Source: Candidatus Endomicrobium procryptotermitis (lineage in GTDB: Bacteria > Elusimicrobiota > Endomicrobiia > Endomicrobiales > Endomicrobiaceae). Taken from it: 64,000 nucleotides of DNA. The notes below the pieces were generated by a model. It saw only the letters and a list, made by a program, of their open reading frames with translations. It did no database searches and was not told the DNA's origin. Below are positions 1-64,000 of this stretch, in pieces. The stretch lies in contig JAITIP010000035.1 of NCBI GenBank assembly GCA_031279415.1, positions 1 to 64,000 on the forward strand, read 5' to 3'. A program made the translations under genes and the position numbers. The first letter of the stretch is position 1; each line of letters starts with the position of its first letter.

Positions 1-1668
1 AATATATGGGTAAATGATAATATAAGCATAGCGCCATATGGACATATAAAGAGTGGATATGTGAGGAATTATTCATCAAGAGAAAAAGGAAGAGCCGGAG
101 CAAATATAGAGATATATGAAAATGATTATTTAAGAACTGAAGGGAGACTGGGAGTAGGAATAAATTATGTAATAAACAGGCTGTCGCTGTACTGTAAGGT
201 GTCGGGTGGATATGTAATGGCAGGAGACAGAGCTGAATACTCTGGAGAATTTTTAGACAGCGGCGAAAAAATGGAAATATGGGGAACGTCATCTGAAGGA
301 ACAATAAAAGTAATAGGCATCGGAGCGGAATATGAGATAGCAGACAGTTTGAGCATATATACAAATGTGAACGGAAATTATTATAACAACGGCAGAGAAT
401 ATTACGGGAATATAGGCTTAAATTATAGTTTTGCGATGGTAGAAAAAGAGAGGAGAGAGGAGATAGAAAATAAAATAATACAAGAGATAATAACGGAGAA
501 AGAAATAATAAACATTTTTGAAACAAAAGGGGAAAAAAATGCTTCAGCGGAAATAAAAGAAAATATCAGAGAAAAGCTCGGGCTGGAAGAAGGTAAAGAG
601 GTAAGTGTTCTAAAATACAGTAAACATATATTTTTCTTTAAAGAGGAAGAAGATGTCAAAAAATTTAAAAATAAAATAAAAGAAGCAGGAGGAAGAGTAA
701 GTGGAAAAAAAGTAAAGAGAGTTTTAGACGGAGGAAAGTTATCGTTTAAAGGCTACGAGAAAGAGCTGGGCGATATGAGAGAAGGAGTACTAATATTGCA
801 ATATGAAAATGGATTAAACGAGATAAAAGCCATACCAGAAGAGGCAAGAAGAGCGCAGCGAAATACCATAATAGAGAGCGTGCTGGAAGAAAGTCAGGCG
901 AGCATGGTATGGGAGATGGAAGTAGAAAACGACAATGTTAAAATAAGTAAGGAAGTAGTAGGAAAATTGGGAATTAAAGAAGGGAGCAGCATATACTTGT
1001 TAAATTATGGCAGAAGAATATTTTTATTTAAGAATAGGGTTGAAGCAGCGGAATTTTTATGGAAATTGATGGATGCCGGCGCAAATATAGATGAAGAAAA
1101 TATAAGAGAGATAGAAGGAGTAGAGGTAAAAAATGAAGATGTTGTGGGGATAAATGTGGAAGAGTTAAAAGATATAGGCGATTTAAGCAAAGGTATAAGA
1201 TTCGAACATTATGGGAAAGATAATACAACGGAAGTAAAATCGGTTGCTGAAGAAGAAAAGAGGTCAAAAGAAGAAGAGATAACAAAAGAAAAAGTAGAAG
1301 GGGCGATAGAGAGAAGACAAAAGCCGATGATAAAAAAATATAAATTAAATGTGGCAAATTTTGGGTTAAACGAGTATTCATTGACAAATAAAGCAAAACA
1401 GATAATAGCGCAGGAAGCTAAAGAAATAAGAAAATATGATTATACGCTGATAACCGTAGAAGGCCATACTGATTCGACAGGCCGCGAAGAAATAAATGAA
1501 AAAATATCGAGATCAAGAGCGCAAAGCGTATATAAAGAATTTTTATTAAACGGAATACCTGCAGGCAAAATAGGATTCATCGGTTACGGTTCACGGGTGC
1601 CGATAGCGACAAACGCTGCGGAAGAGGGGAGAGCTGCAAACAGGAGAACAGAAATTTATGTCGAGTAA
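1..1668 (+). CDS. Autotransporter-type beta-barrel fused to OmpA domain (5' end outside window)
   Basis: The reading frame is open from the first base, so the gene starts upstream. Residues here are counted from the Val codon at 61. Residues 1-123 are alternating aromatic/polar strands typical of the last strands of an autotransporter barrel and end NYSF, the usual C-terminal barrel aromatic. The protein then continues instead of stopping: a charged linker, two related domains (about 162-260 and 293-400, each with KLG(L/I)xEG, a hydrophobic strand, F(F/L)FK and an AG turn), a Glu/Lys linker, and an OmpA-like peptidoglycan-binding domain (430-535) with GHTDSTG and the NRRTEI signature. It probably anchors a surface protein to the cell wall. 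Codon choice is unusually purine-rich (ATA, AGA, GGA, GAA) compared with downstream genes. OmpA identification is firm; the function of the duplicated domain is unknown. Confidence 0.85.
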   Translation, partial: NIWVNDNISIAPYGHIKSGYVRNYSSREKGRAGANIEIYENDYLRTEGRLGVGINYVINRLSLYCKVSGGYVMAGDRAEYSGEFLDSGEKMEIWGTSSEGTIKVIGIGAEYEIADSLSIYTNVNGNYYNNGREYYGNIGLNYSFAMVEKERREEIENKIIQEIITEKEIINIFETKGEKNASAEIKENIREKLGLEEGKEVSVLKYSKHIFFFKEEEDVKKFKNKIKEAGGRVSGKKVKRVLDGGKLSFKGYEKELGDMREGVLILQYENGLNEIKAIPEEARRAQRNTIIESVLEESQASMVWEMEVENDNVKISKEVVGKLGIKEGSSIYLLNYGRRIFLFKNRVEAAEFLWKLMDAGANIDEENIREIEGVEVKNEDVVGINVEELKDIGDLSKGIRFEHYGKDNTTEVKSVAEEEKRSKEEEITKEKVEGAIERRQKPMIKKYKLNVANFGLNEYSLTNKAKQIIAQEAKEIRKYDYTLITVEGHTDSTGREEINEKISRSRAQSVYKEFLLNGIPAGKIGFIGYGSRVPIATNAAEEGRAANRRTEIYVE

Positions 1669-1776
1669 AGGCAAGGTAATACCGGCGGGAATGTCAAGAG
1701 GATAGTGTAAAGCATTTTATTTTTGCATTCCCGTTTTTTACTAATTCTACCGGCAATGCTGGCATCTGGTCAAAAT

Positions 1777-1815
1777 AAAAAAAGAGCAAAGATATTAATC
1801 CGCGCTTCTTTTTTT
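1777..1815. terminator. Possible bidirectional terminator
   Basis: A-rich left arm ending GAGC pairs with GCTTC followed by seven T, with one bulge and a loop of about 16 nt. It lies between the convergent OmpA-fusion gene and the RND gene and has T-runs on both strands. The stem is GC-poor, so confidence is moderate. Confidence 0.45.
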
Positions 1816-1825
1816 ATTTTATTAT

Positions 1826-4800
1826 TTATTCTTCGCATCTTGTGACTTTTGCTTCTTTATTAAAATCTTTATCGATTTTTCTCTTAACAGGCCTGCCAAG
1901 TATTTTCCTTGTCCATATTCTGAATGAATCCATATATTCAAATATCGCGGGAATAACCAGGAGTGTAAGAATAGTGGAACTTACAATTCCGCCGATAATG
2001 ACAATTCCCATACTCTGTCTGAATTTTCCTACTTCGCTTAAAGCAAGAGCCGTAGGCAGCATGCCGGCCGCCAAAGCAAAAGATGTCATAAGTATAGGCC
2101 GCATCCTGACTTTGCCTGCTTCGACTATCGCTTCGTCCACATGTTTTCCGCGCCTCATAAGCTGTTGTATGTAGTCTACAAGAATAATCGAATTTTTTGC
2201 GACAATACCCAACAACATTATAAATCCTATCAGAGTAAACATGTCAAGAGAACCTTTTGTAATATATAATGCAATAAGACCTCCGACAGCCGCAAGAGGA
2301 AGCGCAACCATAATGGTAAGCGGCGTGATTATCGATTCGTATAAACTTGCAAGCACCATATAAATAAATATTACCGAAAGTAAGGCCGCCATAATAATAC
2401 TCTTAAACAAATCCTGCATTTCATCAAGATCGCCTGAATAACCGAAAGTGACATCCTGCCACAGTGCTTTATTTTTTGGATTATTTTTATGTTCATTCAT
2501 TATTCTCTGAATTTCGCTTTGTACTGGACCTAGCGACGCACCTTTCATTAAGTTTCCGGATATTTGTATGTATCTACTTCTGTCTCTTCTGAATATTTTT
2601 GTAGGTCCTTCGGCTTTTTTTAAAGCTGCAAATCTTGAAAGTTTAATGCGTTTACCGTTTTTATTAAATACATATAAATCATTAAATGAGTCCATCAGAG
2701 TTCTTTGATCATCTTCGAAACGTACCCTGATATCATACTCCAACCCGTTTGCTCTAAATACCGCCGGTAAATTTCCTTCAACCATAGCCCTTAGTTCCGT
2801 ACCTGCAATTACAGAATTAATTCCAAACTGTTTCGCTTTAACAGGATCTATGTCTATTTGAAGTTCTGGTTTTCCGGATCTGTAGTTCGTATTAATATCC
2901 ACTAGTCCTGGAATCAATCGGAATTTTTCGATAAGTTCTTCTGCGAGCAAAGACAATTGTTTTGTCTCTCTTCCGAAAAGAAGAAGCGAAAAAGGTTTTT
3001 CTCCTCCTCCCGGACCACCTGAATCATTGATGGAAAAAATAACGGTTTTATCCAAAACTTCAGCAAGTTTTAGCCTTATGGCATGCTTAACTTCATCAGT
3101 GGTATGCACTCTTTGTTTGTAATCCACAAGTCTTACGTAAATATCCGCGACATTAAGCTCTCTGTTGTTATTGCCAATGGAAACTACCGCAAATTCAACT
3201 TCGTCCATAGCCATAAGCACGTCTTCTATCTGCAAACAAACCGCGTCGGTTCTGGACAGAGAAGCTCCAGGATCAGTTTCAACCGATATATTAAACTCTC
3301 CGATTTCTGATGAAGGAACAAAGTTTGTTGGTATTTTTTTTACAAGGCTGAGAGAAGCTCCAAAAATTATAACGGTAAAGAGTAATACAGCTATTTTGTG
3401 TCTGAGAATAAAGCGTATCATTTTCTCGTAAATTTTTACTATAAGATAATACAGCTTGTCAAACCACACGACGGTAATAGCTCTAAAAAAACCGCTGACA
3501 ACTGCTACAATTTTATTTGGCTTTTTAATCTTTGCTTCTTTTCTTGATGGGATAATATATGCCGACAGCATCGGAGCTATGGTTAAAGCATCGAGCACTG
3601 ATATAAACATGGCAAAAACCACAGTCAAACCAAACTCTTTAAAAAACTGTCCTATTATTCCGCTTAAAAAACCTACTGGTAAAAATACCGCTATAACCGA
3701 ACTAGTCGTAGCTATTACCGCAAGAGCGACTTCATCAGTACCTTTCTGCGCCGCGACGTCAGGTTCTTCGCCTTCTTCATAATGCCTGTAGATATTTTCG
3801 CGTACTACTATCGCGTCATCTATCAAAAGTCCGACCGCAAGAGACAGAGACATCAGCGAAATAATGTTTATGCTGAAATCAAATAAAAACATAAAAATGA
3901 AAGCGCCTATTAAGCTGTTTGGAAGAGCCAGTGCAGTAATAAAAGTCGAACGCCAACTTGCAAGGAAGAAATAAACAACTACTACGGCAAGAAAAATTCC
4001 TTCGAAAATGGTATTGCGCACATCTTTAATGTTTGCCTTAATAGGAAGAGCGTTATCAGTAACGATGGTAAGGTATGGTTTTCCCGGAAAATCTTTATAT
4101 CTTTCATTGAGTTCTTTAACTTTTGCCGTTACGCCATCTGAAATTTTAACTTCGTTAGCCTTAGATTGTTTATACACCCTGAACTGAAACGATTGTTCTC
4201 TGACAACTTTGTCGTCTTCTTTAAAATCAATTCTTCCTTTTGTGAAACGTTCCATTACAGTATCGTTTACTTTGGCAAGCTGGCCTACGGAAACTGGAAC
4301 GTCATTGCCGTGGAAATTTACGACAACAAGCCCTATATCTTTCACATCCCTATATTCTCCCATTGACCTGAAAGAAATATCGTCATCGCCAATAGAAACC
4401 CTGCCCACCGGAATGTTCAAACTATTATTTGCTATGTTTTGCGAAACTTCGGTTAAAGTGGTATCGTATTCGTCAAGCTTTTTTCTGTCCACAGATACAT
4501 GAATTTCTCTTCTCTGTCCGCCGACCATCCAGATTCTCGATATTCCGTCCACTCTTAAAAGCTCTTTTCTGTAATATTCATCTCCGAAATCATAAAGGTC
4601 TTTAGGATTTAAATCAGCTTTTAAGCTTATGGTCATTATAGGCATTTGTTCAGGATCTAGCTTTAACACGACTGGTTCTTCAATATCATCTGGAAATCTT
4701 CTTCTGATTTCAGAAATTTTATCTTTTACTTCCTGCAGCGCAACTTCTGGATTTTTATCCAGTTCAAACTCAACATATGTAGTGGAGTATCCGTCTTGAC

Positions 4801-5050
4801 TTATAGAATTGATATGTTTTATGCCGGAGATGGCGCTGATTGAGTTTTCAACCATTCTGCTTATTCTGTTTTCAATTTCTTCAGGTCCTGCTCCATCGTA
4901 CTGTACCGTTACGACAACATAAGGATATTCCACATCGGGAAACATTCGTATTTGCATTCTGGTCATAAAAATAAGTCCTACTATTATCATTGCAATCAGA
5001 ATTGAGAAAATAAAAGTAGGACGTTTAATCGATAAACTTGCTAAATTCAT
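1826..5050 (-). CDS. RND efflux transporter, AcrB/HAE1 type
   Basis: At 1074 residues this has the full length of the resistance-nodulation-division family: an N-terminal membrane helix (11-30), a large periplasmic porter loop, a helix block from about 345, a second periplasmic loop and a C-terminal helix block. The proton-relay Asp pair in helix 4 is present (D411-D412, in VGLLIDDAIVV) and so is the helix-10 Lys (GIVAKNS), so it should be an active proton-driven pump. The start has a good Shine-Dalgarno AAGGAG 8 nt upstream. The gene stands alone: no membrane-fusion protein or TolC-like gene is adjacent, so these partners must be elsewhere. The substrate cannot be told from sequence. It ends about 50 bp from a convergent terminator. 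Confidence 0.95.
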   Translation of the reverse strand: MNLASLSIKRPTFIFSILIAMIIVGLIFMTRMQIRMFPDVEYPYVVVTVQYDGAGPEEIENRISRMVENSISAISGIKHINSISQDGYSTTYVEFELDKNPEVALQEVKDKISEIRRRFPDDIEEPVVLKLDPEQMPIMTISLKADLNPKDLYDFGDEYYRKELLRVDGISRIWMVGGQRREIHVSVDRKKLDEYDTTLTEVSQNIANNSLNIPVGRVSIGDDDISFRSMGEYRDVKDIGLVVVNFHGNDVPVSVGQLAKVNDTVMERFTKGRIDFKEDDKVVREQSFQFRVYKQSKANEVKISDGVTAKVKELNERYKDFPGKPYLTIVTDNALPIKANIKDVRNTIFEGIFLAVVVVYFFLASWRSTFITALALPNSLIGAFIFMFLFDFSINIISLMSLSLAVGLLIDDAIVVRENIYRHYEEGEEPDVAAQKGTDEVALAVIATTSSVIAVFLPVGFLSGIIGQFFKEFGLTVVFAMFISVLDALTIAPMLSAYIIPSRKEAKIKKPNKIVAVVSGFFRAITVVWFDKLYYLIVKIYEKMIRFILRHKIAVLLFTVIIFGASLSLVKKIPTNFVPSSEIGEFNISVETDPGASLSRTDAVCLQIEDVLMAMDEVEFAVVSIGNNNRELNVADIYVRLVDYKQRVHTTDEVKHAIRLKLAEVLDKTVIFSINDSGGPGGGEKPFSLLLFGRETKQLSLLAEELIEKFRLIPGLVDINTNYRSGKPELQIDIDPVKAKQFGINSVIAGTELRAMVEGNLPAVFRANGLEYDIRVRFEDDQRTLMDSFNDLYVFNKNGKRIKLSRFAALKKAEGPTKIFRRDRSRYIQISGNLMKGASLGPVQSEIQRIMNEHKNNPKNKALWQDVTFGYSGDLDEMQDLFKSIIMAALLSVIFIYMVLASLYESIITPLTIMVALPLAAVGGLIALYITKGSLDMFTLIGFIMLLGIVAKNSIILVDYIQQLMRRGKHVDEAIVEAGKVRMRPILMTSFALAAGMLPTALALSEVGKFRQSMGIVIIGGIVSSTILTLLVIPAIFEYMDSFRIWTRKILGRPVKRKIDKDFNKEAKVTRCEE

Positions 5051-5128
5051 TAAAACATCTCCTTACTTAAATAAATTTTTTTAAATTATATATCATTTTT
5101 GTTAAGATAGTATAAATTTCTATAAACC

Positions 5129-5157
5129 ATTTATCTTTTTTATAATAAATGATAAAT
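5129..5157. promoter_or_regulatory. Inverted repeat upstream of RND gene, possible operator
   Basis: Seven-base arms ATTTATC and GATAAAT separated by 15 AT-rich bases, in the upstream region of the RND pump. Efflux pumps are commonly repressed by TetR/MarR-type regulators binding such sites, but no regulator gene is nearby and AT-rich repeats arise by chance. Confidence 0.25.
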
Positions 5158-5332
5158 TAGAATAACGCTAGAGAGCGGCTTTTTATTGCAGCACAGTTTA
5201 TATAAAAAATCTATGGCTTATTTATGGAATGTTTTACGGAAAAATATGAAGAAGTTACCCCTGCAATATTGTAATGGATTCTCACACATAACAATTAAAA
5301 AGCCCAAAAGATAATATTAATAAATTCAAAAT

Positions 5333-5366
5333 AAAAGCGCCCTCTTAATATTAATGAGGACGCTTT
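5333..5366 (-). terminator. Rho-independent terminator of amtB-P-II operon
   Basis: AAAGCG-CCCTC pairs with GAGG-A-CGCTTT (11 bp with one mismatch) around an 11-nt loop. On the minus strand the stem is followed by a T-rich tract. It lies 54 bp past the P-II stop. Confidence 0.75.
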
Positions 5367-5419
5367 ATAATTGCTATTGATTTTTGTCTTTGCCGTTATT
5401 AACTTGCCGTCCGCTAAGG

Positions 5420-5764
5420 CTAGTTTATCGCCGCAGTACCTGTTTCTTTTGTACGTATTCTTATTACGCTTCTCATATCATAGCTGAATATTTTGCCGTC
5501 GCCGGGCTTGCCGGTATAAGCGGTTTCCAAAATCGCCTTTATGGTTTTTTCTTCCCACTCTTCAGAAGAAACTACTATTTCAAACTTAATTTTAGGATGC
5601 AGTGTGATATCAACTTCACTTCCGCGCACAAATTCAACGTAACCTTTTTGTTTTCCGCAGCCCATAACCTGAGAAACTGTTATTCCGTTTACCCCTACTT
5701 TATTAAGAGCTTCTTTGACTTCTTCGAATTTATCTTCACGCACTATAGCCTCTATTTTTATCAT
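5420..5764 (-). CDS. glnK: Nitrogen regulatory protein P-II (GlnK/GlnB family)
   Basis: This 114-residue protein has the P-II length and signatures: the T-loop start GCGKQKG (36-41), RGSE (47-50) and the C-terminal TGKPGDGKIF motif (84-93). P-II trimers sense 2-oxoglutarate and ATP/ADP and plug the AmtB channel. The gene follows amtB by 25 bp on the same strand, the standard partner arrangement, so the product most likely gates that transporter. Odd: position 51, the uridylylated Tyr of enteric P-II, is Val, and Tyr46 is also absent (EFVRGSEV), so control by uridylylation of the T-loop is not expected. I use glnK because of linkage to amtB. Confidence 0.93.
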   Translation of the reverse strand: MIKIEAIVREDKFEEVKEALNKVGVNGITVSQVMGCGKQKGYVEFVRGSEVDITLHPKIKFEIVVSSEEWEEKTIKAILETAYTGKPGDGKIFSYDMRSVIRIRTKETGTAAIN

Positions 5765-5789
5765 ACAAGTTCCTCCTTATATTTTATAA

Positions 5790-7028
5790 TTAATCCAAAC
5801 CGGTAAACGAAGGATATGCAATTTCGCCGTGCTGGGATATATCCATACCGTTAAGTTCTTCATGTTTAGATACGCGAAGAGGCGTAAATACTTTCGTAAT
5901 TACAGCTGCTATAAGCGTACCTGCGACAACTATTACAATCGTAAGCAAAATTCCTTCGATTTGTGATATAAGCTGAGTTAATCCGCCGCCGTAAAACAAA
6001 CCGCCAAGCCCTTCCGTAAGGTTAAGTTCTGGAGTTACAAATAAACCGGTGAGAATTCCGCCCCAAATGCCGCCTATTCCGTGGCAGCCAAAAGCGTCCA
6101 GCGAATCGTCAATTTTCAAAGCTTTCTTAATAATAATTATACCAAAATAGCATACTGGAGCAACGGTTATTCCTATTATAAAAGATGCTCCTATTGAAAC
6201 AAAGCCGGCCGCCGGTGTAATGCCAACCAAACCCGCGATAACGCCGGTACACGCACCTATCAACGTAGGTTTGCCCTGCTTTAAAACGTCAATAAACATC
6301 CACATTATCATTGCCGACGCGGCAGAAATCGCCGTTGTCATAAAAGCGTGCGCTGCCAGACCGTTTGCCGCCAAAGCGCTTCCCGCATTAAACCCGAACC
6401 AGCCGAACCACAAAAGTCCCATGCCCAAAACTACAAAAGGCACATTGTGTATGCGATAAGAAACCTGTTCATAACCATACCTTTTGCCAAGCAAAATGGC
6501 AAGAATCAGGCCTGTTAAACCAGAACTTATGTGAACGACATCGCCTCCGGCAAAATCAAGAGCTTTAATATCCGCTCCTATAAATCCGCCGCCCCATACC
6601 ATATGCGCCAAAGGATAGTACACAAGCAGCGACCACAGACCTATAAAGATAAATAATGCTTTAAATTTCATTCTTCCGGCAACCGAACCAGTTATGATTG
6701 CAGGCGTTATCAAAGCAAACATCATCTGAAAAGCCACAAAAGCGAAAGTCGGTAGATTATCGCCAAAAATGCTTTCTTTGGTTATTCCGAAAAGAGCAAA
6801 ATTTTTAAGTGAACCTATAATTTTTCCTTCCCCGCCAAAAGACAAAGAATAGCCAACCAAAGCATATAGAAAAATTCCAAGTCCCATAATAAATATCGAA
6901 TTCATCATATTGCTTACCACATTTTTTCTGCGGCCCAAACCGCCATAAAAAAAACTCAATCCCGGCGTCATGATAAACACAAGTGCAGCACACAACAAAA
7001 TAAAAGCCGTATCTCCTACATTAATCAT
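5790..7028 (-). CDS. amtB: Ammonium transporter AmtB
   Basis: A 412-residue polytopic protein with about 11 hydrophobic segments. The two pore histidines are visible: H166 in GGDVVHISSG and H316 in GCHGIGG. It conducts ammonium/ammonia across the inner membrane. There is no clear cleavable signal peptide, and the first helix starts near residue 8. The start is set by AAAGGAGG directly upstream. It is first in a two-gene operon with the P-II gene and is preceded by a leader with two perfect hairpins, so expression may also be controlled after transcription starts. Confidence 0.96.
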   Translation of the reverse strand: MINVGDTAFILLCAALVFIMTPGLSFFYGGLGRRKNVVSNMMNSIFIMGLGIFLYALVGYSLSFGGEGKIIGSLKNFALFGITKESIFGDNLPTFAFVAFQMMFALITPAIITGSVAGRMKFKALFIFIGLWSLLVYYPLAHMVWGGGFIGADIKALDFAGGDVVHISSGLTGLILAILLGKRYGYEQVSYRIHNVPFVVLGMGLLWFGWFGFNAGSALAANGLAAHAFMTTAISAASAMIMWMFIDVLKQGKPTLIGACTGVIAGLVGITPAAGFVSIGASFIIGITVAPVCYFGIIIIKKALKIDDSLDAFGCHGIGGIWGGILTGLFVTPELNLTEGLGGLFYGGGLTQLISQIEGILLTIVIVVAGTLIAAVITKVFTPLRVSKHEELNGMDISQHGEIAYPSFTGLD

Positions 7029-7047
7029 ACTGCCTCCTTTTTATTTT

Positions 7048-7099
7048 GAAGCTTCAAGCTTCTTCTGTACAATGAACATCCGCACATCAATCTGTGCGG
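7048..7099 (-). promoter_or_regulatory. Two perfect hairpins in the amtB leader
   Basis: Palindrome GAAGCTTcAAGCTTC (7048-7062) and hairpin CCGCACA-tcaatc-TGTGCGG (7080-7099), both between the amtB start and its probable promoter. The first lies just upstream of the Shine-Dalgarno. They could affect translation or mRNA stability, or be protein-binding sites. I do not recognise a known riboswitch. Confidence 0.45.
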
Positions 7100-7207
7100 T
7101 ATCATCTAAAAAACAATTTTAAAATATAACTTCCTGCTTTTTCGGAAATGAAAACTTATAATATTAACTCTAATAATCTCTGAGGTGTACTTAATAATAA
7201 AATAAAA

Positions 7208-7266
7208 AATGAGGCTAAAAATCTTTATAATTTTTCAATTATAAGTAATTTCTGAACCTCATTGTC
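7208..7266. promoter_or_regulatory. Nested inverted repeat upstream of amtB
   Basis: Outer arms AATGAGG / CCTCATT enclose an inner TATAATT-tttc-AATTATA stem. On the minus strand the outer stem is followed by a T-rich stretch, so it could act as a terminator or attenuator ahead of amtB, or end a small RNA. Confidence 0.35.
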
Positions 7267-7651
7267 CATTTTTTATATTATTTTATATTTTTTTGCTTTA
7301 CGTTGAATATATCAAAATTTTAAGAAAAATGTCAAATTTATAATAGTGTTCCACACAAAACGATGAAAAAAATAGATAGTGTTTCTAGGGCTGGCTCTTT
7401 TTTTCTTTTATGCATTTATCGTGATATCAGTTTATTTGTATATATAATATGTGTATTCGTTTTTTTCAGTTATATCAATAAACTTGCACAGCAAACAGTG
7501 CAATAAGTTGAAAACAAAATTTTTTTCAAGCTTGAACTACGGCTTTCACCACAACTACAGCAAAGCTGTTCCCTGCATAAAATGTGAGGTATATGTTATA
7601 TAAAATTTATGAAAAGTGCTTAATTATCAAGCACCTTGTAAATTTTGCCAT
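7267..7651. other. Gene-free region with small hairpins
   Basis: AT-rich. Contains TTGCAC-N8-GTGCAA (7484-7503) and GTGCTT-N7-AAGCAC (around 7615-7634). A frame from 7584 runs through the terminator at 7652-7690 and is not credible as a gene. A small RNA here is possible but not supported further. Confidence 0.4.
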
Positions 7652-7690
7652 AAAAAAAGAAGAGAAAATTGTCACCTCTCTTCTTTTTTT
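7652..7690. terminator. Strong terminator hairpin
   Basis: A perfect 14-bp stem (seven A then GAAGAGA on the left, TCTCTTC then seven T on the right) with an 11-nt loop. It lies 120 bp beyond the stop of the minus-strand porin-like gene and is symmetrical, so it can act on both strands. Confidence 0.85.
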
Positions 7691-7811
7691 ATGGCTTTTA
7701 ATCTTTTCGCCGCAATTATGGGCTGAAGGCAATCCTGCGGTAGCAGGGCAAAAATGCTTAACTTATACCATTTCTTTCTGAGAATTCCATAAGGTCAAGT
7801 GCATTTTACTG

Positions 7812-8450
7812 CTAAATCAAAATTGTTACCCCTGCGCCTATAGCCTGAACTCCTCTTTTGAACTCAGCTTTTATTTCTTCCTTTGATGAAGAACCGACTT
7901 TTGCATCTGGCATTGAAATATAAGTATATTTCACGCTTACTATAAGCCAGGTGACGAGTTTTACGTTTACTCCTCCTTGAAGCTGCCATGAAAAACCGTT
8001 ATTGTCAACTTCATCTTTTATTCCATTATAGCTAATATTTAAATTCGGAGATCCAGCGCCGATGCCAATTCCCGCAAAAGGAGTAATGAAATGTTCTTGC
8101 ATATCCCAAAAATCAATAATGGCGTTTGCAAACAGCCCCTGTGCCTTATATTCTACATTGCTGTTGCTTTTGTCGGTTTCAAAACTATTTTGGCTTATAA
8201 TTAAGTATTGTGCTTCAATCCTGAATTTATTGCTGAGTCTGTATCCAACTAAAAAATCGTATCTCGGCCCAGACATAGTCTTTTCATTACCTTCAGACTT
8301 GCTAAAATTGTCTATAAAATCGTTATAAGAAAAATCTTCGAAGCTCATCAAAAGGCTTGCGCCAATATAAACTTTATCTTTTGAGGAATCGGCAAGAGAA
8401 ACAGTTGTTGCGGCAATCATGAAAAAAATTGTTAATAAAAATTTTTTCAT
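7812..8450 (-). CDS. Outer-membrane beta-barrel protein, small porin-like
   Basis: I place the start at 8450, giving 212 residues: a signal peptide (MKKFLLTIFF...SLAD) preceded by AGGAGG with good spacing. The frame is open further upstream, but that part overlaps the end of the neighbouring gene and has no signal sequence. The mature protein alternates aromatic and polar residues in about eight strands (FRIEAQYLII, WQLQGGVNVKL, VSVKYTYISM) and ends in a hydrophobic strand (GAGVTILI), as in eight-stranded OmpW/OmpA-like barrels. It probably sits in the outer membrane; its role is unknown. It follows another barrel gene by about 160 bp on the same strand. Confidence 0.75.
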   Translation of the reverse strand: MKKFLLTIFFMIAATTVSLADSSKDKVYIGASLLMSFEDFSYNDFIDNFSKSEGNEKTMSGPRYDFLVGYRLSNKFRIEAQYLIISQNSFETDKSNSNVEYKAQGLFANAIIDFWDMQEHFITPFAGIGIGAGSPNLNISYNGIKDEVDNNGFSWQLQGGVNVKLVTWLIVSVKYTYISMPDAKVGSSSKEEIKAEFKRGVQAIGAGVTILI

Positions 8451-8610
8451 TATATTCCTCCTGAACATATTTATTGCTCCAAACTGCAAATAAACTATAT
8501 TTATTTTACACTTATTTGTCAATAACGGCAGGGCTGTCATGATGCTTTCTTTCAAGGGTTCATGGAAATGTGAAAAATATGGGAAGAAATTAGAGAATTT
8601 GAACAAAATA

Positions 8611-9945
8611 TCAAAACCCTCCACCAAAAACGAAAGAAACTTCATTGCTTCTGTCATTTAAGTTTTGCGTGAAATTTATGCCTAATGGGAAAGGGATGCG
8701 CCACATTCGGTAAGAAATGATTGTTCCTGCACCTCCGTGATTTTGAATCGAACTGTTGTCCCATAAAATCGCATTTTCTATGAAAGGAACAATTGATAAA
8801 ACCCCGGTCTTGTTTTTTATCGGATACCATGCAAAAGACAACCCCCCGCCTATAGCTTCATCGCATCTGAACATTTTTGAATAGATTCCTTTTCCGCTTA
8901 AAGTATCTATGGATTTTATCCTGTCATTAAATTTTGATTCAAAACCTTTTGCCGCTGTTATATTCAGAAAAAGGGTGTTTCTTGTTTTAAATTCTATGTT
9001 TCCTGAGAAGTTTAAGCTTATTCTTGATATATCATAATCCGAGCCGATATAGTCTCCTCCATTTTCATATGTCAGCCTGACTGAGTAGCCAAATTTTTTT
9101 TTCGGAAGAGCTGCAAGCTTATCAGCTATACCCGACTGTCCGATGCCGAAAAGCGCGCCCCAATCCACGTTATCTCCTTCTTTTGCATTTTTAAAGTTTT
9201 TTATTGAAAAAATCATTTTGTTATGTCTACCTTCGTCATCGGGAGTGTTATTGCCTTTGTATTGTATATATGAAGTGTTAAAGGCTAAACTTATACTCGT
9301 TTTTTCATAAAACAATCTGCTCCATGATAAAACAAAGCCATCGCTTTTAATATCATAGCTGTTTAGTGGTTTTCCGGATTTATCTCTCTTAGAATCTGAA
9401 GAAAACATTCCCGAAGTGCTGTACGAACCGTTTTTATAAACCGATTCTTCAAATTCCATACCATTGTATCCTATGCTGAAAAGGTTATTTTCTATACCTA
9501 AAAGTGCCATAGTTAAAAAACCGTCAGAGCTGAAACTTCCAAATATGGAAAACATTTCGCCGGCTTTAAATATGTTAGCTTCCATAAGAGCCACAGCAAG
9601 CATGCTTTCGTTGCCGCCGGTGCCAAAAATCATAGGAAGAATGAAATATCCGTCTTTTGCGTCAATATTTATCGATAATGTATTGTCTTCATTTTCAGCT
9701 ATGTCAAAATCTATGGACTTAAAAATTCTCATATCATGCAGAGCTTGTCTGGCATAGTCATAACTGTCTTTGAAAAAAACTTCTCCTTCCTGCATTAGAA
9801 ATTTTTTTCTTACCATTTTTGGAGAAATGCGGGATGTTTTTATATTGATTTCTCTTATCGTTTTTCCGTTAAAATCCGCGGTTTCGCTTGAAAACGCAAA
9901 AGAACATAGAAGTATTAATGTTATTGATAAAAACAGTTTTTTCAT
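8611..9945 (-). CDS. BamA/TamA-like outer-membrane protein with one POTRA-like domain
   Basis: 444 residues with a signal peptide (1-18). Residues about 25-100 read as a single POTRA-like domain (IREINIKTSRISPKMVRKK, QALHDMRIFKSIDFDI, then a final strand SINIDA). The rest is a beta-barrel with many alternating strands and ends VSFVFGGGF, the C-terminal aromatic signal for the Bam machinery. This is the Omp85 surface-antigen layout but much shorter than BamA (about 800 residues with five POTRA domains), so it is more likely a small Omp85 relative than the essential BamA. Substrate unknown. It is upstream of the small barrel gene and may be co-transcribed with it. Confidence 0.7.
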   Translation of the reverse strand: MKKLFLSITLILLCSFAFSSETADFNGKTIREINIKTSRISPKMVRKKFLMQEGEVFFKDSYDYARQALHDMRIFKSIDFDIAENEDNTLSINIDAKDGYFILPMIFGTGGNESMLAVALMEANIFKAGEMFSIFGSFSSDGFLTMALLGIENNLFSIGYNGMEFEESVYKNGSYSTSGMFSSDSKRDKSGKPLNSYDIKSDGFVLSWSRLFYEKTSISLAFNTSYIQYKGNNTPDDEGRHNKMIFSIKNFKNAKEGDNVDWGALFGIGQSGIADKLAALPKKKFGYSVRLTYENGGDYIGSDYDISRISLNFSGNIEFKTRNTLFLNITAAKGFESKFNDRIKSIDTLSGKGIYSKMFRCDEAIGGGLSFAWYPIKNKTGVLSIVPFIENAILWDNSSIQNHGGAGTIISYRMWRIPFPLGINFTQNLNDRSNEVSFVFGGGF

Positions 9946-10068
9946 AATAAATACATAAAAATTTTTTCATTTTAAAAAATAAATGTCAATAAAATGTTTT
10001 TTTTGCTGTAAATTTAGTAAAATCAATAAAATAGTTTATAAAAAAAATAGAAGCGATAGGAGATGTCT

Positions 10069-10242
10069 ATGTATCTCAATTTAGCTGTATATTCTATAAT
10101 TTTCGGAATTTTTTATACATTATTGTTTTTATTTTTACAAAAAAGCAAGGCTTTAAAAATCACTTTTGCAGGCATGTTCTTTTTTACTGCAGGTTTGTAT
10201 TTTATTTTGACTCTTCTTATGAACAAATATGTTCAAATCTGA
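10069..10242 (+). CDS. Small two-helix membrane protein (57 aa)
   Basis: A short frame with start ATG at 10069 and Shine-Dalgarno AGGAG six bases upstream; an in-frame ATG at 10063 is too close to that site. The product has two hydrophobic helices (about residues 4-22 and 30-50) split by a short basic loop QKSKALK, and ends NKYVQI. It sits 52 bp before the AlkD-like gene, on the same strand. I recognise no family. The Shine-Dalgarno and membrane architecture make it a credible gene. Confidence 0.6.
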   Translation: MYLNLAVYSIIFGIFYTLLFLFLQKSKALKITFAGMFFFTAGLYFILTLLMNKYVQI

Positions 10243-10294
10243 AAAGATGTTTCATTGGCAGGTGATAAAAATTTAACTTACGGGAAGTATAAAT

Positions 10295-11005
10295 ATGGCA
10301 GGGAAAATAAAAAATATTGTTTTAAATGAATTGAAATCTGTAGGAGATAAAAAAGTTGCTCTTTATCATGCGGCTTATTTTCAAACTTATAAAGGTGGTT
10401 ATGGGCAGGGTGATTTATTTTGGGGTCTTCGGGCAGCACAACAAAGGAAAATAGCAAAAAAGTATTATAAAGAAATACCACTCAAAGATACGGAAGATAT
10501 TTTAAAACATAAAATACACGAAGCAAGATTAACGGCTTTAATGATTATGATATTAAAATATGAAAAAGCTTCCGAAGTCGAGAAAGCTAAAATAGCATCT
10601 TTATATCTTAAAAATACGAAATACGTAAATAATTGGGATTTAGTCGATTTGTCGGCGCACCGTTTATCAGGCGATTATTGGTATCACAACTGTCCTGAAC
10701 AAATATGGAAATATGCGAAATCCGGGAATCTATGGGATGAGAGAATAGCCATGATTTCCACATTTTATTTTATAAAATGCGGCCGTTTTGACGAAACTAT
10801 CGCTCTTTGTGAAACTTTTTTAAATCACAAACACGATTTAATGCACAAAGCGTCAGGATGGATGCTTAGAGAAATGGGAAAAAGGGATGAAAAGCCTCTT
10901 TATGTTTTTTTGGATAAGTATAGTAAAATTATGCCCAGAACAATGCTCCGCTATTCAATAGAAAAGCTGCAGGAAAAAAAGCGCAGATATTATATGGAAA
11001 TGTAA
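10295..11005 (+). CDS. DNA alkylation repair protein, AlkD-like glycosylase
   Basis: 236 residues made almost wholly of helical HEAT-like repeats, as in AlkD, the 3-methyladenine/7-methylguanine glycosylase. Family landmarks are visible: KGGYGQGDLFWGL near 31-43, the NNWDLVD motif carrying the Trp and catalytic Asp (around residues 110-116), and the late W in ASGWMLREMGKR. It removes alkylated bases from DNA in the cytoplasm. It starts a tight plus-strand run: the stop is followed one base later by the Smr gene, so the two are co-transcribed. Confidence 0.93.
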   Translation: MAGKIKNIVLNELKSVGDKKVALYHAAYFQTYKGGYGQGDLFWGLRAAQQRKIAKKYYKEIPLKDTEDILKHKIHEARLTALMIMILKYEKASEVEKAKIASLYLKNTKYVNNWDLVDLSAHRLSGDYWYHNCPEQIWKYAKSGNLWDERIAMISTFYFIKCGRFDETIALCETFLNHKHDLMHKASGWMLREMGKRDEKPLYVFLDKYSKIMPRTMLRYSIEKLQEKKRRYYMEM

Positions 11006-11006
11006 T

Positions 11007-11291
11007 ATGTCTTTTGAGAAACTTGACCTTCACCCGATTTACAATAAAGGTGCACTGATAGAAAATGAACTCAATAGAATTTTAAATAACGCACATATGA
11101 AAAAACTTGATTTTATAGAAATTATTCCCGGAAAAGGTACCGGACAGCTTAAAGAAAAAGTTTTAAAATTTTTTAATAAAAAGGACATAAGGCAAAAATA
11201 TTCACGACTTGATGTGGACAATAAAAATTTCGGCACAATATTTGTGTATTTTAACTGGAACAAACTTAAAAAGTTAAACCTATGCTTGTAA
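11007..11291 (+). CDS. Smr-domain protein (stand-alone)
   Basis: 94 residues, essentially one Smr domain as in the MutS2 C-terminus: LDLHP near the N-terminus and IIPGKGTGQLKEKV in the middle (residues about 38-51). Smr domains nick or bind branched DNA or act on stalled-ribosome mRNA. The usual HGKGTG loop reads PGKGTG, so the loop His is replaced by Pro, while the early LDLH His is kept. The gene abuts the AlkD-like gene and overlaps the next gene by 10 bp, so the three form one transcript; pairing with AlkD suggests DNA repair, but that is inference. Confidence 0.88.
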   Translation: MSFEKLDLHPIYNKGALIENELNRILNNAHMKKLDFIEIIPGKGTGQLKEKVLKFFNKKDIRQKYSRLDVDNKNFGTIFVYFNWNKLKKLNLCL

Positions 11292-11638
11292 GATTTATTA
11301 TAAGTGTTGCGGCACTTCTGATGTCGGTAAATATTATACCTGGAATTAATATTCCATCATGGAAAATTCTTATTGTTACCGTTATACTCATAAGCCTGCT
11401 TAATGCTGTTTTGAAACCTATTCTCGTGCTGCTTACGCTTCCTGTAAATGTTCTGACTTTAGGGTTATTTATTTTTTTTATAAATGCTTTTATATTTTAT
11501 CTGGCTTCGGAAATTATAAAAGATTTCAGAATCGACGGTTTTTGGGACGCGTTTTTCGGCGCTTTGATATTTACGATGGTGAATGCTTTATTGAATCGCA
11601 TAATAACAGGATTACAAAAAGAAAAAGCCGATAAATGA
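11282..11638 (+). CDS. YvlD/phage-holin-IV-like membrane protein
   Basis: 118 residues with four hydrophobic segments and the family pattern LLMSVNIIPGI near the start, LLNAVLKPILVLLTLPVNVLTLGLF in the middle and ALLNRII near the end. This is the widespread YvlD family of small inner-membrane proteins, sometimes labelled phage holin family 4; its function is unsettled. The first 10 bp overlap the Smr gene, so translation is coupled. Nothing marks it as phage derived here. Confidence 0.9.
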   Translation: MLVRFIISVAALLMSVNIIPGINIPSWKILIVTVILISLLNAVLKPILVLLTLPVNVLTLGLFIFFINAFIFYLASEIIKDFRIDGFWDAFFGALIFTMVNALLNRIITGLQKEKADK

Positions 11639-11683
11639 TAAATTTTTTCGGATAACTTTTAATACCGTATAATAGGATAAAAA

Positions 11684-12862
11684 ATGATAACAAAAGAGTT
11701 GATTTTAAGAATTTTTTCTGCTGCTAACATTTTGAGATGGAACGACCATATAAGGCCTTTTGATTTTTTTGAGCTTGATAAACAGGCGCATAAGATGATA
11801 ATAGCCTATATAGTCGCAAAGTTCGAGGAAGAAGAAGGCAAAAAAGTTGATTGGATTAAACTTATCGAGGGCGGCATTTTTGAGTTTTTCCAAAGAATAA
11901 TGCTGACAGATTTAAAACCCGAAGTGTTTCATGAAATAATGTCAAAAAAAGAAAAAGAGCTCAATATCTGGGTAATGGAGAACCTTGAGAAAGACTTAGA
12001 GGCTTTGCAGAACGGAATTAAAGAAAGATTTGCAAAATATTTTTCAAACCCCGAATATGCCAAACATGAAAAAAGGATTTTAAGTTCAGCACACAGTCTT
12101 TCTACAAAATGGGAGTTCGGTATTATTTATCCTTGGAACGCCATGGTTTACGGGATAGAGAAAACAAAACAAGAGATAGACGAAAGCATTGCAACTTTTG
12201 ACGATTTGTCGGGAATAAGAAAACTTGTGATAAATAAAAAATATTACGGTTTTCTTGATCTTTGTGGACAGCTGCGTTTCCAGCAGAGATGGGCACAGGC
12301 TTTCAGAATACCTAAAACTACCGTTTTAGGACATATGCTTACGGTAGCAATTTTTGCGTACATATTTTCCAATGAGATGGTCGCATGCAAAGCCAGAATC
12401 TACAATAATTTTTATTCGGCGTTATTTCATGACCTGCCAGAAATTCTCACCAAAGACATCATCAGGCCGATAAAATCTTCTATATCTGGTCTTGAAAACA
12501 TTATAAAAATGTACGAAGAGAAACAGGTTGAGGAAAGAATTCTGCCTTTAATCCCCGAAAGCTGGCATAGGGAAATGGTTTATTTTGTGAAAAATGAATT
12601 TGCCGACAAGATAATTGAAAATGGTGAAGTGAAAGAAGTAAAAAATGCCGCGGATTATAATTACGACCAATATAATGCCGTTGACGGCACTCTCACTTCT
12701 TCTTGCGATAAACTTTGCGCTTATATAGAAGCATCGATGGCACTAGAGTACGGAATAAAATCTGCCACGCTTATGAAGTCTAAAGAATCTCTTTATGATA
12801 AATATGCACTAATAAACAAAAACAATTTAAATTTTAAGCAGCTTTTCGATTATTTTAAATGA
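11684..12862 (+). CDS. HD-domain hydrolase (YfbR-like)
   Basis: 392 residues. The C-terminal two thirds carry an HD-type metal centre: H in LGHMLTVAIFAY, the HD pair in LFHDLPEILTKDI, and later YNAVDGTL as a candidate last Asp ligand. The order and the LPEI spacing resemble YfbR-type 5'-nucleotidases, which hydrolyse deoxynucleoside monophosphates. The N-terminal half is helical and unassigned. It follows the YvlD-like gene by 45 bp and overlaps the next gene by 4 bp (ATGA). The substrate is inference. Confidence 0.8.
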   Translation: MITKELILRIFSAANILRWNDHIRPFDFFELDKQAHKMIIAYIVAKFEEEEGKKVDWIKLIEGGIFEFFQRIMLTDLKPEVFHEIMSKKEKELNIWVMENLEKDLEALQNGIKERFAKYFSNPEYAKHEKRILSSAHSLSTKWEFGIIYPWNAMVYGIEKTKQEIDESIATFDDLSGIRKLVINKKYYGFLDLCGQLRFQQRWAQAFRIPKTTVLGHMLTVAIFAYIFSNEMVACKARIYNNFYSALFHDLPEILTKDIIRPIKSSISGLENIIKMYEEKQVEERILPLIPESWHREMVYFVKNEFADKIIENGEVKEVKNAADYNYDQYNAVDGTLTSSCDKLCAYIEASMALEYGIKSATLMKSKESLYDKYALINKNNLNFKQLFDYFK

Positions 12863-13269
12863 GAAAATTAAACATCAAACAAATATCGGCAATTACGGCT
12901 ATTTTTATTTTGTTTGCGGTGGCGTCGGGTTTCGTTTATTTAAAACAGCTCAGAATTGAAATGACTGTGGAAGCAGGTCTTGTATCAGGCACGATAATAG
13001 ACAGGCAGCAGCAATATTTTAATTTATATGGAGAATTTACGGCTTTGGAAGAACGTTCAAATAGTGAAGTGTTAAAAATTGATTTAAAAGAAAACAAATA
13101 TTTTACATCAATGCGCATTGAAGTTATGGGAAACACGTTAATGCTGTATGCAAAATGTCCGAAAGGTTTTTTTAAAGGCACGCAGTTATATGTAAAATAT
13201 AATAATCTGAAAGGCGTAACCTATTATGAAATACAGGAAAAAACCAAAATACCTCTTGCGCGATTGTAG
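12859..13269 (+). CDS. Membrane-anchored protein with pilin-like C-terminal domain
   Basis: 136 residues starting with a single hydrophobic helix (about 10-28) followed by a small polar domain. The layout (VSGTIIDRQQQYFNLYGEF, then a short KYFTSMRIEV strand and a beta-rich end) recalls minor type IV pilins, but the prepilin cleavage motif G-FTLIE is missing, so processing by prepilin peptidase is doubtful. It is coupled to the HD gene by an ATGA overlap and ends the plus-strand run. Function unknown. Confidence 0.65.
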   Translation: MRKLNIKQISAITAIFILFAVASGFVYLKQLRIEMTVEAGLVSGTIIDRQQQYFNLYGEFTALEERSNSEVLKIDLKENKYFTSMRIEVMGNTLMLYAKCPKGFFKGTQLYVKYNNLKGVTYYEIQEKTKIPLARL

Positions 13270-13347
13270 AGTCAATCCTCCAATCAATACTATAATTTGT
13301 GCTGTGAAATTGCAGCGGCCGAAAATTAGTTAAACAACAGACCAAAA

Positions 13348-13363
13348 AAGCCTCAACAGGCTT
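13348..13363 (-). terminator. Terminator of the addAB transcript
   Basis: AAGCCT-caac-AGGCTT with a run of six T after the stem on the minus strand, 27 bp beyond the addB stop. Confidence 0.7.
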
Positions 13364-13389
13364 AATTCCTCGGGATATCTTTAATTCTA

Positions 13390-16206
13390 TTATTGCGTTC
13401 GGCATATATAAAAAAATTTGCAGCGTTCACAATTTACTCCGTCGTCTTTATCAAATTCGAAATATTCGCCGGCAGATATCTCGTCAAGAATGGTTTCTAT
13501 TATTTTTATACAGCTATTATATGTTTCTTCAGCATTTTTGGCATTTGAGAAAAAATTAAATATTTCACTCTTTTTTATGTCATAAATACCACATTCTGCT
13601 GCCTTAGCTTTTTCACAGCGTTCAAAAACGTATTTATACAAAGGAAGCTGTAAAGATTTTACTGCTTTTTTTATATTTTTTCTGGTTAAGCCGTCTGCAA
13701 CAAGTTTGTTAAAATTGCTCGATATCAACGGGGCATCTGTCTTTCCTGTTTTATAGTCGAGAATTACATAATCAGTGCCTTTTTTATCGATCCTGTCTAT
13801 CACGCATTCTATATCATATGTGTTATTTGCGGATTGCAAAACGGTTTCATATTTTTTTTCACAGAAACAAATTCCATCATATTCTCTAGCAGACTCAAAA
13901 TTTAACAGTTCTGCCATTCTGTAATCAAGAACTTTTTTGATTAAAAATGCATCTTCTCTGAATTTCAATTCAAAACTGTTTTCAAAAAGTCTGTCAAGTT
14001 CTTCGTGAAAATGTTTCTCAAAATCTTTTTCTTTGAGCTTTGAACTTTCCATACCTTCGTAAAATACAGTCTGCAAAAATTTATGTACGAAACTGCCCAT
14101 TTCACTTTCGGCCGCTTCCTCGCCTATTTCAGCCGCTTTGTCAAGCCCTAAAACATATTTAAAATAAAATTCCAGACGACATCTCAAATAAGTATCTATT
14201 TTACTGTATGAATATTTTATCTTTTTAAGATATTGTTTTATTTTATCGGTTTTTTCGTACTTTTTCTTTTCCTTGTTTATTCCAATAAAAACGGGAATAA
14301 TAAAACCTTTTGTTTTCACGGTGTCCAAATCTTTATTTTTAAGTTGTTTATCCCATATAAGACGTTCGATAAATCTGCTTCTTTCTTCTTTTTCATTATC
14401 AGGATATATCAAATTTATATTTTTAGCAGCCGACGTAAGTCTATTAAAATGATAATTTTGTATCTCATAGTCTTTTTTTGCCATCTCTATTCCCAAAGCA
14501 AACATTATGTCTTTCGGGATAAGAGGTGAGTCTTTTTTTACTGCAGGAATAGCAGAATCCGTCATACCTATAATAAAAATATTTTCAAAAGACAAATTTC
14601 TCGATTCAAGAAGGCCAAGAATCTGCAACCCTTTTAAAGGAGAACCCAGCAGCGAAATTCTTTCATTTTTAATTAAATCGCCGAAAATGTTCAAAATGTC
14701 GCTTTGCGCAAATTTTACCTGCGAAACTCTTCCATATTTCATCTGTGCACACAGAGAAAGAATTATTTCTATGGCCGGCGAATTTAAAGGGTAAGATGAA
14801 ACTATGCTCAAATTGCACAATTTCTCGGTAAACAACTGCATTTCTGCGGCAAAATCCGCAAGCGTTTGCGGTTTTTCCCAGACGGTAAAAAGCGTGTTAA
14901 AAATATCGGTTAAAATGCCTTTTAATTTTTCGGGATTTATATATCCGGATGCGCCGGCAGAAGATTTGGAAATTTCTTTTAAAACATTTTTGGCACTGAC
15001 AATTTCATCAAAAGAAACAAATACTTTCCCTGCAAGATGATTTTTTGAGTTCTTGTCAAAAGACTGCTCAAGCTTGTGCGCAATTATTCTCGACAGTGAC
15101 GCATCGCCAAAAAATCTCATATTTTTCACAAGAGGATTAGAAAATACTTTTATTAAGTCTTTAACATAATAATTTTTGCCTCTTCTTGAAATCTGTGCAT
15201 CTATTATGGATTTAAGTAAAGTGAAAACTGCAGTTTTTGCCGCAGGGTATCCAGCAGATACATTATAATTGTCTGTTATAACTGAAATTTCCGATACGAC
15301 CGACTGCAACAGTTTAGTTTCTGGCAAAATAACTGCCGTTTTATCATGTTCTTTTTCTGGAAGTCTCGAAATGAGATTTTTCAATAGCGTAGATTGAGAC
15401 TGGTCATCATATGCGCAATAAATGTTTAAAGACATATCTCTATTCTTTTCGGCATATGGAGGCAAAGGAACTCCAAAAGCATCATAAATTTTTCTCAAAG
15501 AGGAATATTCTAAAGGATTTCCCTGAACAATAATGGTCAATTTTTCGGAATCGAATATTTTTTTATAAATTTGTATTTCAGTTTTATGAAGATAAAATGG
15601 CGCAGCGAGTATAATTTCCTCAAAATCTCCGATAATTTTTTCTGAATCAAATTCGGAAACTTTCAGAAAAGAAAGTCCTTTTGCCGTTTTTGAAGCTTTT
15701 TCAAGAGAAGCATGAAATAAAGTTCTTATTCTAAATATATTTTTTAAAAGATTATTTATGCTTTCTGGAACATCATAGCCTATATCGGCATTTGCTTTTA
15801 CGTTTTTAAGCATGTCCTGCGAAACATTTTCCAAATCAAGCTGATTTATAAAAGAAACTATTTCGATAGCCCACTGTAAAAACTCCGAAAAACTTTTCTT
15901 TCCTTTCAAAAGTTCCGACGCTTCAAGCCGTATGATTTCATAAATTATAAAAGCGGCTTCTATATCGGGTATTTTGACAAGTTTCGTATTTTCAAAAATA
16001 GCATTTTCTATAAAATCGTCATTTGTAAAAAAAGAAGGTGATGTAAACGACCTGTCTTTCATGACGGCAAGTTTTTTCTTTATAAATAAAAACTGCCTTT
16101 TCCCGCCGCTTATAAAAGCTGTTTTTTTACCACTGCCTTTTATGTAATCGCAGACAAAATCAATAATATTTTCGGACATTGAAATGTTGACAATGCGGGA
16201 TTTCAT
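13390..16206 (-). CDS. addB: AddB-like subunit of helicase-nuclease (RecB-family nuclease)
   Basis: I choose the ATG at 16206, which overlaps the addA stop as ATGA, giving 938 residues; an in-frame upstream start at 16233 is also open. The C-terminal third holds a PD-(D/E)xK nuclease (EMGSFVHKFLQ, then VILDYKTGK). An iron-sulphur cluster is suggested by a Cys before the nuclease (YLRCRLEF) and C-x2-C-x5-C at the very end, the AddB pattern. The N-terminal part is a degenerate helicase fold without a clear Walker A. With AddA it processes double-strand breaks for RecA. It is shorter than typical AddB (about 1150), so a loose relative is possible. Confidence 0.85.
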   Translation of the reverse strand: MKSRIVNISMSENIIDFVCDYIKGSGKKTAFISGGKRQFLFIKKKLAVMKDRSFTSPSFFTNDDFIENAIFENTKLVKIPDIEAAFIIYEIIRLEASELLKGKKSFSEFLQWAIEIVSFINQLDLENVSQDMLKNVKANADIGYDVPESINNLLKNIFRIRTLFHASLEKASKTAKGLSFLKVSEFDSEKIIGDFEEIILAAPFYLHKTEIQIYKKIFDSEKLTIIVQGNPLEYSSLRKIYDAFGVPLPPYAEKNRDMSLNIYCAYDDQSQSTLLKNLISRLPEKEHDKTAVILPETKLLQSVVSEISVITDNYNVSAGYPAAKTAVFTLLKSIIDAQISRRGKNYYVKDLIKVFSNPLVKNMRFFGDASLSRIIAHKLEQSFDKNSKNHLAGKVFVSFDEIVSAKNVLKEISKSSAGASGYINPEKLKGILTDIFNTLFTVWEKPQTLADFAAEMQLFTEKLCNLSIVSSYPLNSPAIEIILSLCAQMKYGRVSQVKFAQSDILNIFGDLIKNERISLLGSPLKGLQILGLLESRNLSFENIFIIGMTDSAIPAVKKDSPLIPKDIMFALGIEMAKKDYEIQNYHFNRLTSAAKNINLIYPDNEKEERSRFIERLIWDKQLKNKDLDTVKTKGFIIPVFIGINKEKKKYEKTDKIKQYLKKIKYSYSKIDTYLRCRLEFYFKYVLGLDKAAEIGEEAAESEMGSFVHKFLQTVFYEGMESSKLKEKDFEKHFHEELDRLFENSFELKFREDAFLIKKVLDYRMAELLNFESAREYDGICFCEKKYETVLQSANNTYDIECVIDRIDKKGTDYVILDYKTGKTDAPLISSNFNKLVADGLTRKNIKKAVKSLQLPLYKYVFERCEKAKAAECGIYDIKKSEIFNFFSNAKNAEETYNSCIKIIETILDEISAGEYFEFDKDDGVNCERCKFFYICRTQ

Positions 16207-19200
16207 AGCTGCACTCCAACAACTTTTCCGCATTCCGTATCGATTATATATCCGTAAAAATTCTTTGCAGCATATATCTCTTTCAAACAGTTTATATACT
16301 TTATGACCTGCATTCTGTTTTCTTCATTTTCTGCGTTCGAACTTTTAAAATCAATGACAATTACTTCATTTTCTTTAATTATAGTTTTATCTATTCTATA
16401 AGTTTCTCCAGAAGAGTTTACTATCTCAAATTCGTTAAAAACTGCCTTTTCATCAATGTCAAAAAGCGATAGGATTTCTTTATTTTTAAAAAAATTAAAA
16501 AGCTTTTCTTTAATCCAGACCGTATCATCATACGGAAATTTTCTTTCTGTAAATTCACAAGCTGTTTCTATTTCAACGTTTTTATTTTTATTTTTCAACG
16601 TTTTTATTTTTGACAGTGCAAAATGAAGTATGCTGCCACGCTGTTTTGCATTGTTTATATCCAGAGAAAGCGGCTGCGATTGAAAATAATTTTTTATTTC
16701 TTTATATCCCGTATCTAAAGCATCGAAAACGGTTTGCATATGTTTGTATTTTAAAGCGTATTTTTCTTTTGTTCCCCTTTTAATGCTTTGCTTGCCTATA
16801 AGCAGAGGAAGCGTGTTGTACGATGTTGCGGCTTTTGGAGGAACTATAGCATAAAATTCACATTCGGCTCTTGTCATCGAAACGTATAGAACATTCATTT
16901 CAGACATCAGCGTTTTAGCTTTTTCACAATTATAAATATTTTTAAGTTCCGTCGATAGTTCTGACAGATTCTTAGTTATATAAATGAGATTTATCTTCTC
17001 TCCTTTATCTGCAAACAACGGCCTGTCTATGTCTGTATGCGCAAGTTTTAAAAACGGCATTATTACAACTGGAAATTGTAATCCTTTAGCTTTATGAATG
17101 GTCATTATCTTTATGCCGTTTCCCGAAGAAGTTTTTATGTATAAAATTTCGTTGCCATCTTCAAGTTTTTTGAAATAATCCAAAAAATTTTCAAGGCCAC
17201 CGTCATCTTCTTCAAATGTTTTTATCAAATCAAGAAAGCGTATTACGAAAGGTTTTGAATCCTTAAAATTTTCGACAACTTTAAATTTTTCCAAAATTGA
17301 AAGAGTAAGCTCGTAAACTGGCGTAAAGCCGGCTTGGACAAAAAACTTTTCAAAATATTCCTGCCACAAACTTTCATGTTCTTCTCTGAACTTCTTGTAA
17401 AAAATTTCAGGGTTTCTTTTATTATGAAAATCAAATACAAATTCCCGCATTAGAGGAATGTCCGTATCGGCAGCTTTACAAAAAATTTCTCCTGTTATAA
17501 ACGAAGCAAAAGAAAGACTGTCCATAGGAGAATCAATAAACGCAATAAGCGAAATCAACTGTTTGATAATGTCATTGTTTCTGATATTTAAAGTCTGTCC
17601 AGATTCGACATCAAAACCGTTTTCCAAAAGCCATTGTCCTGAAAGCAAAACTTCCATATTGCTTCTGCATAAAACAGTTATGTCGTTTTGATTGAAACGC
17701 TGCGTCAACTGGCTTACCATGCCGATAAATATCCGTTTGGTTTCTTCCTGTTGGTCATCTATATTTTTATCTATAATTTCAATCTCGACATACCCTTTTT
17801 GTTTTCGCGGATGCCAGTTTTGTTTCGACTGTGAATAAACATCTGTCAAATTTTTGTATTCGTCTATAAAATCTTCATCATTCTGCAAGTCTGCAAGGTA
17901 TCTTTCAATATTTTCCCTTGAAAATATTTCATTGTTAAATTCGACTATTTCTTTATGGCTTCTGTAATTTTGGGATAAAACTGTAATATCATTTTCATTG
18001 ACGGTAAACTCGGATAAAGCATTGTAGAAAATTTCCCAGCTGCCCCCCCTGAAATCATAAATTGCCTGTTTTGCATCTCCAACATAAAAAAAAGTGCCGC
18101 CATTTGCAATGCTTTCATCCAAAAACCTTTTTATTCCAGCCCATTGCACGGGGCTTGTATCCTGAAATTCATCTATAAGAAAGTGTTTGTATTTTTCCGA
18201 AAGCCTGTAATAAACTTCTGGCATTACAGGACTGCCATTTTTAAAAAGTGTCATTGCTTTTTTATTTATGTCATGCAGAAAAACAAGTTCGTCTTTCTTC
18301 GCTTTTATTTCGAATTCATTATCTATTCTCGAATAAATATCGGAATAAACTCCATAATAATTATTGGCGTAAAACACGCATAAAGCAGCTATTTCTTTTG
18401 CAATTTCATTCCATAATGCGACAGCTTTATCATCAACAACAGCATTTTTTTTGTATTTGAGCGGCGAAGCGAAAGGTTTTGGTATTTTGTCAGGAGCATA
18501 GAAAATGAATTTGCCCGTCAAAATAATTTTTTCTATGGCTCTAAGGCAAGAAGAATAAATGTCATGCTCTGAAAAAAGCTCGCAGAACAACTCGGCTTTT
18601 TTAATTATTTGCAAAGCTCTTTTCAATATTTCAACATCGAAAGCAAAAGTGCCAATAGCTATGCTTTTTCCTAAATTTCCGGCTTTTTTAAACACTTTTT
18701 CAACTTCATTGTATATGTCATTTTTTGGAAACCAGCCGCTTTTGTCAGATATGAGATACTGCGATATATATTGCAAAAGAATTTTTTCCGTATTTTTTGA
18801 TGTCCCAGCGGACTGAAGAAACGAATCCAAAGCAAATTCGAGATTTTCTGAGTAATCTTTCTCTATGCGAAAGTTGGGAGAAATATCCATATTTATCGCG
18901 CAGGCTTTCAATATGGAATTGATGAAACTGTCTATCGTGCCTATGTTAAAATTATCGTAATTGTTAAGAATCTCATCTAAAACTTCAAGGCTCTTTAAGC
19001 GTATTTTATCTGCTGAAAGCCCGGTATCGTCAAAAATGCCTTCGGTATCTGCAGACAATGCCGCTTTTTTTAGATATTCTATAACCCTGTATTTCATCTC
19101 TACCGCAGCTTTATTGGCAAAAGTAACTGCAATGACGTTTTTTAGTCCGGCTGTGTTTTTGCCGCCATAATCGAAAAGCAGTCGTATATATCTTTTGGCC

Positions 19201-19271
19201 AGATTATATGTTTTTCCTGAACCTGCCGAGGCCTGTACAGAAGTAATTTGCGCTATTTTATTGTTTATCAT
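16203..19271 (-). CDS. addA: AddA-like UvrD-family helicase-nuclease
   Basis: 1022 residues. Walker A is ASAGSGKTYNLA (about 15-26); helicase motifs follow: VTFANKAA, LIDEFQDTS, GDAKQAIYDFRGG, LSQNYRS, TIHKAKGLQFPVV and LYVSMTRA. The C-terminus has a RecB-type nuclease core (VIVIDFKSS). It is the 3'-5' translocating motor that, with AddB, resects broken DNA ends in the cytoplasm. Its stop overlaps the addB start by 4 bp, so the two are coupled. It is divergent from PcrA at 29.9 kb, which lacks the nuclease. Confidence 0.93.
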   Translation of the reverse strand: MINNKIAQITSVQASAGSGKTYNLAKRYIRLLFDYGGKNTAGLKNVIAVTFANKAAVEMKYRVIEYLKKAALSADTEGIFDDTGLSADKIRLKSLEVLDEILNNYDNFNIGTIDSFINSILKACAINMDISPNFRIEKDYSENLEFALDSFLQSAGTSKNTEKILLQYISQYLISDKSGWFPKNDIYNEVEKVFKKAGNLGKSIAIGTFAFDVEILKRALQIIKKAELFCELFSEHDIYSSCLRAIEKIILTGKFIFYAPDKIPKPFASPLKYKKNAVVDDKAVALWNEIAKEIAALCVFYANNYYGVYSDIYSRIDNEFEIKAKKDELVFLHDINKKAMTLFKNGSPVMPEVYYRLSEKYKHFLIDEFQDTSPVQWAGIKRFLDESIANGGTFFYVGDAKQAIYDFRGGSWEIFYNALSEFTVNENDITVLSQNYRSHKEIVEFNNEIFSRENIERYLADLQNDEDFIDEYKNLTDVYSQSKQNWHPRKQKGYVEIEIIDKNIDDQQEETKRIFIGMVSQLTQRFNQNDITVLCRSNMEVLLSGQWLLENGFDVESGQTLNIRNNDIIKQLISLIAFIDSPMDSLSFASFITGEIFCKAADTDIPLMREFVFDFHNKRNPEIFYKKFREEHESLWQEYFEKFFVQAGFTPVYELTLSILEKFKVVENFKDSKPFVIRFLDLIKTFEEDDGGLENFLDYFKKLEDGNEILYIKTSSGNGIKIMTIHKAKGLQFPVVIMPFLKLAHTDIDRPLFADKGEKINLIYITKNLSELSTELKNIYNCEKAKTLMSEMNVLYVSMTRAECEFYAIVPPKAATSYNTLPLLIGKQSIKRGTKEKYALKYKHMQTVFDALDTGYKEIKNYFQSQPLSLDINNAKQRGSILHFALSKIKTLKNKNKNVEIETACEFTERKFPYDDTVWIKEKLFNFFKNKEILSLFDIDEKAVFNEFEIVNSSGETYRIDKTIIKENEVIVIDFKSSNAENEENRMQVIKYINCLKEIYAAKNFYGYIIDTECGKVVGVQL

Positions 19272-19340
19272 TATTTTTTGAAACGGTATTTTTACTGCTT
19301 CCCTTAGGATAGGTTTGTCGTAAAATATTCAGCATAAAAA

Positions 19341-19799
19341 TTATTTGAAAAGTCTCTCTCTGGCAATTTCTCTATCAATATCTTTCTTTTTAATGCTTTC
19401 CCTTTTATCATAAGATTTTTTGCCTTTGCCCAGACCTATAAGAATTTTGATTTTTCCGCGCGGCGAAAGATAAACTTCAAGCGGTATCACAGTAAGCCCT
19501 TTCTCTTTGACTTTGGCGTTTAATTTATTTATTTCGGATTTTCGCATTAAAAGTTTTCTTTTTCTTTTTACATCATAATCTCCGATATGCGTAGATATTT
19601 GCTCATACGGAGCTATAAACATATTGTCCACAAAAGCTTCTCCCGAAGAAAAGCGTACAAAGCTGTCCGCCAGACTAACGTTTGAACGCCTAATTGCTTT
19701 CACTTCATATCCCGATAAAATGATACCCGCTTCCATTTTTTCAAGTATTTCATAATCGTGAAAGGCTTTTCTATTGGTGGTAAAAGTTTTTTTATCCAT
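19341..19799 (-). CDS. smpB: SsrA-binding protein SmpB
   Basis: The 152-residue product from ATG 19799 (an in-frame ATG at 19811 would overlap the previous gene) has SmpB landmarks: TNRKAFHDYEI, EAGIILSGYEVKAIR, EQISTHIGDYDVKRKRKLLM, and the basic tail KGKKSYDKRESIKKKD. SmpB binds tmRNA and the stalled ribosome to start trans-translation. It lies 2 bp after the histidine kinase stop, so it may be read from the same transcript. No tmRNA gene is seen in the window. Confidence 0.96.
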   Translation of the reverse strand: MDKKTFTTNRKAFHDYEILEKMEAGIILSGYEVKAIRRSNVSLADSFVRFSSGEAFVDNMFIAPYEQISTHIGDYDVKRKRKLLMRKSEINKLNAKVKEKGLTVIPLEVYLSPRGKIKILIGLGKGKKSYDKRESIKKKDIDREIARERLFK

Positions 19800-19801
19800 A
19801 T

Positions 19802-20803
19802 TTATGTGCAAAGCGGCAGACTAACGGTAAATTTAGAACCTTTTTCCTGAACGCTTTCGATCCTGATGATTCCTCCGTGCATGGTTACTATTTGTTTTGC
19901 AACAGTAAGTGACATACCTAGCGCTCTCGCTTGTTTTGTCGAAAACATCGGATCAAAACAATGAGCAAGCGTTTCCGTATCCATACCGGTTCCAGTATCT
20001 GAAATTTCGACATAAGCCTCATTGGCGTGTTCATAAGATTTTATCGTAACTGTTCCTCCGTCACACATAGATTCTTTAGCATTTTGTATTATGACAGAAA
20101 ATACCTGTTTCATTCTTTCATTGTCCGCGTAAATTTGTATCTTTTGAAGATTTATGTCAAAAACATATTTTTCATCTTTTTGTTTTTCTGCGGCTGCGTT
20201 TATAATTGAATCCAAATCGTTCTTTTCTTTATTTAGCTGTTTTACTCTTGTGGAGTCAAGAAGTTCTGTAATCATATCGTTCATTCTGTTTACTTCGCTT
20301 GAAAGCATTTTTAACATTTTATTAGGCGTTTCTCCTTCGATTTTAAACAAATTCGTAAAATAATAAGCTATATTTTTCATACTTGAAAGCGGGTTTTTTA
20401 AATCGTGCGATGCCACTGAAGCGAATTTGTTAAGAAGTTTGATTTTTTCATTCATAATTTCTTCACGGGCAAACTCTTCCTCTCTTTTTTGCCGAAAATC
20501 GCCGCTTATGTTCATTGTTTTAAACTGCGAAGCTTCTTGTTTTGCTTCTTGAGCATTAGAAACATACTCAGGTGAGAAAGTTTCTTTATTATCGTAAGTT
20601 TTATGTTTTTTTACCGCGGATATGCTCTCGAAAGAACCTTGTTTTTCGGAGTTTGTGCAAAAAAATAAAATTAAAAAAGCCGCAAAACAGACGGTGCCTG
20701 ATAGCAAACCAAAAAATTGATGCAGCGTCCCACTCGATACCGCAGATAAAACAGCAAAAAATGCCGCCGCCAAAATAAATATCTTTATGGACAAATTATT
20801 CAT
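19802..20803 (-). CDS. Sensor histidine kinase (membrane-bound, no periplasmic loop)
   Basis: Start placed at 20803, after GAGGG overlapping the response regulator stop; the frame is open to 20854. The 333-residue product has two hydrophobic helices (about 8-24 and 30-49) with almost no loop, a linker, a HisKA domain with H133 in ASHDLKNPLSSMKNIAYY, and an HATPase domain (N-box IIQNAKESM, G1 SDTGTGMD, G2 ALGMSLTVA). With so small an external part, it probably senses a membrane or cytoplasmic signal. It closely resembles the kinase at 21861 around the phospho-His, suggesting duplication. Confidence 0.9.
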   Translation of the reverse strand: MNNLSIKIFILAAAFFAVLSAVSSGTLHQFFGLLSGTVCFAAFLILFFCTNSEKQGSFESISAVKKHKTYDNKETFSPEYVSNAQEAKQEASQFKTMNISGDFRQKREEEFAREEIMNEKIKLLNKFASVASHDLKNPLSSMKNIAYYFTNLFKIEGETPNKMLKMLSSEVNRMNDMITELLDSTRVKQLNKEKNDLDSIINAAAEKQKDEKYVFDINLQKIQIYADNERMKQVFSVIIQNAKESMCDGGTVTIKSYEHANEAYVEISDTGTGMDTETLAHCFDPMFSTKQARALGMSLTVAKQIVTMHGGIIRIESVQEKGSKFTVSLPLCT

Positions 20804-20813
20804 TTTTCCCTCT

Positions 20814-21857
20814 TTAAGATTTTTCCATGATATCAAAAAGCTCATGCGAGTCAAAAGGTTTGTACAAAAAAGAAATGTTAAGCTTTTTAAGACTGTCGAC
20901 TACGGAGCTTTCAAAATCAAAAACAAAAATAATCTTGGCGAAACCGTTCTTTTCTTTTACTTTACCGTAAAAAACGTCAATGTCGTGAATTTCGCAGGCA
21001 TCGCAAATTATAAAGTTGCATTTTTCGATATCATGTTCTTTCAAAAAACTTTCCACTGCGGCATAATAAACGGCTTCATAACCTTTTGCCACAACCGCAA
21101 TCTTTAAATTATTCGACCATAACGGATCGCCGCTGATTATCACGGTTTGCTGTTTGCCCGAATACAAAAGCAGTTCCGAAAGAATATTTTTGTTGATAGG
21201 GATACTCATATATTTTATATTTTTTAACATTTTCAGTTCTTTACATTCCGATAAACTTATAATGACTACAATTGAATCTGGCATTTTCTCAGCTGTTTTT
21301 TTAATTATTTCATAATCATTTTGCACAGGTTCAACTGCAAAAATGATTTCAGGTTTTCTTCTTTTAATAAAATCGGCGGCGGATTTAAAATCGCTTTTAA
21401 TCACAGATATAAAGCCCGCGGATTTTAAATTGTCATCTAATAAATCTTCAATGCCGCTGTTATGGGAAATAATCAGTCCGGACTTTTTGGAATTTATTTC
21501 TTTTACGGTATTTAATACGTCTTCTATTTCAAATGGTTTGCTTATACATGCAAAAGCGCCTTCTTTTATCGCTTCTCTTATAGTATCGTTCATCGCATAT
21601 GCGGTCATCATGACAACTATCATCTCCGGACTTATCTGTTTAATTTTTTTAAACACTTCAACGCCGTTCATTCCGGGCATTCTTATGTCAAAAAAAGCTA
21701 TGTCAAAAGCGTTATTTTTAACAAGTTCCAAAGCTTCAAGACCATCGCAGGCAGTCTGAACTGGATATCCCTCTATTTCCAAAATGCTTGCCAACGAAAA
21801 TCTTAAACCTTCTTCGTCATCTGCGATTAAAATGTTCAACTTTTTTCCAGGATTCAT
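20814..21857 (-). CDS. Response regulator with one active and two degenerate receiver domains
   Basis: 347 residues. Residues 7-118 are a standard receiver: acidic DDE at 13-15, phospho-acceptor D57 (FFDIRMPGMNG), T85 and K107. The rest is not a DNA-binding or enzymatic domain. It looks like two further receiver folds: about 124-228, and about 234-346, the latter keeping only IICDACEI and a YKPFD end resembling the conserved Lys-Pro. Output may be protein-protein interaction. It is flanked by two histidine kinases with 3-bp and 10-bp gaps, so the three are one operon. Confidence 0.88.
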   Translation of the reverse strand: MNPGKKLNILIADDEEGLRFSLASILEIEGYPVQTACDGLEALELVKNNAFDIAFFDIRMPGMNGVEVFKKIKQISPEMIVVMMTAYAMNDTIREAIKEGAFACISKPFEIEDVLNTVKEINSKKSGLIISHNSGIEDLLDDNLKSAGFISVIKSDFKSAADFIKRRKPEIIFAVEPVQNDYEIIKKTAEKMPDSIVVIISLSECKELKMLKNIKYMSIPINKNILSELLLYSGKQQTVIISGDPLWSNNLKIAVVAKGYEAVYYAAVESFLKEHDIEKCNFIICDACEIHDIDVFYGKVKEKNGFAKIIFVFDFESSVVDSLKKLNISFLYKPFDSHELFDIMEKS

Positions 21858-21860
21858 TGT

Positions 21861-23441
21861 TTACTCCAATGGAAGCGTTATTGTAAAAATAGTACCTTTG
21901 CCTTCGACACTTTCAACAGTCATATCGCCAAAGTGTGCATCGACTATTTCTTTTACTATCGAAAGGCCTAATCCTATGCCTTTAAGTTTTGTAGTATAAA
22001 GCGGGTCAAAAATATGCGAAACGGTTTCTTTGCTCATGCCTATGCCGTCATCGGAAATTTTTATTTCAAAAGAACTTTCTTTTTTCGCGCAGAAAATTTT
22101 TATCAAACCGCCGTTGGGCATCGCGTCTTTAGCGTTTGAAATGAGATTTATTAAAACTTGCGTCATCTTATCCGGATCAACTATGGCTTTAAAACGCTCA
22201 AGTTTTTTAACGACTTCTATATTGTCTGCAAGCACTACATTCGAAATTGCTTTATCGATGAACTCATCTATCCACATCTCAAGTTTATTAAGCTTTTTTG
22301 CCCTTGAATAATCGAGAAGATCCGTAATAATTTTATTTGCTCTCGAAACATCCGAAGAGAGCATGTCAAGCATTTTTTTGGCTTTAACATCTTCAAAGCT
22401 GCCTATTTTTGAAAGATAATAAGAGATGTTTTTAAGGCTTGCCAGCGGATTTCTCAATTCATGAGCCACTGAAGCAGCTAGACGACCTATCGTGGCAAAT
22501 TTTTCCGACCTTAAAAGTTCCTGCTGAATATTTTGTACCTTGTCCAGAGTTTCTTCAAGTTCTTTACCGCGCTGTTCAAGCATTATTTTAAGTTTCAGCA
22601 AATCCTGTTTTTCATTGTTGAGCTCATCAACGTAACTTTTTAAATCCTGAGCCATCGAATTGAAAGATTCAGCCAGATCACTGAGTTCGTCGCTTGAAGT
22701 CAACGGTACTCTGTATGACAAATTGCCCTCGGCAATTTTCTTTGTGCCCAGAGCAAGCTCTTTGATAGGATTGAGCAGTACTTTTATCAAGAAAAAAGAA
22801 AGCAGAATGCTTGCAATAATCACTATCACAGTAAGGGCTAAAGCGGATTTAGTTATTTTGTCAACTTCTTTACTTACTCTTTCAAGAGAAACTCCCACTC
22901 TTACTATACCTATGATTTCACCGCTGTCATCATTCTCTTTCATATAATCGTTTGCAAGAGAAGCGCCTATATTCGCACGAAGTATGTCATAAGTAACCAT
23001 GGGAAAAAGCACCTCAAAAATCTTTCCGATTTTTTTTGTCTCGAAACTATTTTTTTTCATAAGTTTTTTATCGTACAAAAGAATGTCGAAGCCTATAGGT
23101 TTAGTGTATAATAAATAATCTTTGACTTCTGGATCGAGTATTCCAGATTCCGCCAGTATTTCTCCATTTCTATCATATATAATAGAGTAAATTACGTCTT
23201 CTTCATATAAAGCGTTTTCAGTAGAATTTTTTAAGATGTCTATAAACTGTGGAGAAATGTTTAAATCGTTTGAGTTTGCCAGCCTTTTAGCCAAATCCAT
23301 GCCCTTTTTTTCTGTTGCGCCTATAAGCAGATTTCTTTGTGAATATACAAAATATGCGGTGAGCGTTATTGCCGTAAACACAATAACAAAAGCTATCATT
23401 AATATGAATTTGAATTTAAGGTTAAAGCGGATTTTTCTCAT
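21861..23441 (-). CDS. Sensor histidine kinase with periplasmic sensor and HAMP
   Basis: 526 residues: membrane helix 11-34, a periplasmic sensor of about 160 residues (with IYSIIYDRNGEILAES and IIGIVRVGVSLE, typical of Cache/sCache folds), helix 201-220, HAMP (221-275), a coiled coil (275-312), HisKA with H327 in ASVAHELRNPLASLKN, and an HATPase domain (LINLISNAKDAM, SDDGIGMS, GIGLGLSIVKEI). It is first in the three-gene two-component operon and probably the main input kinase. The ligand is unknown. Confidence 0.94.
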   Translation of the reverse strand: MRKIRFNLKFKFILMIAFVIVFTAITLTAYFVYSQRNLLIGATEKKGMDLAKRLANSNDLNISPQFIDILKNSTENALYEEDVIYSIIYDRNGEILAESGILDPEVKDYLLYTKPIGFDILLYDKKLMKKNSFETKKIGKIFEVLFPMVTYDILRANIGASLANDYMKENDDSGEIIGIVRVGVSLERVSKEVDKITKSALALTVIVIIASILLSFFLIKVLLNPIKELALGTKKIAEGNLSYRVPLTSSDELSDLAESFNSMAQDLKSYVDELNNEKQDLLKLKIMLEQRGKELEETLDKVQNIQQELLRSEKFATIGRLAASVAHELRNPLASLKNISYYLSKIGSFEDVKAKKMLDMLSSDVSRANKIITDLLDYSRAKKLNKLEMWIDEFIDKAISNVVLADNIEVVKKLERFKAIVDPDKMTQVLINLISNAKDAMPNGGLIKIFCAKKESSFEIKISDDGIGMSKETVSHIFDPLYTTKLKGIGLGLSIVKEIVDAHFGDMTVESVEGKGTIFTITLPLE

Positions 23442-23604
23442 TTGTTTTTATCAAATAAAACTACCAGTTAATAATATTAAAAATCGACTAATTAATCAAT
23501 TATTTATTAATTTTTATCAGGAAGAATTATATTTGAGATAATAACCTTAAAACAAACTTTTATAACTATGAAATTACCTTCATGGCAGTTTGTTATACAA
23601 TAAA

Positions 23605-23630
23605 AAAAGCCGTCCCAAAGACTGGCTTTT
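23605..23630 (-). terminator. Terminator of tRNA-Thr
   Basis: AAAAGCC-GTC pairs with GAC-(T)-GGCTTTT around a 5-nt loop; on the minus strand it runs into seven T. It is 15 bp past the tRNA 3' end. Confidence 0.85.
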
Positions 23631-23644
23631 AAACTTTTATAAAC

Positions 23645-23717
23645 AGCCGACGATAGGGTTTGAACCTACGACCTGCGGTTTACAAAACCGCTGCTCTACC
23701 AGCTGAGCTACGTCGGC
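23645..23717 (-). tRNA. tRNA-Thr (anticodon UGU)
   Basis: A complete cloverleaf on the minus strand: acceptor GCCGACG / CGTCGGC, D-arm GCTC...GAGC, anticodon stem GCGGT / ACCGC with loop TTTGTAA (anticodon TGT), and a T-arm with GGTTCAAACC. Discriminator base U. The 3' CCA is not encoded. It has its own promoter and terminator and is a monocistronic unit. Confidence 0.97.
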
Positions 23718-23726
23718 ATGGCGGAT

Positions 23727-23755
23727 ATAATATAAAATATGCCCATTAAAGTCAA
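23727..23755 (-). promoter_or_regulatory. Promoter of tRNA-Thr
   Basis: On the minus strand TTGACT (23755-23750), a 17-base spacer and TATTAT (23732-23727), about ten bases before the tRNA 5' end. Near-consensus sigma-70 type. Confidence 0.75.
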
Positions 23756-23819
23756 ATAACTCGTTAAGCTCAAAATAGATATGTCATTTTTTTAAATATA
23801 ATAGAAAAGTGGGATAGCA

Positions 23820-24142
23820 ATGAACACTTCCAAAGAAATAGAACAAAGACAAAAGATTTTGGAACAAGCTGATAAATTAAAATCAAAAGGGCTGATTTTA
23901 AGCAAAATATTAGAAATAGTCAGAACCATTAACGATAAAAAACTCGGGTTAAGAGGTCTTTTAGCTCAGGCAACTTTGAGCTTATAGCCCTAAATATAAA
24001 CATTTATGAACGCGCTGCTAGCTATAATGCCGCTATTTTTTTATCAGAAGTATTAGTCGTTGAAAGACTTAACAAAACTTACCAAGTTTTCAAGATTTTA
24101 ATCTTCTGTGTTCTTTGCTTTTTTTATAAAGAAAACTTATAA
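23820..24142 (+). pseudogene. Possible broken small gene (two frames)
   Basis: An ATG at 23820 opens a 55-codon frame ending at 23985-23987, rich in charged helix (KEIEQRQKILEQADKLKSKG). The -1 frame is open across the end of that ORF and continues to a stop at 24140-24142 with coding-like content (FELIALNIYERAASYNAAIF) and a hydrophobic end. Joining them needs one extra base, for example in the A6 run of GATAAAAAACTC. Either a small 55-residue protein followed by noncoding DNA, or a gene of about 107 codons broken by a one-base deletion. No family recognised. Confidence 0.3.
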
Positions 24143-24303
24143 TTTTATTTATAAATAATTAAACAAAGAAAAGGTAACATCCCTTGTCCAATAGTAAATT
24201 CTTTGCTTTTAACAACATTGAATCCTTTAAACTTTAACTATTTTCAAAGGGATAATGCTGTAAAAATACATTTAATTACTTTAAATGATATGGAGAAATC
24301 TAA
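24143..24303. other. Intergenic, nothing recognised
   Basis: AT-rich stretch before the unknown membrane protein gene. A weak Shine-Dalgarno GGAG lies just before ATG 24304. No hairpin or repeat stands out. Confidence 0.4.
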
Positions 24304-24954
24304 ATGAAAGACAACAGAGGCATAGAGATAAATTATCAATTCAAATTTAAATTATCTAAAGAAGAGGCACCTAAATTAGGCAGATGCATAGCTACTATTG
24401 TTTTATTTTTTTTTACAAACATTATTTCCGTTATTGCTGGAATCATTTTTTTTATTCAGTTAGATAATTATACGGCATACAATATTTTATGTTTCGCATT
24501 TATTTTAAGTTTTAGCATAGGTTTTATGGCTTTAGCCATTTTTTTTATTCATAAGTACATTCTCATAACTGTAATGCAGTCCGGATATAAACATATTACT
24601 CCTTTTTTTAAGACCATAAGCGCGTTTATGGCCGAACAATACACAACTGATGAGAAGTTTCAAGAAAAAATCAATAATACTCTCGATTTTAGAGACATTT
24701 ATGATAAAAATGCAACATGGATTATAAGAAAAGCCCTCGGTTTTTTTGTTGACCATCTGCCGTTTGTGGATTTTATTAAGAATTTATCGCCTGCGGTAAA
24801 TGGAAAAGATGCACAAGCCGTAAGTGAATCCATATATTCACAAATGGACGACTATATAGTAAACAAACTTTTCTCAAACAATAATATGAAAGTTTTTTTT
24901 ATTCTTTATCCTATAAATATTGTGGTAAATATTGTATTGTTATACCTGCTGTGA
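24304..24954 (+). CDS. Unknown membrane protein (216 aa)
   Basis: Three clear hydrophobic segments: about 28-51, 58-82 and a C-terminal one at 197-216 (FFILYPINIVVNIVLLYLL). Between the second and third is a soluble helical stretch of about 110 residues. A tail-anchored end plus an N-terminal helix pair suggests an inner-membrane protein with its middle part in the cytoplasm or periplasm. The start is preceded by GGAG (in ATATGGAGAAATCTA). I recognise no family and neighbours give no clue. It is convergent with the frameshifted glycosyltransferase. Confidence 0.75.
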   Translation: MKDNRGIEINYQFKFKLSKEEAPKLGRCIATIVLFFFTNIISVIAGIIFFIQLDNYTAYNILCFAFILSFSIGFMALAIFFIHKYILITVMQSGYKHITPFFKTISAFMAEQYTTDEKFQEKINNTLDFRDIYDKNATWIIRKALGFFVDHLPFVDFIKNLSPAVNGKDAQAVSESIYSQMDDYIVNKLFSNNNMKVFFILYPINIVVNIVLLYLL

Positions 24955-24984
24955 TAACGGCAATAATACTTTTTGCAGACAGCC

Positions 24985-26204
24985 TTAAAAAATAGATTTT
25001 GAATTATTGCTCCCACCTTGAAAGCTCAAATTAGGGGATTCATATACTTTATCTCCGTATTCAGAATATAAACTCAGCTGAACAGTCCCATCTTTTGTCC
25101 CGTATCCGCAGACACATTTTCCATATCCAAGTCTTCTGGCCGTATAACAGCCTGCACACAATGATGAAACTATATTTATATTTTCAGGATAAGAAATATA
25201 TTCTGCATTTGTCTGCCCGAAAAGCACCACAGATTTAACACCTAAAGCTTTTGCAATGTGCATCCGCAATCCGTATCAATATGTAATAAAGAGGTCTTCA
25301 ATATGGAACATAATCCATCTAACGACGTCTTATTTACGGCATTAATATCGGCATTCTTTAAAACAGGGGAATTAACTCCAACCTGTACTATTTTTATATC
25401 TGGAGAAATTTTATTTTTGATTATTGCCAGCAATCTTTTCCAGTTTTCATCAGACCACAATTTTGCATGTCCAAAATTGTCTTTATTTGCAAAACCGCAC
25501 TGCACGGTAATATATTTTTCTTTCGGCAAAATTCCAAACCTGCTCAGCGGTTTTTCTGTATAGGAAATTGAAAGAGAAATATTATCAATATTATCTACTC
25601 CTGCAGTAATTTTTAACACATTTATAAGATTCAGTTTATTTTTTACGGCTTCCTGCTGCATAAAAAAATATTTTTGTCCATCAAAACAATACGGATACTG
25701 TTTTTTATATTTTTTAAGATTTTCCAGAATTTTTACCGTTGCGCGCTTTTTTGAGTTAATAACGAAAACTTTGGACAGCTCAAAATTAAATTCGTATTCT
25801 ATGACTATGTCATATTTATATTTCATGATGTCAACAGCATATTTATTTAAGAAAAACCTTATATTTTTTATCTCTTTAAAAAGCGGATATTTGCTTTTAT
25901 TATAAATGTCGATAACAATATCAGGATACATCTCTACCAATGCTTTAAGAACGGTTTTCTGTCTGAGAATATCTCCCAGCCCTCCATTTGGAACAAAAGC
26001 GGCATATATATTATTTCCCGTATTTGTAAACAGTATTATTGGTATGCGCAAAAAACTTTTTAAACAGTCTTTTATCAAAGTAAATACAGTATTTTTATGC
26101 AATGCCGCGTTTATTTTATGCTTTTGCGCATATTCCAGTATTTTGTTTCTATTTTCATTAAAAACAGTATAATCCTGCGTTTGTGGATATTTATATAACG
26201 GCAT
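24985..26204 (-). pseudogene. GT9 heptosyltransferase-like gene, frameshifted near 25255
   Basis: The first frame runs from ATG 26204 (Shine-Dalgarno TAGGAAA, 17 bp after the GT61 stop) to an early stop at 25242 just after the family motif LLHIDTDCGC. The -strand frame 24985-25269 carries the exact continuation MHIAKALGVKSVVLFGQTNA...YPENINIVSSLC. The intact paralogue at 27437 reads straight through this point (HIDIDGACSHFAKAVG). Comparison suggests ATGCATGC contracted to ATGC, a 4-bp loss. N-terminal features match GT9: GGLGDILRQKTVLKAL, DIYNKS, ITVQCG. If broken, the product lacks the nucleotide-sugar site half. A sequencing error is the main alternative. Confidence 0.8.
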
Positions 26205-26221
26205 ATTTGGTTTCCTACTTT

Positions 26222-27430
26222 TTACCTGTTTATAAGCCTGTATCTTATCTTTTTTCTTAATGATTTTATAAAAATGAAATTTGTCAACAGCATTATAATT
26301 TTTTCTTTCAGCTTTCTTTTCCATAAACAAATATTATTTAATTTTTTATATTCTTCCCGTCCGATATAATCTTCAAAAGTTACAGGATCATACACCATTT
26401 CGTCGGTTTTATACTTCATGTCTTTTAACCATTCCCTCATATACTTGTTTCTTATTGAAACTGCGTATTCGATATTAGACGGAAAAGGTCGTAAAAAATC
26501 CAAAGAAGCTTCAATGCTTGTGTTTTTTATGTCTTTCATTTTATTAATTTTAATCTGTGCCGGAAAAATATCTTCATGTTTTCTATAAATAACAGTAAGC
26601 TCTATGCCATCTGCGGCAAACAATGATAAATGTATAGCCGATCCCTGAATTCCTGCCAAATGTTTACAGTTTTTCATTAATTCTATTTGTTTTTTTATAG
26701 ATACTTTTTCAGGATATACTATTTTGAATCCGTTGTCCTCAAAAATCTTTTCAATTTCATATTCGCCGCATACGGCACTCTTCTCTTTTTGAAATTTTTT
26801 TCTGGATAAATATATTTTATCGTAAAAATATCCTCTCGAATTAGTGCGTATTTTATTATATATTTCCTTGTATTTTTTGTGATAAGTCCGCTCATACAAC
26901 ATATTTGCTTGTTCAGGAATTATAACAGAACGAAATCTTGTAGGAACTTTTATCCTTGCAATATTTTTCTTATCCAAACCAAATATTTCAAGCAGTTCAA
27001 TAAAAAACACGTCTGATTTGCCGATATATACCGCTTTTTTTCCGAAAAAATTATTATCTAAATAAATCCATAAACGGCTCATAGATTCAATTAAAAAGTG
27101 CCCAAAATGAGTGGAAAAATTCCCTAAAAATATAACATCATCGTCAATATATCTGAATTTTTGCTCTACATTATAAATCTCGGGAGCGCCAACATGAACC
27201 GTTTGCTCAGAAACTTTCGTTTTTGATAACTCTATTATATTACCCTTATAATCAAAAACGCCGCCTACATTTAAAGCACCTGGGCTTGAACTATGCGAAG
27301 AATTGTAATACGGCAGCACAACGGCGTTATTGTAAGTTTCAACTTTCAATTCTCCGGTGTATTCAGTTATTTCAGAAGCATATTTACAAAATTTTTCTTT
27401 AAAATTATCTGATGAATAAAGTTTATTCAC
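26222..27430 (-). CDS. Glycosyltransferase family 61 protein
   Basis: 402 residues with the GT61 (DUF563) layout: VIFLGNFSTHFGHFLIESMSRLW near 95-117, then IYLSRKK, FEDNGFKIVYPEKVSIKKQIELM, and GIQGSAIHLSLF, the typical motif series of this family. No signal peptide. GT61 enzymes transfer xylose or N-acetylglucosamine in eukaryotes and unknown sugars in bacterial capsule or LPS loci. The start follows the upstream GT9 gene by 6 bp, and the second GT9 gene follows 17 bp later, so all three are one operon for a surface glycan. Confidence 0.88.
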   Translation of the reverse strand: MNKLYSSDNFKEKFCKYASEITEYTGELKVETYNNAVVLPYYNSSHSSSPGALNVGGVFDYKGNIIELSKTKVSEQTVHVGAPEIYNVEQKFRYIDDDVIFLGNFSTHFGHFLIESMSRLWIYLDNNFFGKKAVYIGKSDVFFIELLEIFGLDKKNIARIKVPTRFRSVIIPEQANMLYERTYHKKYKEIYNKIRTNSRGYFYDKIYLSRKKFQKEKSAVCGEYEIEKIFEDNGFKIVYPEKVSIKKQIELMKNCKHLAGIQGSAIHLSLFAADGIELTVIYRKHEDIFPAQIKINKMKDIKNTSIEASLDFLRPFPSNIEYAVSIRNKYMREWLKDMKYKTDEMVYDPVTFEDYIGREEYKKLNNICLWKRKLKEKIIMLLTNFIFIKSLRKKIRYRLINR

Positions 27431-27436
27431 TTTAAA

Positions 27437-28657
27437 TTATCCTGTTAATATTTTATGCAATAATGTTTTCTCGGTAAAATATTCAATAACTTTCTCAGCT
27501 ACAAACTCTGGAGTTATTGACTGCATACACATTGGTTTTGCATATCCTATCGGGCATATCTCGCTTGTTGTCCAACAACTACTACATAAAGATGACAGTA
27601 TATTTATATTTTCAGGATAACCGCTAAACTGTCCATCAGTAGTCCCGAATATTACTAAAGATTTCGTTCCGACCGCTTTTGCAAAATGCGAGCAGGCTCC
27701 ATCTATATCGATATGCAACAGTGATTTTTGCAATATATAAAACAGTTCGCTTAATGATGTTTTACCTAAAAGATTTATATCGGCTTCCGAAAAATGATAA
27801 TCGCCTGTACCAATTTGAATGAATTTAATATTTTTATCTAATTTATTTTTTAAAATAATTAATAATTTTTTCCATTGTTCGACATCCCAACATTTTATAT
27901 CGTTTAAATGTCCGCTAGTGCCTGAGCCGCATTGAAAAGTTATGTACTCTGTTTTATTTGTTATTTGAAATTTATCAAGTGGTTGTTTTTCGGCCAGGAT
28001 TGTAAAGGAAATGTCATAAACATTGTCAACTCCTGACATCAACTTTAATAAATTGACAATATTGATATTATTTTTTACAAAATTTTCAGGTGATCTTAGA
28101 GGAGATTTATTAAAGCAAAAAGGATATTTAGTTCTATACTCGTTCAAATTGTTTAGTATTTTACACGGGAAATGCTTATTTTTATTAAGAAATAATAACT
28201 TAACATTACAATGTCTAGCTTCATATACAATATCATAATACTTTTTTATCGTATTTACCGCATCTATATTCAAATAAAATCTTATATTTTTTATATCTTT
28301 GAAAAACGGTTGAGCCTTTTTATTATAAATATCAATAACTATCTCTGGGTACATTTTAATCAACTCAAGGATCACACTTTTATATCTTGTTATATCGCCA
28401 AAACCGCCATAACAGATAAAAGCTACATAAACATTATCTTCATTTTTGTTTACTGTAATTATTTTGATTATTATAAAAAAATTTCTAAAAAAATCTTTTA
28501 TGGTATATGTTATTTTTTTCAGTAATCTATACGCTTTGTTATTTGAAATTTTTTTAGCTTTGGCAACATCAACTTTATTCATCATAATATTTATTTTAAC
28601 TCGATTTTGAACAAATATATCATTTGACTTAACATCTGGACACATGTAAAATGGCAT
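27437..28657 (-). CDS. Glycosyltransferase family 9 (heptosyltransferase-like)
   Basis: Start at 28657 (MPFYM), with GGAG six bases upstream and matching the start of the paralogue at 26204; the frame is open to 28687. About 406 residues. GT9 features: CYGGFGDITRYKSVILELI near the N-terminal domain, DIYNKKAQPFFKDIKNIRF, then ITFQCGSGTSGHLND and the acceptor/donor site LLHIDIDGACSHFAKAVGTKS, ending with a Cys-rich SSLCSSCWTT segment. The family moves ADP-heptose or similar sugars onto LPS core in the cytoplasm. It is the intact relative of the frameshifted copy and the first gene of the operon. Confidence 0.88.
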   Translation of the reverse strand: MPFYMCPDVKSNDIFVQNRVKINIMMNKVDVAKAKKISNNKAYRLLKKITYTIKDFFRNFFIIIKIITVNKNEDNVYVAFICYGGFGDITRYKSVILELIKMYPEIVIDIYNKKAQPFFKDIKNIRFYLNIDAVNTIKKYYDIVYEARHCNVKLLFLNKNKHFPCKILNNLNEYRTKYPFCFNKSPLRSPENFVKNNINIVNLLKLMSGVDNVYDISFTILAEKQPLDKFQITNKTEYITFQCGSGTSGHLNDIKCWDVEQWKKLLIILKNKLDKNIKFIQIGTGDYHFSEADINLLGKTSLSELFYILQKSLLHIDIDGACSHFAKAVGTKSLVIFGTTDGQFSGYPENINILSSLCSSCWTTSEICPIGYAKPMCMQSITPEFVAEKVIEYFTEKTLLHKILTG

Positions 28658-28747
28658 TTTGCACTCCATATAGTAAAGATTAAGCACGAATTCATAAAGC
28701 TGCTATTTTTTGTATCTATAATTTCGTAAAATCATAAAACCTATAAA

Positions 28748-29746
28748 TCAATACTTTATACAATAGCATACTGCATAATTAGCAGGTCTGTTTTCTGTTG
28801 TAGTCGGAACTACTCTTGAAGCATCAAAATATTGTTTCCCAAATCCCCATTCCCAACCGTCATAAGTAGTGTACTTCCTCTGTCTATCTTTTGAGCTGGC
28901 AAATTGTCCGTCAACATAGTTTGCACCTGAATAGTATTCATCGGCTTTCCCATACATTCCTGGATGCAATCCCGTTATATTGCGTATTGAATCACCTTGG
29001 AATTGTCCCATTTCAGCAGCTTTGTATACCGTACTATTAACTCCGTCTTTTTGTGGATATACCTGAGTTTGTTCTCCATAGCCCCTCAAAAACATTCCTT
29101 GTAAATTTGGAAGTTTAAATTTGCCGCTTGTCGCCGTGCCGTAAAGCGAACCTATTGAAGCAAATAAATCCGGGTAATCTGAAATAGCAACTTCTCTGCC
29201 GTCGCAAAGTAAATAACCGGCTGGGATATTTGTTCCAGCGTAAGCAATTACAGTTCCCGGAGGAACACCTAAGTATTCAATATTTGAAGAAGATAGCAGC
29301 TTAAAGTACATTCTGTTATTGCTTACTCCTATATATGCGGTAGTTGTGCCGATTTGAATTGATATTTCATTGTTTGAATATAACTTTTCCGCCGTTGCAG
29401 AGTGAAACGAGTACGGCTGAGCCATCAGCTTTTCTCTTGGCGTTAAAATATTTGTCCCAACTGTTAACTCAAGCCATATATCGCCTTTACTCCAGTCGAC
29501 TCCTGTAGGCTTTAAAACATAAGTAAAAATCCCACTGGAAACTGAAACATTTACTGCATTTGATGACCACACCGAATTCCCGCCTGTTTCATTATAGTAC
29601 AATTTAAATGTCATGCTTACCGTATCGTTTACAAGCGTCTGGTATGACTTTAATCTTCCTGTGTAACGAATTTCATTTGGTACTTCGGCAAAACCAACAG
29701 CTGCAAAAATAAAAAACATCAACAACAGCAGCAATATCTTTTTCAT
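28748..29746 (-). CDS. Secreted protein with phage tail-collar domain
   Basis: 332 residues: signal peptide (1-20, LLLLLMFFIFAAVGFA), a beta-rich N-terminal domain (25-120, RYTGRLKS, SMTFKLYYNETGG, MAQPYSF) and a C-terminal tail-collar domain with PPGTVIAYAG, IPAGYLLCDGREVAISDYPDLFASIG, FKLPNLQGMFLRGYG and the end RPANYAVCYCIKY. Collar domains close phage tail fibres, but here the protein is exported and no phage genes are near, so a surface adhesin or fibre tip use is likely. It stands alone between the glycan operon and pcrA, facing leftward. Confidence 0.85.
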   Translation of the reverse strand: MKKILLLLLMFFIFAAVGFAEVPNEIRYTGRLKSYQTLVNDTVSMTFKLYYNETGGNSVWSSNAVNVSVSSGIFTYVLKPTGVDWSKGDIWLELTVGTNILTPREKLMAQPYSFHSATAEKLYSNNEISIQIGTTTAYIGVSNNRMYFKLLSSSNIEYLGVPPGTVIAYAGTNIPAGYLLCDGREVAISDYPDLFASIGSLYGTATSGKFKLPNLQGMFLRGYGEQTQVYPQKDGVNSTVYKAAEMGQFQGDSIRNITGLHPGMYGKADEYYSGANYVDGQFASSKDRQRKYTTYDGWEWGFGKQYFDASRVVPTTTENRPANYAVCYCIKY

Positions 29747-29876
29747 TTTATTTCTCCATAAAACGTTGATTAAATAGTCATATATAAAATAAATATGTCT
29801 TATTATATTATAAAATGAAACTAATTTCCATATTTTAAAAATTATGAATGATATATAAGGCGGTTAATCTTTTATT

Positions 29877-29904
29877 TTGCCGTTTCGATTCTATTTGATA
29901 TAAT
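29877..29904 (+). promoter_or_regulatory. Likely promoter of pcrA
   Basis: TTGCCG, a 16-base spacer and perfect TATAAT, ending 33 bp before the pcrA start codon. Confidence 0.5.
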
Positions 29905-29936
29905 AAATAAGTTTTATTTTATAACCGGACTAAATT

Positions 29937-32219
29937 ATGACCGATATTTTACGAAATTTAAATTCATCGCAAAAAGAAGCTGTTTTATGTACCGAAGGTC
30001 CTTTGATCATTTTTGCCGGCGCCGGCACTGGTAAAACACGGGTCATAACTCACAGAATAGCTTATCTGCTTGATCAGGGCGTTCCACCATGGTCTATCCT
30101 TGCCGTAACTTTTACCAATAAAGCCGCTGAAGAAATGAAAAAGCGCATAAACGATTTGATCTCTGGTACGGGAGCAAATGTTTGGGTTTCAACATTCCAT
30201 TCTTTTTGCGCTTACTTTTTGCGCGTTGAAGCATCAAAAATAAATTTAAGTCCCGATTTTTTGATATATGACTTTGTGGATCAAAAGAATGTTATCAAGG
30301 ATTGTATCAAAGAGTTAAATATTGATGAAAAGAAATTTAAGCCTTCTTCAATAACCAATAAAATAAGCCGCGCAAAAGATGATTTACAATTTCCATCGGA
30401 TATGGCAGCTGACGCCGAACATGCAGGAGATTTTTTCAGTATGGTTATAGCTAAAGTTTATCAGCTGTACCAGAAAAAACTTGAGATGTCGCAGGCTCTC
30501 GATTTTGGAGACTTAATCATGCGTACGGTTATCTCACTGCAGCAATATCCCACCATGCTTGAACATTATCAGCAAAGATTCAAATATATTTTAGTTGACG
30601 AATATCAGGACACAAATCACGCACAGTACATATTTGCAAAACTTCTTGCCGCAAAACATCATAATATATGTGTCGTAGGCGATGATGATCAAAGTATTTA
30701 CAGCTGGCGCGGCGCTGATATAAAAAATATTTTGGATTTTGAAAAAGATTATCCCGAAGCAAAATCCGTAAAACTCGAACAAAATTATCGTTCTACACCA
30801 AAAATTTTATCTGTGGCATGGCAGGTGGTTAAACATAATGGCGGCAGAGTAGAAAAAAAATTATGGACGCAAAATCCCGACAACGGTTCTGTCTCTGTGG
30901 TCAAAACAGCAGACGCAAATGATGAAGCTGCAAAGATCGTTGACATAATAGATTTAAATATACATAACAAAAAATACAGATTGTCAGATTTTGCGGTTTT
31001 TTACCGCACAAACGCCCAATCGCGCGCTTTTGAAGACGCATTCAGAAGGGCAGGCATGCCTTACACAGTCATAGGAACATTGAAGTTTTACGATAGGGCA
31101 GAAATTAAAGACATAACTGCTTATTTAAAGCTCATACATAATCCAAACGATAATATAAGTTTGAAAAGAATTATAAATATACCCAGAAGGGGCATAGGTA
31201 AAACATCTGTGGAAAATCTTGAAAAAGAAGCTCTGAAAAGAGGTTTATCCATTTGGCAGACAATACCTTACGCCGCTGAAGCAGGGCTGAACAGAGGAGC
31301 GGTTTTAGCTCTTAATTCTTTTGTGGATTTAATTAAAGGTTTCATCAATTTGAAAGAAAGTGAAAACGTAAAAACCATAGCCAAACAGGTAATAACGCTT
31401 TCGGGGTACATGAAAGAACTTGAAAACGAAGATACCCCTGAAGCAAAAGTAAAAATTGAAAATATTCAGGAATTAATTTCCGCTATCGACGATTTTGAGA
31501 AACGCTCGCCGGACGAATCGTTATCCGGCTATTTAACTCAAATAGCTTTGGTAAGCGATGTTGACGGTTTAGATGAATCTCAGGGAAAAGTCACTCTTAT
31601 GACTCTTCATTTGGCAAAAGGTCTTGAGTTTGAAAACGTTTTTCTATGCGGACTTGAAGAAGGATTATTTCCGATAGGAGAATCTGCTTTCAGTCCAGAA
31701 GAGCTTGAAGAGGAAAGAAGATTGATGTATGTCGGAATGACAAGAGCGAGAAAACATTTATATTTGTGCTGGGCATCGGAACGTCCCGTTTATGGAAAAA
31801 CCAAATGGAATATACCTTCGCGATTTATTATGGAAGCCGGATTTAACGAAGAGTTTGCGCAAAAACAGCCCAGCCTTAGCAGTTTTAACCACGGATTTAA
31901 CAAAACAAAATGGAGCAGACATGACAATTATAGCGAAAATTTAAAAAACAAAGCGCAGTACAAATATAAAGACAAAGATACTTACGATTATATTCCTTCT
32001 GAAGATGAAATACTACATGATGAACCGCTATACGTTCCTGCTTCGGATTCAAACCCTTTTAAAATAGGCGTTGTCGTTTTGCATCCGGTTTTCGGCAAAG
32101 GTAAAATTATTGAAAAGTCCGGTTCCGGGGACGATTTAAAGCTTATCGTTTTGTTTGAAAACGGGCAGTGGAAAAAACTTCTGGCAAGAGTTTCAAACCT
32201 GACTTTAATTTTATCGTGA
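29937..32219 (+). CDS. pcrA: ATP-dependent DNA helicase PcrA/UvrD
   Basis: 760 residues with the full superfamily-1 series: Q motif LNSSQKEAV (8-16), Walker A GAGTGKT (28-34), AVTFTNKAA, VSTFHSFC, ILVDEYQDT (Walker B), VVGDDDQSIYSWRGA, LEQNYRS, LMTLHLAKGLEFENVF and RRLMYVGMTRARK. The C-terminal tail carries a short Tudor-like segment (VVLHPVFGKGKI...VLFENGQWKKL), as in PcrA that contacts RNA polymerase. It unwinds DNA 3'-5' in repair and conflicts with transcription. It overlaps the end of a small convergent gene by 9 bp. The start has only a weak ribosome site. Confidence 0.96.
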   Translation: MTDILRNLNSSQKEAVLCTEGPLIIFAGAGTGKTRVITHRIAYLLDQGVPPWSILAVTFTNKAAEEMKKRINDLISGTGANVWVSTFHSFCAYFLRVEASKINLSPDFLIYDFVDQKNVIKDCIKELNIDEKKFKPSSITNKISRAKDDLQFPSDMAADAEHAGDFFSMVIAKVYQLYQKKLEMSQALDFGDLIMRTVISLQQYPTMLEHYQQRFKYILVDEYQDTNHAQYIFAKLLAAKHHNICVVGDDDQSIYSWRGADIKNILDFEKDYPEAKSVKLEQNYRSTPKILSVAWQVVKHNGGRVEKKLWTQNPDNGSVSVVKTADANDEAAKIVDIIDLNIHNKKYRLSDFAVFYRTNAQSRAFEDAFRRAGMPYTVIGTLKFYDRAEIKDITAYLKLIHNPNDNISLKRIINIPRRGIGKTSVENLEKEALKRGLSIWQTIPYAAEAGLNRGAVLALNSFVDLIKGFINLKESENVKTIAKQVITLSGYMKELENEDTPEAKVKIENIQELISAIDDFEKRSPDESLSGYLTQIALVSDVDGLDESQGKVTLMTLHLAKGLEFENVFLCGLEEGLFPIGESAFSPEELEEERRLMYVGMTRARKHLYLCWASERPVYGKTKWNIPSRFIMEAGFNEEFAQKQPSLSSFNHGFNKTKWSRHDNYSENLKNKAQYKYKDKDTYDYIPSEDEILHDEPLYVPASDSNPFKIGVVVLHPVFGKGKIIEKSGSGDDLKLIVLFENGQWKKLLARVSNLTLILS

Positions 32220-32486
32220 ATTACCTTCTTCTGTTTTGGCATTGTTTGAATTTAAAGCTGCCAACCCGTTTTGTTTGAGCATTTCTTCCTTCTCTGCGGT
32301 AACTTCATACGCAAGTTCTTCAGGATTTCTTTTCTGAGATGTAGTTTTCCGTAGTTTTTCTTCTTGTTTCTTTTTTATTACTGCGCCGACTTTATCGGAT
32401 GTAGCAGTAAAATACATTCCGAGCAAAAAAGCAATAACTACCAAAAATATTGATATAGTTATCCAAAGTTTATGGCTGCCGTGCAT
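32211..32486 (-). CDS. Small membrane-anchored protein (91 aa)
   Basis: Start at 32486, after GGAAGGGGGAAAA; the frame is open to 32501. One hydrophobic helix at about residues 7-25 is followed by a Lys/Glu-rich soluble tail (AVIKKKQEEKLRKT). Single-span topology with the basic tail probably cytoplasmic or periplasmic. Convergent with pcrA, overlapping by 9 bp. Not recognised. Confidence 0.65.
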   Translation of the reverse strand: MHGSHKLWITISIFLVVIAFLLGMYFTATSDKVGAVIKKKQEEKLRKTTSQKRNPEELAYEVTAEKEEMLKQNGLAALNSNNAKTEEGNSR

Positions 32487-32594
32487 TTTTCCCCCTTCCA
32501 AGCTATTTTTGGCTGTTTGTCAATGTAATATTATACTATGTAATTTCTGAAAATATTTGCTTTTTTTGTTCCGTTAGTTTTTATTTTATAAAAT

Positions 32595-33281
32595 ATGCGT
32601 ATGGAATTTAAAGATTTTTTTGGAATACAAAAGCAGGAAATAAAAGAGGACTGTATAATATGCCAGCTCTATGATCTTCCTTTATTTGCAAAAAAGTCGG
32701 AAATCGGCTTTTTTGTGAAAACCGCAGAAGCCGAAAATGCTACAATAATAGGCTTAAAAAATAACTTTCTGGCCGGCGATGCAGTTTTACACTTAAGAAA
32801 CAGCAGCTGTAAAAAAATTTATCTTTTTGGAAACTGCGGCGGCTGTGCCGACGTTGAATCTGGAGATATTTTGATGATAGACAAAGCGTACAATTTCGAA
32901 AGTTTTTCAAAAATGGCTGCACACGACACAAACCCGGACTTTTTCACTTCTTCAAAAGAGCTGCTTGAGGATTTTTACAGTAATAACCACTATGAAGATT
33001 TAATAAAAACAAATTCCGCCTGTGTAAGTTCACTGCTTTTGGAAGCTGAATACATAGACTGGTTTAAAAACAATGGTATTTGTGCCATAGACATGGAGTC
33101 TTCAATAGTATTTTCCGCCGCAAAAAAAATAGGCGTGAAAGCCGTTTGTTTTATGTACGTCGCCGACCATATCGAGAAAAGTCCCATCGGGTTCGAACTT
33201 GATGAAAAAACAAGAAAGGCAGTTTCTTGCGCGAGAAGAAAGCTGCCGCGAATGATTCTGGATTTTATAAATGGCAGATAA
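32595..33281 (+). CDS. Nucleoside phosphorylase family protein (PNP/UDP type)
   Basis: 228 residues with the core of the phosphorylase/MTAN fold: GNCGGCADVESGDILMIDKA (around 84-103) for the phosphate/purine site and the ribose-binding motif AIDMESS (around 162-168). It would cleave a nucleoside in the cytoplasm; the substrate is not clear because it is shorter than PNP and sits with no purine genes. Two in-frame ATGs three residues apart are possible starts. It overlaps the SPL-type gene by 11 bp, so both are likely translated together. Confidence 0.75.
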   Translation: MRMEFKDFFGIQKQEIKEDCIICQLYDLPLFAKKSEIGFFVKTAEAENATIIGLKNNFLAGDAVLHLRNSSCKKIYLFGNCGGCADVESGDILMIDKAYNFESFSKMAAHDTNPDFFTSSKELLEDFYSNNHYEDLIKTNSACVSSLLLEAEYIDWFKNNGICAIDMESSIVFSAAKKIGVKAVCFMYVADHIEKSPIGFELDEKTRKAVSCARRKLPRMILDFINGR

Positions 33282-34590
33282 TATTCGCAAACTTATATCT
33301 GGTCGTTTTCCGAAGTTTGGAACTAATAAAAGCCGCGAAATCGAAAGGCTTGTTTTTGAAATCTCAAAAAGAGAGAACCTCTCTCCCGATGTGGTAATCG
33401 TTTCTGTTACGGACAATCTCTATGAAGCCGTTAAAAAAGTTTTGCTTGAAAGAAGGTATCCAGAAACATTCAAAAAAATGCAGTTAAGCTCTTTTTACCT
33501 GCCTAAATATGATACAGACGACAATTTTAAAGCCGATATTTCAGGACGGCTTTTCCATCCTAAAAAAGTTTATTATACGAAAGACGCCGCGAATTCGGAA
33601 TTGTTTTCAAGAATAAAATCTTTTTTTCCACAATCCGATTTTACGGAAATAGAGTCGCTTAAAAATTTTTTGTCGGGAAAAACTTTTTCTGCGGCAGATT
33701 ACAATAAAAGAATTGACAATTTATTTATCGTGCGTGAAAAATACAACTTTTTTAAAAAATGCCCGTGCACTCCAAAAGTTTTTAATTGCGGTTATTCAAT
33801 AATGAATCTTGGGATGGGCTGCCCATATGAATGCTCATACTGTTTTCTGCAAGGCTATCAAAATGTTCCTGGAATAGTTATGCCTTGCAATATTTTGGAT
33901 TATTTGTCGGATGAAAAAATAATTTCTAATACCAAGGGCTTTTTCGGCTGCAAAAGGATAGGCAGCGGAGAATTTACGGATTCTCTCATTTTTGATCATA
34001 TAACAAATTTTTCAAAAAAAATAATCCCATTTTTTAAGAAAAAAACCGATATTTATTTTGAATTTAAAACAAAAAGTGTAAATATAAACAATATGCTTGA
34101 ATGCGGAGGAGTCTCAAATATCGTTGCAGCATGGAGTGTAAACTCTGAACAAATAAGTGCAGAAAACGAATATAAAACGACTGATTTGCGGCAAAGATTA
34201 AACGCGGCAAAACAGTGCGCACAAGCAGGTTTCACCACCGCTTTTCATTTTGACCCTGTTATCGCTTACGAACAGTGGAAAAACGGATATAAAGATGCAA
34301 TAGATATGATTTTTGACATTGTTCCAAATGAGAGCATAAAATGGATAAGCTTGGGAACCCTGCGCATGCCAGCAACCCTAAAATCCATTATTGAAAATAG
34401 ATTTCCGAAAAACTCTATTTTAGATGGAGAACTGCTGCTAGGAAAAGATTATAAATTAAGATATGACGAAGATATAAGGATTGAAGTTTACAACTTTATG
34501 AACAGAATCATAAAATCTAAAAAGTCAGCTGCGGTCGTTTATTTGTGCATGGAAGAAATCCAGATATGGAAAAGAAGCGGTATTATTTAA
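33271..34590 (+). CDS. Radical SAM protein, spore photoproduct lyase (SPL) family
   Basis: 439 residues. The cluster motif GCPYECSYCFLQGYQN gives C-x3-C-x2-C, in the SPL position after an N-terminal region of about 185 residues. Further SPL-like marks: GSGEFTDSLIFDH, YFEFKTKSVNINN, AAWSVNSE, TAFHFDPVIAYEQWKNGY and WISLGTLR. SPL repairs the spore photoproduct in DNA; this organism is unlikely to form spores, so a broader DNA or RNA repair role is inferred. Coupled to the nucleoside phosphorylase gene. Confidence 0.85.
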   Translation: MADNIRKLISGRFPKFGTNKSREIERLVFEISKRENLSPDVVIVSVTDNLYEAVKKVLLERRYPETFKKMQLSSFYLPKYDTDDNFKADISGRLFHPKKVYYTKDAANSELFSRIKSFFPQSDFTEIESLKNFLSGKTFSAADYNKRIDNLFIVREKYNFFKKCPCTPKVFNCGYSIMNLGMGCPYECSYCFLQGYQNVPGIVMPCNILDYLSDEKIISNTKGFFGCKRIGSGEFTDSLIFDHITNFSKKIIPFFKKKTDIYFEFKTKSVNINNMLECGGVSNIVAAWSVNSEQISAENEYKTTDLRQRLNAAKQCAQAGFTTAFHFDPVIAYEQWKNGYKDAIDMIFDIVPNESIKWISLGTLRMPATLKSIIENRFPKNSILDGELLLGKDYKLRYDEDIRIEVYNFMNRIIKSKKSAAVVYLCMEEIQIWKRSGII

Positions 34591-34596
34591 AAGTGG

Positions 34597-34625
34597 AAGC
34601 TTATTAAGAAGCTTGTCGAGACAAG
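34597..34625. terminator. Two adjacent hairpins between convergent genes
   Basis: AAGCTT-N6-AAGCTT (34597-34614) overlaps CTTGTC-ga-GACAAG (34612-34625), so the two stems are mutually exclusive or stacked. They follow the SPL-family stop by 7 bp. No long T-run follows, so function as a terminator is tentative. Confidence 0.4.
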
Positions 34626-34726
34626 AACTGCCGGCTTGAGTTCCTGCTAAGATTGTGCAGCTAATGCATACAGAGTTACAAATAAACCTTTGTCTTTTCC
34701 GTTTCCATTGCCGTTTCTTCTGTCTT

Positions 34727-36076
34727 TTAATATTCAGCTACAAACTCGATAAATTCGTCTTCGGAAAAAGCTGTGCTTTTGTGTATTTTTCCGTTTTTGA
34801 ATTCCACAAGATATAAAAGTTTATGTTCCTTTGTCGGAAAATAATATCTCAGCTGCCCTACAGGAATACCGTTTGAAAAATAACTTTCAAAACAAAGCGT
34901 GCCGTTTTCATAAAAGTTTTTTATCGAACCATGGAGAAGGCTGTTTTTATAGCTCGCTTCGGTTATAAGGCTGCCATCTTTGCTGTAAACCGAAGAAACG
35001 CCTTCAAGCTTGCCGTTTTTGTATCTGTATTCGGCAAGTTTTTCGCCTGTGACATAATACATTCTGGATATGCCGTTAAGTCTGCCCCGGGAAGAGTAAT
35101 TGTCCGTACAGATAACTTTACCTTCAGGAGAATAGGTTTTAAAAACTCCAGAAGGAATGCCGTTGACAAATCTACCTTCATATCTGATTTGTCCGTTTTT
35201 ATAATAAGTTTTATGTATGCCGTTAAAACTGCCTTTTTCAAAAAATTTTATTTCATTTATCATCTTTCTTGACTCGTATAGATGAGTCATGGCGGGACCC
35301 TGCCATACTATGATTTCTCCCGCCTGTTTTTTTGATGATACACCTCTGTTTTCTTCGTCAATATGCTGTATCTTATTGATATTTTTTCCATCTTTGTAAA
35401 AAAGAGTGCTTACTTCTCTGCCCTTTTCGTCATAATATTTTGCATATCCTTCAAGTTTGCCTTGCTTGTAGGTCATCTCGGATTTTACCACGCCCGACAA
35501 ATAATATTTTATATATTCTCCATCAAGCACATTATCTTTATATGTTGACATTTCAAGAAGCCGGTGCTCCTTGTCATAAAGATGAGCGTGTCCGTTTAAC
35601 TTGTTACCAACATAATTGTATTTGTAATAATTTCCATTTTCAAAATATATGTGTGCCGGTCCTTCAACTTTGCCGTTTATATAAAATACTTTTTCAGATA
35701 CGTTTCCATTTTCAAAATATTTTATGCCAATTCCCTGTGGAAAATCGTTAACATAATACAGTTCATACATTACTTTGCCGCTCGGATAAAATCCGAAAGC
35801 TTTTCCATCTTTTTTATTATTCTTATAATTCCACGTATAAATCAGATTACCGCTATCATCGACTTCTTTTACTTCTCCGTTTATTTTCGCTCCGTCAGAA
35901 AATTCTGAAGGATTGTTTTTCTTGAGTTTTTCTTTTGCTATTTCGTTGCCTTTTGCATCATAGTAAACATAATATTGTTCTTTATCGTAGGTAAATTTCT
36001 TTTTTGTTACGGCGGCGTCGGCTGTAACAAAAAAGAAAAATACTGCAAAATATAATATAAATAATTTTCTTATCAT
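34727..36076 (-). CDS. MORN_2/YwqK-type repeat protein, exported
   Basis: 449 residues with a signal peptide (1-21). Nearly the whole mature chain is a series of about 15 repeats of roughly 21-24 residues with the pattern YxxGxxxGxxKxYYxxGxLxxExxYxxG, the MORN_2 variant found in YwqK antitoxin-like proteins. The signal sequence and long repeat array suggest a periplasmic or surface protein rather than an antitoxin. It starts within the proB stop (ATGA overlap), so it is co-transcribed with proB although no functional link is known. The repeat array could expand or contract by recombination. Confidence 0.85.
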   Translation of the reverse strand: MIRKLFILYFAVFFFFVTADAAVTKKKFTYDKEQYYVYYDAKGNEIAKEKLKKNNPSEFSDGAKINGEVKEVDDSGNLIYTWNYKNNKKDGKAFGFYPSGKVMYELYYVNDFPQGIGIKYFENGNVSEKVFYINGKVEGPAHIYFENGNYYKYNYVGNKLNGHAHLYDKEHRLLEMSTYKDNVLDGEYIKYYLSGVVKSEMTYKQGKLEGYAKYYDEKGREVSTLFYKDGKNINKIQHIDEENRGVSSKKQAGEIIVWQGPAMTHLYESRKMINEIKFFEKGSFNGIHKTYYKNGQIRYEGRFVNGIPSGVFKTYSPEGKVICTDNYSSRGRLNGISRMYYVTGEKLAEYRYKNGKLEGVSSVYSKDGSLITEASYKNSLLHGSIKNFYENGTLCFESYFSNGIPVGQLRYYFPTKEHKLLYLVEFKNGKIHKSTAFSEDEFIEFVAEY

Positions 36077-37161
36077 AATATTACGAGATTATCCCTATGT
36101 ATTACTTCATCTTCCTGTGCCGAAACAATCTTTTTCATTTCTTTTGTATTTTTGCCTTTAATTTTAAGCACTTCTTCAAAACTATAATTTATCAGACCTC
36201 TGGCAAACTCTTTTTTTGAATCTTTTTCCGACACGGCTACCGTGTCTCCTCTCTTAAAATTTCCACTTATGTTGTTTATTCCGGCAGCAAGCAGACTTTT
36301 TCCTTTTTTTACCAGTGCTTCCTCGGCTTTTTTATCAACAAAAATACAGCCTTTTGGCTTTTTGCCGAACGCTATCCACGATTTTTTCGCTTCCAGTCGA
36401 CATGTTTTTGCTTTAAAAACCGTACATCTGGCTTTTTCTTCACTTATCCGCTTTAACATGCCAGGATTGGAGCCGTTGGAGATAATAGTGTCCGCTCCCG
36501 ATGACGTAGCTATTTTTGCGGCAAGAATTTTAGTTTTCATTCCGCCGCTGCCTTTGCCGCTGCCTGATTTTGCATCAGCAAAAGATTCTATGTCTTTGGT
36601 TATTTTTTCAACTCTTGAAATAAACAGCCCTCTTGAAGGATGTCCTTCGTAAAGGCCGTCGACATCTGTAAAAATAATAAGTTTGTCAGCGTCAACAGCT
36701 GCGGACACCAAAGCCGCCAGCGTATCGTTGTCTCCAAAATTTATCTCTTCTACAGCAATGGTATCATTTTCATTTATTATGGGAATAACCCCATTTTTCA
36801 TAAGTTCGTAAAGAGTATTCCTCGCATTTATATATTTCATTCTGTTTTCAAAATCATCTCTGGTGAGAAGAAGCTGTGCGACACTTATACCGCAAACACC
36901 GAAAGCTTCACCATAAGCGTTCATTATAAGAGGCTGCCCGATTGCCGCCAAAGCCTGTTTTTCCCTTAAAGTTTTAGGCTTATTTTTTAATTTTAAATGT
37001 CCCATTCCAGCTCTTATGGCTCCAGAACTGACCAATAAAATTTCATTCCCTTCTTTTTGCAGATCAGAGATATTTTTTGCCAGCAAGGATATGTACGATT
37101 TGTTTAAACCGCCGTTTTTATCGGTAAGAGTACTCGTACCTATTTTTATTATAATCTTCAT
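36073..37161 (-). CDS. proB: Glutamate 5-kinase ProB with PUA domain
   Basis: 362 residues. The amino-acid kinase domain starts IIKIGTSTLTDKNG and has LVSSGAIRAGM, NENDTIAVEEINFGDNDTLAA and FTDVDGLYE, all diagnostic for ProB. Residues about 275-355 form the PUA domain (GNFKRGDTVAVSEKD, ARGLINYSFEEVLKIKG). It phosphorylates glutamate as the first step of proline synthesis. No proA is adjacent. The stop overlaps the downstream MORN gene start. Confidence 0.96.
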   Translation of the reverse strand: MKIIIKIGTSTLTDKNGGLNKSYISLLAKNISDLQKEGNEILLVSSGAIRAGMGHLKLKNKPKTLREKQALAAIGQPLIMNAYGEAFGVCGISVAQLLLTRDDFENRMKYINARNTLYELMKNGVIPIINENDTIAVEEINFGDNDTLAALVSAAVDADKLIIFTDVDGLYEGHPSRGLFISRVEKITKDIESFADAKSGSGKGSGGMKTKILAAKIATSSGADTIISNGSNPGMLKRISEEKARCTVFKAKTCRLEAKKSWIAFGKKPKGCIFVDKKAEEALVKKGKSLLAAGINNISGNFKRGDTVAVSEKDSKKEFARGLINYSFEEVLKIKGKNTKEMKKIVSAQEDEVIHRDNLVIL

Positions 37162-37562
37162 ATTTTTTCCGTAAAAATTTTTAATGTAATATTATTAGAT
37201 TTTACACATTTAGGCTATGTTTTTCAATTAAATAAAATTTCGCGAATTGTACAAAAAGGCATAGTTTAAGCCGCTATCAGCATCATGCTTAACGCAAGAG
37301 TATTTATTGATATTTTAACCGCATCTTTAACATATTTGTTCACTCTCGGCTTCTTCAGATGATACAAATATTTCTATAAAAGGAGCATTGGCATTTTATC
37401 CTGCATCTGCTTTTTATTTGTCATGATTTTTCGGAGAAATTTTGACTGCCGTTTGAAACCTGAAAAGTTTACTTATCGTTTTAGACTCTTTATTAACGGC
37501 AGAAACGTTAAAAGCGTTCTAAGGAGGAGATTTGAGAACGGGTTTAAATCAGGTAGGTATGC
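37162..37562. other. Intergenic region between gatB and proB
   Basis: Contains a weak hairpin (CGTTCT 37515-37520 / AGAACG 37535-37540) that could end the gat transcript, and the proB promoter region. A plus-strand frame from 37423 runs into gatB and has an AAGGAGG inside it, but it looks like a shadow. No other feature seen. Confidence 0.4.
37515..37540 (-). terminator. Weak terminator candidate after gatB
   Basis: Six-base arms CGTTCT / AGAACG with a 14-nt loop, followed on the minus strand by CTTTTAACG. About 25 bp beyond the gatB stop. Stem is short. Confidence 0.3.
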
Positions 37563-39017
37563 TTATCCTTTTAATTTTTCAATTAAAATTTTGTTTACTA
37601 TCTGCGGATTTGCCTGTCCTTTTGATTTTTTCATTACCAAACCGACAATCGCACCGATTGCTCTTTCCTTTCCGGCTTTAAATTCCGCAACAGCTTTGGT
37701 GCTTTCGCCTATAGCTTCTTCGCATATTTTTATAATTGCAGATTCATCGGAAATTTGTACCAGTCCTTTTTCTTTAATTACGGATTCGGGATCAACGGAC
37801 TTTTCATACATTTCCTCAAAAACGGTTTTAGCTATTTTTCCCGAAATTGTACCGTCTAAAATAAGGCTTACGAGTTTGGAAAGATCTTTGCTTGAAACGG
37901 GCGACTCGCTTATTTCTTTGCCTGAAGCGTTTAGTTTTCCGCTGAGTTCGGTAGAAATCCAATTTGCCAAAGGTTTTGCCGCAAGCTCTTTATTTTTCGC
38001 CGCATTAACCGCTTCTTCATAATAATCGGCAATTTGTTTTGAAGACGTTAAAAAATCGGCATCATACTCCGATAATGCACACTCTTTAATCAATCTAGCT
38101 TTTCTCGCTTTCGGCAGCTCCGGCACCTGTGCGCGCAGCTCTTCTATAAATGAATCAGGTAAGTTAAATGGAACCAAATCAGGTTCAGGGAAATATCTGT
38201 AATCCAAAGCGCCTTCTTTAGAGCGCATTGACTTTGTAATACCTTCTTCAGCTTCCCATAACCGCGTTTCCTGAACAAGTTTTCCACCGCGTGAAAGAAC
38301 TTCTATCTGCCTTTCGGTTTCATAGGCAATAGCATCTCTTACTCCTGATATTGAATTCATATTTTTGATTTCAACCCTTGTACCGAGATCTTTCTGTCCA
38401 TTGGGACGCACGCTGACATTTACATCGCAGCGCATTTTTCCTTCTTCCATACTGCATTCCGAAGCGCCAATATAACGTACTATAGTTCTAAGCTCAGTAA
38501 GAAATTCCAACGCTTCCTGTGGGGAACTCAGTTCCGGTTCTGTAACGAGCTCCATCAGTCCTACACTTGCTCTGTTTAAATCGAGAAGCGAATAATCCAG
38601 TTTTCTGCTGCCTATTTCGTGAACAAGCTTTCCTGCATCTTCTTCAAGATGTATTCTTGTCAAATTTATGACTTTTTCTTTGCCGTCAACCGCTATAGCA
38701 AGTTTGCCATTCGAACACAAGGGTGGTTCCGACTGTGTAATTTGATAATTCTTCGGAACATCCGGATAAAAGTATTGTTTTCGCGCAAATGTGCATTGTT
38801 TATTTACTGTAAAATTTAAAGCAAGCCCTGTTTTTATAATAGCCTCTACAGCTTTTTTGTTCAGTATCGGGATAGCGCCCGGCTGCGACGTGCATATTAC
38901 ACATGTATTAGAGTTTGGTTCCGCTCCAAATTCCGTAGAACATTCACAAAAAACCTTCGATTTGGTGTTAATCTGCATATGTACTTCAAGTCCCACGACA
39001 GTTTCATAATTTGACAT
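37563..39017 (-). CDS. gatB: Asp-tRNA(Asn)/Glu-tRNA(Gln) amidotransferase subunit B
   Basis: 484 residues, full GatB length. Landmarks: [21 protein letters not shown] at the start, [64 protein letters not shown] and [15 protein letters not shown] in the YqeY-like tail. With GatA and GatC it converts misacylated Glu-tRNA(Gln) and/or Asp-tRNA(Asn). It lies 40 bp after gatA and is last in the operon. Confidence 0.98.
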
Positions 39018-39057
39018 TGTATACCTTCTTATGATGTTAATAACATTTTTTTATCAT

Positions 39058-40515
39058 TTATATTTTGGGATATTTTGAAATATCGAAACCTGAAATTCTT
39101 TCGAAAGCGCTTGCCGCTTGAAAAAGTTTTGCATCGGAAAATCTTTTTCCCATAAAATGTACGCCCATTGGCATATGACTTTTCACAAAACTGCACGGAA
39201 CTGTAATTCCGGGAAATCCTCCGAGATTGGCGGCTATAAGAAATATGTCGCATTCTTCCGGCAGATATTCTCCGAATTTTACGGGCATTTGCAAAGTCGC
39301 AGGTGAAAAAATAAAATCGCATTCGGAAAGAGCTTTATTCAAATCATTAATAAGCAGCGTACGCACTCTCTGCGCTTGATGATAGCATCTGTAATAATTT
39401 TTGGCTCCAAGGACGTAAGTTCCAAACAGTATTCTCTTTTTTACTTCATATCCCAGAGACTGTGACCTGCTTTTTGCGTATTCGTCATTTAAACTTATGC
39501 CATTCGGAGAACGGTATCCATAACGAATGCCGTCAAAAGTGGCGATATTTGCGGAAACTTCTGCACACATAATAACTTTATAAAGCGCCGGAACATATTT
39601 GTAAGATGGAGCGCTTATTTCGACGATTTCTGCTCCGTAAAGCTGTAGATTTTTTATGACTCCCTCAAAAGATTTTAAAATTTCGCCGTCTGTATCATAA
39701 TCTGAAAGTTCTTTTGGTATTCCTATTTTTAAATTCTTTAATGTATCGGGATTTTCAAGCCCAGCAGTATAATCCGTTTGTTCGGTAGGTTCGCAAACTG
39801 GATCCCTGTAATCTTTTCCTGCTATCACGCTTACCAACAAAGCTGTATCGTAAACATTTTTTGAAAAACTGCCTATCTGGTCGAAAGAAGAAGCTAAAGC
39901 ACAAACTCCATACCTGCTTATAAGTCCATAAGAAGGCTTGTATCCTACTATTCCTGTAAAGCCGGCAGGCTGCCTTATTGAACCGCCCGTATCTGAACCC
40001 AATGCGAAAGGAGCCATCGCAGAACTGACGGCAACGGCGCTTCCGCCGGAAGAACCTCCTGGAATGCGCTCGATATCCCATGGATTTGCCGTCTTTTGAT
40101 AAGCCGAAGTTTCAGTTGATCCACCCATGGCAAACTCGTCCATATTTGTTCTGCCGATAAAAACAGCACCTGCTTCTTTAAGTTTTTCTATGACGGCAGC
40201 ATCATAAGGAGAAACATAATTTTCAAGATATTTCGAAGCGGAAGTCATGCTTTCGCCTTTTATCATTATATTATCTTTTATGGCTATCGGAATTCCTTCG
40301 AGAATTCCACATTTCACACCTGACTTTATTTTTTTGTCGGAGGCTGCTGCGTGTTTTAAAGCCTGCTCTTCATTGAGCTTTAGAAAAGCTTTTACTTTAG
40401 GCTCGACTTCTTTTATGCGTTTATAACACGCTTTTACGGCATCGACACTTTTTACTTCTCCCGATAAAATCTTTATTCTCAAATCCTTCACTGAAACAGT
40501 TAAAATTTCATCCAT
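39058..40515 (-). CDS. gatA: Amidotransferase subunit A (amidase)
   Basis: 485 residues. The amidase signature is complete: catalytic Lys in GIPIAIKDN, the Gly/Ser-rich GGSSGGSAVAVSSA and the cis-Ser region GSDTGGSIRQPAGF. It releases ammonia from glutamine for transfer in GatB. It follows corA by 10 bp. Confidence 0.98.
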   Translation of the reverse strand: MDEILTVSVKDLRIKILSGEVKSVDAVKACYKRIKEVEPKVKAFLKLNEEQALKHAAASDKKIKSGVKCGILEGIPIAIKDNIMIKGESMTSASKYLENYVSPYDAAVIEKLKEAGAVFIGRTNMDEFAMGGSTETSAYQKTANPWDIERIPGGSSGGSAVAVSSAMAPFALGSDTGGSIRQPAGFTGIVGYKPSYGLISRYGVCALASSFDQIGSFSKNVYDTALLVSVIAGKDYRDPVCEPTEQTDYTAGLENPDTLKNLKIGIPKELSDYDTDGEILKSFEGVIKNLQLYGAEIVEISAPSYKYVPALYKVIMCAEVSANIATFDGIRYGYRSPNGISLNDEYAKSRSQSLGYEVKKRILFGTYVLGAKNYYRCYHQAQRVRTLLINDLNKALSECDFIFSPATLQMPVKFGEYLPEECDIFLIAANLGGFPGITVPCSFVKSHMPMGVHFMGKRFSDAKLFQAASAFERISGFDISKYPKI

Positions 40516-40525
40516 AATTATATCC

Positions 40526-41518
40526 TTAAAGCCATTTTTTCTTCTTAAAATATATCAACAAAACTATAATAGATACCAGCATTATGCCCACCGCAAAAAA
40601 CCATGATCCTTTTTCTCCGAATATTAAATATTCTGGAAATGTGACATTCATGCCAAAATATCCCGATATAATAAGAACAGGAAGAAGAAGCGTCGCTATA
40701 ATCGTAAGGAGTTTTATCACTTCGTTAAGTTTTACTGTTACGCTTGACATATAAACTTCTAGAAGCCCGCTTATCATTTGGCTTCGTATTACTATGGATT
40801 GATTAATTCTTGCACACTGAAAGAAAATATCTCTGAAATATGCGATATATTCTTTTGAAATTATGCTATTATTTGCACGAGTAAAATAAACATACGCCAT
40901 CTGCTGCGATTCGGCTATTTTTCTTATGGCAAGAATAACTTTTTTAATGTTTAAAATCTCTTCCATATGTTTTTGCTGCGGATCTTCAAGAATAGAATCT
41001 TCAAGAGAATCCATTTTATCATCTATTTTTTCAAGCGTGAATTCATAACTTGAAACGACCTTGTTAAAAATATTGTACATAAGGTTGGCAAGGCTTTTAA
41101 GTTCTATTTGAGGTCTGGCTTTCGCTTTTTCGTAAATCGTTTCTATAAAGAAAAGTTCTTCGCTATGAACGGTTACGACAAAACCTTTGCCAGTGAAAAT
41201 GTTCAACTCGTAAATACTTTCGTCAAACTCCTGAATATAATTGGGTTTAAGCTGTATGCCGTGAACGGCTCCGAAAACATAATTTTCAAACTCTTCCATT
41301 TTCGGATAATACTGAGGGAAAAGACAATCTTCCAAAGACAGTTCGTGAAATTTAAAAGATTCTGTAAGCAGAGCTGTTTCTTCATGGCTTAAATCGTGAT
41401 TTTCCAAAATAATGTCCACCCATATAAGTCTTGGGTTTTTATTAAAAATTTTGGCTATCGCGGCTGCATCATTTTCAGTATGAAAGTCGCCGTTAAAAGT
41501 GTAAATTGCTTTAATCAT
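40526..41518 (-). CDS. corA: CorA-family magnesium/cobalt transporter
   Basis: Start at 41518, 4 bp after the gatC stop; the frame is open to 41584 but that part lies inside gatC. 330 residues: a soluble N-terminal domain, a long helix (about 160-290), then two C-terminal membrane helices with the pore motif GMN (in YFGMNVTFPE) between them. It forms a pentameric Mg2+ channel in the inner membrane. Odd placement: it separates gatC from gatA, and spacing suggests it is co-transcribed with them. Confidence 0.94.
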   Translation of the reverse strand: MIKAIYTFNGDFHTENDAAAIAKIFNKNPRLIWVDIILENHDLSHEETALLTESFKFHELSLEDCLFPQYYPKMEEFENYVFGAVHGIQLKPNYIQEFDESIYELNIFTGKGFVVTVHSEELFFIETIYEKAKARPQIELKSLANLMYNIFNKVVSSYEFTLEKIDDKMDSLEDSILEDPQQKHMEEILNIKKVILAIRKIAESQQMAYVYFTRANNSIISKEYIAYFRDIFFQCARINQSIVIRSQMISGLLEVYMSSVTVKLNEVIKLLTIIATLLLPVLIISGYFGMNVTFPEYLIFGEKGSWFFAVGIMLVSIIVLLIYFKKKKWL

Positions 41519-41522
41519 TTGA

Positions 41523-41816
41523 TTATTCCGCCTCGATAACCTTTTGCACTTTATAAAATGTTCCTTCTCTTTTGGGAGCGGCATTGAGCATTTGTTCGAT
41601 TGTTTCTTTAGGACAGGGCTTTACAACGTCTTCTCTCCAAACGTTTCTAAGCGAAGTTACATGAGTGGTAGGTTTTAAATCCGAAATATCGGGCTGTTGA
41701 AGAATTTCAACGAATTCCAGCATCTTATTCAAATCTTTAAGATACTTTTCTTTCTCTTCTTCTTTTACTTCGATTCTTGCCAAAAAAGCCGTTGTTTCAA
41801 GTTCTTCTTTCAACAT
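41523..41816 (-). CDS. gatC: Amidotransferase subunit C
   Basis: 97 residues, normal GatC length: TAFLARIEVKEEEKEKYLKDL, MLEFVEILQQPDISDLKPTTHV, LRNVWREDVV, and the ending AAPKREGTFYKVQKVIE. GatC holds GatA and GatB together. It is the first gene of gatC-corA-gatA-gatB and divergent from the lytic transglycosylase gene. Confidence 0.97.
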   Translation of the reverse strand: MLKEELETTAFLARIEVKEEEKEKYLKDLNKMLEFVEILQQPDISDLKPTTHVTSLRNVWREDVVKPCPKETIEQMLNAAPKREGTFYKVQKVIEAE

Positions 41817-41910
41817 AAAAATACCTCTTAAAACATATTAAAGCATATAAAAATAATAATGCGAAATTATACAAAAAACGTTAGAACGCTTGCAACTACA
41901 ACTTTTTGAT

Positions 41911-41940
41911 TTTACAAAAATTTTTTTATTTATGTATAAT
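41911..41940 (+). promoter_or_regulatory. Promoter directly abutting the lytic transglycosylase start
   Basis: TTTACA (41911-41916), an 18-base spacer and perfect TATAAT (41935-41940). The predicted start of transcription (about 41947) is within two bases of ATG 41949, implying a leaderless mRNA. Confidence 0.65.
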
Positions 41941-41948
41941 ATAAAATC

Positions 41949-43400
41949 ATGAAATATAACAAAAAGATATTGTTTTTGTCAATTTTTATCTTTTTTACAG
42001 TACAACTTTCTTATTCTGCGGGAAAAACCAATATCCCCATTCTCCCTGAGAAAGCCAATAAAAGTGACATAACCGAAAAAGAAATCAATTACCCGATTGA
42101 GTTTACTATTCCTTTAATGCAGGAAGAGGAAAGCGATCCCGTAATCAATCTTGTTGTGAGTGCAATTTCCTCCGCGGCGGAAAGCAATGAAACCAAAGGC
42201 GCAGTTTTAGAAACTGAAGCTCTCTACAGAAGAGCTGTAGCCGCTTTTAAAAACGGAAAATCCGAAGATGTAAAGAAATATTTCAGTTTGTTTATGAAGA
42301 AATTGGAAACAGCGCAGATAGATCCTGGCATTTATTTTTTCTTGTTTGATGATTTTGACAACATTATCACAAAACTCAAAAGAATTTATACTATAGATAT
42401 GCCGTCTCCCGTGCTTGAATCCGAAAAATATTCCATACCGATGGAATGCAAAGATAACTCTCTAGTCGAAAAATACATAGGGCTTTATTCTACCGACAAA
42501 CCTAAAGAAAGGATAAAAGCTGCTATTGAAAGAAGCGGCGCTTATAGGGAAATAGTATTGAAAGCTCTTCAGGATTTCAATCTGCCGCAAGAACTCATAT
42601 ATCTGCCGGTTGTCGAAAGTCTATATAATAATAGAGTGGTGTCCAAAGCGGGTGCAGTAGGAATTTGGCAGATTATGGCTCACAGAGGAAGAGGTTTAAA
42701 TCTTAAAATAAATTATTGGATAGATGAAAGGAGAGATCCAGAAAAAGCTACCAGAGCAGCATGCTTATATTTAAAAGAGTTATACTTAATGCTTAACGAC
42801 TGGCATCTTGTTCTTGCCAGCTATAACAGAGGCGAATATGGACTTTTAAGAGATATGAAATTTTCAAACGCTTCAAATATTACTGAAATGACGGACAGAA
42901 ATGCTATTCCCAAAGAAACGCAACAATATGTTCCGCAGTTTATAGCAGTAGTTACATTAGCCAATAACCCTGAAAAATATGGTTTTGACAACATAAAATT
43001 TCATGAACCTTTAAAATACGATAAAATAAAAACAGACCGCGTTATAGATTTAAAAATTGCCGCACAGTGCGCTGAAACGACGCTTGAGGAAATAAAAATG
43101 CTAAATCCTGCTTTAAATGCATGGTGCACTCCTCAGGGATATCCGGGCTTTGAACTCAAAATACCTTATGGAACAAAAGCTAAATTCCTTGAAAATATAG
43201 CTAAAATAAAAGATTTAAATCCATCTCCTGGATTTATAAAACATAAAGTCAAAAAAGGTGAATACATAGAAAAAATAGCTTTAGAATATAAAACTACTCC
43301 AAAAGAAATCTTCAAAGACAATCAAGGACTTTCAAAGAAAAAATATCTACAGATAGGCCAAATAATAGTCATACGGCCTGGAAGAAATTATTTTAAATGA
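41949..43400 (+). CDS. MltD-like lytic transglycosylase (SLT + LysM)
   Basis: 483 residues: signal peptide (1-24), an N-terminal region of unknown role (about 25-180), an SLT domain from about 190 with the catalytic Glu in LIYLPVVESLYNNRVVSKAGAVGIWQIM and LASYNRGEYG, and a C-terminal LysM (about 437-481, HKVKKGEYIEKIALEY...GQIIVIRPG). It cleaves peptidoglycan glycan strands to anhydromuropeptides in the periplasm. No Shine-Dalgarno precedes the start; the promoter places the 5' end almost at the ATG. Confidence 0.92.
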   Translation: MKYNKKILFLSIFIFFTVQLSYSAGKTNIPILPEKANKSDITEKEINYPIEFTIPLMQEEESDPVINLVVSAISSAAESNETKGAVLETEALYRRAVAAFKNGKSEDVKKYFSLFMKKLETAQIDPGIYFFLFDDFDNIITKLKRIYTIDMPSPVLESEKYSIPMECKDNSLVEKYIGLYSTDKPKERIKAAIERSGAYREIVLKALQDFNLPQELIYLPVVESLYNNRVVSKAGAVGIWQIMAHRGRGLNLKINYWIDERRDPEKATRAACLYLKELYLMLNDWHLVLASYNRGEYGLLRDMKFSNASNITEMTDRNAIPKETQQYVPQFIAVVTLANNPEKYGFDNIKFHEPLKYDKIKTDRVIDLKIAAQCAETTLEEIKMLNPALNAWCTPQGYPGFELKIPYGTKAKFLENIAKIKDLNPSPGFIKHKVKKGEYIEKIALEYKTTPKEIFKDNQGLSKKKYLQIGQIIVIRPGRNYFK

Positions 43401-43827
43401 TTTGATTTTTATGGCAACTGCAGCTACAGTTGACTGCTCCATTGTGGCTTTGCCCATTACCTTGTTTCCATCTTTTACATATTGCTTTCCAACATTTATC
43501 CTTTTTAAAGGCTCTTATTAAAATTGCATAACTAAACGCATAATTACAAATAATCCTTTGCCTTTTTTCTATTTTTCAGTTTTCAACACACCATTTAAAT
43601 GCTTTTTATCTCGCTTCCCAATTTTTACATGCCTATGCCAAATATATTATAAGCTCAGACATATGGCTATAAGTGCATTTTTTAATTTTACTCAAATCTC
43701 AATATTTTAGATTGACAAAAATTTTAATTTATGATACATATAGATTCTTAAAATTTTATTAGATTAGTATAAATCAATAAAAACAAATTCAAAATTCTAT
43801 AATATTTGTAATTTATGGAGTTATTTT
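43401..43827. other. Intergenic region before the haem locus
   Basis: AT-rich, no coding frame of note. Holds the haem-locus promoter region: a perfect TATAAT at 43798-43803 without a good -35, and a perfect TTGACA at 43712-43717 with only TACATA at 17 bp. I found no convincing Fur box. A short motif around 43543-43565 resembles 34677-34699. Confidence 0.4.
43798..43803 (+). promoter_or_regulatory. -10 element candidate for the haem locus
   Basis: TATAAT 25 bp before the hutW start, followed by a leader with GGAG. No recognisable -35, which is compatible with activator-dependent or iron-regulated expression, but this is weak evidence. Confidence 0.35.
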
Positions 43828-45144
43828 ATGGTTTCTGCTTCAAACGTATATTTAGTTGATGTATCGAAAGATGTTTTGCGATATGCATACAAAGGCAGAT
43901 TGATTGGAATGGCTTTGGCGCAAAGATCCGCCGTTGCTAAAGAAGAAATTTTTACAAAATATAAAGAACTTCTTCAAAATCCTTCAAGTGGAGCAGTAAC
44001 ATATATACATATTCCTTATTGTCAATATAGATGTTCTTTTTGCGGATTTGCAGGTTCAAAAGTTACAAAAGAAGAAGGCAGCAAATATGTAAATGCGCTT
44101 ATTAAAGAAATCGAACTTGTTTCGCAATACGCTTATGTTAAAGAAACTCCAATGCAGGCGGTATATCTTGGAGGCGGGACGCCTTCGGCAATAGAGCCGC
44201 AATATTTGTCCCTCCTAATCGAAAGTTTTCATAAATATCTAAATTTAGCAAATGACTGTGAAATAACTATTGAAGGACGTATACATGATTTTGAAGGTAC
44301 CCGCGGAAAAGATATTATACAAGCTGGCTTTAACCGTTTATCCATAGGTGTACAGAGTTTTAACACTAAAATAAGAAAAAGTTTGGGACGTGTTTCCGAA
44401 AGTAAAAAAGTACTGGAAATTCTTGCAAACCTTGCTTCATATAACAGAGCTGCAATAATTATAGACCTTATATACGGATTGCCCGCACAAAGCGTGGAAA
44501 TGTTTCTGGAAGATTTAAAAATTGCAGAACTTGCCGGAGTTGACGGGCTTGACACGTACCAGTTAAATGTTTTTGAAAATAGTCCGCTTAAAAAATCCAT
44601 TTTGGCTGGTTCAATGCCAGATGCTGCAAAAATCAGTGATCAGGGTGAATTTTATAAATCGGCTTATGAATATCTGACGAAAAATCATTGGCATCAGCTT
44701 AGCTTAAATCATTACGGCAAAACTTCCAGAGAAAGAAATATTTACAATCCATGGGTAAAAAGAAAAGCAGGGTGTCTCGGCATAGGTGCAGGCGCAGGAG
44801 GTTCTATAAATGGATGGAGCTATTACAGAATGCCAGCAGCGCAAAGATATATTGAAAATATAAATATTGGAATTTTTTCTCCGGACAGTCTCAGCACGCC
44901 AAACTCACATTTAGCACTTTCAAATAAAATTACCGAGCAGATGGAGAAAGGATATTTGAATACGGAAGAAATATTTGCGATAAACGCGGATTTTAAAGCA
45001 AAGCTTGCGCCATATTTAGAAAATTGGCTGCAAGCAAAACTTGTGGAATTTGACGGAAAATATATGAATCTTACTACGGCCGGAAAATTTTGGGGCGTTA
45101 ATCTTACCCGTGCTGTAACAGATATTCTTACTGGGGAAAAATAA
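43828..45144 (+). CDS. hutW: HutW/ChuW-family radical SAM methyltransferase (anaerobic haem degradation)
   Basis: 438 residues, HemN-like. The iron-sulphur motif is C65-x3-C69-x2-C72 (PYCQYRCSFCGF), followed by LGGGTPSAIEPQYL, TIEGRIHDF, FNRLSIGVQSFN and IDLIYGLP, the HemN-type radical SAM core. The family ChuW/HutW opens the haem ring without oxygen by radical methylation and releases iron. Assignment as HutW rather than HemN rests on context: flavodoxin, ExbBD-TonB, haem carrier HutX and a TonB-dependent receptor follow. Start has GGAG at good spacing. It is the first gene of the locus, and the flavodoxin starts right after the stop. Confidence 0.88.
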   Translation: MVSASNVYLVDVSKDVLRYAYKGRLIGMALAQRSAVAKEEIFTKYKELLQNPSSGAVTYIHIPYCQYRCSFCGFAGSKVTKEEGSKYVNALIKEIELVSQYAYVKETPMQAVYLGGGTPSAIEPQYLSLLIESFHKYLNLANDCEITIEGRIHDFEGTRGKDIIQAGFNRLSIGVQSFNTKIRKSLGRVSESKKVLEILANLASYNRAAIIIDLIYGLPAQSVEMFLEDLKIAELAGVDGLDTYQLNVFENSPLKKSILAGSMPDAAKISDQGEFYKSAYEYLTKNHWHQLSLNHYGKTSRERNIYNPWVKRKAGCLGIGAGAGGSINGWSYYRMPAAQRYIENINIGIFSPDSLSTPNSHLALSNKITEQMEKGYLNTEEIFAINADFKAKLAPYLENWLQAKLVEFDGKYMNLTTAGKFWGVNLTRAVTDILTGEK

Positions 45145-45145
45145 A

Positions 45146-45652
45146 ATGCACATTTTAATCGTTTATTCGTCTCTTACGGGCAATACGAAAATGATTGCCG
45201 AATCAATTTACGGAAAAGTTTCATCAAAAAATGAACACAAGTCCGACATCTTTCCAGTGGAAACTGCTCCATCGGCGGACAATTATGACCTTATTTTTTC
45301 AGGCTTTTGGGCAGACAAAGGCGGCGCTGACATTAAAACAAAACAATATCTGGAAAAAATTCATAATAAAAAGGTCGCATTATTTTTTACTTTGGGCGCA
45401 TATCCCGACAGCGAACATGCAGAAAATATTTTTGTAAGAGCAAAAAATATTCTTGCGGCAAACAACTCGGTTTTGGGACATTTTAAATGCATGGGAAAAA
45501 TCGACCCGAAAATACTCGAACTTTCTACAAAAGCCCATGGCGTTATAACACCTGAAAGAGCGGCAAGAATAGAAGAAGCAAAAAAACATCCGAACGCAGA
45601 CGATTGCGTAAATGCGGGATTTTTCGCCGAAAATATTTTAAAGAAGGTATAG
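45146..45652 (+). CDS. Flavodoxin family protein
   Basis: 168 residues. The FMN phosphate loop is SSLTGNTKMIAESI near the N-terminus, then DLIFSGFWADKGGAD and ALFFTLGAYPDSEHAENIF, typical of short-chain flavodoxins. It starts one base after hutW, so it very probably donates electrons to the radical SAM enzyme. Flavodoxin-type proteins encoded in haem loci (HmuF in Fusobacterium) take part in anaerobic haem breakdown; that comparison is from memory of the literature. Confidence 0.9.
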   Translation: MHILIVYSSLTGNTKMIAESIYGKVSSKNEHKSDIFPVETAPSADNYDLIFSGFWADKGGADIKTKQYLEKIHNKKVALFFTLGAYPDSEHAENIFVRAKNILAANNSVLGHFKCMGKIDPKILELSTKAHGVITPERAARIEEAKKHPNADDCVNAGFFAENILKKV

Positions 45653-45655
45653 TTT

Positions 45656-46321
45656 ATGATAGAAAATATATACGCTAAAATAGGAGCGGCGGGAATTGCT
45701 CTTGTTATCATCGGAGTAATATGTGTCTACCTTGCAGCAAAAAATATAATTTATTTGTGCATAGTAGGCCGCGATTTACACAGAATAATTCATGAAATAA
45801 ATGCAAAACCGCAGGATAGAGATGCCATTATTGAAGCAAATCTGGCAAATCCATTAATTTGCATTCTTAACGATATAATTAAAACCCACGCAGACCATTC
45901 CGATGATATCAAATCTGAAGCGGCTTTTTTGTTCAATCATTATTTCAGCCGTCCGATAAGAGACATAACGCTGATTAAAATCGTGGCGGCAATTTCGCCT
46001 CTGCTTGGACTTCTCGGAACGCTTTTGGGTCTTTTGGGTGTTTTCGGCAGGCTTTCAACTTCTGCCTCTATGGCGACAAGCACCGTTCTTGCCGCTGGGA
46101 TATGGGAAGCGATTTACACTACGGTCATGGGGCTAAGTCTTGCCATTCCCGCATTAATTGTTTATCACGTGCTTTCCATTTATATGCGTTCGTTCAATCT
46201 AGAAATAATTGAGTACGGACATCGCTTTTTGGGAAATTCGCATTACTGTTTGAGCAGATACCGTTATAAAAAACGGGATTTATCCTGTAAAAAAATTGCA
46301 GAAGCGAAAAATGAAATTTAA
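45656..46321 (+). CDS. exbB: ExbB/TolQ/MotA-family proton channel protein
   Basis: 221 residues, three membrane segments: about 11-32, 105-135 and 143-170, with a cytoplasmic loop between the first and second. The region ISPLLGLLGTLLGLLGVFGRLS and EAIYTTVMGLSLAIPALI is the ExbB signature. With ExbD it uses the proton gradient to energise TonB. It starts 3 bp after the flavodoxin stop and overlaps exbD. Confidence 0.94.
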   Translation: MIENIYAKIGAAGIALVIIGVICVYLAAKNIIYLCIVGRDLHRIIHEINAKPQDRDAIIEANLANPLICILNDIIKTHADHSDDIKSEAAFLFNHYFSRPIRDITLIKIVAAISPLLGLLGTLLGLLGVFGRLSTSASMATSTVLAAGIWEAIYTTVMGLSLAIPALIVYHVLSIYMRSFNLEIIEYGHRFLGNSHYCLSRYRYKKRDLSCKKIAEAKNEI

Positions 46322-46715
46322 TTTTGATTTTGACGATATTGGCGACGGAACAATAGACCTTACATCTTTAATAGACGTAATGTTTTTGCTGCTGATTTTT
46401 TTCATACTTGCCGCAACATTTACGTCACCAAGCATTGACGTAATGCTGGCTAAAGCAAATAGTGCAGAAACGGTTTCAAACCAGGTCGAGCGCGTAACTT
46501 TTAGCATAGATGCCTACGGTGGCATATATCACGATAAACAGCTGATAGATAAAGAAGAAATACCCATAATACTTTCTGGAAAACTGTCCGATACTTCCAT
46601 AGTGTTTAATGTTGACAAAAATGCTCCGTTCAACGCTTTTATCGGATTAATGGACCAAGTTAAATTACTGGGATACAGCAAATTCTTAATAAATGCCGAG
46701 CTTGAGGAAAAATAA
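46311..46715 (+). CDS. exbD: ExbD/TolR-family protein
   Basis: 134 residues from ATG 46311, inside the end of exbB; the frame extends to a TTG at 46296. One N-terminal helix, IDLTSLIDVMFLLLIFFILAAT, with the conserved membrane Asp (LIDV), followed by a periplasmic domain. Partner of ExbB in driving TonB. Confidence 0.93.
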   Translation: MKFNFDFDDIGDGTIDLTSLIDVMFLLLIFFILAATFTSPSIDVMLAKANSAETVSNQVERVTFSIDAYGGIYHDKQLIDKEEIPIILSGKLSDTSIVFNVDKNAPFNAFIGLMDQVKLLGYSKFLINAELEEK

Positions 46716-46716
46716 A

Positions 46717-47331
46717 ATGCATTTATCACAATATGAAACCATTTCAAATACCGGCGGAGTTTTTACAGTAATCGCATTACTTCTATTTTCAATGGTTGTT
46801 TTGCAGGGAGAAAAACCCATAGTATTAAGCGGTACGGGCACCACTGTTTCTATGTCGATAGAATATGCGCAGGAATTAACTTTGAACAGCGAAACCACTA
46901 AAGAACAGGAAGACGTTAAAGAAGAAGTTATTTCGCAAAAAGCGTACAAAGATCTAACGGAAAACAGTGCAGTTGACAAGCAAACTCCACAAAAAAACGT
47001 ACAAGAAAATCCAAATGACGCTGCACAAGAAGGTTTTGATTTATCTAAAAATGACGAATTTCTAAATTATTTTTTGCATCTGATACAATCATCTCTATAT
47101 TATCCTAAAAATGCCAGAAAAGCCGGAATTTCTGGGATCGTTGAAATAAAAGTTGTCTTTTCCGCTTCCGGAGAAATAAAAAGCGCGTCAATATCCGGAA
47201 AAAATCATCATAAGATATTGGGCGAAGCCTCATTAAAAACTGTCGAACGCGTCAAAAGAGATTGGCAGCCCATCTTAAAACCACGAAGGGAACAATCCGT
47301 AATCATACCAGTGAGCTTTGAACTAAAATAA
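46717..47331 (+). CDS. tonB: TonB
   Basis: Start at 46717 (MHLSQY) after GAGGAAA and one base past the exbD stop; the frame is open to 46693. 204 residues: one N-terminal helix (GGVFTVIALLLFSMVVL), a Glu/Lys-rich periplasmic linker, and a C-terminal TonB domain YPKNARKAGISGIVEIKVVFSASG...VKRDWQPILKPRREQSVIIPVSFEL. It transmits energy to the receptor encoded 2.7 kb downstream. Confidence 0.92.
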   Translation: MHLSQYETISNTGGVFTVIALLLFSMVVLQGEKPIVLSGTGTTVSMSIEYAQELTLNSETTKEQEDVKEEVISQKAYKDLTENSAVDKQTPQKNVQENPNDAAQEGFDLSKNDEFLNYFLHLIQSSLYYPKNARKAGISGIVEIKVVFSASGEIKSASISGKNHHKILGEASLKTVERVKRDWQPILKPRREQSVIIPVSFELK

Positions 47332-47349
47332 AAACAGGAGACGTAAATT

Positions 47350-48156
47350 ATGAAGCACAAGCGCAATACATGGATAGAACCTTTTGAAGGTCGCGAGTTA
47401 GACAGGGCTAAATTTATGGAAGATATCTCAAAAAAGCAGGTTGTTCTTTTGGGAGAACGCCATGACATTGCTGAGATTCACCGCTGGCAGCTTCACACGG
47501 CAATTTATCTACACGCTTTTCGGCCGAAAATACTTATGGGGTTTGAAATGTTTCCAGTAAGACTTCAAAGCGTTCTTGACAACTGGGTTGCAGGAGAACT
47601 CGAAACGGACGAATTTCTTAGACTTTGTGAATGGGAAAAAGTGTGGGGTTTTCCTCCCGAAATATATCTCCCGCTTTTTCATTTCTGCCGACAGAACTGC
47701 GTACCTATGATTGCTCTTAACTGTTACAGAGAACTTGTAACCAGAGTCGGAAAAGAAGGTTGGACAGCAATTGCGGAAAACGAGCGCGACGGGCTTACGC
47801 CTTCGGCGCCACCTCTTGAAGAGTACAAAAAATATTTATCAAAAATTACTGGCAGAGAAGTGGAAGAACGTTTTATAAGAGCACAGCAGACATGGGACAG
47901 GGCATTTGCCTGCAATATAAAAAAAGCTTTAGATAAGTTTGGAGACGATTATCTTATGATAGGGATTATTGGGAAAGGGCATCTTGAATACGGGTATGGC
48001 ACACCGTACCAGTTAAAGTCGCTTTCAGTAAACGACATTGCGATACTTCTTCCATCGGAAAAAGAAGAGTTCGAATTAAAAGAAATCGAAAATATTGCCG
48101 ATGGAATTTACAGAATAGACAAAGTCGAAAAACCTGCAGAGAGAAATAAAAAATGA
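47350..48156 (+). CDS. ChaN-like haem-binding domain protein, apparently cytoplasmic
   Basis: 268 residues. ChaN-fold marks: QVVLLGERHDIAEIHRWQLH, MGFEMFPVRLQSVLDNW, ALNCYRELVTRV and the late IGIIGKGHLEYGYG. ChaN of Campylobacter is an outer-membrane lipoprotein that binds two haems; this one has no signal peptide or lipobox, so it would act in the cytoplasm, perhaps as a haem trap beside HutW. It is 18 bp after tonB and coupled to the ABC gene by an ATGA overlap. Confidence 0.85.
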   Translation: MKHKRNTWIEPFEGRELDRAKFMEDISKKQVVLLGERHDIAEIHRWQLHTAIYLHAFRPKILMGFEMFPVRLQSVLDNWVAGELETDEFLRLCEWEKVWGFPPEIYLPLFHFCRQNCVPMIALNCYRELVTRVGKEGWTAIAENERDGLTPSAPPLEEYKKYLSKITGREVEERFIRAQQTWDRAFACNIKKALDKFGDDYLMIGIIGKGHLEYGYGTPYQLKSLSVNDIAILLPSEKEEFELKEIENIADGIYRIDKVEKPAERNKK

Positions 48157-49835
48157 AAGTTGTACGAAGTATTTTCAGGCTTATCAAAATTTGTTTATCT
48201 ACTACAGAAGGTAAAATCGGAATAATATTTTACGCGGCAGTTTTCGCTTTAAATATCGTAGGAATCAAAGTGTCGCTTGAACTTATAAACTGGAACAAAC
48301 ATTTTTATAACGCTTTGGAAAAATATGATACACAGGCGGCGTTTCATCAGGTAAAACTGTTTGCGTTGCTTGTGGCGATAAGTTCGCTTATTTATCTTGT
48401 TTCTCAATATCTTCAAAAACTTCTGCAGATCAGATGGCGGAAAGTTCTCACTGAAAAAGCGCTTAACATGTGGCTTAAAGATAAAAACTATTGGTATTTA
48501 AGCTCGTCCGACAAATCTGAACTGGACAATCCCGACCAGCGTATAGCCGAAGACTGCAAAACGTTTATAGAACATCTTACCGGTACTACACAGGAATTGT
48601 TAAACAGGTGCATAGGGCTTGTAACATATACGGTAGTTTTATGGAATATCGCTTCTTATGCTCTTTCTTTTACTCTGTTCGGTATGCATATAACGATTCC
48701 GCATTATATGGTGTGGGCTGCTCCAATTTATGTCGCAATATCGTCAATAGTAACGCATCTTTTAGGTGTGCCGCTTATAAAAATCAATGTGGAACAAAAA
48801 CGGCGCGAAGCCGATTTTCGTTTTTCGCTTACGCGTTTTAGAGAATCTAAAGAAGCAGTGGCGCTGCAATCCGGAGAAAAAGTCGAAAGAGAAATAATGG
48901 ACGAACGGTTTTTGAAAATAATCAAAAACTGGAGAAAGCTGATTAAAAGAGATTTTATTTTAGGCTGTTTTACCAGACCTTATATGGCGACAATTTTACG
49001 TATTCCGGTTTTTCTTGCACTTCCTGCATATCTGTTTGGAAAAGTGACTTTAGGTTCAATGATGCAGATGAGTTCCGCATTTCAAAACGTCGCAACAAGC
49101 CTTTCGTGGTTTATATTTTCTTATCGCGATTTGGCATCGCTTGCAGCTTCAAGCGTACGTTTTGATTCTTTTCTCAACGCCGCCGAAAGTTTTAAATACG
49201 ATTACAAACAGCTTTCAAAACGCAGAAACGCTCTCGGAGTTAAAAGTTTAGCTTTATACTCGCCAGAAAACAAATTGCTTTTTTCCATAGATGATGCCAA
49301 TATTTCCAAAGGAGATACGGTATTAGTAAAAGGTTGTTCTGGAAAAGGAAAATCCACGTTGTTTAAAACTTTTGCTGGTCTTCATCATAATTATACTGGA
49401 ACAGTGACTGTTCCGGAGAACAAATCAATGTTTCTTCCACAAAAAGCGTACTTTCCGCTTGGAGGTCTAGCGCATGCGGTAAGTTATCCCAACAAACTTT
49501 CTGAAGATAAAATTCCCGAAATAAAAGAAATTTTGCAAAAAGTTAATTTTCCATACAAAGATGTGGAAAAAAGGCTTATGCAATACGATATGTCACAGCT
49601 TTCCGGAGGAGAACAGCAAAGGCTTGTAGTTGCAAGAATTCTTTTTAACAAGCCCGAATGGATATTTATGGATGAAAGCACAAACGCGCTAGATTATGAA
49701 TCGGAAAAATTCTTAATCGAATTGATGCAGAACGAACTGCCTGATTCCACGTATGTAATAGTCTCGCATTCGGACGCCGTCAACGAATACGCAAAAAATT
49801 ATTACCAACTAAATCTTGACGCGGTGCAGTGCTAA
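48153..49835 (+). CDS. SbmA/BacA-type ABC transporter (fused permease-ATPase)
   Basis: 560 residues: about six membrane helices (1-345, SbmA/BacA-like, KVSLELINWNKHFYNALEK, DKSELDNPDQRIAED, KINVEQKRREADFRFSL), then an ATPase domain with Walker A KGCSGKGKST, signature LSGGEQQR and Walker B EWIFMDEST. Members (YddA, Rv1819c, ABCD) import peptides, vitamin B12 or other hydrophilic compounds. No HutBCD-like importer is present in this locus, so it is the candidate for moving haem or a tetrapyrrole product across the inner membrane. Direction and cargo are inference. Confidence 0.85.
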   Translation: MKVVRSIFRLIKICLSTTEGKIGIIFYAAVFALNIVGIKVSLELINWNKHFYNALEKYDTQAAFHQVKLFALLVAISSLIYLVSQYLQKLLQIRWRKVLTEKALNMWLKDKNYWYLSSSDKSELDNPDQRIAEDCKTFIEHLTGTTQELLNRCIGLVTYTVVLWNIASYALSFTLFGMHITIPHYMVWAAPIYVAISSIVTHLLGVPLIKINVEQKRREADFRFSLTRFRESKEAVALQSGEKVEREIMDERFLKIIKNWRKLIKRDFILGCFTRPYMATILRIPVFLALPAYLFGKVTLGSMMQMSSAFQNVATSLSWFIFSYRDLASLAASSVRFDSFLNAAESFKYDYKQLSKRRNALGVKSLALYSPENKLLFSIDDANISKGDTVLVKGCSGKGKSTLFKTFAGLHHNYTGTVTVPENKSMFLPQKAYFPLGGLAHAVSYPNKLSEDKIPEIKEILQKVNFPYKDVEKRLMQYDMSQLSGGEQQRLVVARILFNKPEWIFMDESTNALDYESEKFLIELMQNELPDSTYVIVSHSDAVNEYAKNYYQLNLDAVQC

Positions 49836-50033
49836 AGAGAAGATGGATAATGGCAAGGGAAGTCTAATGATGACGGATTCCGAAATAAATTCCGATAAAT
49901 AAAGGTAAGTAAAAAATAAATTTGCGTAAAGAGAGGTGGCTTCATGATAAATATTTTTTTGGATAGATGAAAATGTGCAAAAGCACACAATGGACAGCTT
50001 TCAACTATATTAAATAATTAAAAGGAGAAGATT
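49836..50033 (+). promoter_or_regulatory. Leader region of the receptor gene with hairpin
   Basis: 198 bp between the ABC gene and the receptor. It contains TGTGC-aaaa-GCACA (49974-49987), a direct repeat ATTCCGAAATAA / ATTCCGATAAAT near 49890-49915, and an eight-codon frame with GAGAGG before it (around 49944). The length and structure suggest the receptor has its own promoter or control. Confidence 0.4.
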
Positions 50034-52049
50034 ATGAAGAAAATTTTTGTTTTATTTATTGCAATTTTTATGAATGTAAATATTTATGCTCAAGACGGCA
50101 CGCCTAGTGAAAACGGTTTGCAATCACAGGATGAGGTTATTGCCGAACCAGCCAAAACCGACAATGACATAAATTTAAGTTTGACCGGCGTTAATTCGCA
50201 GTCCGCACAGACTGATGCGGAAGGCGACGAAATCAAAAAAACAAAAGCGCTTGTCGTTACTGCTACAAGAACCGAACGCAGTCTTAAAGAAATCCCCATG
50301 ACTGTAACCATAATAACGGCGGAAGACATCAAAAAAACTCCGGTTTCATCAGTAGCGGAACTTATCGCGAGAATTCCTGGCATAACTCTTGAAGACAACG
50401 GAGCGGCAGGAGTGTTAAAAGTAAAAATCAGAGGCGAAGCCAGCAAACGCACTTTGGTAATCATAGACGGTATCAGACAAAACGAACATGCACCCACTAC
50501 CGGAGCGCTGCCCATAATGATTTCTCCATCGGATATTGAAAGGATAGAAGTAATAAAAGGACCTTCTTCCGTGCTTTACGGCTCAGACGCCATCGGAGGA
50601 GTCATAAATATCATAACAAAAAAAGGCGCTGACAAGCCTTTAAGCTTTACACAACGCGCAATTTTTGATTCGTCGTCAAAACGCTATGACTTTTTCTTAG
50701 GCTTTTCTGGAAGTTATCAGGGCTTTTTCTATAACGGCGGTTTTGATTCTGTAGTATCCGACCTTCGAGATACGCCTGAGGGGAAACTTGTAGGCACGGA
50801 CTATAAAAGAGAAAACTATACAGGAAAATTAGGATACGCATGGGACAAAGGCGAAATTTCATTTGGCGTGCAGCGCCATGACAATGACATAAAATCACGC
50901 AGCGGCATGGGAAATCCTCCTTCTGTAGTTCAGATGGATTTCAAAAGACAGTCCTACGATGTTAATTTCGTGCTAAAGAACATTACCGATAACTTTGCAA
51001 AATTGACTTTAAGCGGCGCTCAGCAGGATATAAGAAGATATACGTCAAGCTTTCATAGAAAAACTGAAGGCATAACGATTACTCCTCAGACAGATTGGGT
51101 GTTTGGAAATCATTATGTAATCGTCGGAGGACAATATAACGATGACGATTTCGAAAACACGCAGCTTTCGACCAAAGTTAAAACAGACGCAGGACTCTGG
51201 GACGCGTCTTTATACTTGCAGGACGAATGGAATATAATCGAACCTTTGGTCGTTACTTTAGGCTTAAGACAGTCTTGGTATCATTCCAGCTCCGGCTCAA
51301 AAAGCAAAAATCTTGACAGACTCATCGGAAGTATAGGTGCGGTTTACGCTTTAAATGAAGAGATAAGCCTGCGTTCACAGTTTTCACAAGGTTTCAAAAC
51401 TCCTTCCATATATGAGACGATGATGGGTTCGACTGCGCTTATTATAAATCCAGATTTAGAGCCAGAAGAATCAAATAATTTTGACATAGGAACGATTATA
51501 ACTCTTGGAAAATTAAATTTGGACGCTTCAGTTTTTTATACAAAAGCTAAAAATTATATAGCGTGGAAACAAACGGGACCTATGACAATGCAGCCGCAAA
51601 ACATAAACGAAGCCGAAACTTACGGCTTGGAATTGTACGCGGGATACGATATATGTTCGTTCACTCCTTATGTAAGCGCCGGATATTTAAATCGCACATA
51701 TTGGAACGCTCCGGGAAGCGCGATATCTAAAACTAACAAGACCGGCTCGTCTCCTTTTCACGGTTCACTCGGAGTGCGCTGGCAATATACCATTGCTGGT
51801 TTTGTCTTATTTTCTGATATAAAAACGGTCTGGGCTGCGGAAGCGGAAACCGAATCTACCACGGGCGATATTACAAAAGATGATGGCTGGAATATTTACA
51901 ATTTACAGTTAGGATTGCAGAAAAATGCTTATTTTGTCACTGTGGACATAAATAATATCGCGGATAAAAAATATATAAAAGCCGATTCGTCGCCAGACTT
52001 TTACGAACCCGGACTTCACGTCGTGTTAAGCTGCGGATTTAATTTTTAA
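50034..52049 (+). CDS. TonB-dependent outer-membrane receptor, probable haem receptor
   Basis: 671 residues: signal peptide (1-19), a TonB-box-like TKALVVTATRTER near 72-84, the plug domain (EIPMTVTIITAEDIKKTPVSSV, GVLKVKIRGEASKRTLVIIDG, IERIEVIKGPSSVLYGSDAIGGVINIITKKG) and a 22-strand barrel ending VVLSCGFNF. The segment FSQGFKTPSIYETMMGSTALIINPDLEPEES corresponds to the FRAP/NPNL region of haem receptors. Context (HutW, HutX, TonB) makes haem the best substrate guess; a siderophore or cobalamin is possible. The start has AAAAGGAG at correct spacing. Confidence 0.9.
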   Translation: MKKIFVLFIAIFMNVNIYAQDGTPSENGLQSQDEVIAEPAKTDNDINLSLTGVNSQSAQTDAEGDEIKKTKALVVTATRTERSLKEIPMTVTIITAEDIKKTPVSSVAELIARIPGITLEDNGAAGVLKVKIRGEASKRTLVIIDGIRQNEHAPTTGALPIMISPSDIERIEVIKGPSSVLYGSDAIGGVINIITKKGADKPLSFTQRAIFDSSSKRYDFFLGFSGSYQGFFYNGGFDSVVSDLRDTPEGKLVGTDYKRENYTGKLGYAWDKGEISFGVQRHDNDIKSRSGMGNPPSVVQMDFKRQSYDVNFVLKNITDNFAKLTLSGAQQDIRRYTSSFHRKTEGITITPQTDWVFGNHYVIVGGQYNDDDFENTQLSTKVKTDAGLWDASLYLQDEWNIIEPLVVTLGLRQSWYHSSSGSKSKNLDRLIGSIGAVYALNEEISLRSQFSQGFKTPSIYETMMGSTALIINPDLEPEESNNFDIGTIITLGKLNLDASVFYTKAKNYIAWKQTGPMTMQPQNINEAETYGLELYAGYDICSFTPYVSAGYLNRTYWNAPGSAISKTNKTGSSPFHGSLGVRWQYTIAGFVLFSDIKTVWAAEAETESTTGDITKDDGWNIYNLQLGLQKNAYFVTVDINNIADKKYIKADSSPDFYEPGLHVVLSCGFNF

Positions 52050-52075
52050 ACCAGAACAATAAGTTTAAAAACGTA

Positions 52076-52113
52076 CGGTTCGTTTGCGGCATATTTTTCT
52101 CGCAAACGAACCG
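52076..52113 (+). terminator. Strong hairpin between receptor gene and hutX
   Basis: A perfect 13-bp stem (CGGTTCGTTTGCG / CGCAAACGAACCG) with a 12-nt loop, 27 bp after the receptor stop and 31 bp before the hutX start. Only ATTTTAT follows, so it may be a leaky terminator or an mRNA-stabilising structure that lowers HutX relative to the receptor. Confidence 0.7.
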
Positions 52114-52144
52114 ACATTTTATGGATTTTAAACGGAGAAACAAA

Positions 52145-52621
52145 ATGCATGAATATTTAACAGATTTTTGCGAAAATAAAAAAACAATAAGAGCCATAAG
52201 TAAAGAGCATAACGTATCTGAACTTGACGTAATAAAAGTTTTAGAGACTGGCAAATATGTGCGACTGCTGGGAAAAGAGTTTGTAAAAAAGCTGATTGAA
52301 GAACTTCCTTCACTCGGAGAATTATTGATTCTCATAGAGCACGGCGGTTCAATTTTTGAAATCACGTCAATTTTTCTGCCCGTATGTGAATCTCACGGAT
52401 ACTATAATCTAGGACGTGCGGCTCTTTCAGGACATTTAAATACCGATAAAATAACAAATATTGGCGTAATATCGGAAAATTTGTTCGGCAGGCGTTCGTG
52501 CAGCTGGGTATTTCTCGGAGAAAACGGAGAACCTGTTTTTAAAGTATATCTAAAAAGAGACGAAAATAAAGAAATTTTAAAAGACCAATTATCAGTTTTC
52601 GAAAAATGGTTTAATTTTTAA
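52145..52621 (+). CDS. hutX: HutX/HuvX-family cytosolic haem carrier
   Basis: Start at 52145 (MHEYL) with CGGAG upstream; the frame is open to 52121. 158 residues, the family length. Features: YVRLLGKEFVKKLIEELPSLGELLILIEHGGSIFEI, then SHGYYNLGRAALSGHLN and FLGENGEPVFKVYLKRDENKEI. HutX and HuvX bind haem in the cytosol and hand it to the degrading enzyme. It is the last gene of the haem locus and supports reading the whole cluster as haem use. Confidence 0.9.
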   Translation: MHEYLTDFCENKKTIRAISKEHNVSELDVIKVLETGKYVRLLGKEFVKKLIEELPSLGELLILIEHGGSIFEITSIFLPVCESHGYYNLGRAALSGHLNTDKITNIGVISENLFGRRSCSWVFLGENGEPVFKVYLKRDENKEILKDQLSVFEKWFNF

Positions 52622-52694
52622 ACCTTTTGCCGTCGCCCAACCAATATTAACGACAAACAAAAATCCTCAACTGCGGTCCACAACAGAACCGTTA

Positions 52695-52723
52695 TTGAAT
52701 ACAATTAAAAATAATTATATACT
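52695..52723 (+). promoter_or_regulatory. Promoter of tRNA-Ser
   Basis: TTGAAT (52695-52700), a 17-base spacer and TATACT (52718-52723), about 55 bp before the tRNA. Confidence 0.6.
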
Positions 52724-52778
52724 TTATAGGCTGCATAATTTTTAGCGGCATATTATGAGATAATTAACTCTTAACAAA

Positions 52779-52865
52779 GGAAGGATGGCCGAGCGGTTTA
52801 AGGCGCTAGTCTTGAAAACTAGTATAGGGGAAACTCTATCGGGGGTTCAAATCCCTCTCCTTCCG
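52779..52865 (+). tRNA. tRNA-Ser (anticodon UGA)
   Basis: 87 nt with acceptor GGAAGGA / TCCTTCC, D-arm, anticodon stem CTAGT / ACTAG around CTTGAAA (anticodon TGA), a long class-II variable arm (TATAGGG...), T-arm GGGGGTTCAAATCCCTC and discriminator G. No encoded CCA. Prophage genes begin 63 bp past its 3' end, which makes it the likely integration site. Confidence 0.97.
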
Positions 52866-52928
52866 TGCTTCATTTTCAATCAGCGTCGGAGATTTTGAGA
52901 ATTGAAACTTATTTCTCTTAATAGTCTC

Positions 52929-53297
52929 TTAGACACTGTTTTTTTTACAATATATTCTATGGTAAGCGACAAGTACATTTATAATTTCGTGCTGAAACGC
53001 TATGTTGCGGCCTAGCGGCATAAGCAAAACATGTAACGCTTCATGAAATGCCAGAGCTTCCAGCTCTTCAGTCTTTTCCTTTTTATTTTTGATATTTTTC
53101 AGCGGAAAAAAGCTAACCGTGCAGGTTCTCTGCTCAATATCACATAAAACTAAAGCGCCGCCATTTTCGGCACACTTTTTATCATCGGCTTTAGCGCAAA
53201 TTCCTTTGTCCCTCAGTTCCCACCGTGCCAGATTAAAAAAGTTAAAAAAATAAATAAACTTATTCCAAAAGATTTTGTATTGCTGCTTTGGCGTCAT
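52929..53297 (-). CDS. Phage-region protein with HExxH motif (122 aa)
   Basis: 122 residues. Contains HEALH (in FHEALHVLLMPLG) followed 13 residues later by FQHEIINVLV, which could give a third ligand as in small zinc metallopeptidases. A Cys-rich middle (GICAKADDKKCAENG) is also present. It is the last gene of the prophage before tRNA-Ser, 59 bp after the endolysin gene. Lysis or host-takeover functions are guesses; a metallopeptidase fold is plausible. Confidence 0.6.
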   Translation of the reverse strand: MTPKQQYKIFWNKFIYFFNFFNLARWELRDKGICAKADDKKCAENGGALVLCDIEQRTCTVSFFPLKNIKNKKEKTEELEALAFHEALHVLLMPLGRNIAFQHEIINVLVAYHRIYCKKNSV

Positions 53298-53356
53298 TCG
53301 GATACCTGCCGTTAAAGTGATAGGCGATCACTCATTTTGCTTGATTTTTCAATCTT

Positions 53357-53902
53357 TTAAACCCGCCGTTTTAAAGCAATGTACAAATCCTCACACTTCT
53401 TTGCATAAATCGGGTCAGTGGCATACTTCAGCTTACCGTCAACAAGCCTTTTAAAATAATTTTGATAGTCCGTTCGAAAGCTAAAAGCCTCTGGATAATT
53501 ATTTTTGATAAAATCAACATACCACTTCACCGCTTCTTCACTTGTCTCCCAGTCTCTAAAATTCTGCTTAATCGATATTTTCCACTTATCCTTATAAGTC
53601 AAAGACCTGTCAACTTTTTCAACAAGCCGACCATATTTCTTTTGGGTCCGCTCTACTGCTGCATTAAGGCTTTCTCCTTCAATTACTTGTTCATATTCTG
53701 TCGTTAATACCGTTTTTGATAATCCTGTCCAATTGCTTTTCGTAGGTGTTTTTATTCCCCAAAAGTTATTTAAACCGATAACTCTATCAAACCCGCCGCT
53801 CTCATGGTATGCATGCGTCAAAAGAATAAGCCAGTCAAAGCCTGTTGTTTCGGATATCGACTTGGCCGCCTCAAGATATTCCTTCATTCTTTTTTCGTTC
53901 AT
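53357..53902 (-). CDS. Phage endolysin, glucosaminidase family
   Basis: 181 residues with the glucosaminidase (FlgJ/LytG-like) pattern: catalytic Glu in HAYHESGGFD, GLNNFWGIKTPTKSNWTGLS, FRDWETSEEAVKWYVDFI and LVDGKLKYATDPIYAKK. It hydrolyses the N-acetylglucosamine bond of peptidoglycan. No signal peptide, so release needs a holin; holin-like genes lie 1.3 kb upstream in the same direction. GGGGGG precedes the start. Confidence 0.88.
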   Translation of the reverse strand: MNEKRMKEYLEAAKSISETTGFDWLILLTHAYHESGGFDRVIGLNNFWGIKTPTKSNWTGLSKTVLTTEYEQVIEGESLNAAVERTQKKYGRLVEKVDRSLTYKDKWKISIKQNFRDWETSEEAVKWYVDFIKNNYPEAFSFRTDYQNYFKRLVDGKLKYATDPIYAKKCEDLYIALKRRV

Positions 53903-53949
53903 TTGCCCCCCTGTTTATATCATTAATCTTCATTTTTACTACTTTTTGA

Positions 53950-53990
53950 TTGAATTTTGCTTTAAACTTGGTTATAATACTTTTGCAAAA
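53950..53990 (+). promoter_or_regulatory. Promoter and palindromic operator candidate of the toxin-antitoxin pair
   Basis: TTGAAT (53950-53955), 17-base spacer, perfect TATAAT (53973-53978), then the perfect palindrome TTTTGCAAAA (53981-53990) over the predicted transcription start. Such a site suits autorepression by the antitoxin. Confidence 0.65.
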
Positions 53991-54023
53991 CAAATCAAGT
54001 ATCCCAAGTAAAAGGAAACTAAA

Positions 54024-54188
54024 ATGACCGAACTAGAAGCCTTAAAATCAAAAGCCAAAGAGCTTGGTGTAAAAGTGCCAAAAAAATATATAAAGGCTGC
54101 CAAGGCTGTTGATAGAGCTAGGGAAATATTTAAGGAAGCCGGATTCTCTCCATCAAAAGAATACCTAAAAGCAAAATATGGAAAATAA
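54024..54188 (+). CDS. Small antitoxin candidate (54 aa)
   Basis: ATG 54024 with AAAGGAAA upstream. 54 residues, Lys/Ala-rich and helical (ELEALKSKAKELGVKV, AAKAVDRAREIFKEAGF, KEYLKAKYGK). It overlaps the PIN gene by 11 bp, the standard coupled layout for type II toxin-antitoxin pairs. No known antitoxin fold recognised; the assignment rests on position, size and the promoter/palindrome upstream. Confidence 0.65.
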   Translation: MTELEALKSKAKELGVKVPKKYIKAAKAVDRAREIFKEAGFSPSKEYLKAKYGK

Positions 54189-54699
54189 ATCTGTTGCTTC
54201 TAAACACTATTACCTTTTAGACGCTTCCGCTTTTTGTCGCTTTATTGAGTATATAAGCGCAAATGCTCGTATATCTCATAATATAATTCAAAGAGCTGTA
54301 TTTGAAAGTTATTTTTATTATATGCCTCAATTTTGTATTGCTGAAGTTTTTAATACTTTTGCAAAATGGCATTATGCAGAGAAACGTATAAATGAAAAAA
54401 AATATAAAGAACTTTGTAGCATATTTAAATTTCTTATACATGATAGACTTGTTATATATCCTTACGATTTACATCGTTACCATAATTTAAACTGCGATAA
54501 AGTCTTTCCTGTAGAACACACTACGCCGCACAGTATGCCTAAAAAGGGGAAGCTCTCAACTTTTGATATATTAATAATTGCAATGGCTTTAGAACTTCAA
54601 CTTATACATGGCAACGATAATGTTTCTATTCTTAGCTGTGATAACAGGCTTACAGAAATTTCAAAATTATTAAAAATTAAAACTGAAATTTATTGTTAA
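54178..54699 (+). CDS. PIN-domain toxin candidate
   Basis: 173 residues. PIN-type acidic residues: D15 in YLLDASAFCRF, E in CIAEVFNTFAKW, D in STFDILIIAMALEL, and D in ILSCDNRLTEI. This is the Asp-Glu-Asp-Asp order of VapC-like RNases that cut tRNA or mRNA. It is on the opposite strand from the phage genes and lies between the endolysin and spanin genes, so it is a separate cassette, perhaps for phage defence or prophage stability. AT-rich, more so than phage genes next to it. Confidence 0.75.
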   Translation: MENKSVASKHYYLLDASAFCRFIEYISANARISHNIIQRAVFESYFYYMPQFCIAEVFNTFAKWHYAEKRINEKKYKELCSIFKFLIHDRLVIYPYDLHRYHNLNCDKVFPVEHTTPHSMPKKGKLSTFDILIIAMALELQLIHGNDNVSILSCDNRLTEISKLLKIKTEIYC

Positions 54700-54760
54700 T
54701 TGCCGATTAATTGGTTACTGCCACCATTGCTTCTATCAATATCTATCAATACCGATAGAT

Positions 54761-55138
54761 TTACAAATTTCTTTCAATCGCCATTACCGCTATTACTCCC
54801 AGAGCTACGCATAACGCAGTCTTGTATTTTGTGGTTGATTTCTTCCAGCTCGTCAATGTGGCGGAATGCGCTGTCTGCTCCTGCGTAAATAGCATCTGTA
54901 AGTTCTGAAATTCGCTGTGTGCTTTCTCTCGCTCTAATGTCTGCTGATTCAGCGATTCTTTGAGCGTCGAGTTCTCGCTGCACAATTCCAAGTTGCTGTT
55001 GTGTACGAACTTCAAGTCGTTGCGTATCTCGTTCAATTTGTCCGCCTGCATTTGAAAAAGTGTAGATAGCTCCTCCGCACATAGCGGCGCCGAAAATAAT
55101 GCCAATGAAAAAAATAAGCAGAAAAGTTTTGAAATCAT
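54761..55138 (-). CDS. Overlapping lysis ORF B: signal peptide, coiled coil, C-terminal helix
   Basis: 125 residues. N-terminal signal (MISKLFCLFFSLALFSAPLC), a coiled-coil-like middle (LNEIRNDLKFVHNSN, NQQTLEREKAHSEF), and a C-terminal hydrophobic helix (TALCVALGVIAVMA). Lipid signal plus terminal helix is the u-spanin layout, but APLC is not a canonical lipobox. The ATG overlaps the upstream holin stop (ATGA), a strong sign of real coupling. It is almost entirely contained in the other frame at 54774-55142, on the same strand. One of the two could be a shadow. Confidence 0.5.
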   Translation of the reverse strand: MISKLFCLFFSLALFSAPLCAEELSTLFQMQADKLNEIRNDLKFVHNSNLELCSENSTLKESLNQQTLEREKAHSEFQNLQMLFTQEQTAHSATLTSWKKSTTKYKTALCVALGVIAVMAIERNL

Positions 55139-55142
55139 TCAT
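54774..55142 (-). CDS. Overlapping lysis ORF A: i-spanin-like
   Basis: 122 residues from ATG 55142, preceded by AAGGGGAAAG; the frame is open to 55163. One N-terminal helix (FKTFLLIFFIGIIFGAAMCGG) and a long periplasmic coiled coil rich in Gln/Arg/Glu (IERDTQRLEVRTQQQL, RELDAQRIAESADIR), ending in a polar Ser/Gly tail with one Cys. This matches the Rz-type inner-membrane spanin. Codons follow local habit better than frame B. Start 4 nt upstream of ORF B and stop 13 nt before its end. Confidence 0.6.
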   Translation of the reverse strand: MNDFKTFLLIFFIGIIFGAAMCGGAIYTFSNAGGQIERDTQRLEVRTQQQLGIVQRELDAQRIAESADIRARESTQRISELTDAIYAGADSAFRHIDELEEINHKIQDCVMRSSGSNSGNGD

Positions 55143-55395
55143 TCTTTCCCCTTGCAACCGCAATTATCTCTTTTACCATCGTCCATTTTGTTATTAAATA
55201 CGGTATAATCGCTATAAAAGCAATTATTGCCAACGCTATAAATATTTGATAGTTAGCATGCTCATTGTCAAACCTTTCAACACTATAAAAAGCCAACCCT
55301 GACGCTATTAACAACATTATTGCCGTCCATACCCTTCCAAAACTTATTCGCTTGTCATTTGTGTCATCGCATTCAAACATCTCTAAGATTTTCAT
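55135..55395 (-). CDS. Holin-like two-helix membrane protein
   Basis: 86 residues with two hydrophobic helices (about 22-38 and 48-66) and a charged C-terminus (KEIIAVARGKNE). Position between a XhlA-like gene and the spanin frames, and overlap at both ends (ATGA with the neighbours), fit a holin that lets the endolysin out. Family not recognised for certain. Confidence 0.65.
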   Translation of the reverse strand: MKILEMFECDDTNDKRISFGRVWTAIMLLIASGLAFYSVERFDNEHANYQIFIALAIIAFIAIIPYLITKWTMVKEIIAVARGKNE

Positions 55396-55637
55396 ATTTT
55401 CACTCCTCTAAAAAGTCCTATAAAAAAATCAACTGCCGCCAAAATAACCGCTCCACCTACAATTGTGCCTATCCACATAAATGCGCTTACTCTTGATTCA
55501 AGCCTCTCTGTTCTTGTCTTTAGCCCCTCTTTGCCATTCCCATAAAGCGTATTATCATGGTCTTCTATTTTTTCTTTGATATACTTTACATCTCCCTTAA
55601 TCTCAAGCAAACATTCTTTCATTTCTTCATCGGTCAT
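55392..55637 (-). CDS. XhlA-like membrane-associated lysis protein
   Basis: 81 residues: a charged coiled coil (GDVKYIKEKIEDHDNTLYGNGKEGLKTRTERLESRV) followed by a C-terminal helix (FMWIGTIVGGAVILAAVDFFIGLF). The layout matches XhlA/haemolysin-type phage lysis proteins. GAGAGGAAA precedes the start. Overlaps the holin-like gene by 4 bp. Confidence 0.7.
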   Translation of the reverse strand: MTDEEMKECLLEIKGDVKYIKEKIEDHDNTLYGNGKEGLKTRTERLESRVSAFMWIGTIVGGAVILAAVDFFIGLFRGVKI

Positions 55638-55944
55638 AGCTATTTCCTCTCTTATTCAGCGTTATCTCTGCCGCTGAGCTGCCGTAGTCGTTGTAGCTGT
55701 TGTAGTAGCCGTAGTTGCCGCAGCCGTCGTAGTTGTAGTAGTCGTTCTAATCTGCCGGCTGCTAAGGCAATTCCCCTTTTCTAACTTGCCTTCTTGCTAG
55801 GCTTCCGCTTGTAGCCGCCGCTAATTCCCCTTTTAGAAAAAGGGGTGGCTGAGAGCAAAGCTCTCTGACGGGGTATTTCGTCTTTGCCGTTGCCGTTATC
55901 TTTGTCGTTGCCTCTGCCTCTGTCAAACTTCTAAACCTCCAATA
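55638..55944. repeat. Repeat- and hairpin-rich spacer between fibre and lysis genes
   Basis: Two parts. 55660-55750 is an imperfect period-3 repeat (plus strand TGTAGT/CGTAGT/CGCCGT-like units). 55764-55865 has three hairpins: AAGGCAA / TTGCCTT (55764-55792), CCCCTTTT-aga-AAAAGGGG (55827-55845) and GAGAGC-aaa-GCTCTC (55851-55865); AATTCCCCTTTT occurs twice. A TTG frame on the minus strand (about 55929 to 55765) has GGAGG upstream but low-complexity content; I do not call it a gene. May be a fibre-lysis terminator or a dispersed element. Confidence 0.55.
55827..55845. terminator. Terminator-like hairpin after the tail-fibre genes
   Basis: Perfect 8-bp stem CCCCTTTT / AAAAGGGG with a 3-nt loop, 100 bp past the last fibre gene stop. 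The stem includes the T-run; no long T tail follows. Confidence 0.4.
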
Positions 55945-56862
55945 TTACACGTCATAAATAACTCTTACTCTTGCACTGTATCCTGTTAAATCCTCATCAG
56001 TATGGACTGTGATAATTTTTGTTGACGGATTAAAAGACAAATCTGCAGCAGCAATCGGTTTGACAATAGTTCCATTGTCAATAACGCCTTCAATATTACG
56101 CACAACTGCATCAGCCCGCAGCCACAACTCATCACTAGTATAATCTCCAGCTTCTCCCAACGTTATTTCCGCTGCCACTTCATAGCCGATTTTTGAGCGC
56201 AGATAAGGTAAATTAACAAGCTCTTCAGGCACAGTCGGCGATAAATAGAAATTAGTACCGTCAAATGCAACACTGAGATAGCCAGGGTTCGTCAATATAA
56301 TTTGTGTTATTATCCCAAAATCTATATTGTCCAGCTTCATAATCTGTGTATTTTTCTTTTGATTAATCACAGAGGTAGTAAATATTACATAGCTGGAACT
56401 ATTCCAACTAACTCCAAAGATACAATTAAGCAATTCAATCGAATTAATAATTTCATTAGTAGGCGACATATGTTCTAAATCCAGAGATATTGTAAAAATA
56501 GTACTATTCGAAGTATTAGCGCTGTTATATCCTCTCAATTTTAACTGGAGATAATGACCATCGGCATTTGGAGTTCCCACGATAATTTTGTTATATAATA
56601 AATCAGGCTCTATTCTTGTACCCTGAAATACACTCCCGATTACATATTGACTTACATCAATAATTGCGCCTGTCAAATTTTCACCTACAGCTAAATCTTT
56701 AATATTTGTAATTTCCTCAGACGGCGCTCCAATAGCTTCATAATAGGTCGAGGCAAAAGAATTATATGTCTCCTGCATTGTCAAATAATTCTCTTCAAGA
56801 TATTTCTTCGAAAGCCCACCACTGCCATTTTCTTTTATCCCTTTTAACGCTTTTATTGCCAT
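55945..56862 (-). CDS. Tail fibre/appendage protein (305 aa)
   Basis: 305 residues, mostly beta-rich and Ser/Asn/Thr-rich, with N-terminal MAIKALKGIKENGSGGLSKKYLEENYLTMQETYN, a possible attachment segment, and a C-terminal domain that reads as a small beta-fold (GTIVKPIAAADLSFNPSTKIITVHTDEDLTG). Position directly after two other fibre-region genes suggests receptor binding. No specific family. Confidence 0.6.
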   Translation of the reverse strand: MAIKALKGIKENGSGGLSKKYLEENYLTMQETYNSFASTYYEAIGAPSEEITNIKDLAVGENLTGAIIDVSQYVIGSVFQGTRIEPDLLYNKIIVGTPNADGHYLQLKLRGYNSANTSNSTIFTISLDLEHMSPTNEIINSIELLNCIFGVSWNSSSYVIFTTSVINQKKNTQIMKLDNIDFGIITQIILTNPGYLSVAFDGTNFYLSPTVPEELVNLPYLRSKIGYEVAAEITLGEAGDYTSDELWLRADAVVRNIEGVIDNGTIVKPIAAADLSFNPSTKIITVHTDEDLTGYSARVRVIYDV

Positions 56863-56870
56863 ATAATCCC

Positions 56871-57164
56871 CTATGATAATGTTATTACTACGTCTGGATT
56901 TACGTCTTCAGAACCTTCGGCTTTGATTAGATAATTTATTACAGGCAGACGAGCAATAAAACTCCCACTTTCAGACGTAAAAACCATATCGCTGCCGTCT
57001 TCAAATTTGCATACTTCCCAATACCCACCGCCATCAGACGCTCTGATTGTTATATTGCCAGACGTCAAGTTTGTTATTGTCAATACTTTTTCCTGCTCGC
57101 CCTCTACCTGATTTAACACCCCAAAATCCCTCACCAACAATCCTTGTTTGATTTTTAAAATCAT
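56871..57164 (-). CDS. Small fibre-region protein (97 aa)
   Basis: 97 residues, beta-rich, with VEGEQEKVLTITNLTSGNITIRASDGGG and CKFEDGSDMVFTSES, which looks like a small immunoglobulin- or jelly-roll-like domain. It lies 8 bp before the 305-residue gene on the same strand, in the fibre cluster, so it may be a fibre accessory or chaperone. Not recognised. Confidence 0.55.
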   Translation of the reverse strand: MILKIKQGLLVRDFGVLNQVEGEQEKVLTITNLTSGNITIRASDGGGYWEVCKFEDGSDMVFTSESGSFIARLPVINYLIKAEGSEDVNPDVVITLS

Positions 57165-57199
57165 TCTTTTGCTCCTTGAAATTTATTTTTTACACGCTC

Positions 57200-58015
57200 T
57201 TACTGTTGTTTTCGAAAATACAATGAATCATAACCTACAATATTGACTGCTTTTCGTTGTCCAGAGTTTAATATTACATCAACATACCCACCACCACACA
57301 TAAGTTGCAGTGAATCGTATATCGTTCCACTAGAACTGCCATCAGAACGCAAAGAATAAGTATATATAAAACCACCGGACATAAATATGTATGTACAATT
57401 TGTAGAATTAGAGTTGTTGTAAGATAACCTTAAATTTAAAAAATAATAAGCATGGTCTTCCGGAAGAGTGGGAAAAAGAGTTGAATCTTCAGTCGTACTT
57501 AATGTTACGTTTATGTTCGGAGAAAATGTGCCAAATGGGGTGCCACGGTTCATCCACTTATTACTGCTGTAGTAAAATTCTAATACTAGGTCTGTATCTG
57601 AACGAATAGAAAGAGTACGGCTTCCGTTAATAACTATACAAGAGCATTCTCTTTGGTTTCCAGATAACGTAAAAGGCATTCCCGTACCTCCGGAGTTCCA
57701 CGTCCATCTATACGCTCCGTCGGCAAGCGTTGTTGGGTTAGTGTTTGCAGGCATTGCTCTGTAAGTAAATTTGTTATTTAGTAAGTTATCAATTTCAGCC
57801 TTATTATATCCCGATACCCAAATGCCGTTATTCATTATCCATGAGCCAGCATCTGCCTTCTTGGGAGCATAAGCATTGTTAAATTTGTTTCCCAAAAACG
57901 CTCCAAGTTTTGCCAATGTCATTTTTTTTGTCGATATTCCATCCTCGACAGGAAAAACTTGTTCATCTGCCGCTGATGGCGCTTCCGGTAATCCTGATAT
58001 TGTTTCATCTGCCAT
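57200..58015 (-). CDS. Tail fibre protein (271 aa)
   Basis: 271 residues. The N-terminus (ETISGLPEAPSAADEQVFPVEDGISTKKMTLAKLGAFL) is the adapter-like segment found in many fibres, and the rest is beta-rich with repeated aromatic/Asn patterns (FTYRAMPANTNPTTLADGAYRW). It is 13 bp after the baseplate gene, where Mu-type phages place the first fibre gene. Confidence 0.7.
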   Translation of the reverse strand: MADETISGLPEAPSAADEQVFPVEDGISTKKMTLAKLGAFLGNKFNNAYAPKKADAGSWIMNNGIWVSGYNKAEIDNLLNNKFTYRAMPANTNPTTLADGAYRWTWNSGGTGMPFTLSGNQRECSCIVINGSRTLSIRSDTDLVLEFYYSSNKWMNRGTPFGTFSPNINVTLSTTEDSTLFPTLPEDHAYYFLNLRLSYNNSNSTNCTYIFMSGGFIYTYSLRSDGSSSGTIYDSLQLMCGGGYVDVILNSGQRKAVNIVGYDSLYFRKQQ

Positions 58016-58027
58016 AATACGCTCCTT

Positions 58028-58561
58028 TTATACATAAGTAATATTCATAAAATAGACTATTCCCGCCGGCTTTAAGAACTGATTAAATAAATTAATTACT
58101 TCGTCTATATAAATTTGATTAATAAAAATTTGAAAAATCAGATTGTCGCCATCTATTGTTATAATATTTTCACCGTCTTTTGCAATCCAATTTGACACGT
58201 CGCTTGAATGCTGTTCTATATCTATTTCTAAAACTCCGGGCGATGTCATATTGAAAGTAATCCCTGCGTCAGCACCGAATATAGCTTTAATAATTGTTAT
58301 TAACATCTCAAAGGTTCCAGTCTTATCAAGGCTCTGCATAATTGTGTCAAAACTTTGAAGAAATATATCTCTTCTTATAGCCTTTGAAATCTCAATATAT
58401 TGACCGTCGTAAATTATTTCGCCAAGCCCTTGCGAGCTATAAGCATTTTCAAAATAAGTTCTCAGATTCGCAAGTGTGTAGTCATTACAAGCCTTCCATA
58501 TCTTATAATTGGAAATATCGTCTTTCTCTTTTCTGAATAACTGAAATTCAAACTCATTCAT
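58028..58561 (-). CDS. Baseplate protein, Mu gp48 position
   Basis: 177 residues; starts inside the gpJ-like gene (8-bp overlap). It contains SKAIRRDIFLQSFDTIMQSLDKTGTFEMLITIIKAIFG, helical, then a beta-rich end with two strands before the C-terminal hydrophobic helix. Gene order (after gpJ, before fibre) matches the baseplate protein linking tail and fibre in Mu-like phages. Sequence family not certain. Confidence 0.6.
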   Translation of the reverse strand: MNEFEFQLFRKEKDDISNYKIWKACNDYTLANLRTYFENAYSSQGLGEIIYDGQYIEISKAIRRDIFLQSFDTIMQSLDKTGTFEMLITIIKAIFGADAGITFNMTSPGVLEIDIEQHSSDVSNWIAKDGENIITIDGDNLIFQIFINQIYIDEVINLFNQFLKPAGIVYFMNITYV

Positions 58562-59369
58562 GCTGCGTTACCTGTATATTTGCAGGGTCAAATGTAAAAA
58601 GTTCTGTAAAAGCCGACGTGTAAACCGCACTTGTAAAAACATTGTTTGTTTTAGAGTTTGAATATTCAAGCAGAATGTCTGCCGCATATGGGGCATCTCT
58701 ATTTATTTCGAAATAACGTTCCGGCATAAAATCATTTCCAAGATTATAAAGCGCTGCTAAGTTGAACAATAATTTCTCTTTTACTTCGTCATCGGATATA
58801 CGCGCATACTTTGAGCCTTTGGCATAAGTAATTGTTATACGCAGCAGCGTAGGTATATTTTCCGAAGGAGTGAAAGCAAAAGTTATAGACTGCCCATTCG
58901 TCAGCTGCAAATCTCCGCTTTCAGTCCCGTCGTAAAATAATCCCGCAACAGAATTATCTTTTATGATGTTTAAGATTTCGGATTTCTTAGTTTCATAATT
59001 ATCGGCTTGCGTATCTACAACGACCGCCACAGCCAAACTGCCAGCCTGTGCCTGCGTATTCTCCCGAACACTGCCAATGTATCCCTTATCGCGCATAGCC
59101 TCTATAATGCCGTTATTTGTCGTCTTAGGGTTATTTATACGTGCATTTATATTTTCAAAATAGACTTGTAATCTTGCATAGATTTCAGCGATTGTTGCCT
59201 GCTGCTCTATCTGCGTTTGGATAAAAACATAAGCGAATCTGTAAGCGTTCGTGCCTTTAAAAGTTTCAACGTCGTAATTTGTATTAAATTCAGTGTTCCA
59301 TTGTTTAACGACTATTTGTAATAACTCGTCAAATGTTGCCGGTGTGAAAGAATTATCTGTAAAAGCCAT
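58554..59369 (-). CDS. Baseplate J-like protein
   Basis: 271 residues, shorter than typical gpJ (about 300-400). N-terminal FTPATFDELLQIVVKQWNTEFNTNYDVETFKGTNAYRFAYVFIQTQIEQQ is the usual gpJ opening. The central part has gpJ-like beta strands (RITITYAKGSKYARISDDEVKEKL), and the C-terminal part repeats an ASKxNxVF pattern. It forms the baseplate wedge. It follows the gp25-like gene by 1 bp. Confidence 0.8.
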   Translation of the reverse strand: MAFTDNSFTPATFDELLQIVVKQWNTEFNTNYDVETFKGTNAYRFAYVFIQTQIEQQATIAEIYARLQVYFENINARINNPKTTNNGIIEAMRDKGYIGSVRENTQAQAGSLAVAVVVDTQADNYETKKSEILNIIKDNSVAGLFYDGTESGDLQLTNGQSITFAFTPSENIPTLLRITITYAKGSKYARISDDEVKEKLLFNLAALYNLGNDFMPERYFEINRDAPYAADILLEYSNSKTNNVFTSAVYTSAFTELFTFDPANIQVTQHE

Positions 59370-59370
59370 G

Positions 59371-59679
59371 TCAACCCCCTATCATTTGCGTTTGCTCGTT
59401 TGTGTCTAAAAGCTTCATTTCCACTCTATTTCTAAAATCTTCAAATTGCTTTTTTACTTCAATAACACTAATGCCATACTCAGCTAATCTTTGCTGTGCG
59501 TAATTCTCGAAAACTTCCATAGCAATTTCAAAGCCGGCATTTAAAAAGTAATTAATATCGATGCCGAAATCCTGCTCATATAACAAATAGTCTGTTTGAA
59601 TGCGTAAGATGTTCTCGGCTTTATAAACAACCGTATCCGCGAATTGTACTCCATTTGATAATCCCGTAATATCTATCAT
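59371..59679 (-). CDS. gp25/gpW-like baseplate protein
   Basis: 102 residues. RIQTDYLLYEQDFGIDINYFLNAGFEIAMEVFENYAQQRLAEYGISVIEVKK fits the lysozyme-like gp25 pattern (start of the first helix, DFG, AI, and the V-V end). These proteins hold the baseplate hub to the tube in contractile tails. It overlaps the next upstream gene by 4 bp. Confidence 0.75.
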   Translation of the reverse strand: MIDITGLSNGVQFADTVVYKAENILRIQTDYLLYEQDFGIDINYFLNAGFEIAMEVFENYAQQRLAEYGISVIEVKKQFEDFRNRVEMKLLDTNEQTQMIGG

Positions 59680-59990
59680 TGCAGATTCTCTTTCAGCTGG
59701 TTAAGCTCTGTTTTCAGTTGCCCTAATTGAGTTACAAGCGCAGGGCTAGGCGCAACAGTGCCGGAGCCTGTCCACTGCCCATTTGCTATTGTGTCAGTCA
59801 TACTAATCAATGAATCAATAATCTTTCCCATACTGTCAATCGCAATAGCAATATAAATCTTATCCTCTTCGCTAATAAGCAAAATTCCCGCACTTTTAGC
59901 CTTTCCTGCGCTTAATATCTGCGCGTTAGGCACTTTACCCGCATCTGCTGAAACTTCGCCATTTTCCGCCGTGGCATTAAGTATTTTCAT
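59676..59990 (-). CDS. Small tail/baseplate protein (104 aa)
   Basis: 104 residues, with a C-terminal coiled-coil tail (PALVTQLGQLKTELNQLKEN) and an Ala/Gly-rich N-terminus (NATAENGEVSADAGK). Overlaps its neighbours by 4 and 14 bp. Placed like a baseplate hub or spike-associated protein in Mu-type clusters. No family recognised. Confidence 0.55.
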   Translation of the reverse strand: MKILNATAENGEVSADAGKVPNAQILSAGKAKSAGILLISEEDKIYIAIAIDSMGKIIDSLISMTDTIANGQWTGSGTVAPSPALVTQLGQLKTELNQLKENLQ

Positions 59991-60423
59991 AATATTCCAC
60001 CGTGTCTGCCACTATTATTGCGCTGCCAAACAAAAGCCAGCGGCCGCTAAAACTTTTAAGCCGTTTTTTATTTCGCATGAAGCCGCCAGCTTGCGGTAAT
60101 TTATCAAAGTAAATAAAATCTGAAATCGTCTCATTTATAGTCAAACTAACTGCATTTATATTTTTCAAAGTTTTACTTTCCAAATCGTAAACAAAATTAT
60201 TCTTTAAAAACAATTCTTCAATGCGGCCACTATAAGTTATCTTCGCTGTCAAGTCGTGATAATTTTGTCCTTCTATACTGTAATTTTTAAGCGTTGCTAA
60301 AAAAGGAAATGTAAAAAAATCTTTACACGGAACGACATCAAAACCTTCAGCTTTTAATAATTCAAGTTCTTTCACATAATAAGGATAAAATCTGTAAAAT
60401 CCGTTCTCAAGTTTCAGGCGCAT
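59977..60423 (-). CDS. Tail/baseplate protein (148 aa)
   Basis: Start at 60423 (MRLKLENGF), inside the upstream gene's 3' end; the frame is open to 60450. About 148 residues, with aromatic-rich strands (FYRFYPYYVKELELLKAEGFDVVPCKDFFTFPFLATLKNYS) and a final GRWLLFGSAIIVADTVEYYENT. Position suggests a hub-associated protein. Not recognised. Confidence 0.55.
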   Translation of the reverse strand: MRLKLENGFYRFYPYYVKELELLKAEGFDVVPCKDFFTFPFLATLKNYSIEGQNYHDLTAKITYSGRIEELFLKNNFVYDLESKTLKNINAVSLTINETISDFIYFDKLPQAGGFMRNKKRLKSFSGRWLLFGSAIIVADTVEYYENT

Positions 60424-60664
60424 AACCCACCCACAAATTATTGTCCTCATCTATGTACGCGGATTTGTTATCTTTCTCAAATCCGTTTCGTCCGTTTAAA
60501 AATGGCGTCAAAAATATCCCATCGACGATAACACTGTATAATAAACCTTTAATAATTCTGAAAGTTTGAAAACCTTTGCCTTCAAGCTCAATGCTAAATG
60601 TGTAATCAGGAACGCTCAAAGCGTCAAAATCGTTTAAGTTAAAAATTCTATACCATTGCCACAT
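60407..60664 (-). CDS. Small tail protein (85 aa)
   Basis: 85 residues, MWQWYRIFNLNDFDALSVPDYTFSIELEGKGFQTFRI then GIFLTPFLNGRNGF. A compact beta protein; starts 2 bp after the upstream stop and overlaps the next gene by 17 bp. Probably a baseplate or tail-tip component. Family unknown. Confidence 0.5.
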   Translation of the reverse strand: MWQWYRIFNLNDFDALSVPDYTFSIELEGKGFQTFRIIKGLLYSVIVDGIFLTPFLNGRNGFEKDNKSAYIDEDNNLWVGYAPET

Positions 60665-60666
60665 TT

Positions 60667-61227
60667 TTATGCCCTTGAATAGAAATCAGGTTTAATACTG
60701 TCACCGTCAAATCTGTCTAGCATTTCCTGTTTTTTCTCTGCGATTTTGTCTTCCTTTGAAAGCGATATATTTATTTTTATCCCATTGTCGGTATTATTTC
60801 CTTCGGCTGAAAAGTGTTTTATTTTTGCGCGAAATAAAATTGTATTGCCGTTAAAGTAAGACATTACATATTTATCTATTGCCGCATTCTCAAAAGCTAC
60901 ATCAATAAGAGGTAATAATATATTCATTCCGATGCTGTTTCTGCTCGCGCCGAATACAAGGTTAACATCATTAGTCAATCCCTTCTGCTTTATTTTTATT
61001 TCACCTGTTTCATTATCAACTGTTGTATCATTTGCAAATTCAGCTTTTCTATTTTCGGAAATTAAATATATTCCCGTCAAAATCTCATCAATATAAATCG
61101 GCATTGGCTTACTTAAAGAAGTTTCTATTATGGAAGTACTTGTAATTCTGCCGTCAGAAAAACTGCCTCTGATTTTTTTGTCTATAACTTTCTGCAAAAC
61201 CAAAACAGGATATAATCCAGTTAACAT
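60667..61227 (-). CDS. Baseplate/hub-region protein (186 aa)
   Basis: 186 residues following the tape measure with a 1-bp overlap. Beta-rich (IRGSFSDGRITSTSIIETSLSKPMPIYIDEIL) with a lysine/glutamate-rich C-terminal helix (SKEDKIAEKKQEMLDRFDG). In Mu-type order this is the place of gpN/DNA circularisation or hub proteins, but it is too short for gpN. Unassigned. Confidence 0.55.
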   Translation of the reverse strand: MLTGLYPVLVLQKVIDKKIRGSFSDGRITSTSIIETSLSKPMPIYIDEILTGIYLISENRKAEFANDTTVDNETGEIKIKQKGLTNDVNLVFGASRNSIGMNILLPLIDVAFENAAIDKYVMSYFNGNTILFRAKIKHFSAEGNNTDNGIKINISLSKEDKIAEKKQEMLDRFDGDSIKPDFYSRA

Positions 61228-62309
61228 TAAAATTTTTCCTTTATAGCAATGATAAGTTCCGTAATTTTAGTATTGAAATTATTTAATAATTCTGTTGAAC
61301 GATTTTCCTTTACAACATTCTGTAAATTTACAGACATGTTCGCCATTTCTGTATTTATTTTTTTTGTTTCATCGAGTATTGCCTTTGGACTTATAGCCAT
61401 ATCTATTCCAGCCTGTACGGCTTGCTTTCGTTTTTCTTTATCCATTAGCTCAGCAATTCCCTCTGCAATCTGTATTTGATACTCTTGTAATTTATTATTT
61501 AGCTTTGAGAGATGATTGTATATAGCAACATTAGCAGCAACTCGTCTATTTTCCAATTCTTTCGCTTCAGCTTGGCTTTCTATGGTTCCTTCATTAAATT
61601 TTCTGCCTGTATCCAATTGTTCTTCGTAAGACCTTTGCGTAGCTTTCAAGCTCTGCGCTTCTTGTAGCACAGCTTGCCGTTTAAGCTCCTGAGCTACTTT
61701 TGTCTCAGAACGTCCTACTGTTATCTGTTGCGCAGTTTTTTCAATATCCGAAGTAATAAAGCTTTCAAGTTTTCCTACGGCTCTTTGTCCGAATATTTGA
61801 GCTTCAAGTTTTCCTCTTTCCGTAGCTTCCATGCCAGCTAAGACTTTTGAAATCTCAACAAAAACCTTAACCATATCAGTTTCATTTTTGTAAGCGCTCA
61901 AAATATTCTCTTTGCCGAGTCTTGCTTCGCCTATCATCGTTTGAAGACGCGTCATTATATTTATAAGGTCGCCCTCTTCAACTCCCTTAGCCATTGCCAC
62001 AGACTGAAAAGCAAAATATTGCGCTTCATCAGTACCAAACTGCGTGGCTCGTGTTTTAATATCGCCTGCTTTTGCAAGAATTGTGTTGATTTTTTCGTCA
62101 GCTTCCCGAAGCGGATTAAGGATAGCATTTGAAAGCATGGCAAATGACACTCCGATAGCTCCGCCAGTAAGACCAAAACGAATAGCGCCTTGCAGTCCGC
62201 GTCCGAATTTGCGGGCAACATTTGAAAAGCGCTGCGTTAAACGCGTTTCCATTTGCTTTAATTTTGAAGTATCAAGCATTGGCTGAACTTTTAAAATGTA
62301 AGAACTCAT
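61227..62309 (-). CDS. Short tail tape-measure protein
   Basis: Start at 62309 (MSSYIL), GAGG nine bases upstream; the frame is open to 62327. 360 residues. Features of a tape measure: one hydrophobic stretch (GRGLQGAIRFGLTGGAIGVSFAML), then long helical, Glu/Gln/Lys-rich regions (KRQAVLQEAQSLKATQRSYEEQL). It follows the tail chaperone and its frameshift extension, as in all long-tailed phages. Much shorter than usual (600-1500 residues), so the tail should be short. Confidence 0.7.
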   Translation of the reverse strand: MSSYILKVQPMLDTSKLKQMETRLTQRFSNVARKFGRGLQGAIRFGLTGGAIGVSFAMLSNAILNPLREADEKINTILAKAGDIKTRATQFGTDEAQYFAFQSVAMAKGVEEGDLINIMTRLQTMIGEARLGKENILSAYKNETDMVKVFVEISKVLAGMEATERGKLEAQIFGQRAVGKLESFITSDIEKTAQQITVGRSETKVAQELKRQAVLQEAQSLKATQRSYEEQLDTGRKFNEGTIESQAEAKELENRRVAANVAIYNHLSKLNNKLQEYQIQIAEGIAELMDKEKRKQAVQAGIDMAISPKAILDETKKINTEMANMSVNLQNVVKENRSTELLNNFNTKITELIIAIKEKF

Positions 62310-62414
62310 CTTTGTAAACCTCACCATAAAACGCTAAGTTTATTAAATCTTCAAGCATGAAATGCTTTGTTTTGTACGCTTCTGCCATTAAGTCCACGCT
62401 AAAATTATTTAGTT
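62272..62414 (-). CDS. -1 frame extension of the tail chaperone (frameshift product)
   Basis: The -1 frame continues 46 residues after the slip: LNNFSVDLMAEAYKTKHFML and then EDLINLAFYGEVYKDEFLHF, ending at 62272. It has no start of its own of note and begins in the chaperone stop region. It overlaps the tape-measure start by 38 bp, typical for the G/GT pair. Fused product about 172 residues. Confidence 0.8.
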
Positions 62415-62789
62415 TTTTTTTACGTCTTCGGAAATCGAATAAAGTTTTATTTTTGAAAGCTCTAAACACACAGCAACAATAACGTCTATTAATTGGTCAG
62501 GCTTCATTTTTGCCGTATTAATCTTTGTTAAAGGAATGCCATTGACATCACAGCAAAAACAAGTTATAGCGTCAACCTCATCTTGTTCTATCGGCACAAG
62601 CGCCGCCGCTTCTCTTAATATTTTCTCTTTATCCTCTTCACAAGCGGCATCAAACTCTTCAAGAAATTTTTCATAATTTTTATTCATATTTGCAGGAAGC
62701 ATTTTATAACCAAGTAACAGCGTGTGAAAACTGTTAAATGCGCGCAGGCTCTTCAGCCCTTCAAGCGCTAAAACCTTTAGATTTATCAT
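62409..62789 (-). CDS. Tail assembly chaperone, gpG-like
   Basis: 126 residues. Helical, with acidic middle (FLEEFDAACEEDKEKIL) and QLIDVIVAVCLELSKIKLY before the end EDVKKN. Its last codons are AAA AAA AAC TAA. Gene order (after the tube protein, before the tape measure) and the A_AAA_AAC slippery site make it the short form of the tail assembly chaperone pair that coats the tape measure during assembly. Overlaps the tube gene by 1 bp. Confidence 0.78.
   Translation of the reverse strand: MINLKVLALEGLKSLRAFNSFHTLLLGYKMLPANMNKNYEKFLEEFDAACEEDKEKILREAAALVPIEQDEVDAITCFCCDVNGIPLTKINTAKMKPDQLIDVIVAVCLELSKIKLYSISEDVKKN
62412..62418 (-). promoter_or_regulatory. -1 ribosomal frameshift site A_AAA_AAC
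   Basis: Minus strand heptamer A AAA AAC, in frame with zero-frame codons AAA and AAC, and immediately followed by the zero-frame stop TAA. The -1 frame is open for 46 codons. This is a classic slippery sequence. Confidence 0.85.
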
Positions 62790-63217
62790 TATGCTGCCTC
62801 TTCTTTTAGTTTGTCGTCAACGTCAAAACTTTGCAGCGTAAGCTGAATGTTTAAGTCGTCACGGTTTTCGGATATGGAAAGCTGGCGGACTCTCTTTGAA
62901 ATCAAAGCATTGTTGATAAAACGCGCGTCGCCGGTTTTTCTGTCTATGACATAACCTGTTATCCTCTCTTCGGTTTCATATAGCCTGTTTAAAAGATTTA
63001 TTATAGCTGTCGGCACGTTCATAATCGGAATAGTTATAACATCCGCAGTACTGCCGCCTTCAAGAATTGGAATACCTGTTTTATTTTTGGAATTAATCCC
63101 GCGCTGAAGAGTTTTTTGCTGGCCGTCTTCTATCGTCATTCCGTCGCAGTGTTCAAAGTCATACGATTGGCCATTGTATTTAAAACCAAAATCGCAATTA
63201 TTTATTCTGAAAATCAT
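62789..63217 (-). CDS. Tail tube protein
   Basis: 142 residues, beta-rich: RINNCDFGFKYNGQSYDFEHCDGMTIED, IPIMNVPTAIINLLNRLYET, and an end RDDLNIQLTLQSFDVDDKLKEE. Tube proteins of contractile tails have this size and position right after the sheath gene. It overlaps both neighbours by 1 bp. Family not matched by eye. Confidence 0.65.
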   Translation of the reverse strand: MIFRINNCDFGFKYNGQSYDFEHCDGMTIEDGQQKTLQRGINSKNKTGIPILEGGSTADVITIPIMNVPTAIINLLNRLYETEERITGYVIDRKTGDARFINNALISKRVRQLSISENRDDLNIQLTLQSFDVDDKLKEEAA

Positions 63218-64000
63218 TATTGAGCCTCCCCTTGTATTAAATCAACATCAATACCCCAGAGAGCTTTTGGCGACGGAACTGCAATAACTCCCGCAGCACG
63301 CCAATTATCATTTATAAGCTCTATACTTACATTTGCGCTTACGACAAGCCCTGTACTTACATATTTGCGGTTTAAAACCTGCTGCACTTCATCTTCAATC
63401 AAAGAGGCTTCGGTAATTGTGTAATCAGGATTATTCAATGCAATATATGATACTGCTGCGCTTTGCGCGTCAAGCGTCAGATTTTCATAAATATATGGCG
63501 CAGTTATAGCTTGCTTACCGGCGGCAAAAAAAGCTAACCGCTTTCCATACTGTTCAGAATTTAACACAAAACTTACGCCGTCATTAAAATACGCTTTTGC
63601 AGTTTCAACGTCGCTTATTGCGTCGTCATACGGCATTTCAATATATTGCTGGTTTCGCCAAGACGTCGAAGATAAAAACTTACCGAAAGCATAAAACATA
63701 TTCTTTGCGCCGTTTGACAGTAGCCCGTAAAAACCACAGCGCCTTGAAGCTGTCGCAAAAGCTTTGGCAAGCTGTTCGTCATCAAATGAATAGGCAACAA
63801 TTCCTTTGAAAGTCCCGACATTAAGACTGCCGATTTCACCCTGATTAAAATCGCGCGAAACTAAAACTGTGAAATACTTGTTTTTACTTGCTTCAATCAA
63901 TGCTTCTGCGTCGGCAATATCTGCAATAGGCAAAACATAAACAGCATTCATTCCTGCGTTAAATAACTCCAATACATCGGCGTTATCCGTTAACGCTTGC
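63217..64000 (-). CDS. Tail sheath protein, C-terminal part (runs off the window)
   Basis: The frame is open to the window edge (position 63999), so the N-terminal part lies outside. The part seen, about 260 residues, has KGIVAYSFDDEQLAKAFATASRRCGFYGLLSNGA, a domain of sheath-like type, and a C-terminal end with VVSANVSIELINDNWRAAGVIAVPSP and WGIDVDLIQG, the usual sheath end strands. It forms the contractile sheath around the tube. Confidence 0.7.
   Translation of the reverse strand, partial: QALTDNADVLELFNAGMNAVYVLPIADIADAEALIEASKNKYFTVLVSRDFNQGEIGSLNVGTFKGIVAYSFDDEQLAKAFATASRRCGFYGLLSNGAKNMFYAFGKFLSSTSWRNQQYIEMPYDDAISDVETAKAYFNDGVSFVLNSEQYGKRLAFFAAGKQAITAPYIYENLTLDAQSAAVSYIALNNPDYTITEASLIEDEVQQVLNRKYVSTGLVVSANVSIELINDNWRAAGVIAVPSPKALWGIDVDLIQGEAQ

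Follow-up and report, generated by a model that had tools for sequence, protein, structure and literature searches.

A tailed autotransporter of an Endomicrobium-like bacterium with two predicted MraZ-like domains and an OmpA-like domain after its β-barrel

In bacteria other than Proteobacteria, the way in which the outer membrane is attached to the cell wall is under active study. The closest described systems are trimeric autotransporters; in the available part of the source, these include Veillonella proteins with a C-terminal SLH domain or coiled coil and eight Streptobacillus moniliformis proteins with a C-terminal OmpA domain (PF00691) (PMC7549365). Like the protein described here, they carry an adhesin barrel followed by a C-terminal periplasmic wall-binding domain, and the same tether is proposed for them. 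The trimeric proteins have a YadA anchor and belong to type Vc, whereas the present protein has a PF03797 barrel (type Va), carries two predicted MraZ-like units before its OmpA domain, and comes from another phylum (PMC7549365). The LysM domain of YeeJ, as described in the portion available, binds peptidoglycan and raises the amount of the protein at the surface (PMC5595812). Inverse autotransporters such as YeeJ are, as we propose for the present protein, surface adhesins tied to peptidoglycan from the periplasm; in YeeJ, however, the wall-binding LysM domain is N-terminal and precedes the barrel, and there are no units, whereas here the OmpA domain comes after the barrel (PMC5595812). OmpM, from what the available text describes, resembles the proposed protein in that one chain spans and tethers the outer membrane (PMC10628300). 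OmpM differs from the protein studied here in being no autotransporter, and it reportedly binds the wall through an N-terminal SLH domain.

For the lineage itself, the available text of the Endomicrobia genome paper describes murein synthesis as kept and BamBCD and LptD as absent (PMC11257099), which makes the envelope of this class walled but unusual; the string “autotransport” is absent from the main text of that paper. Among open-licence papers, we found no report of wall-binding tails in Elusimicrobiota, on barrels of the PF03797 family, or with a fold of AbrB/MraZ type. C-terminal wall-binding domains have already been described for trimeric autotransporters (PMC7549365, in its available part); the novelty here lies in the type of barrel, the lineage, and the predicted MraZ-like tandem.

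The stretch of DNA analyzed here (the window, 64,000 nucleotides) comprises the first 64,000 of the 71,516 bases of contig C35, in a genome of 2.0 Mb and 46 contigs. A reading frame is open from position 1 to 1668 on the forward strand (555 residues), with no start codon within the window. Because the window begins at the contig end, the gene is cut on its 5′ side, and its own passenger and the first half of its barrel are absent. Its features are as follows.

1–432, + strand: 3′ half of an autotransporter β-barrel ending in NYSF (residues 1–144); PF03797; an untailed paralogue lies on contig C34
472–834, + strand: unit 1, first predicted MraZ-like domain (cradle-loop barrel type; residues 158–278); related to unit 2, conserved in relatives, and with the strand/helix order of unit 2 in the model
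859–1248, + strand: unit 2, second predicted MraZ-like domain (residues 287–416); AF2 model, Foldseek, and VIA
1243–1317, + strand: predicted long charged helix joining unit 2 to the OmpA domain (residues 415–439); helix 265–289 of a 405-residue model that starts at window residue 151
1360–1644, + strand: OmpA-like peptidoglycan-binding domain (residues 454–548); PF00691, sequence matches in the PDB (among them OprF), and model matches
1666–1668, + strand: stop codon

Residues 3–124 match profile positions 129–255 of the 255 positions of PF03797 (40.5 bits; Pfam cut-off 26), and residues 454–548 match PF00691 (62.9 bits; cut-off 27.2). The autotransporter barrel and the C-terminal OmpA domain named in an earlier note on this DNA are therefore both borne out, as is its estimate that the frame runs on for about 410 residues past NYSF: 411 residues follow this motif (residues 141–144). 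Complete PF03797 barrels are found in two relatives, L067 (75.4 bits) and L068 (112.7 bits), both of which show, by eye, the signal peptide and passenger that the contig end removes from the window. None of the seven Pfam matches of the window protein at E up to 1 is a YadA anchor domain. The barrel is of the type Va kind, but since 411 residues lie beyond it and it is not the last domain, we file the protein as a tailed variant rather than as a classical type Va member. In the OmpA domain, the HTDS and SRSRA segments align with OprF (5u1h), and we take the Asp of HTDS and the Arg of SRSRA to be the residues that hold diaminopimelate.

A gene lying at a contig end, within a repeated barrel, could be an assembly or frame artefact in which a barrel has been joined to an unrelated OmpA gene. 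Scanning named genomes returned five loci, all from Endomicrobium sp. (MAGs Gx485_bin123, Im510_bin129, and Kf353_bin60). The inventory of related genomes proposed in the earlier note thereby gave the same order of parts at four loci of the three MAGs, where the match covers the whole query; the fifth locus (L071) matches only over the 24 residues adjoining the OmpA domain. L067 (1865 aa) and L068 (1496 aa) are full frames with signal-peptide-like starts, as judged by eye, complete barrels, and the same tail, and similar barrel–OmpA frames occur in seven genomes. As independent Endomicrobium relatives carry the gene whole, we reject an assembly chimera, and we consider an artefact of either kind extremely improbable. 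G002, a unit-bearing relative genome, has the same genus label as the window.

Contig C34, another contig of the window genome, starts with the same 119 bases as C35, which indicates that the assembly broke inside the repeated barrel. The paralogue at the start of C34 (L079:1–432) has a barrel 75% identical to that of the window gene and ends right after NYSF, so that this genome holds tailed and untailed sister barrels. Between window positions 1–432 and L079:1–432, identity comes in blocks, the 119 identical bases being the first; such a block-wise pattern would fit gene conversion between the two paralogues.

The earlier note had treated a tail after the barrel as an exception. We listed PF03797 matches over 94 genomes of the class and PF00691 matches over 39, and paired them by eye according to contig, strand, and open frame. 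At least 25 genes in seven genomes of the family (G000, G010, G013, G014, G022, G023, and G031) encode a barrel followed by an OmpA domain, all with an in-frame gap, and the idea that this fusion is unusual in Endomicrobiaceae was rejected. Among the matches listed, the gap between the two Pfam matches spans 66–213 residues in 24 of the 25, and that of the window gene, at 329 residues, is the longest. Autotransporter barrels as such were found in at least 53 of the 94 class genomes, two of these lying outside Endomicrobiaceae among the matches listed. This lineage, with its gut and protist hosts, appears to build a wall anchor into many adhesins per genome. A further kind of tail was seen in G000 (contig C46, L080:3762–9554), where a barrel is followed by about 680 Lys/Glu/Ala-rich residues, probably helical, that run off the contig end.

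The duplicated unit is far rarer. Its profile matched 7 of 95 class genomes and the identical 7 of 294 phylum genomes; one of these matches, in G077, was rejected because the frame was judged by eye to encode a MiaB-like tRNA enzyme. Six of 294 genomes in the phylum thus bear the unit, all of them in Endomicrobiaceae. A scan of genome contigs with a single protein gave no match.

The units are about 120 residues each. Aligned with each other, unit 1 (residues 158–287) and unit 2 (288–430) score 149, compared with a mean of 42.2 (SD 7.3, maximum 76) for 1000 shuffles of unit 2. A score so far above the shuffles means that the likeness is not due to chance, and the internal duplication described in the earlier note, which recurs in independent relatives, holds.

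A model of the 405-residue tail, built from five sequences, reached a pLDDT of 77 and a pTM of 0.75, and a fold search with it was filled by OmpA-like domains (Z up to 14.5); unit 2 was therefore modeled alone. The AF2 model of this unit has a pLDDT of 84 and a pTM of 0.79. In Foldseek, ranks 1–8 are all MraZ (E 1.4e-3 to 2.9e-2, probability 0.99–1.00, TM 0.47–0.54), and the probability drops to 0.15 at rank 9. VIA likewise places MraZ first, with Z 8.5–8.6 and an rmsd of about 3.0 over 104–105 of 130 residues, and CheX next at Z 3.9; by the VIA guidance, Z values under 8 may reflect a common arrangement, and the MraZ match lies just above this value and far from the rest. A viral fold library gave nothing for the unit model at E up to 0.001 (best E 1.7e-2, probability 0.16), and a family missing from such fold lists is not thereby proven absent. 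The earlier note had held that the duplicated domain matches nothing known to its author; the unit modeled alone, by contrast, matches MraZ in fold.

MraZ (1N0E) consists, in the available part of its description, of two copies of an AbrB-type β–α–β element in one chain (PMC4739770), and, again in the available text, it binds DNA and regulates the dcw operon (PMC7761207). The predicted order of the unit is strands, helix, strands, helix, and then the same again, so that two AbrB-type halves in one chain are present in the model, and one unit would share its fold with MraZ (PDB 1n0e, 9qlg, 9r4j, and 9sz7). Unlike MraZ, the unit has no arginine at the motif position, occurs in two copies, and belongs to an envelope protein that is secreted. 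We conclude that the unit is predicted to fold like an MraZ/AbrB-type barrel. The claim concerns the fold and not family membership, since the sequence comparisons with MraZ were no better than controls and the halves of the unit are not detectably alike. If the predicted fold is true, the barrel of a regulator has become a part of the envelope.

The comparisons in question were made at several levels. A profile search of the duplicated domain, as suggested in the earlier note, gave a divided answer: Pfam placed no AbrB or MraZ model on 21 units, and MazE_antitoxin (PF04014) came near its cut-off on the window gene (positions 472–1248, two stretches, 22.4 bits, below the cut-off of 24.7), with no such match in the unit stretches of five relatives. 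The KLG-x-EG turn of the unit lies where this near-match falls, and we take it to fit the AbrB-type signature. The AbrB model TIGR01439 weakly matched 2 of 21 units, and the antidote model TIGR02609 matched in a window unit. MraZ (PF02381) was absent among matches at E up to 10 in six unit stretches; in this range, HMMER filtering removes most matches with E above about 0.1. Against PDB sequences, profiles A2 and A6 gave nothing significant; four of the top eight matches of A6, which covers the first half of the unit, are double-psi-barrel proteins (E 0.08–0.72), namely FwdD, thiosulfate reductase, and two designed DPBBs, the former two presumably containing double-psi barrels.

Profile–profile comparison of the unit with 17 MraZ sequences of the class scored 14.2–15.1 (probability below 1%), and at least 6 of 60 column-shuffled controls, which reach 21.3, equalled or exceeded 14.2. 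With a home-made MraZ+MazE model, no unit scored above the 99th percentile of background, the best three background matches of which may themselves be AbrB-type frames from the fetched loci; in rank tests, the units gave p 0.028 when compared with shuffles and 1.9e-5 when compared with background. The two halves of one unit show no significant sequence likeness to each other, unlike those of MraZ. We take D-x-x-x-R to be the DNA-contact motif of MraZ; D.KNR or D.QGR is present in MraZ sequences of the class, and at the corresponding position, read by eye in the profile–profile register, none of the 21 units has an R.

These results could also mean that the fold match stems from convergence or model bias and that the unit represents a novel fold family with no relation to AbrB/MraZ. 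The lack of a significant sequence link to MraZ, the Foldseek E values of only 1.4e-3 to 2.9e-2 at TM about 0.5, and an AF2 alignment of 10 rows from five proteins all speak for such a reading. MraZ nonetheless stands far above everything else (Z 8.6 versus 3.9) and is matched over 105 of 130 residues, and the weak sequence matches (MazE, TIGR01439, TIGR02609, and the DPBBs) point to its metafold; we therefore consider a new fold family unlikely.

Unit-bearing proteins number 16 in the six genomes by our count, and the parts are combined in three ways. Seven are fused proteins with a barrel, two units, and an OmpA domain, the barrel being without Pfam confirmation in two of them (L032, with no match at E up to 0.01, and L025/L069, outside the Pfam scan). 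Four are secreted-looking proteins from three genomes that have no barrel but carry an OmpA domain and either one or two units (L029, 442 aa; L030, 421 aa; and 272-aa proteins in L035 and L036), as seen in a Pfam scan covering L029, L030, and L035. The remaining five combine a barrel region with a single whole or partial unit and have no OmpA domain (L031, L033, L034, and two in G014); in L031, PF03797 gave no match at E up to 0.01, and L033 was outside the scan. The OmpA-less and barrel-less kinds occur together in G005, G014, and G018. In G014, an OmpA-less barrel gene has a barrel-less gene as its neighbor at two loci, separated by 13 bases, and the tail of the barrel protein spans only positions 37–97 of the 119-position unit profile. 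At these loci (L083:3–13275 and L084:1939–19000), the autotransporter open frames are 7051 and 8163 aa long, and each is followed by a near-identical 272-aa unit+OmpA gene. With the parts split between proteins, and neighbors in one genome, the units may also dock partners.

We propose, with a probability of roughly 0.7, that the window gene encodes a tailed surface protein in which two MraZ-like barrels, a helix, and an OmpA domain act as a wall tether and the units serve in addition as a docking module. The frame would be the 3′ end of a gene whose product, in an Endomicrobium-like bacterium, is a very large surface protein. This protein would be secreted, its C-terminal barrel entering the outer membrane and its passenger being displayed outside. 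Once past its final barrel strand, the chain of an autotransporter is in the periplasm. Here it would run on as a tail of two swapped-hairpin (cradle-loop) barrels of MraZ/AbrB type, the long helix, and the OmpA domain, which, having the binding-site segments, would grip peptidoglycan. This order of parts is naturally read as a periplasmic tether to the wall, which would anchor both the adhesin and the outer membrane. The units and helix would bridge the gap between barrel and wall, the units being a rigid spacer, and barrels without an OmpA domain of their own would use the separate secreted unit+OmpA proteins by docking through the units.

The units might instead do no more than space the outer membrane from the wall, passively and without binding anything, the split forms being decayed genes. 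The linkers of 66–213 residues with which other fused genes reach the wall indicate that docking is not needed for tethering, and the fused gene L028 has a TAA between its units and OmpA domain, as decay would give. The case for docking is also drawn from the gene content of few genomes, and in G025 (59% complete) an OmpA-less barrel protein was found without a barrel-less partner. A pure spacer would, however, have no reason to persist in the barrel-less secreted proteins of three genomes, and the linkage of the gene pair at two loci in G014 also argues against it. We hold the passive-spacer reading to be somewhat short of an even chance; for our proposal of tether plus docking module, the adjacent split pair in G014 offers a direct binding test.

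We found MraZ (PF02381) in none of 40 Endomicrobiaceae genomes and in 17 of the 19 class genomes outside this family; any link between this absence and the units is speculation. On a further and doubtful extension of our proposal, the MraZ/AbrB fold would have moved to the periplasm in Endomicrobiaceae, which apparently lost MraZ, and would now be a self-pairing module (in tandem in the fused adhesins, or as a barrel copy plus an OmpA-protein copy in the split systems) that clips adhesins to the wall or gathers them in rings.

Two minor observations concern other stretches. L028:13443–14000 holds tandem repeats that are open in several frames and encode HPELVSGS-like peptides. At the right end of the window, from about 61230 to 64000 and on to position 71516 of C35 (L041), the genes are prophage-like, and one of them encodes a terminase large subunit (phrog_38, E 1.4e-33); a scan of three other proteins there found no PHROG match.

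What the first reader, a model, noticed from the sequence alone, without database searches (positions are those of the whole stretch)
43828..52621. Nine-gene haem capture and anaerobic haem-degradation locus
The locus joins a TonB-dependent receptor, dedicated TonB-ExbB-ExbD, a HutX carrier, a ChaN-like protein and a HutW/ChuW-type radical SAM enzyme with adjacent flavodoxin. It would let an anaerobe take iron from haem without oxygen. This is the most complete system in the window, and in this type of bacterium (if Elusimicrobial) would be noteworthy.
Basis: partly seen in the sequence, partly recalled or inferred. Interest (0 to 1): 0.75.

Follow-up and report, generated by a model that had tools for sequence, protein, structure and literature searches.

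The report
Anaerobic haem-iron locus with unusual importer
A nine-gene cassette probably lets a strictly anaerobic, probably termite-gut bacterium take up haem and cut it open without oxygen to get iron; the enzyme is of a known kind, but the usual inner-membrane haem importer is replaced by a transporter related to vitamin B12 carriers, a pairing also seen in unrelated soil bacteria.

Summary
The organism is in Endomicrobiaceae (Elusimicrobiota). Only 3 of 341 phylum genomes pass the HutW cut-off, and those three carry all nine genes in the same order under purifying selection. Two refinements follow. (1) The flavodoxin is HmuF/FldH-like, with the haem-ligand histidine conserved, so it is probably haem chaperone and anaerobilin reductase. 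(2) No HutBCD/ChuTUV importer was found: the genome's one strong FecCD permease sits in a riboswitch-flanked B12 operon. Instead there is a BacA/ABCD-type ABC transporter, nearest solved relative the mycobacterial B12 importer Rv1819c. It groups (100/100) with transporters from five alphaproteobacterial plasmids lying between haem-type receptors and ChaN. I propose it imports haem. The genus lacks porphobilinogen deaminase and cytochrome bd, so the haem is probably an iron source. Verdict: new variant of a known kind; importer role inferred, untested.

The parts
43712..43740 (+). candidate promoter (TTGACA, 17 nt, TACATA)
   Evidence: TTGACA followed by 17 nt and an AT-rich hexamer is found in all three cassettes' upstream DNA. 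Weak: promoter-like sites in the region are no more frequent than in shuffles.
43828..45144 (+). HutW/ChuW-type radical SAM methyltransferase (anaerobilin synthase)
   Evidence: TIGR04107 452 bits against cut-off 400; CxxxCxxC at residue 65; in the HutW clade 100/100; about 35% identical to proteobacterial HutW
45146..45652 (+). HmuF/FldH-type flavodoxin (haem carrier and anaerobilin reductase)
   Evidence: Only PDB sequence match is 8g64, which is haem-bound FldH and also the top Foldseek match; 35.5% identical to Fusobacterium HmuF; His131 aligns with HmuF His134
45656..46321 (+). ExbB
   Evidence: PF01618
46311..46715 (+). ExbD (ATG start at 46311 likelier than the listed TTG at 46296)
   Evidence: PF02472; start by comparison with the G298 copy
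46693..47331 (+). TonB
   Evidence: PF03544 and TIGR01352 above cut-off
47350..48156 (+). ChaN family protein with no signal peptide or lipobox seen, so probably cytosolic
   Evidence: PF04187 174 bits; found only in the three cassette genomes of 77 in the family; up to 52% identical to alphaproteobacterial ChaN beside the same transporter type
48153..49835 (+). fused permease-ATPase of the BacA/ABCD type, proposed inner-membrane haem importer
   Evidence: PF06472 + PF00005; best solved relative 6tqe Rv1819c, 227 bits, then ABCD proteins including ABCD4; only in the three cassette genomes over the cut-off; clade with haem-module transporters 100/100
50034..52049 (+). TonB-dependent outer-membrane receptor, probably for haem
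   Evidence: Best family TIGR01785 haem/haemoglobin receptor but below cut-off (203 against 317); about 30% identical to receptors beside HutW in Cereibacter, Paracoccus and Providencia, with plug His152 shared with the first two
52121..52621 (+). HutX cytosolic haem carrier
   Evidence: TIGR04108 108 bits against cut-off 110; PF06228 above cut-off; best PDB match 5exv

Best explanation
The cassette is a self-contained anaerobic haem-iron acquisition system. The receptor (50034-52049), energised by the cassette's own TonB-ExbB-ExbD, brings haem across the outer membrane. The BacA/ABCD-type ABC transporter (48153-49835) brings it across the inner membrane without a periplasmic binding protein, in place of HutBCD/ChuTUV. 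HutX, the HmuF-like flavodoxin and probably the cytosolic ChaN bind the incoming haem. HutW opens the porphyrin ring with SAM-derived radicals and releases Fe2+, and the flavodoxin reduces the resulting anaerobilin. Shown here: gene identities, HutW clade membership, conserved haem-ligand histidine in the flavodoxin, co-occurrence of the genes, and no other haem-type ABC importer found. Inferred: haem as substrate of receptor and transporter, import direction, roles of ChaN and HutX, chemistry of HutW. The confidence given is for the system as a whole; for the transporter as haem importer alone I put about 0.6.
For: HutW: TIGR04107 above cut-off, HemN, HemW and HemZ models far below theirs; clade 100/100, 97/97 with HmuW added. 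Flavodoxin: FldH top by sequence and fold; His131 aligns with HmuF His134, and FldH His134 is the haem ligand. Unit behaviour: HutW, the transporter and ChaN each pass cut-off in exactly the same 3 of 77 family genomes; nine-gene order kept across two genera; dN/dS about 0.04-0.18, lowest for the transporter against G298. No alternative importer: one strong FecCD permease, in a B12 operon with two cobalamin riboswitches. Independent linkage: the five best plasmid relatives of the transporter (38.8-44.3% identity) all lie beside ChaN and behind a receptor; the four receptors scanned match haem/haemoglobin models, three above cut-off. Iron rather than cofactor: no porphobilinogen deaminase or cytochrome bd in the genus; Endomicrobiaceae are described as strictly anaerobic fermenters (PMC11257099).
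Against: The receptor is below cut-off for the haem family, its best single PDB match is the colicin I receptor Cir, and it has no histidine between the FRAP-like and NPDL-like motifs. HutX is 2 bits under its NCBIfam cut-off. The transporter's closest solved relatives carry cobalamin and hydrophilic compounds, whereas haem is amphipathic, and mycobacterial BacA can run in both directions (PMC10960864). No Fur box was found. In G298 the transporter gene has an in-frame stop at codon 293, real or a MAG error. FeoB is present, so haem is not the only iron route.
Confidence: 0.75

Rival explanations
1. The cassette degrades haem as proposed, but the ABC transporter exports anaerobilin or excess haem; haem enters through the B12-type BtuCDF permease or another route.
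For: The transporter has the exporter-type fold family; mycobacterial BacA transports in both directions (PMC10960864); anaerobilin is cytotoxic (PMC10404700); a BtuCDF-like system is present.
Against: The same transporter clade sits beside haem receptors and ChaN in alphaproteobacterial plasmids where no HutW is annotated next to it, so no anaerobilin would be made from those loci. The FecCD permease is also present in most family genomes that lack HutW. More distant relatives from enterobacteria also sit beside TonB receptors, as an importer would.
Confidence: 0.2
2. The transporter is a B12 (corrinoid) importer that merely sits in the haem locus.
For: Nearest solved relatives are the mycobacterial cobalamin importer Rv1819c/BacA and ABCD family proteins including lysosomal cobalamin ABCD4.
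Against: The genome already has a riboswitch-flanked B12 operon and no cobalamin riboswitch was found in the window. Relatives in the same clade are linked to haem/haemoglobin receptors, HemS/ChuX-like proteins and ChaN.
Confidence: 0.08
3. The imported haem is used intact as a cofactor and HutW acts in something else, such as porphyrin salvage or detoxification.
For: The genus lacks porphobilinogen deaminase, so any haem protein would need imported haem.
Against: No cytochrome bd in the genus; Endomicrobiaceae are described as fermenters; HutW and an HmuF-like reductase are in the same gene cluster, which points to degradation.
Confidence: 0.08

Closest known systems
Vibrio hut locus (tonB-exbB-exbD-hutBCD with hutWXZ)
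   Same: HutW, HutX and dedicated TonB-ExbBD together; HutW sequences pair with moderate support (82/86, 88/86)
   Different: Vibrio has hutBCD and HutZ; the window has neither, and has an HmuF-like flavodoxin, ChaN and a BacA/ABCD-type transporter instead
Fusobacterium hmuTRUVWF operon
   Same: Radical SAM anaerobilin synthase next to an HmuF flavodoxin with the haem-ligand histidine
   Different: Fusobacterium uses HmuTUV (FecCD-type) and its HmuW is only 27% identical and falls below the HutW cut-off (213 bits)
Alphaproteobacterial plasmid modules: haem-type receptor, SbmA/BacA-like ABC, HemS/ChuX-like gene, ChaN (Devosia, Rhizobium, Paracoccus aminophilus, Pannonibacter)
   Same: Same transporter clade (100/100) and same ChaN type (45-52% identity in the five records), adjacent
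   Different: No HutW, flavodoxin or TonB-ExbBD annotated next to them; the receptors are only 20-23% identical to the window's; the Rhizobium middle gene matches no Pfam family
E. coli chu locus (chuW, chuX, chuY)
   Same: Radical SAM ring opening and a cytosolic haem carrier
   Different: ChuY NADPH reductase and ChuTUV instead of the HmuF-like flavodoxin and the BacA/ABCD-type transporter (chu details from PMC10404700 and general knowledge, not tested here)
Mycobacterial BacA / Rv1819c
   Same: Fused permease-ATPase, closest solved sequence relative, known import of cobalamin, a corrinoid
   Different: Substrates there are cobalamin and hydrophilic compounds; the word haem does not occur in the BacA paper read

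Membership tests
HutW/ChuW anaerobilin synthase | Curated family score above cut-off | tested here: met
   452.4 bits against 400
HutW/ChuW anaerobilin synthase | Phylogenetic placement with HutW, apart from HemN/HemW | tested here: met
   Clade 100/100; 97/97 with HmuW as sister
HutW/ChuW anaerobilin synthase | CxxxCxxC radical SAM motif | tested here: met
   Residue 65, YIHIPYCQYRCSFCGF
HutW/ChuW anaerobilin synthase | Opens the haem ring and releases iron without oxygen | not testable with these tools
   Needs an enzyme assay
HmuF/FldH haem flavodoxin | Haem axial-ligand histidine in the helical cap | tested here: met
   His131 aligns with HmuF His134; ligand identity in FldH from PMC10404700
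HmuF/FldH haem flavodoxin | AxxHPxxxD linker motif | tested here: met
   AKKHPNADD in the window, motif kept in all three copies
HmuF/FldH haem flavodoxin | Helical cap inserted in the flavodoxin fold | tested here: met
   AlphaFold model has helices 121-130 and 136-146 between strand 108-116 and the last helix; pLDDT only 72.5 from a 2-sequence alignment; Foldseek top match FldH
BilS (bilirubin reductase flavodoxin) | NCBIfam score above cut-off | tested here: not met
   103 bits against 155; Fusobacterium HmuF also scores 98
HutX haem carrier | TIGR04108 above cut-off | tested here: inconclusive
   108.3 against 110; the Pfam ChuX_HutX cut-off is passed
HutBCD/ChuTUV haem ABC importer | FecCD permease with periplasmic binding protein in or for the locus | tested here: not met
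   One strong FecCD in the genome, in a B12 operon; none in the cassette
BacA/ABCD-type (ABC_membrane_2) transporter | PF06472 + PF00005 fused | tested here: met
   156 and 65 bits; 6tqe best match
Haem importer of the BacA/ABCD type (proposed) | ATP-driven haem import | not testable with these tools
   Inferred from gene linkage in two phyla only
TonB-dependent haem receptor (TIGR01785) | Score above cut-off | tested here: not met
   203 against 317, although it is the best-scoring family
TonB-dependent haem receptor of the ShuA type | Histidine between FRAP and NPNL motifs | tested here: not met
   GFKTPSIYETMMGSTALIINPDL has none; receptors beside HutW in Cereibacter, Paracoccus and Providencia lack it too

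The most novel reading that the evidence does not exclude
BacA/ABCD-type ABC transporters paired with ChaN form a separate class of bacterial inner-membrane haem importers that needs no periplasmic binding protein, is found in at least two phyla, and has here been combined with the radical SAM anaerobic haem-degradation pathway.
Probability: 0.5. Interest if true: 0.7.

Novelty: new variant of a known kind. Interest (0 to 1): 0.55.

Why it matters
If true, it adds a second solution to moving haem across the inner membrane and gives a function to a BacA-like transporter subfamily now annotated as peptide transport. It also gives ChaN, whose role is unclear, a conserved partner, and extends oxygen-independent haem-iron use to Elusimicrobiota, a phylum for which my paper searches found no such report. 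The claim can be tested in culturable alphaproteobacteria that carry the four-gene module.

Tried and rejected
HemN, HemW or HemZ as the identity of the radical SAM protein: rejected by score and tree. A first tree was discarded because several reference rows had been read on the wrong strand. A plain electron-donor flavodoxin: less likely, since FldH is the only PDB sequence match and the top fold match. BilS: below cut-off. Fur box: none within 3 mismatches in the window. Structure of the receptor: the AlphaFold model failed (pLDDT 25.6) and was not used. ChaN against the PDB: no match by sequence. Prophage attachment at the tRNA-Ser: no repeat of the tRNA 3' end found on the rest of the contig. 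Insertion as one block next to the lytic transglycosylase gene: collinearity with two congeners that lack HutW stops at the end of that gene, but downstream homology was not found, so an exact empty site could not be defined.
Full report
OBSERVATION. The nine ORFs between 43828 and 52621 are real, lie on one strand and are tightly packed: gaps of 1, 3, -8, -23, 18 and -4 bp, then 198 bp before the receptor and 71 bp before hutX. Pfam and NCBIfam identify them as HutW radical SAM, flavodoxin, ExbB, ExbD, TonB, ChaN, ABC transporter (ABC_membrane_2 + ABC_tran), TonB-dependent receptor and HutX. ExbD probably starts at the ATG at 46311, by comparison with a relative.

ORGANISM AND DISTRIBUTION. 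The nearest record in the species-level genome collection is Endomicrobium sp. isolate Gx485_bin123, 81% identical over the whole HutW. Endomicrobium belongs to Elusimicrobiota, Endomicrobiaceae. A termite-gut origin is probable from what is known of the family, not shown here. All three carry the whole nine-gene set in the same order: HutW 81 and 65% identical to the window's, ABC transporter 91 and 79%, ChaN 87 and 76%. dN/dS is about 0.04-0.18 for the seven genes tested; dS is near saturation, so the ratios are approximate. ABC_membrane_2 and ChaN each pass their cut-offs in the same three genomes of the 77 searched in the family. A caveat: HmuW-type enzymes score below the HutW cut-off (Fusobacterium HmuW 213 bits), so a very diverged relative could be missed. 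The sub-threshold phylum hits placed in the tree group with HemW.

LOCATION. Upstream DNA of the window is collinear with two congeners that lack HutW (G295, G296) up to the end of the lytic transglycosylase gene, and stops there. In G298 that gene is on a different contig from the cassette, and the cassette there is flanked by trp genes and an antiporter-like gene. The cassette therefore sits in different genomic surroundings in two congeners, which fits gain or movement as a unit; no mobile element was identified.

RADICAL SAM ENZYME. TIGR04107 gives 452 bits (cut-off 400); hemN gives 131 (cut-off 325) and HemW 153 (cut-off 205). In a maximum-likelihood tree the three Endomicrobiaceae enzymes fall in one clade with HutW from Cereibacter, Paracoccus, Providencia, Rahnella and Vibrio (100/100), apart from HemN and HemW, including the genome's own HemW-like protein. 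With Fusobacterium HmuW added, HutW plus HmuW remain one group (96/93).

FLAVODOXIN. The only PDB sequence match is 8g64. Foldseek puts 8g64 first with the predicted model (TM 0.73; model pLDDT 72.5 from a two-sequence alignment) and describes it as haem-bound FldH of Fusobacterium nucleatum. The helical cap is predicted. HmuF and FldH bind haem and FMN, hand haem to HmuW and reduce anaerobilin; FldH ligates haem through His134 (PMC10404700). Window His131 aligns with HmuF His134 and is conserved in all three copies, and the linker residues of the family are present. The phmmer alignment to FldH does not line this histidine up; the assignment rests on the alignment with HmuF. The best reading is an HmuF-type haem carrier and anaerobilin reductase; no ChuY-like reductase was found among the nine genes.

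IMPORTER. Known hut, chu and hmu loci carry a FecCD-type permease, usually with a periplasmic binding protein and ATPase, in most of the HutW loci read here (Cereibacter, Providencia, Vibrio, Paracoccus methylovorus; the Rahnella plasmid locus does not) and in Fusobacterium. The window has none. The genome's only strong FecCD permease lies in an operon with a BtuF-like protein, an ATPase and a receptor, flanked by two cobalamin riboswitches, and is present in most family genomes, nearly all of which lack HutW. The cassette instead has a fused ABC transporter whose best solved relative is 6tqe (227 bits), then ABCD family proteins, among them lysosomal cobalamin transporter ABCD4. That 6tqe is Rv1819c/BacA is from my own knowledge; BacA imports cobalamin (PMC10960864).

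INDEPENDENT LINKAGE. tblastn of the transporter against 72,556 plasmids gave five best places at 38.8-44.3% identity; tblastn of ChaN hit the same five records, next to the transporter. In all five (Devosia, Rhizobium sp. CC-CFT758, Paracoccus aminophilus, two Pannonibacter) the order is receptor, transporter, middle gene, ChaN. Of four receptors scanned, three pass haem/haemoglobin receptor cut-offs and the fourth has those as its best families. Three of four middle genes scanned match HemS/ChuX families; the Rhizobium one matches none. No HutW is annotated next to these modules. The transporter tree groups the eight haem-linked sequences, Endomicrobiaceae included, apart from seven others (100/100). 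Four of those others, from enterobacteria, sit beside TonB receptors. This linkage across two phyla is the main support for a haem importer role. It is a small sample limited to plasmids.

RECEPTOR, HUTX AND CHAN. The receptor's best family is TIGR01785 (haem) but under cut-off, and its best single PDB match is the colicin I receptor. It lacks the histidine between FRAP- and NPNL-like motifs found in ShuA, as do the receptors beside HutW in Cereibacter, Paracoccus and Providencia, to which it is about 30% identical; plug His152 is shared with Cereibacter and Paracoccus methylovorus. Its ligand is therefore inferred. HutX is 2 bits under the NCBIfam cut-off but above the Pfam one. ChaN shows no signal peptide or lipobox by eye, and had no PDB sequence match; its haem binding is inferred from the family name only.

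PHYSIOLOGY. The genus genomes have no porphobilinogen deaminase and no cytochrome bd oxidase; FeoB was found in four of the five. Endomicrobiaceae are described as strictly anaerobic fermenters (PMC11257099). Haem is thus probably an iron source, with FeoB as another route; intact use as a cofactor is not excluded. No literature on haem use in Endomicrobium or Elusimicrobiota was found, but the library holds only open-licence papers.

VERDICT. The anaerobic haem-degradation locus is real and of a known kind. The combination of HutW-type enzyme, HmuF-type flavodoxin and BacA/ABCD-type transporter with ChaN makes it a new variant. The transporter as haem importer is a testable proposal, not a demonstrated function.

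Noticed in passing
L034/L003 (G298), ABC transporter at L003:11592-13280: In-frame stop at codon 293 of the otherwise 91% identical transporter gene; pseudogene or MAG error.
   Followed up: partly
window 52779-52865 and L035 30-118: A tRNA-Ser gene lies downstream of hutX in both genomes, with different anticodons (tga, gga) and opposite orientation relative to hutX.
   Followed up: partly
window 52929-64000: Region after the tRNA-Ser is mostly minus-strand ORFs; of ten tested, only one matches a phage family (endolysin, 53357-53902). No repeat of the tRNA 3' end was found downstream, so a prophage is not established.
   Followed up: partly
L077, L078, L081, L082: Other BacA/ABCD-type transporters in enterobacterial plasmids sit beside TonB-dependent receptors, three of them with FecIR-type regulators and one with an M16 peptidase between: possibly other binding-protein-free uptake systems.
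   Followed up: no
L048 (G000:C31): B12 uptake operon with two cobalamin riboswitches in a genus that lacks porphobilinogen deaminase, so corrinoids must be scavenged.
   Followed up: partly
window 1826-5050: AcrB-type RND efflux protein (ACR_tran, 815 bits).
   Followed up: no
window 13390-19271: Neighbouring PD-(D/E)XK nuclease protein and UvrD-type helicase, possibly an AddAB-like pair.
   Followed up: no
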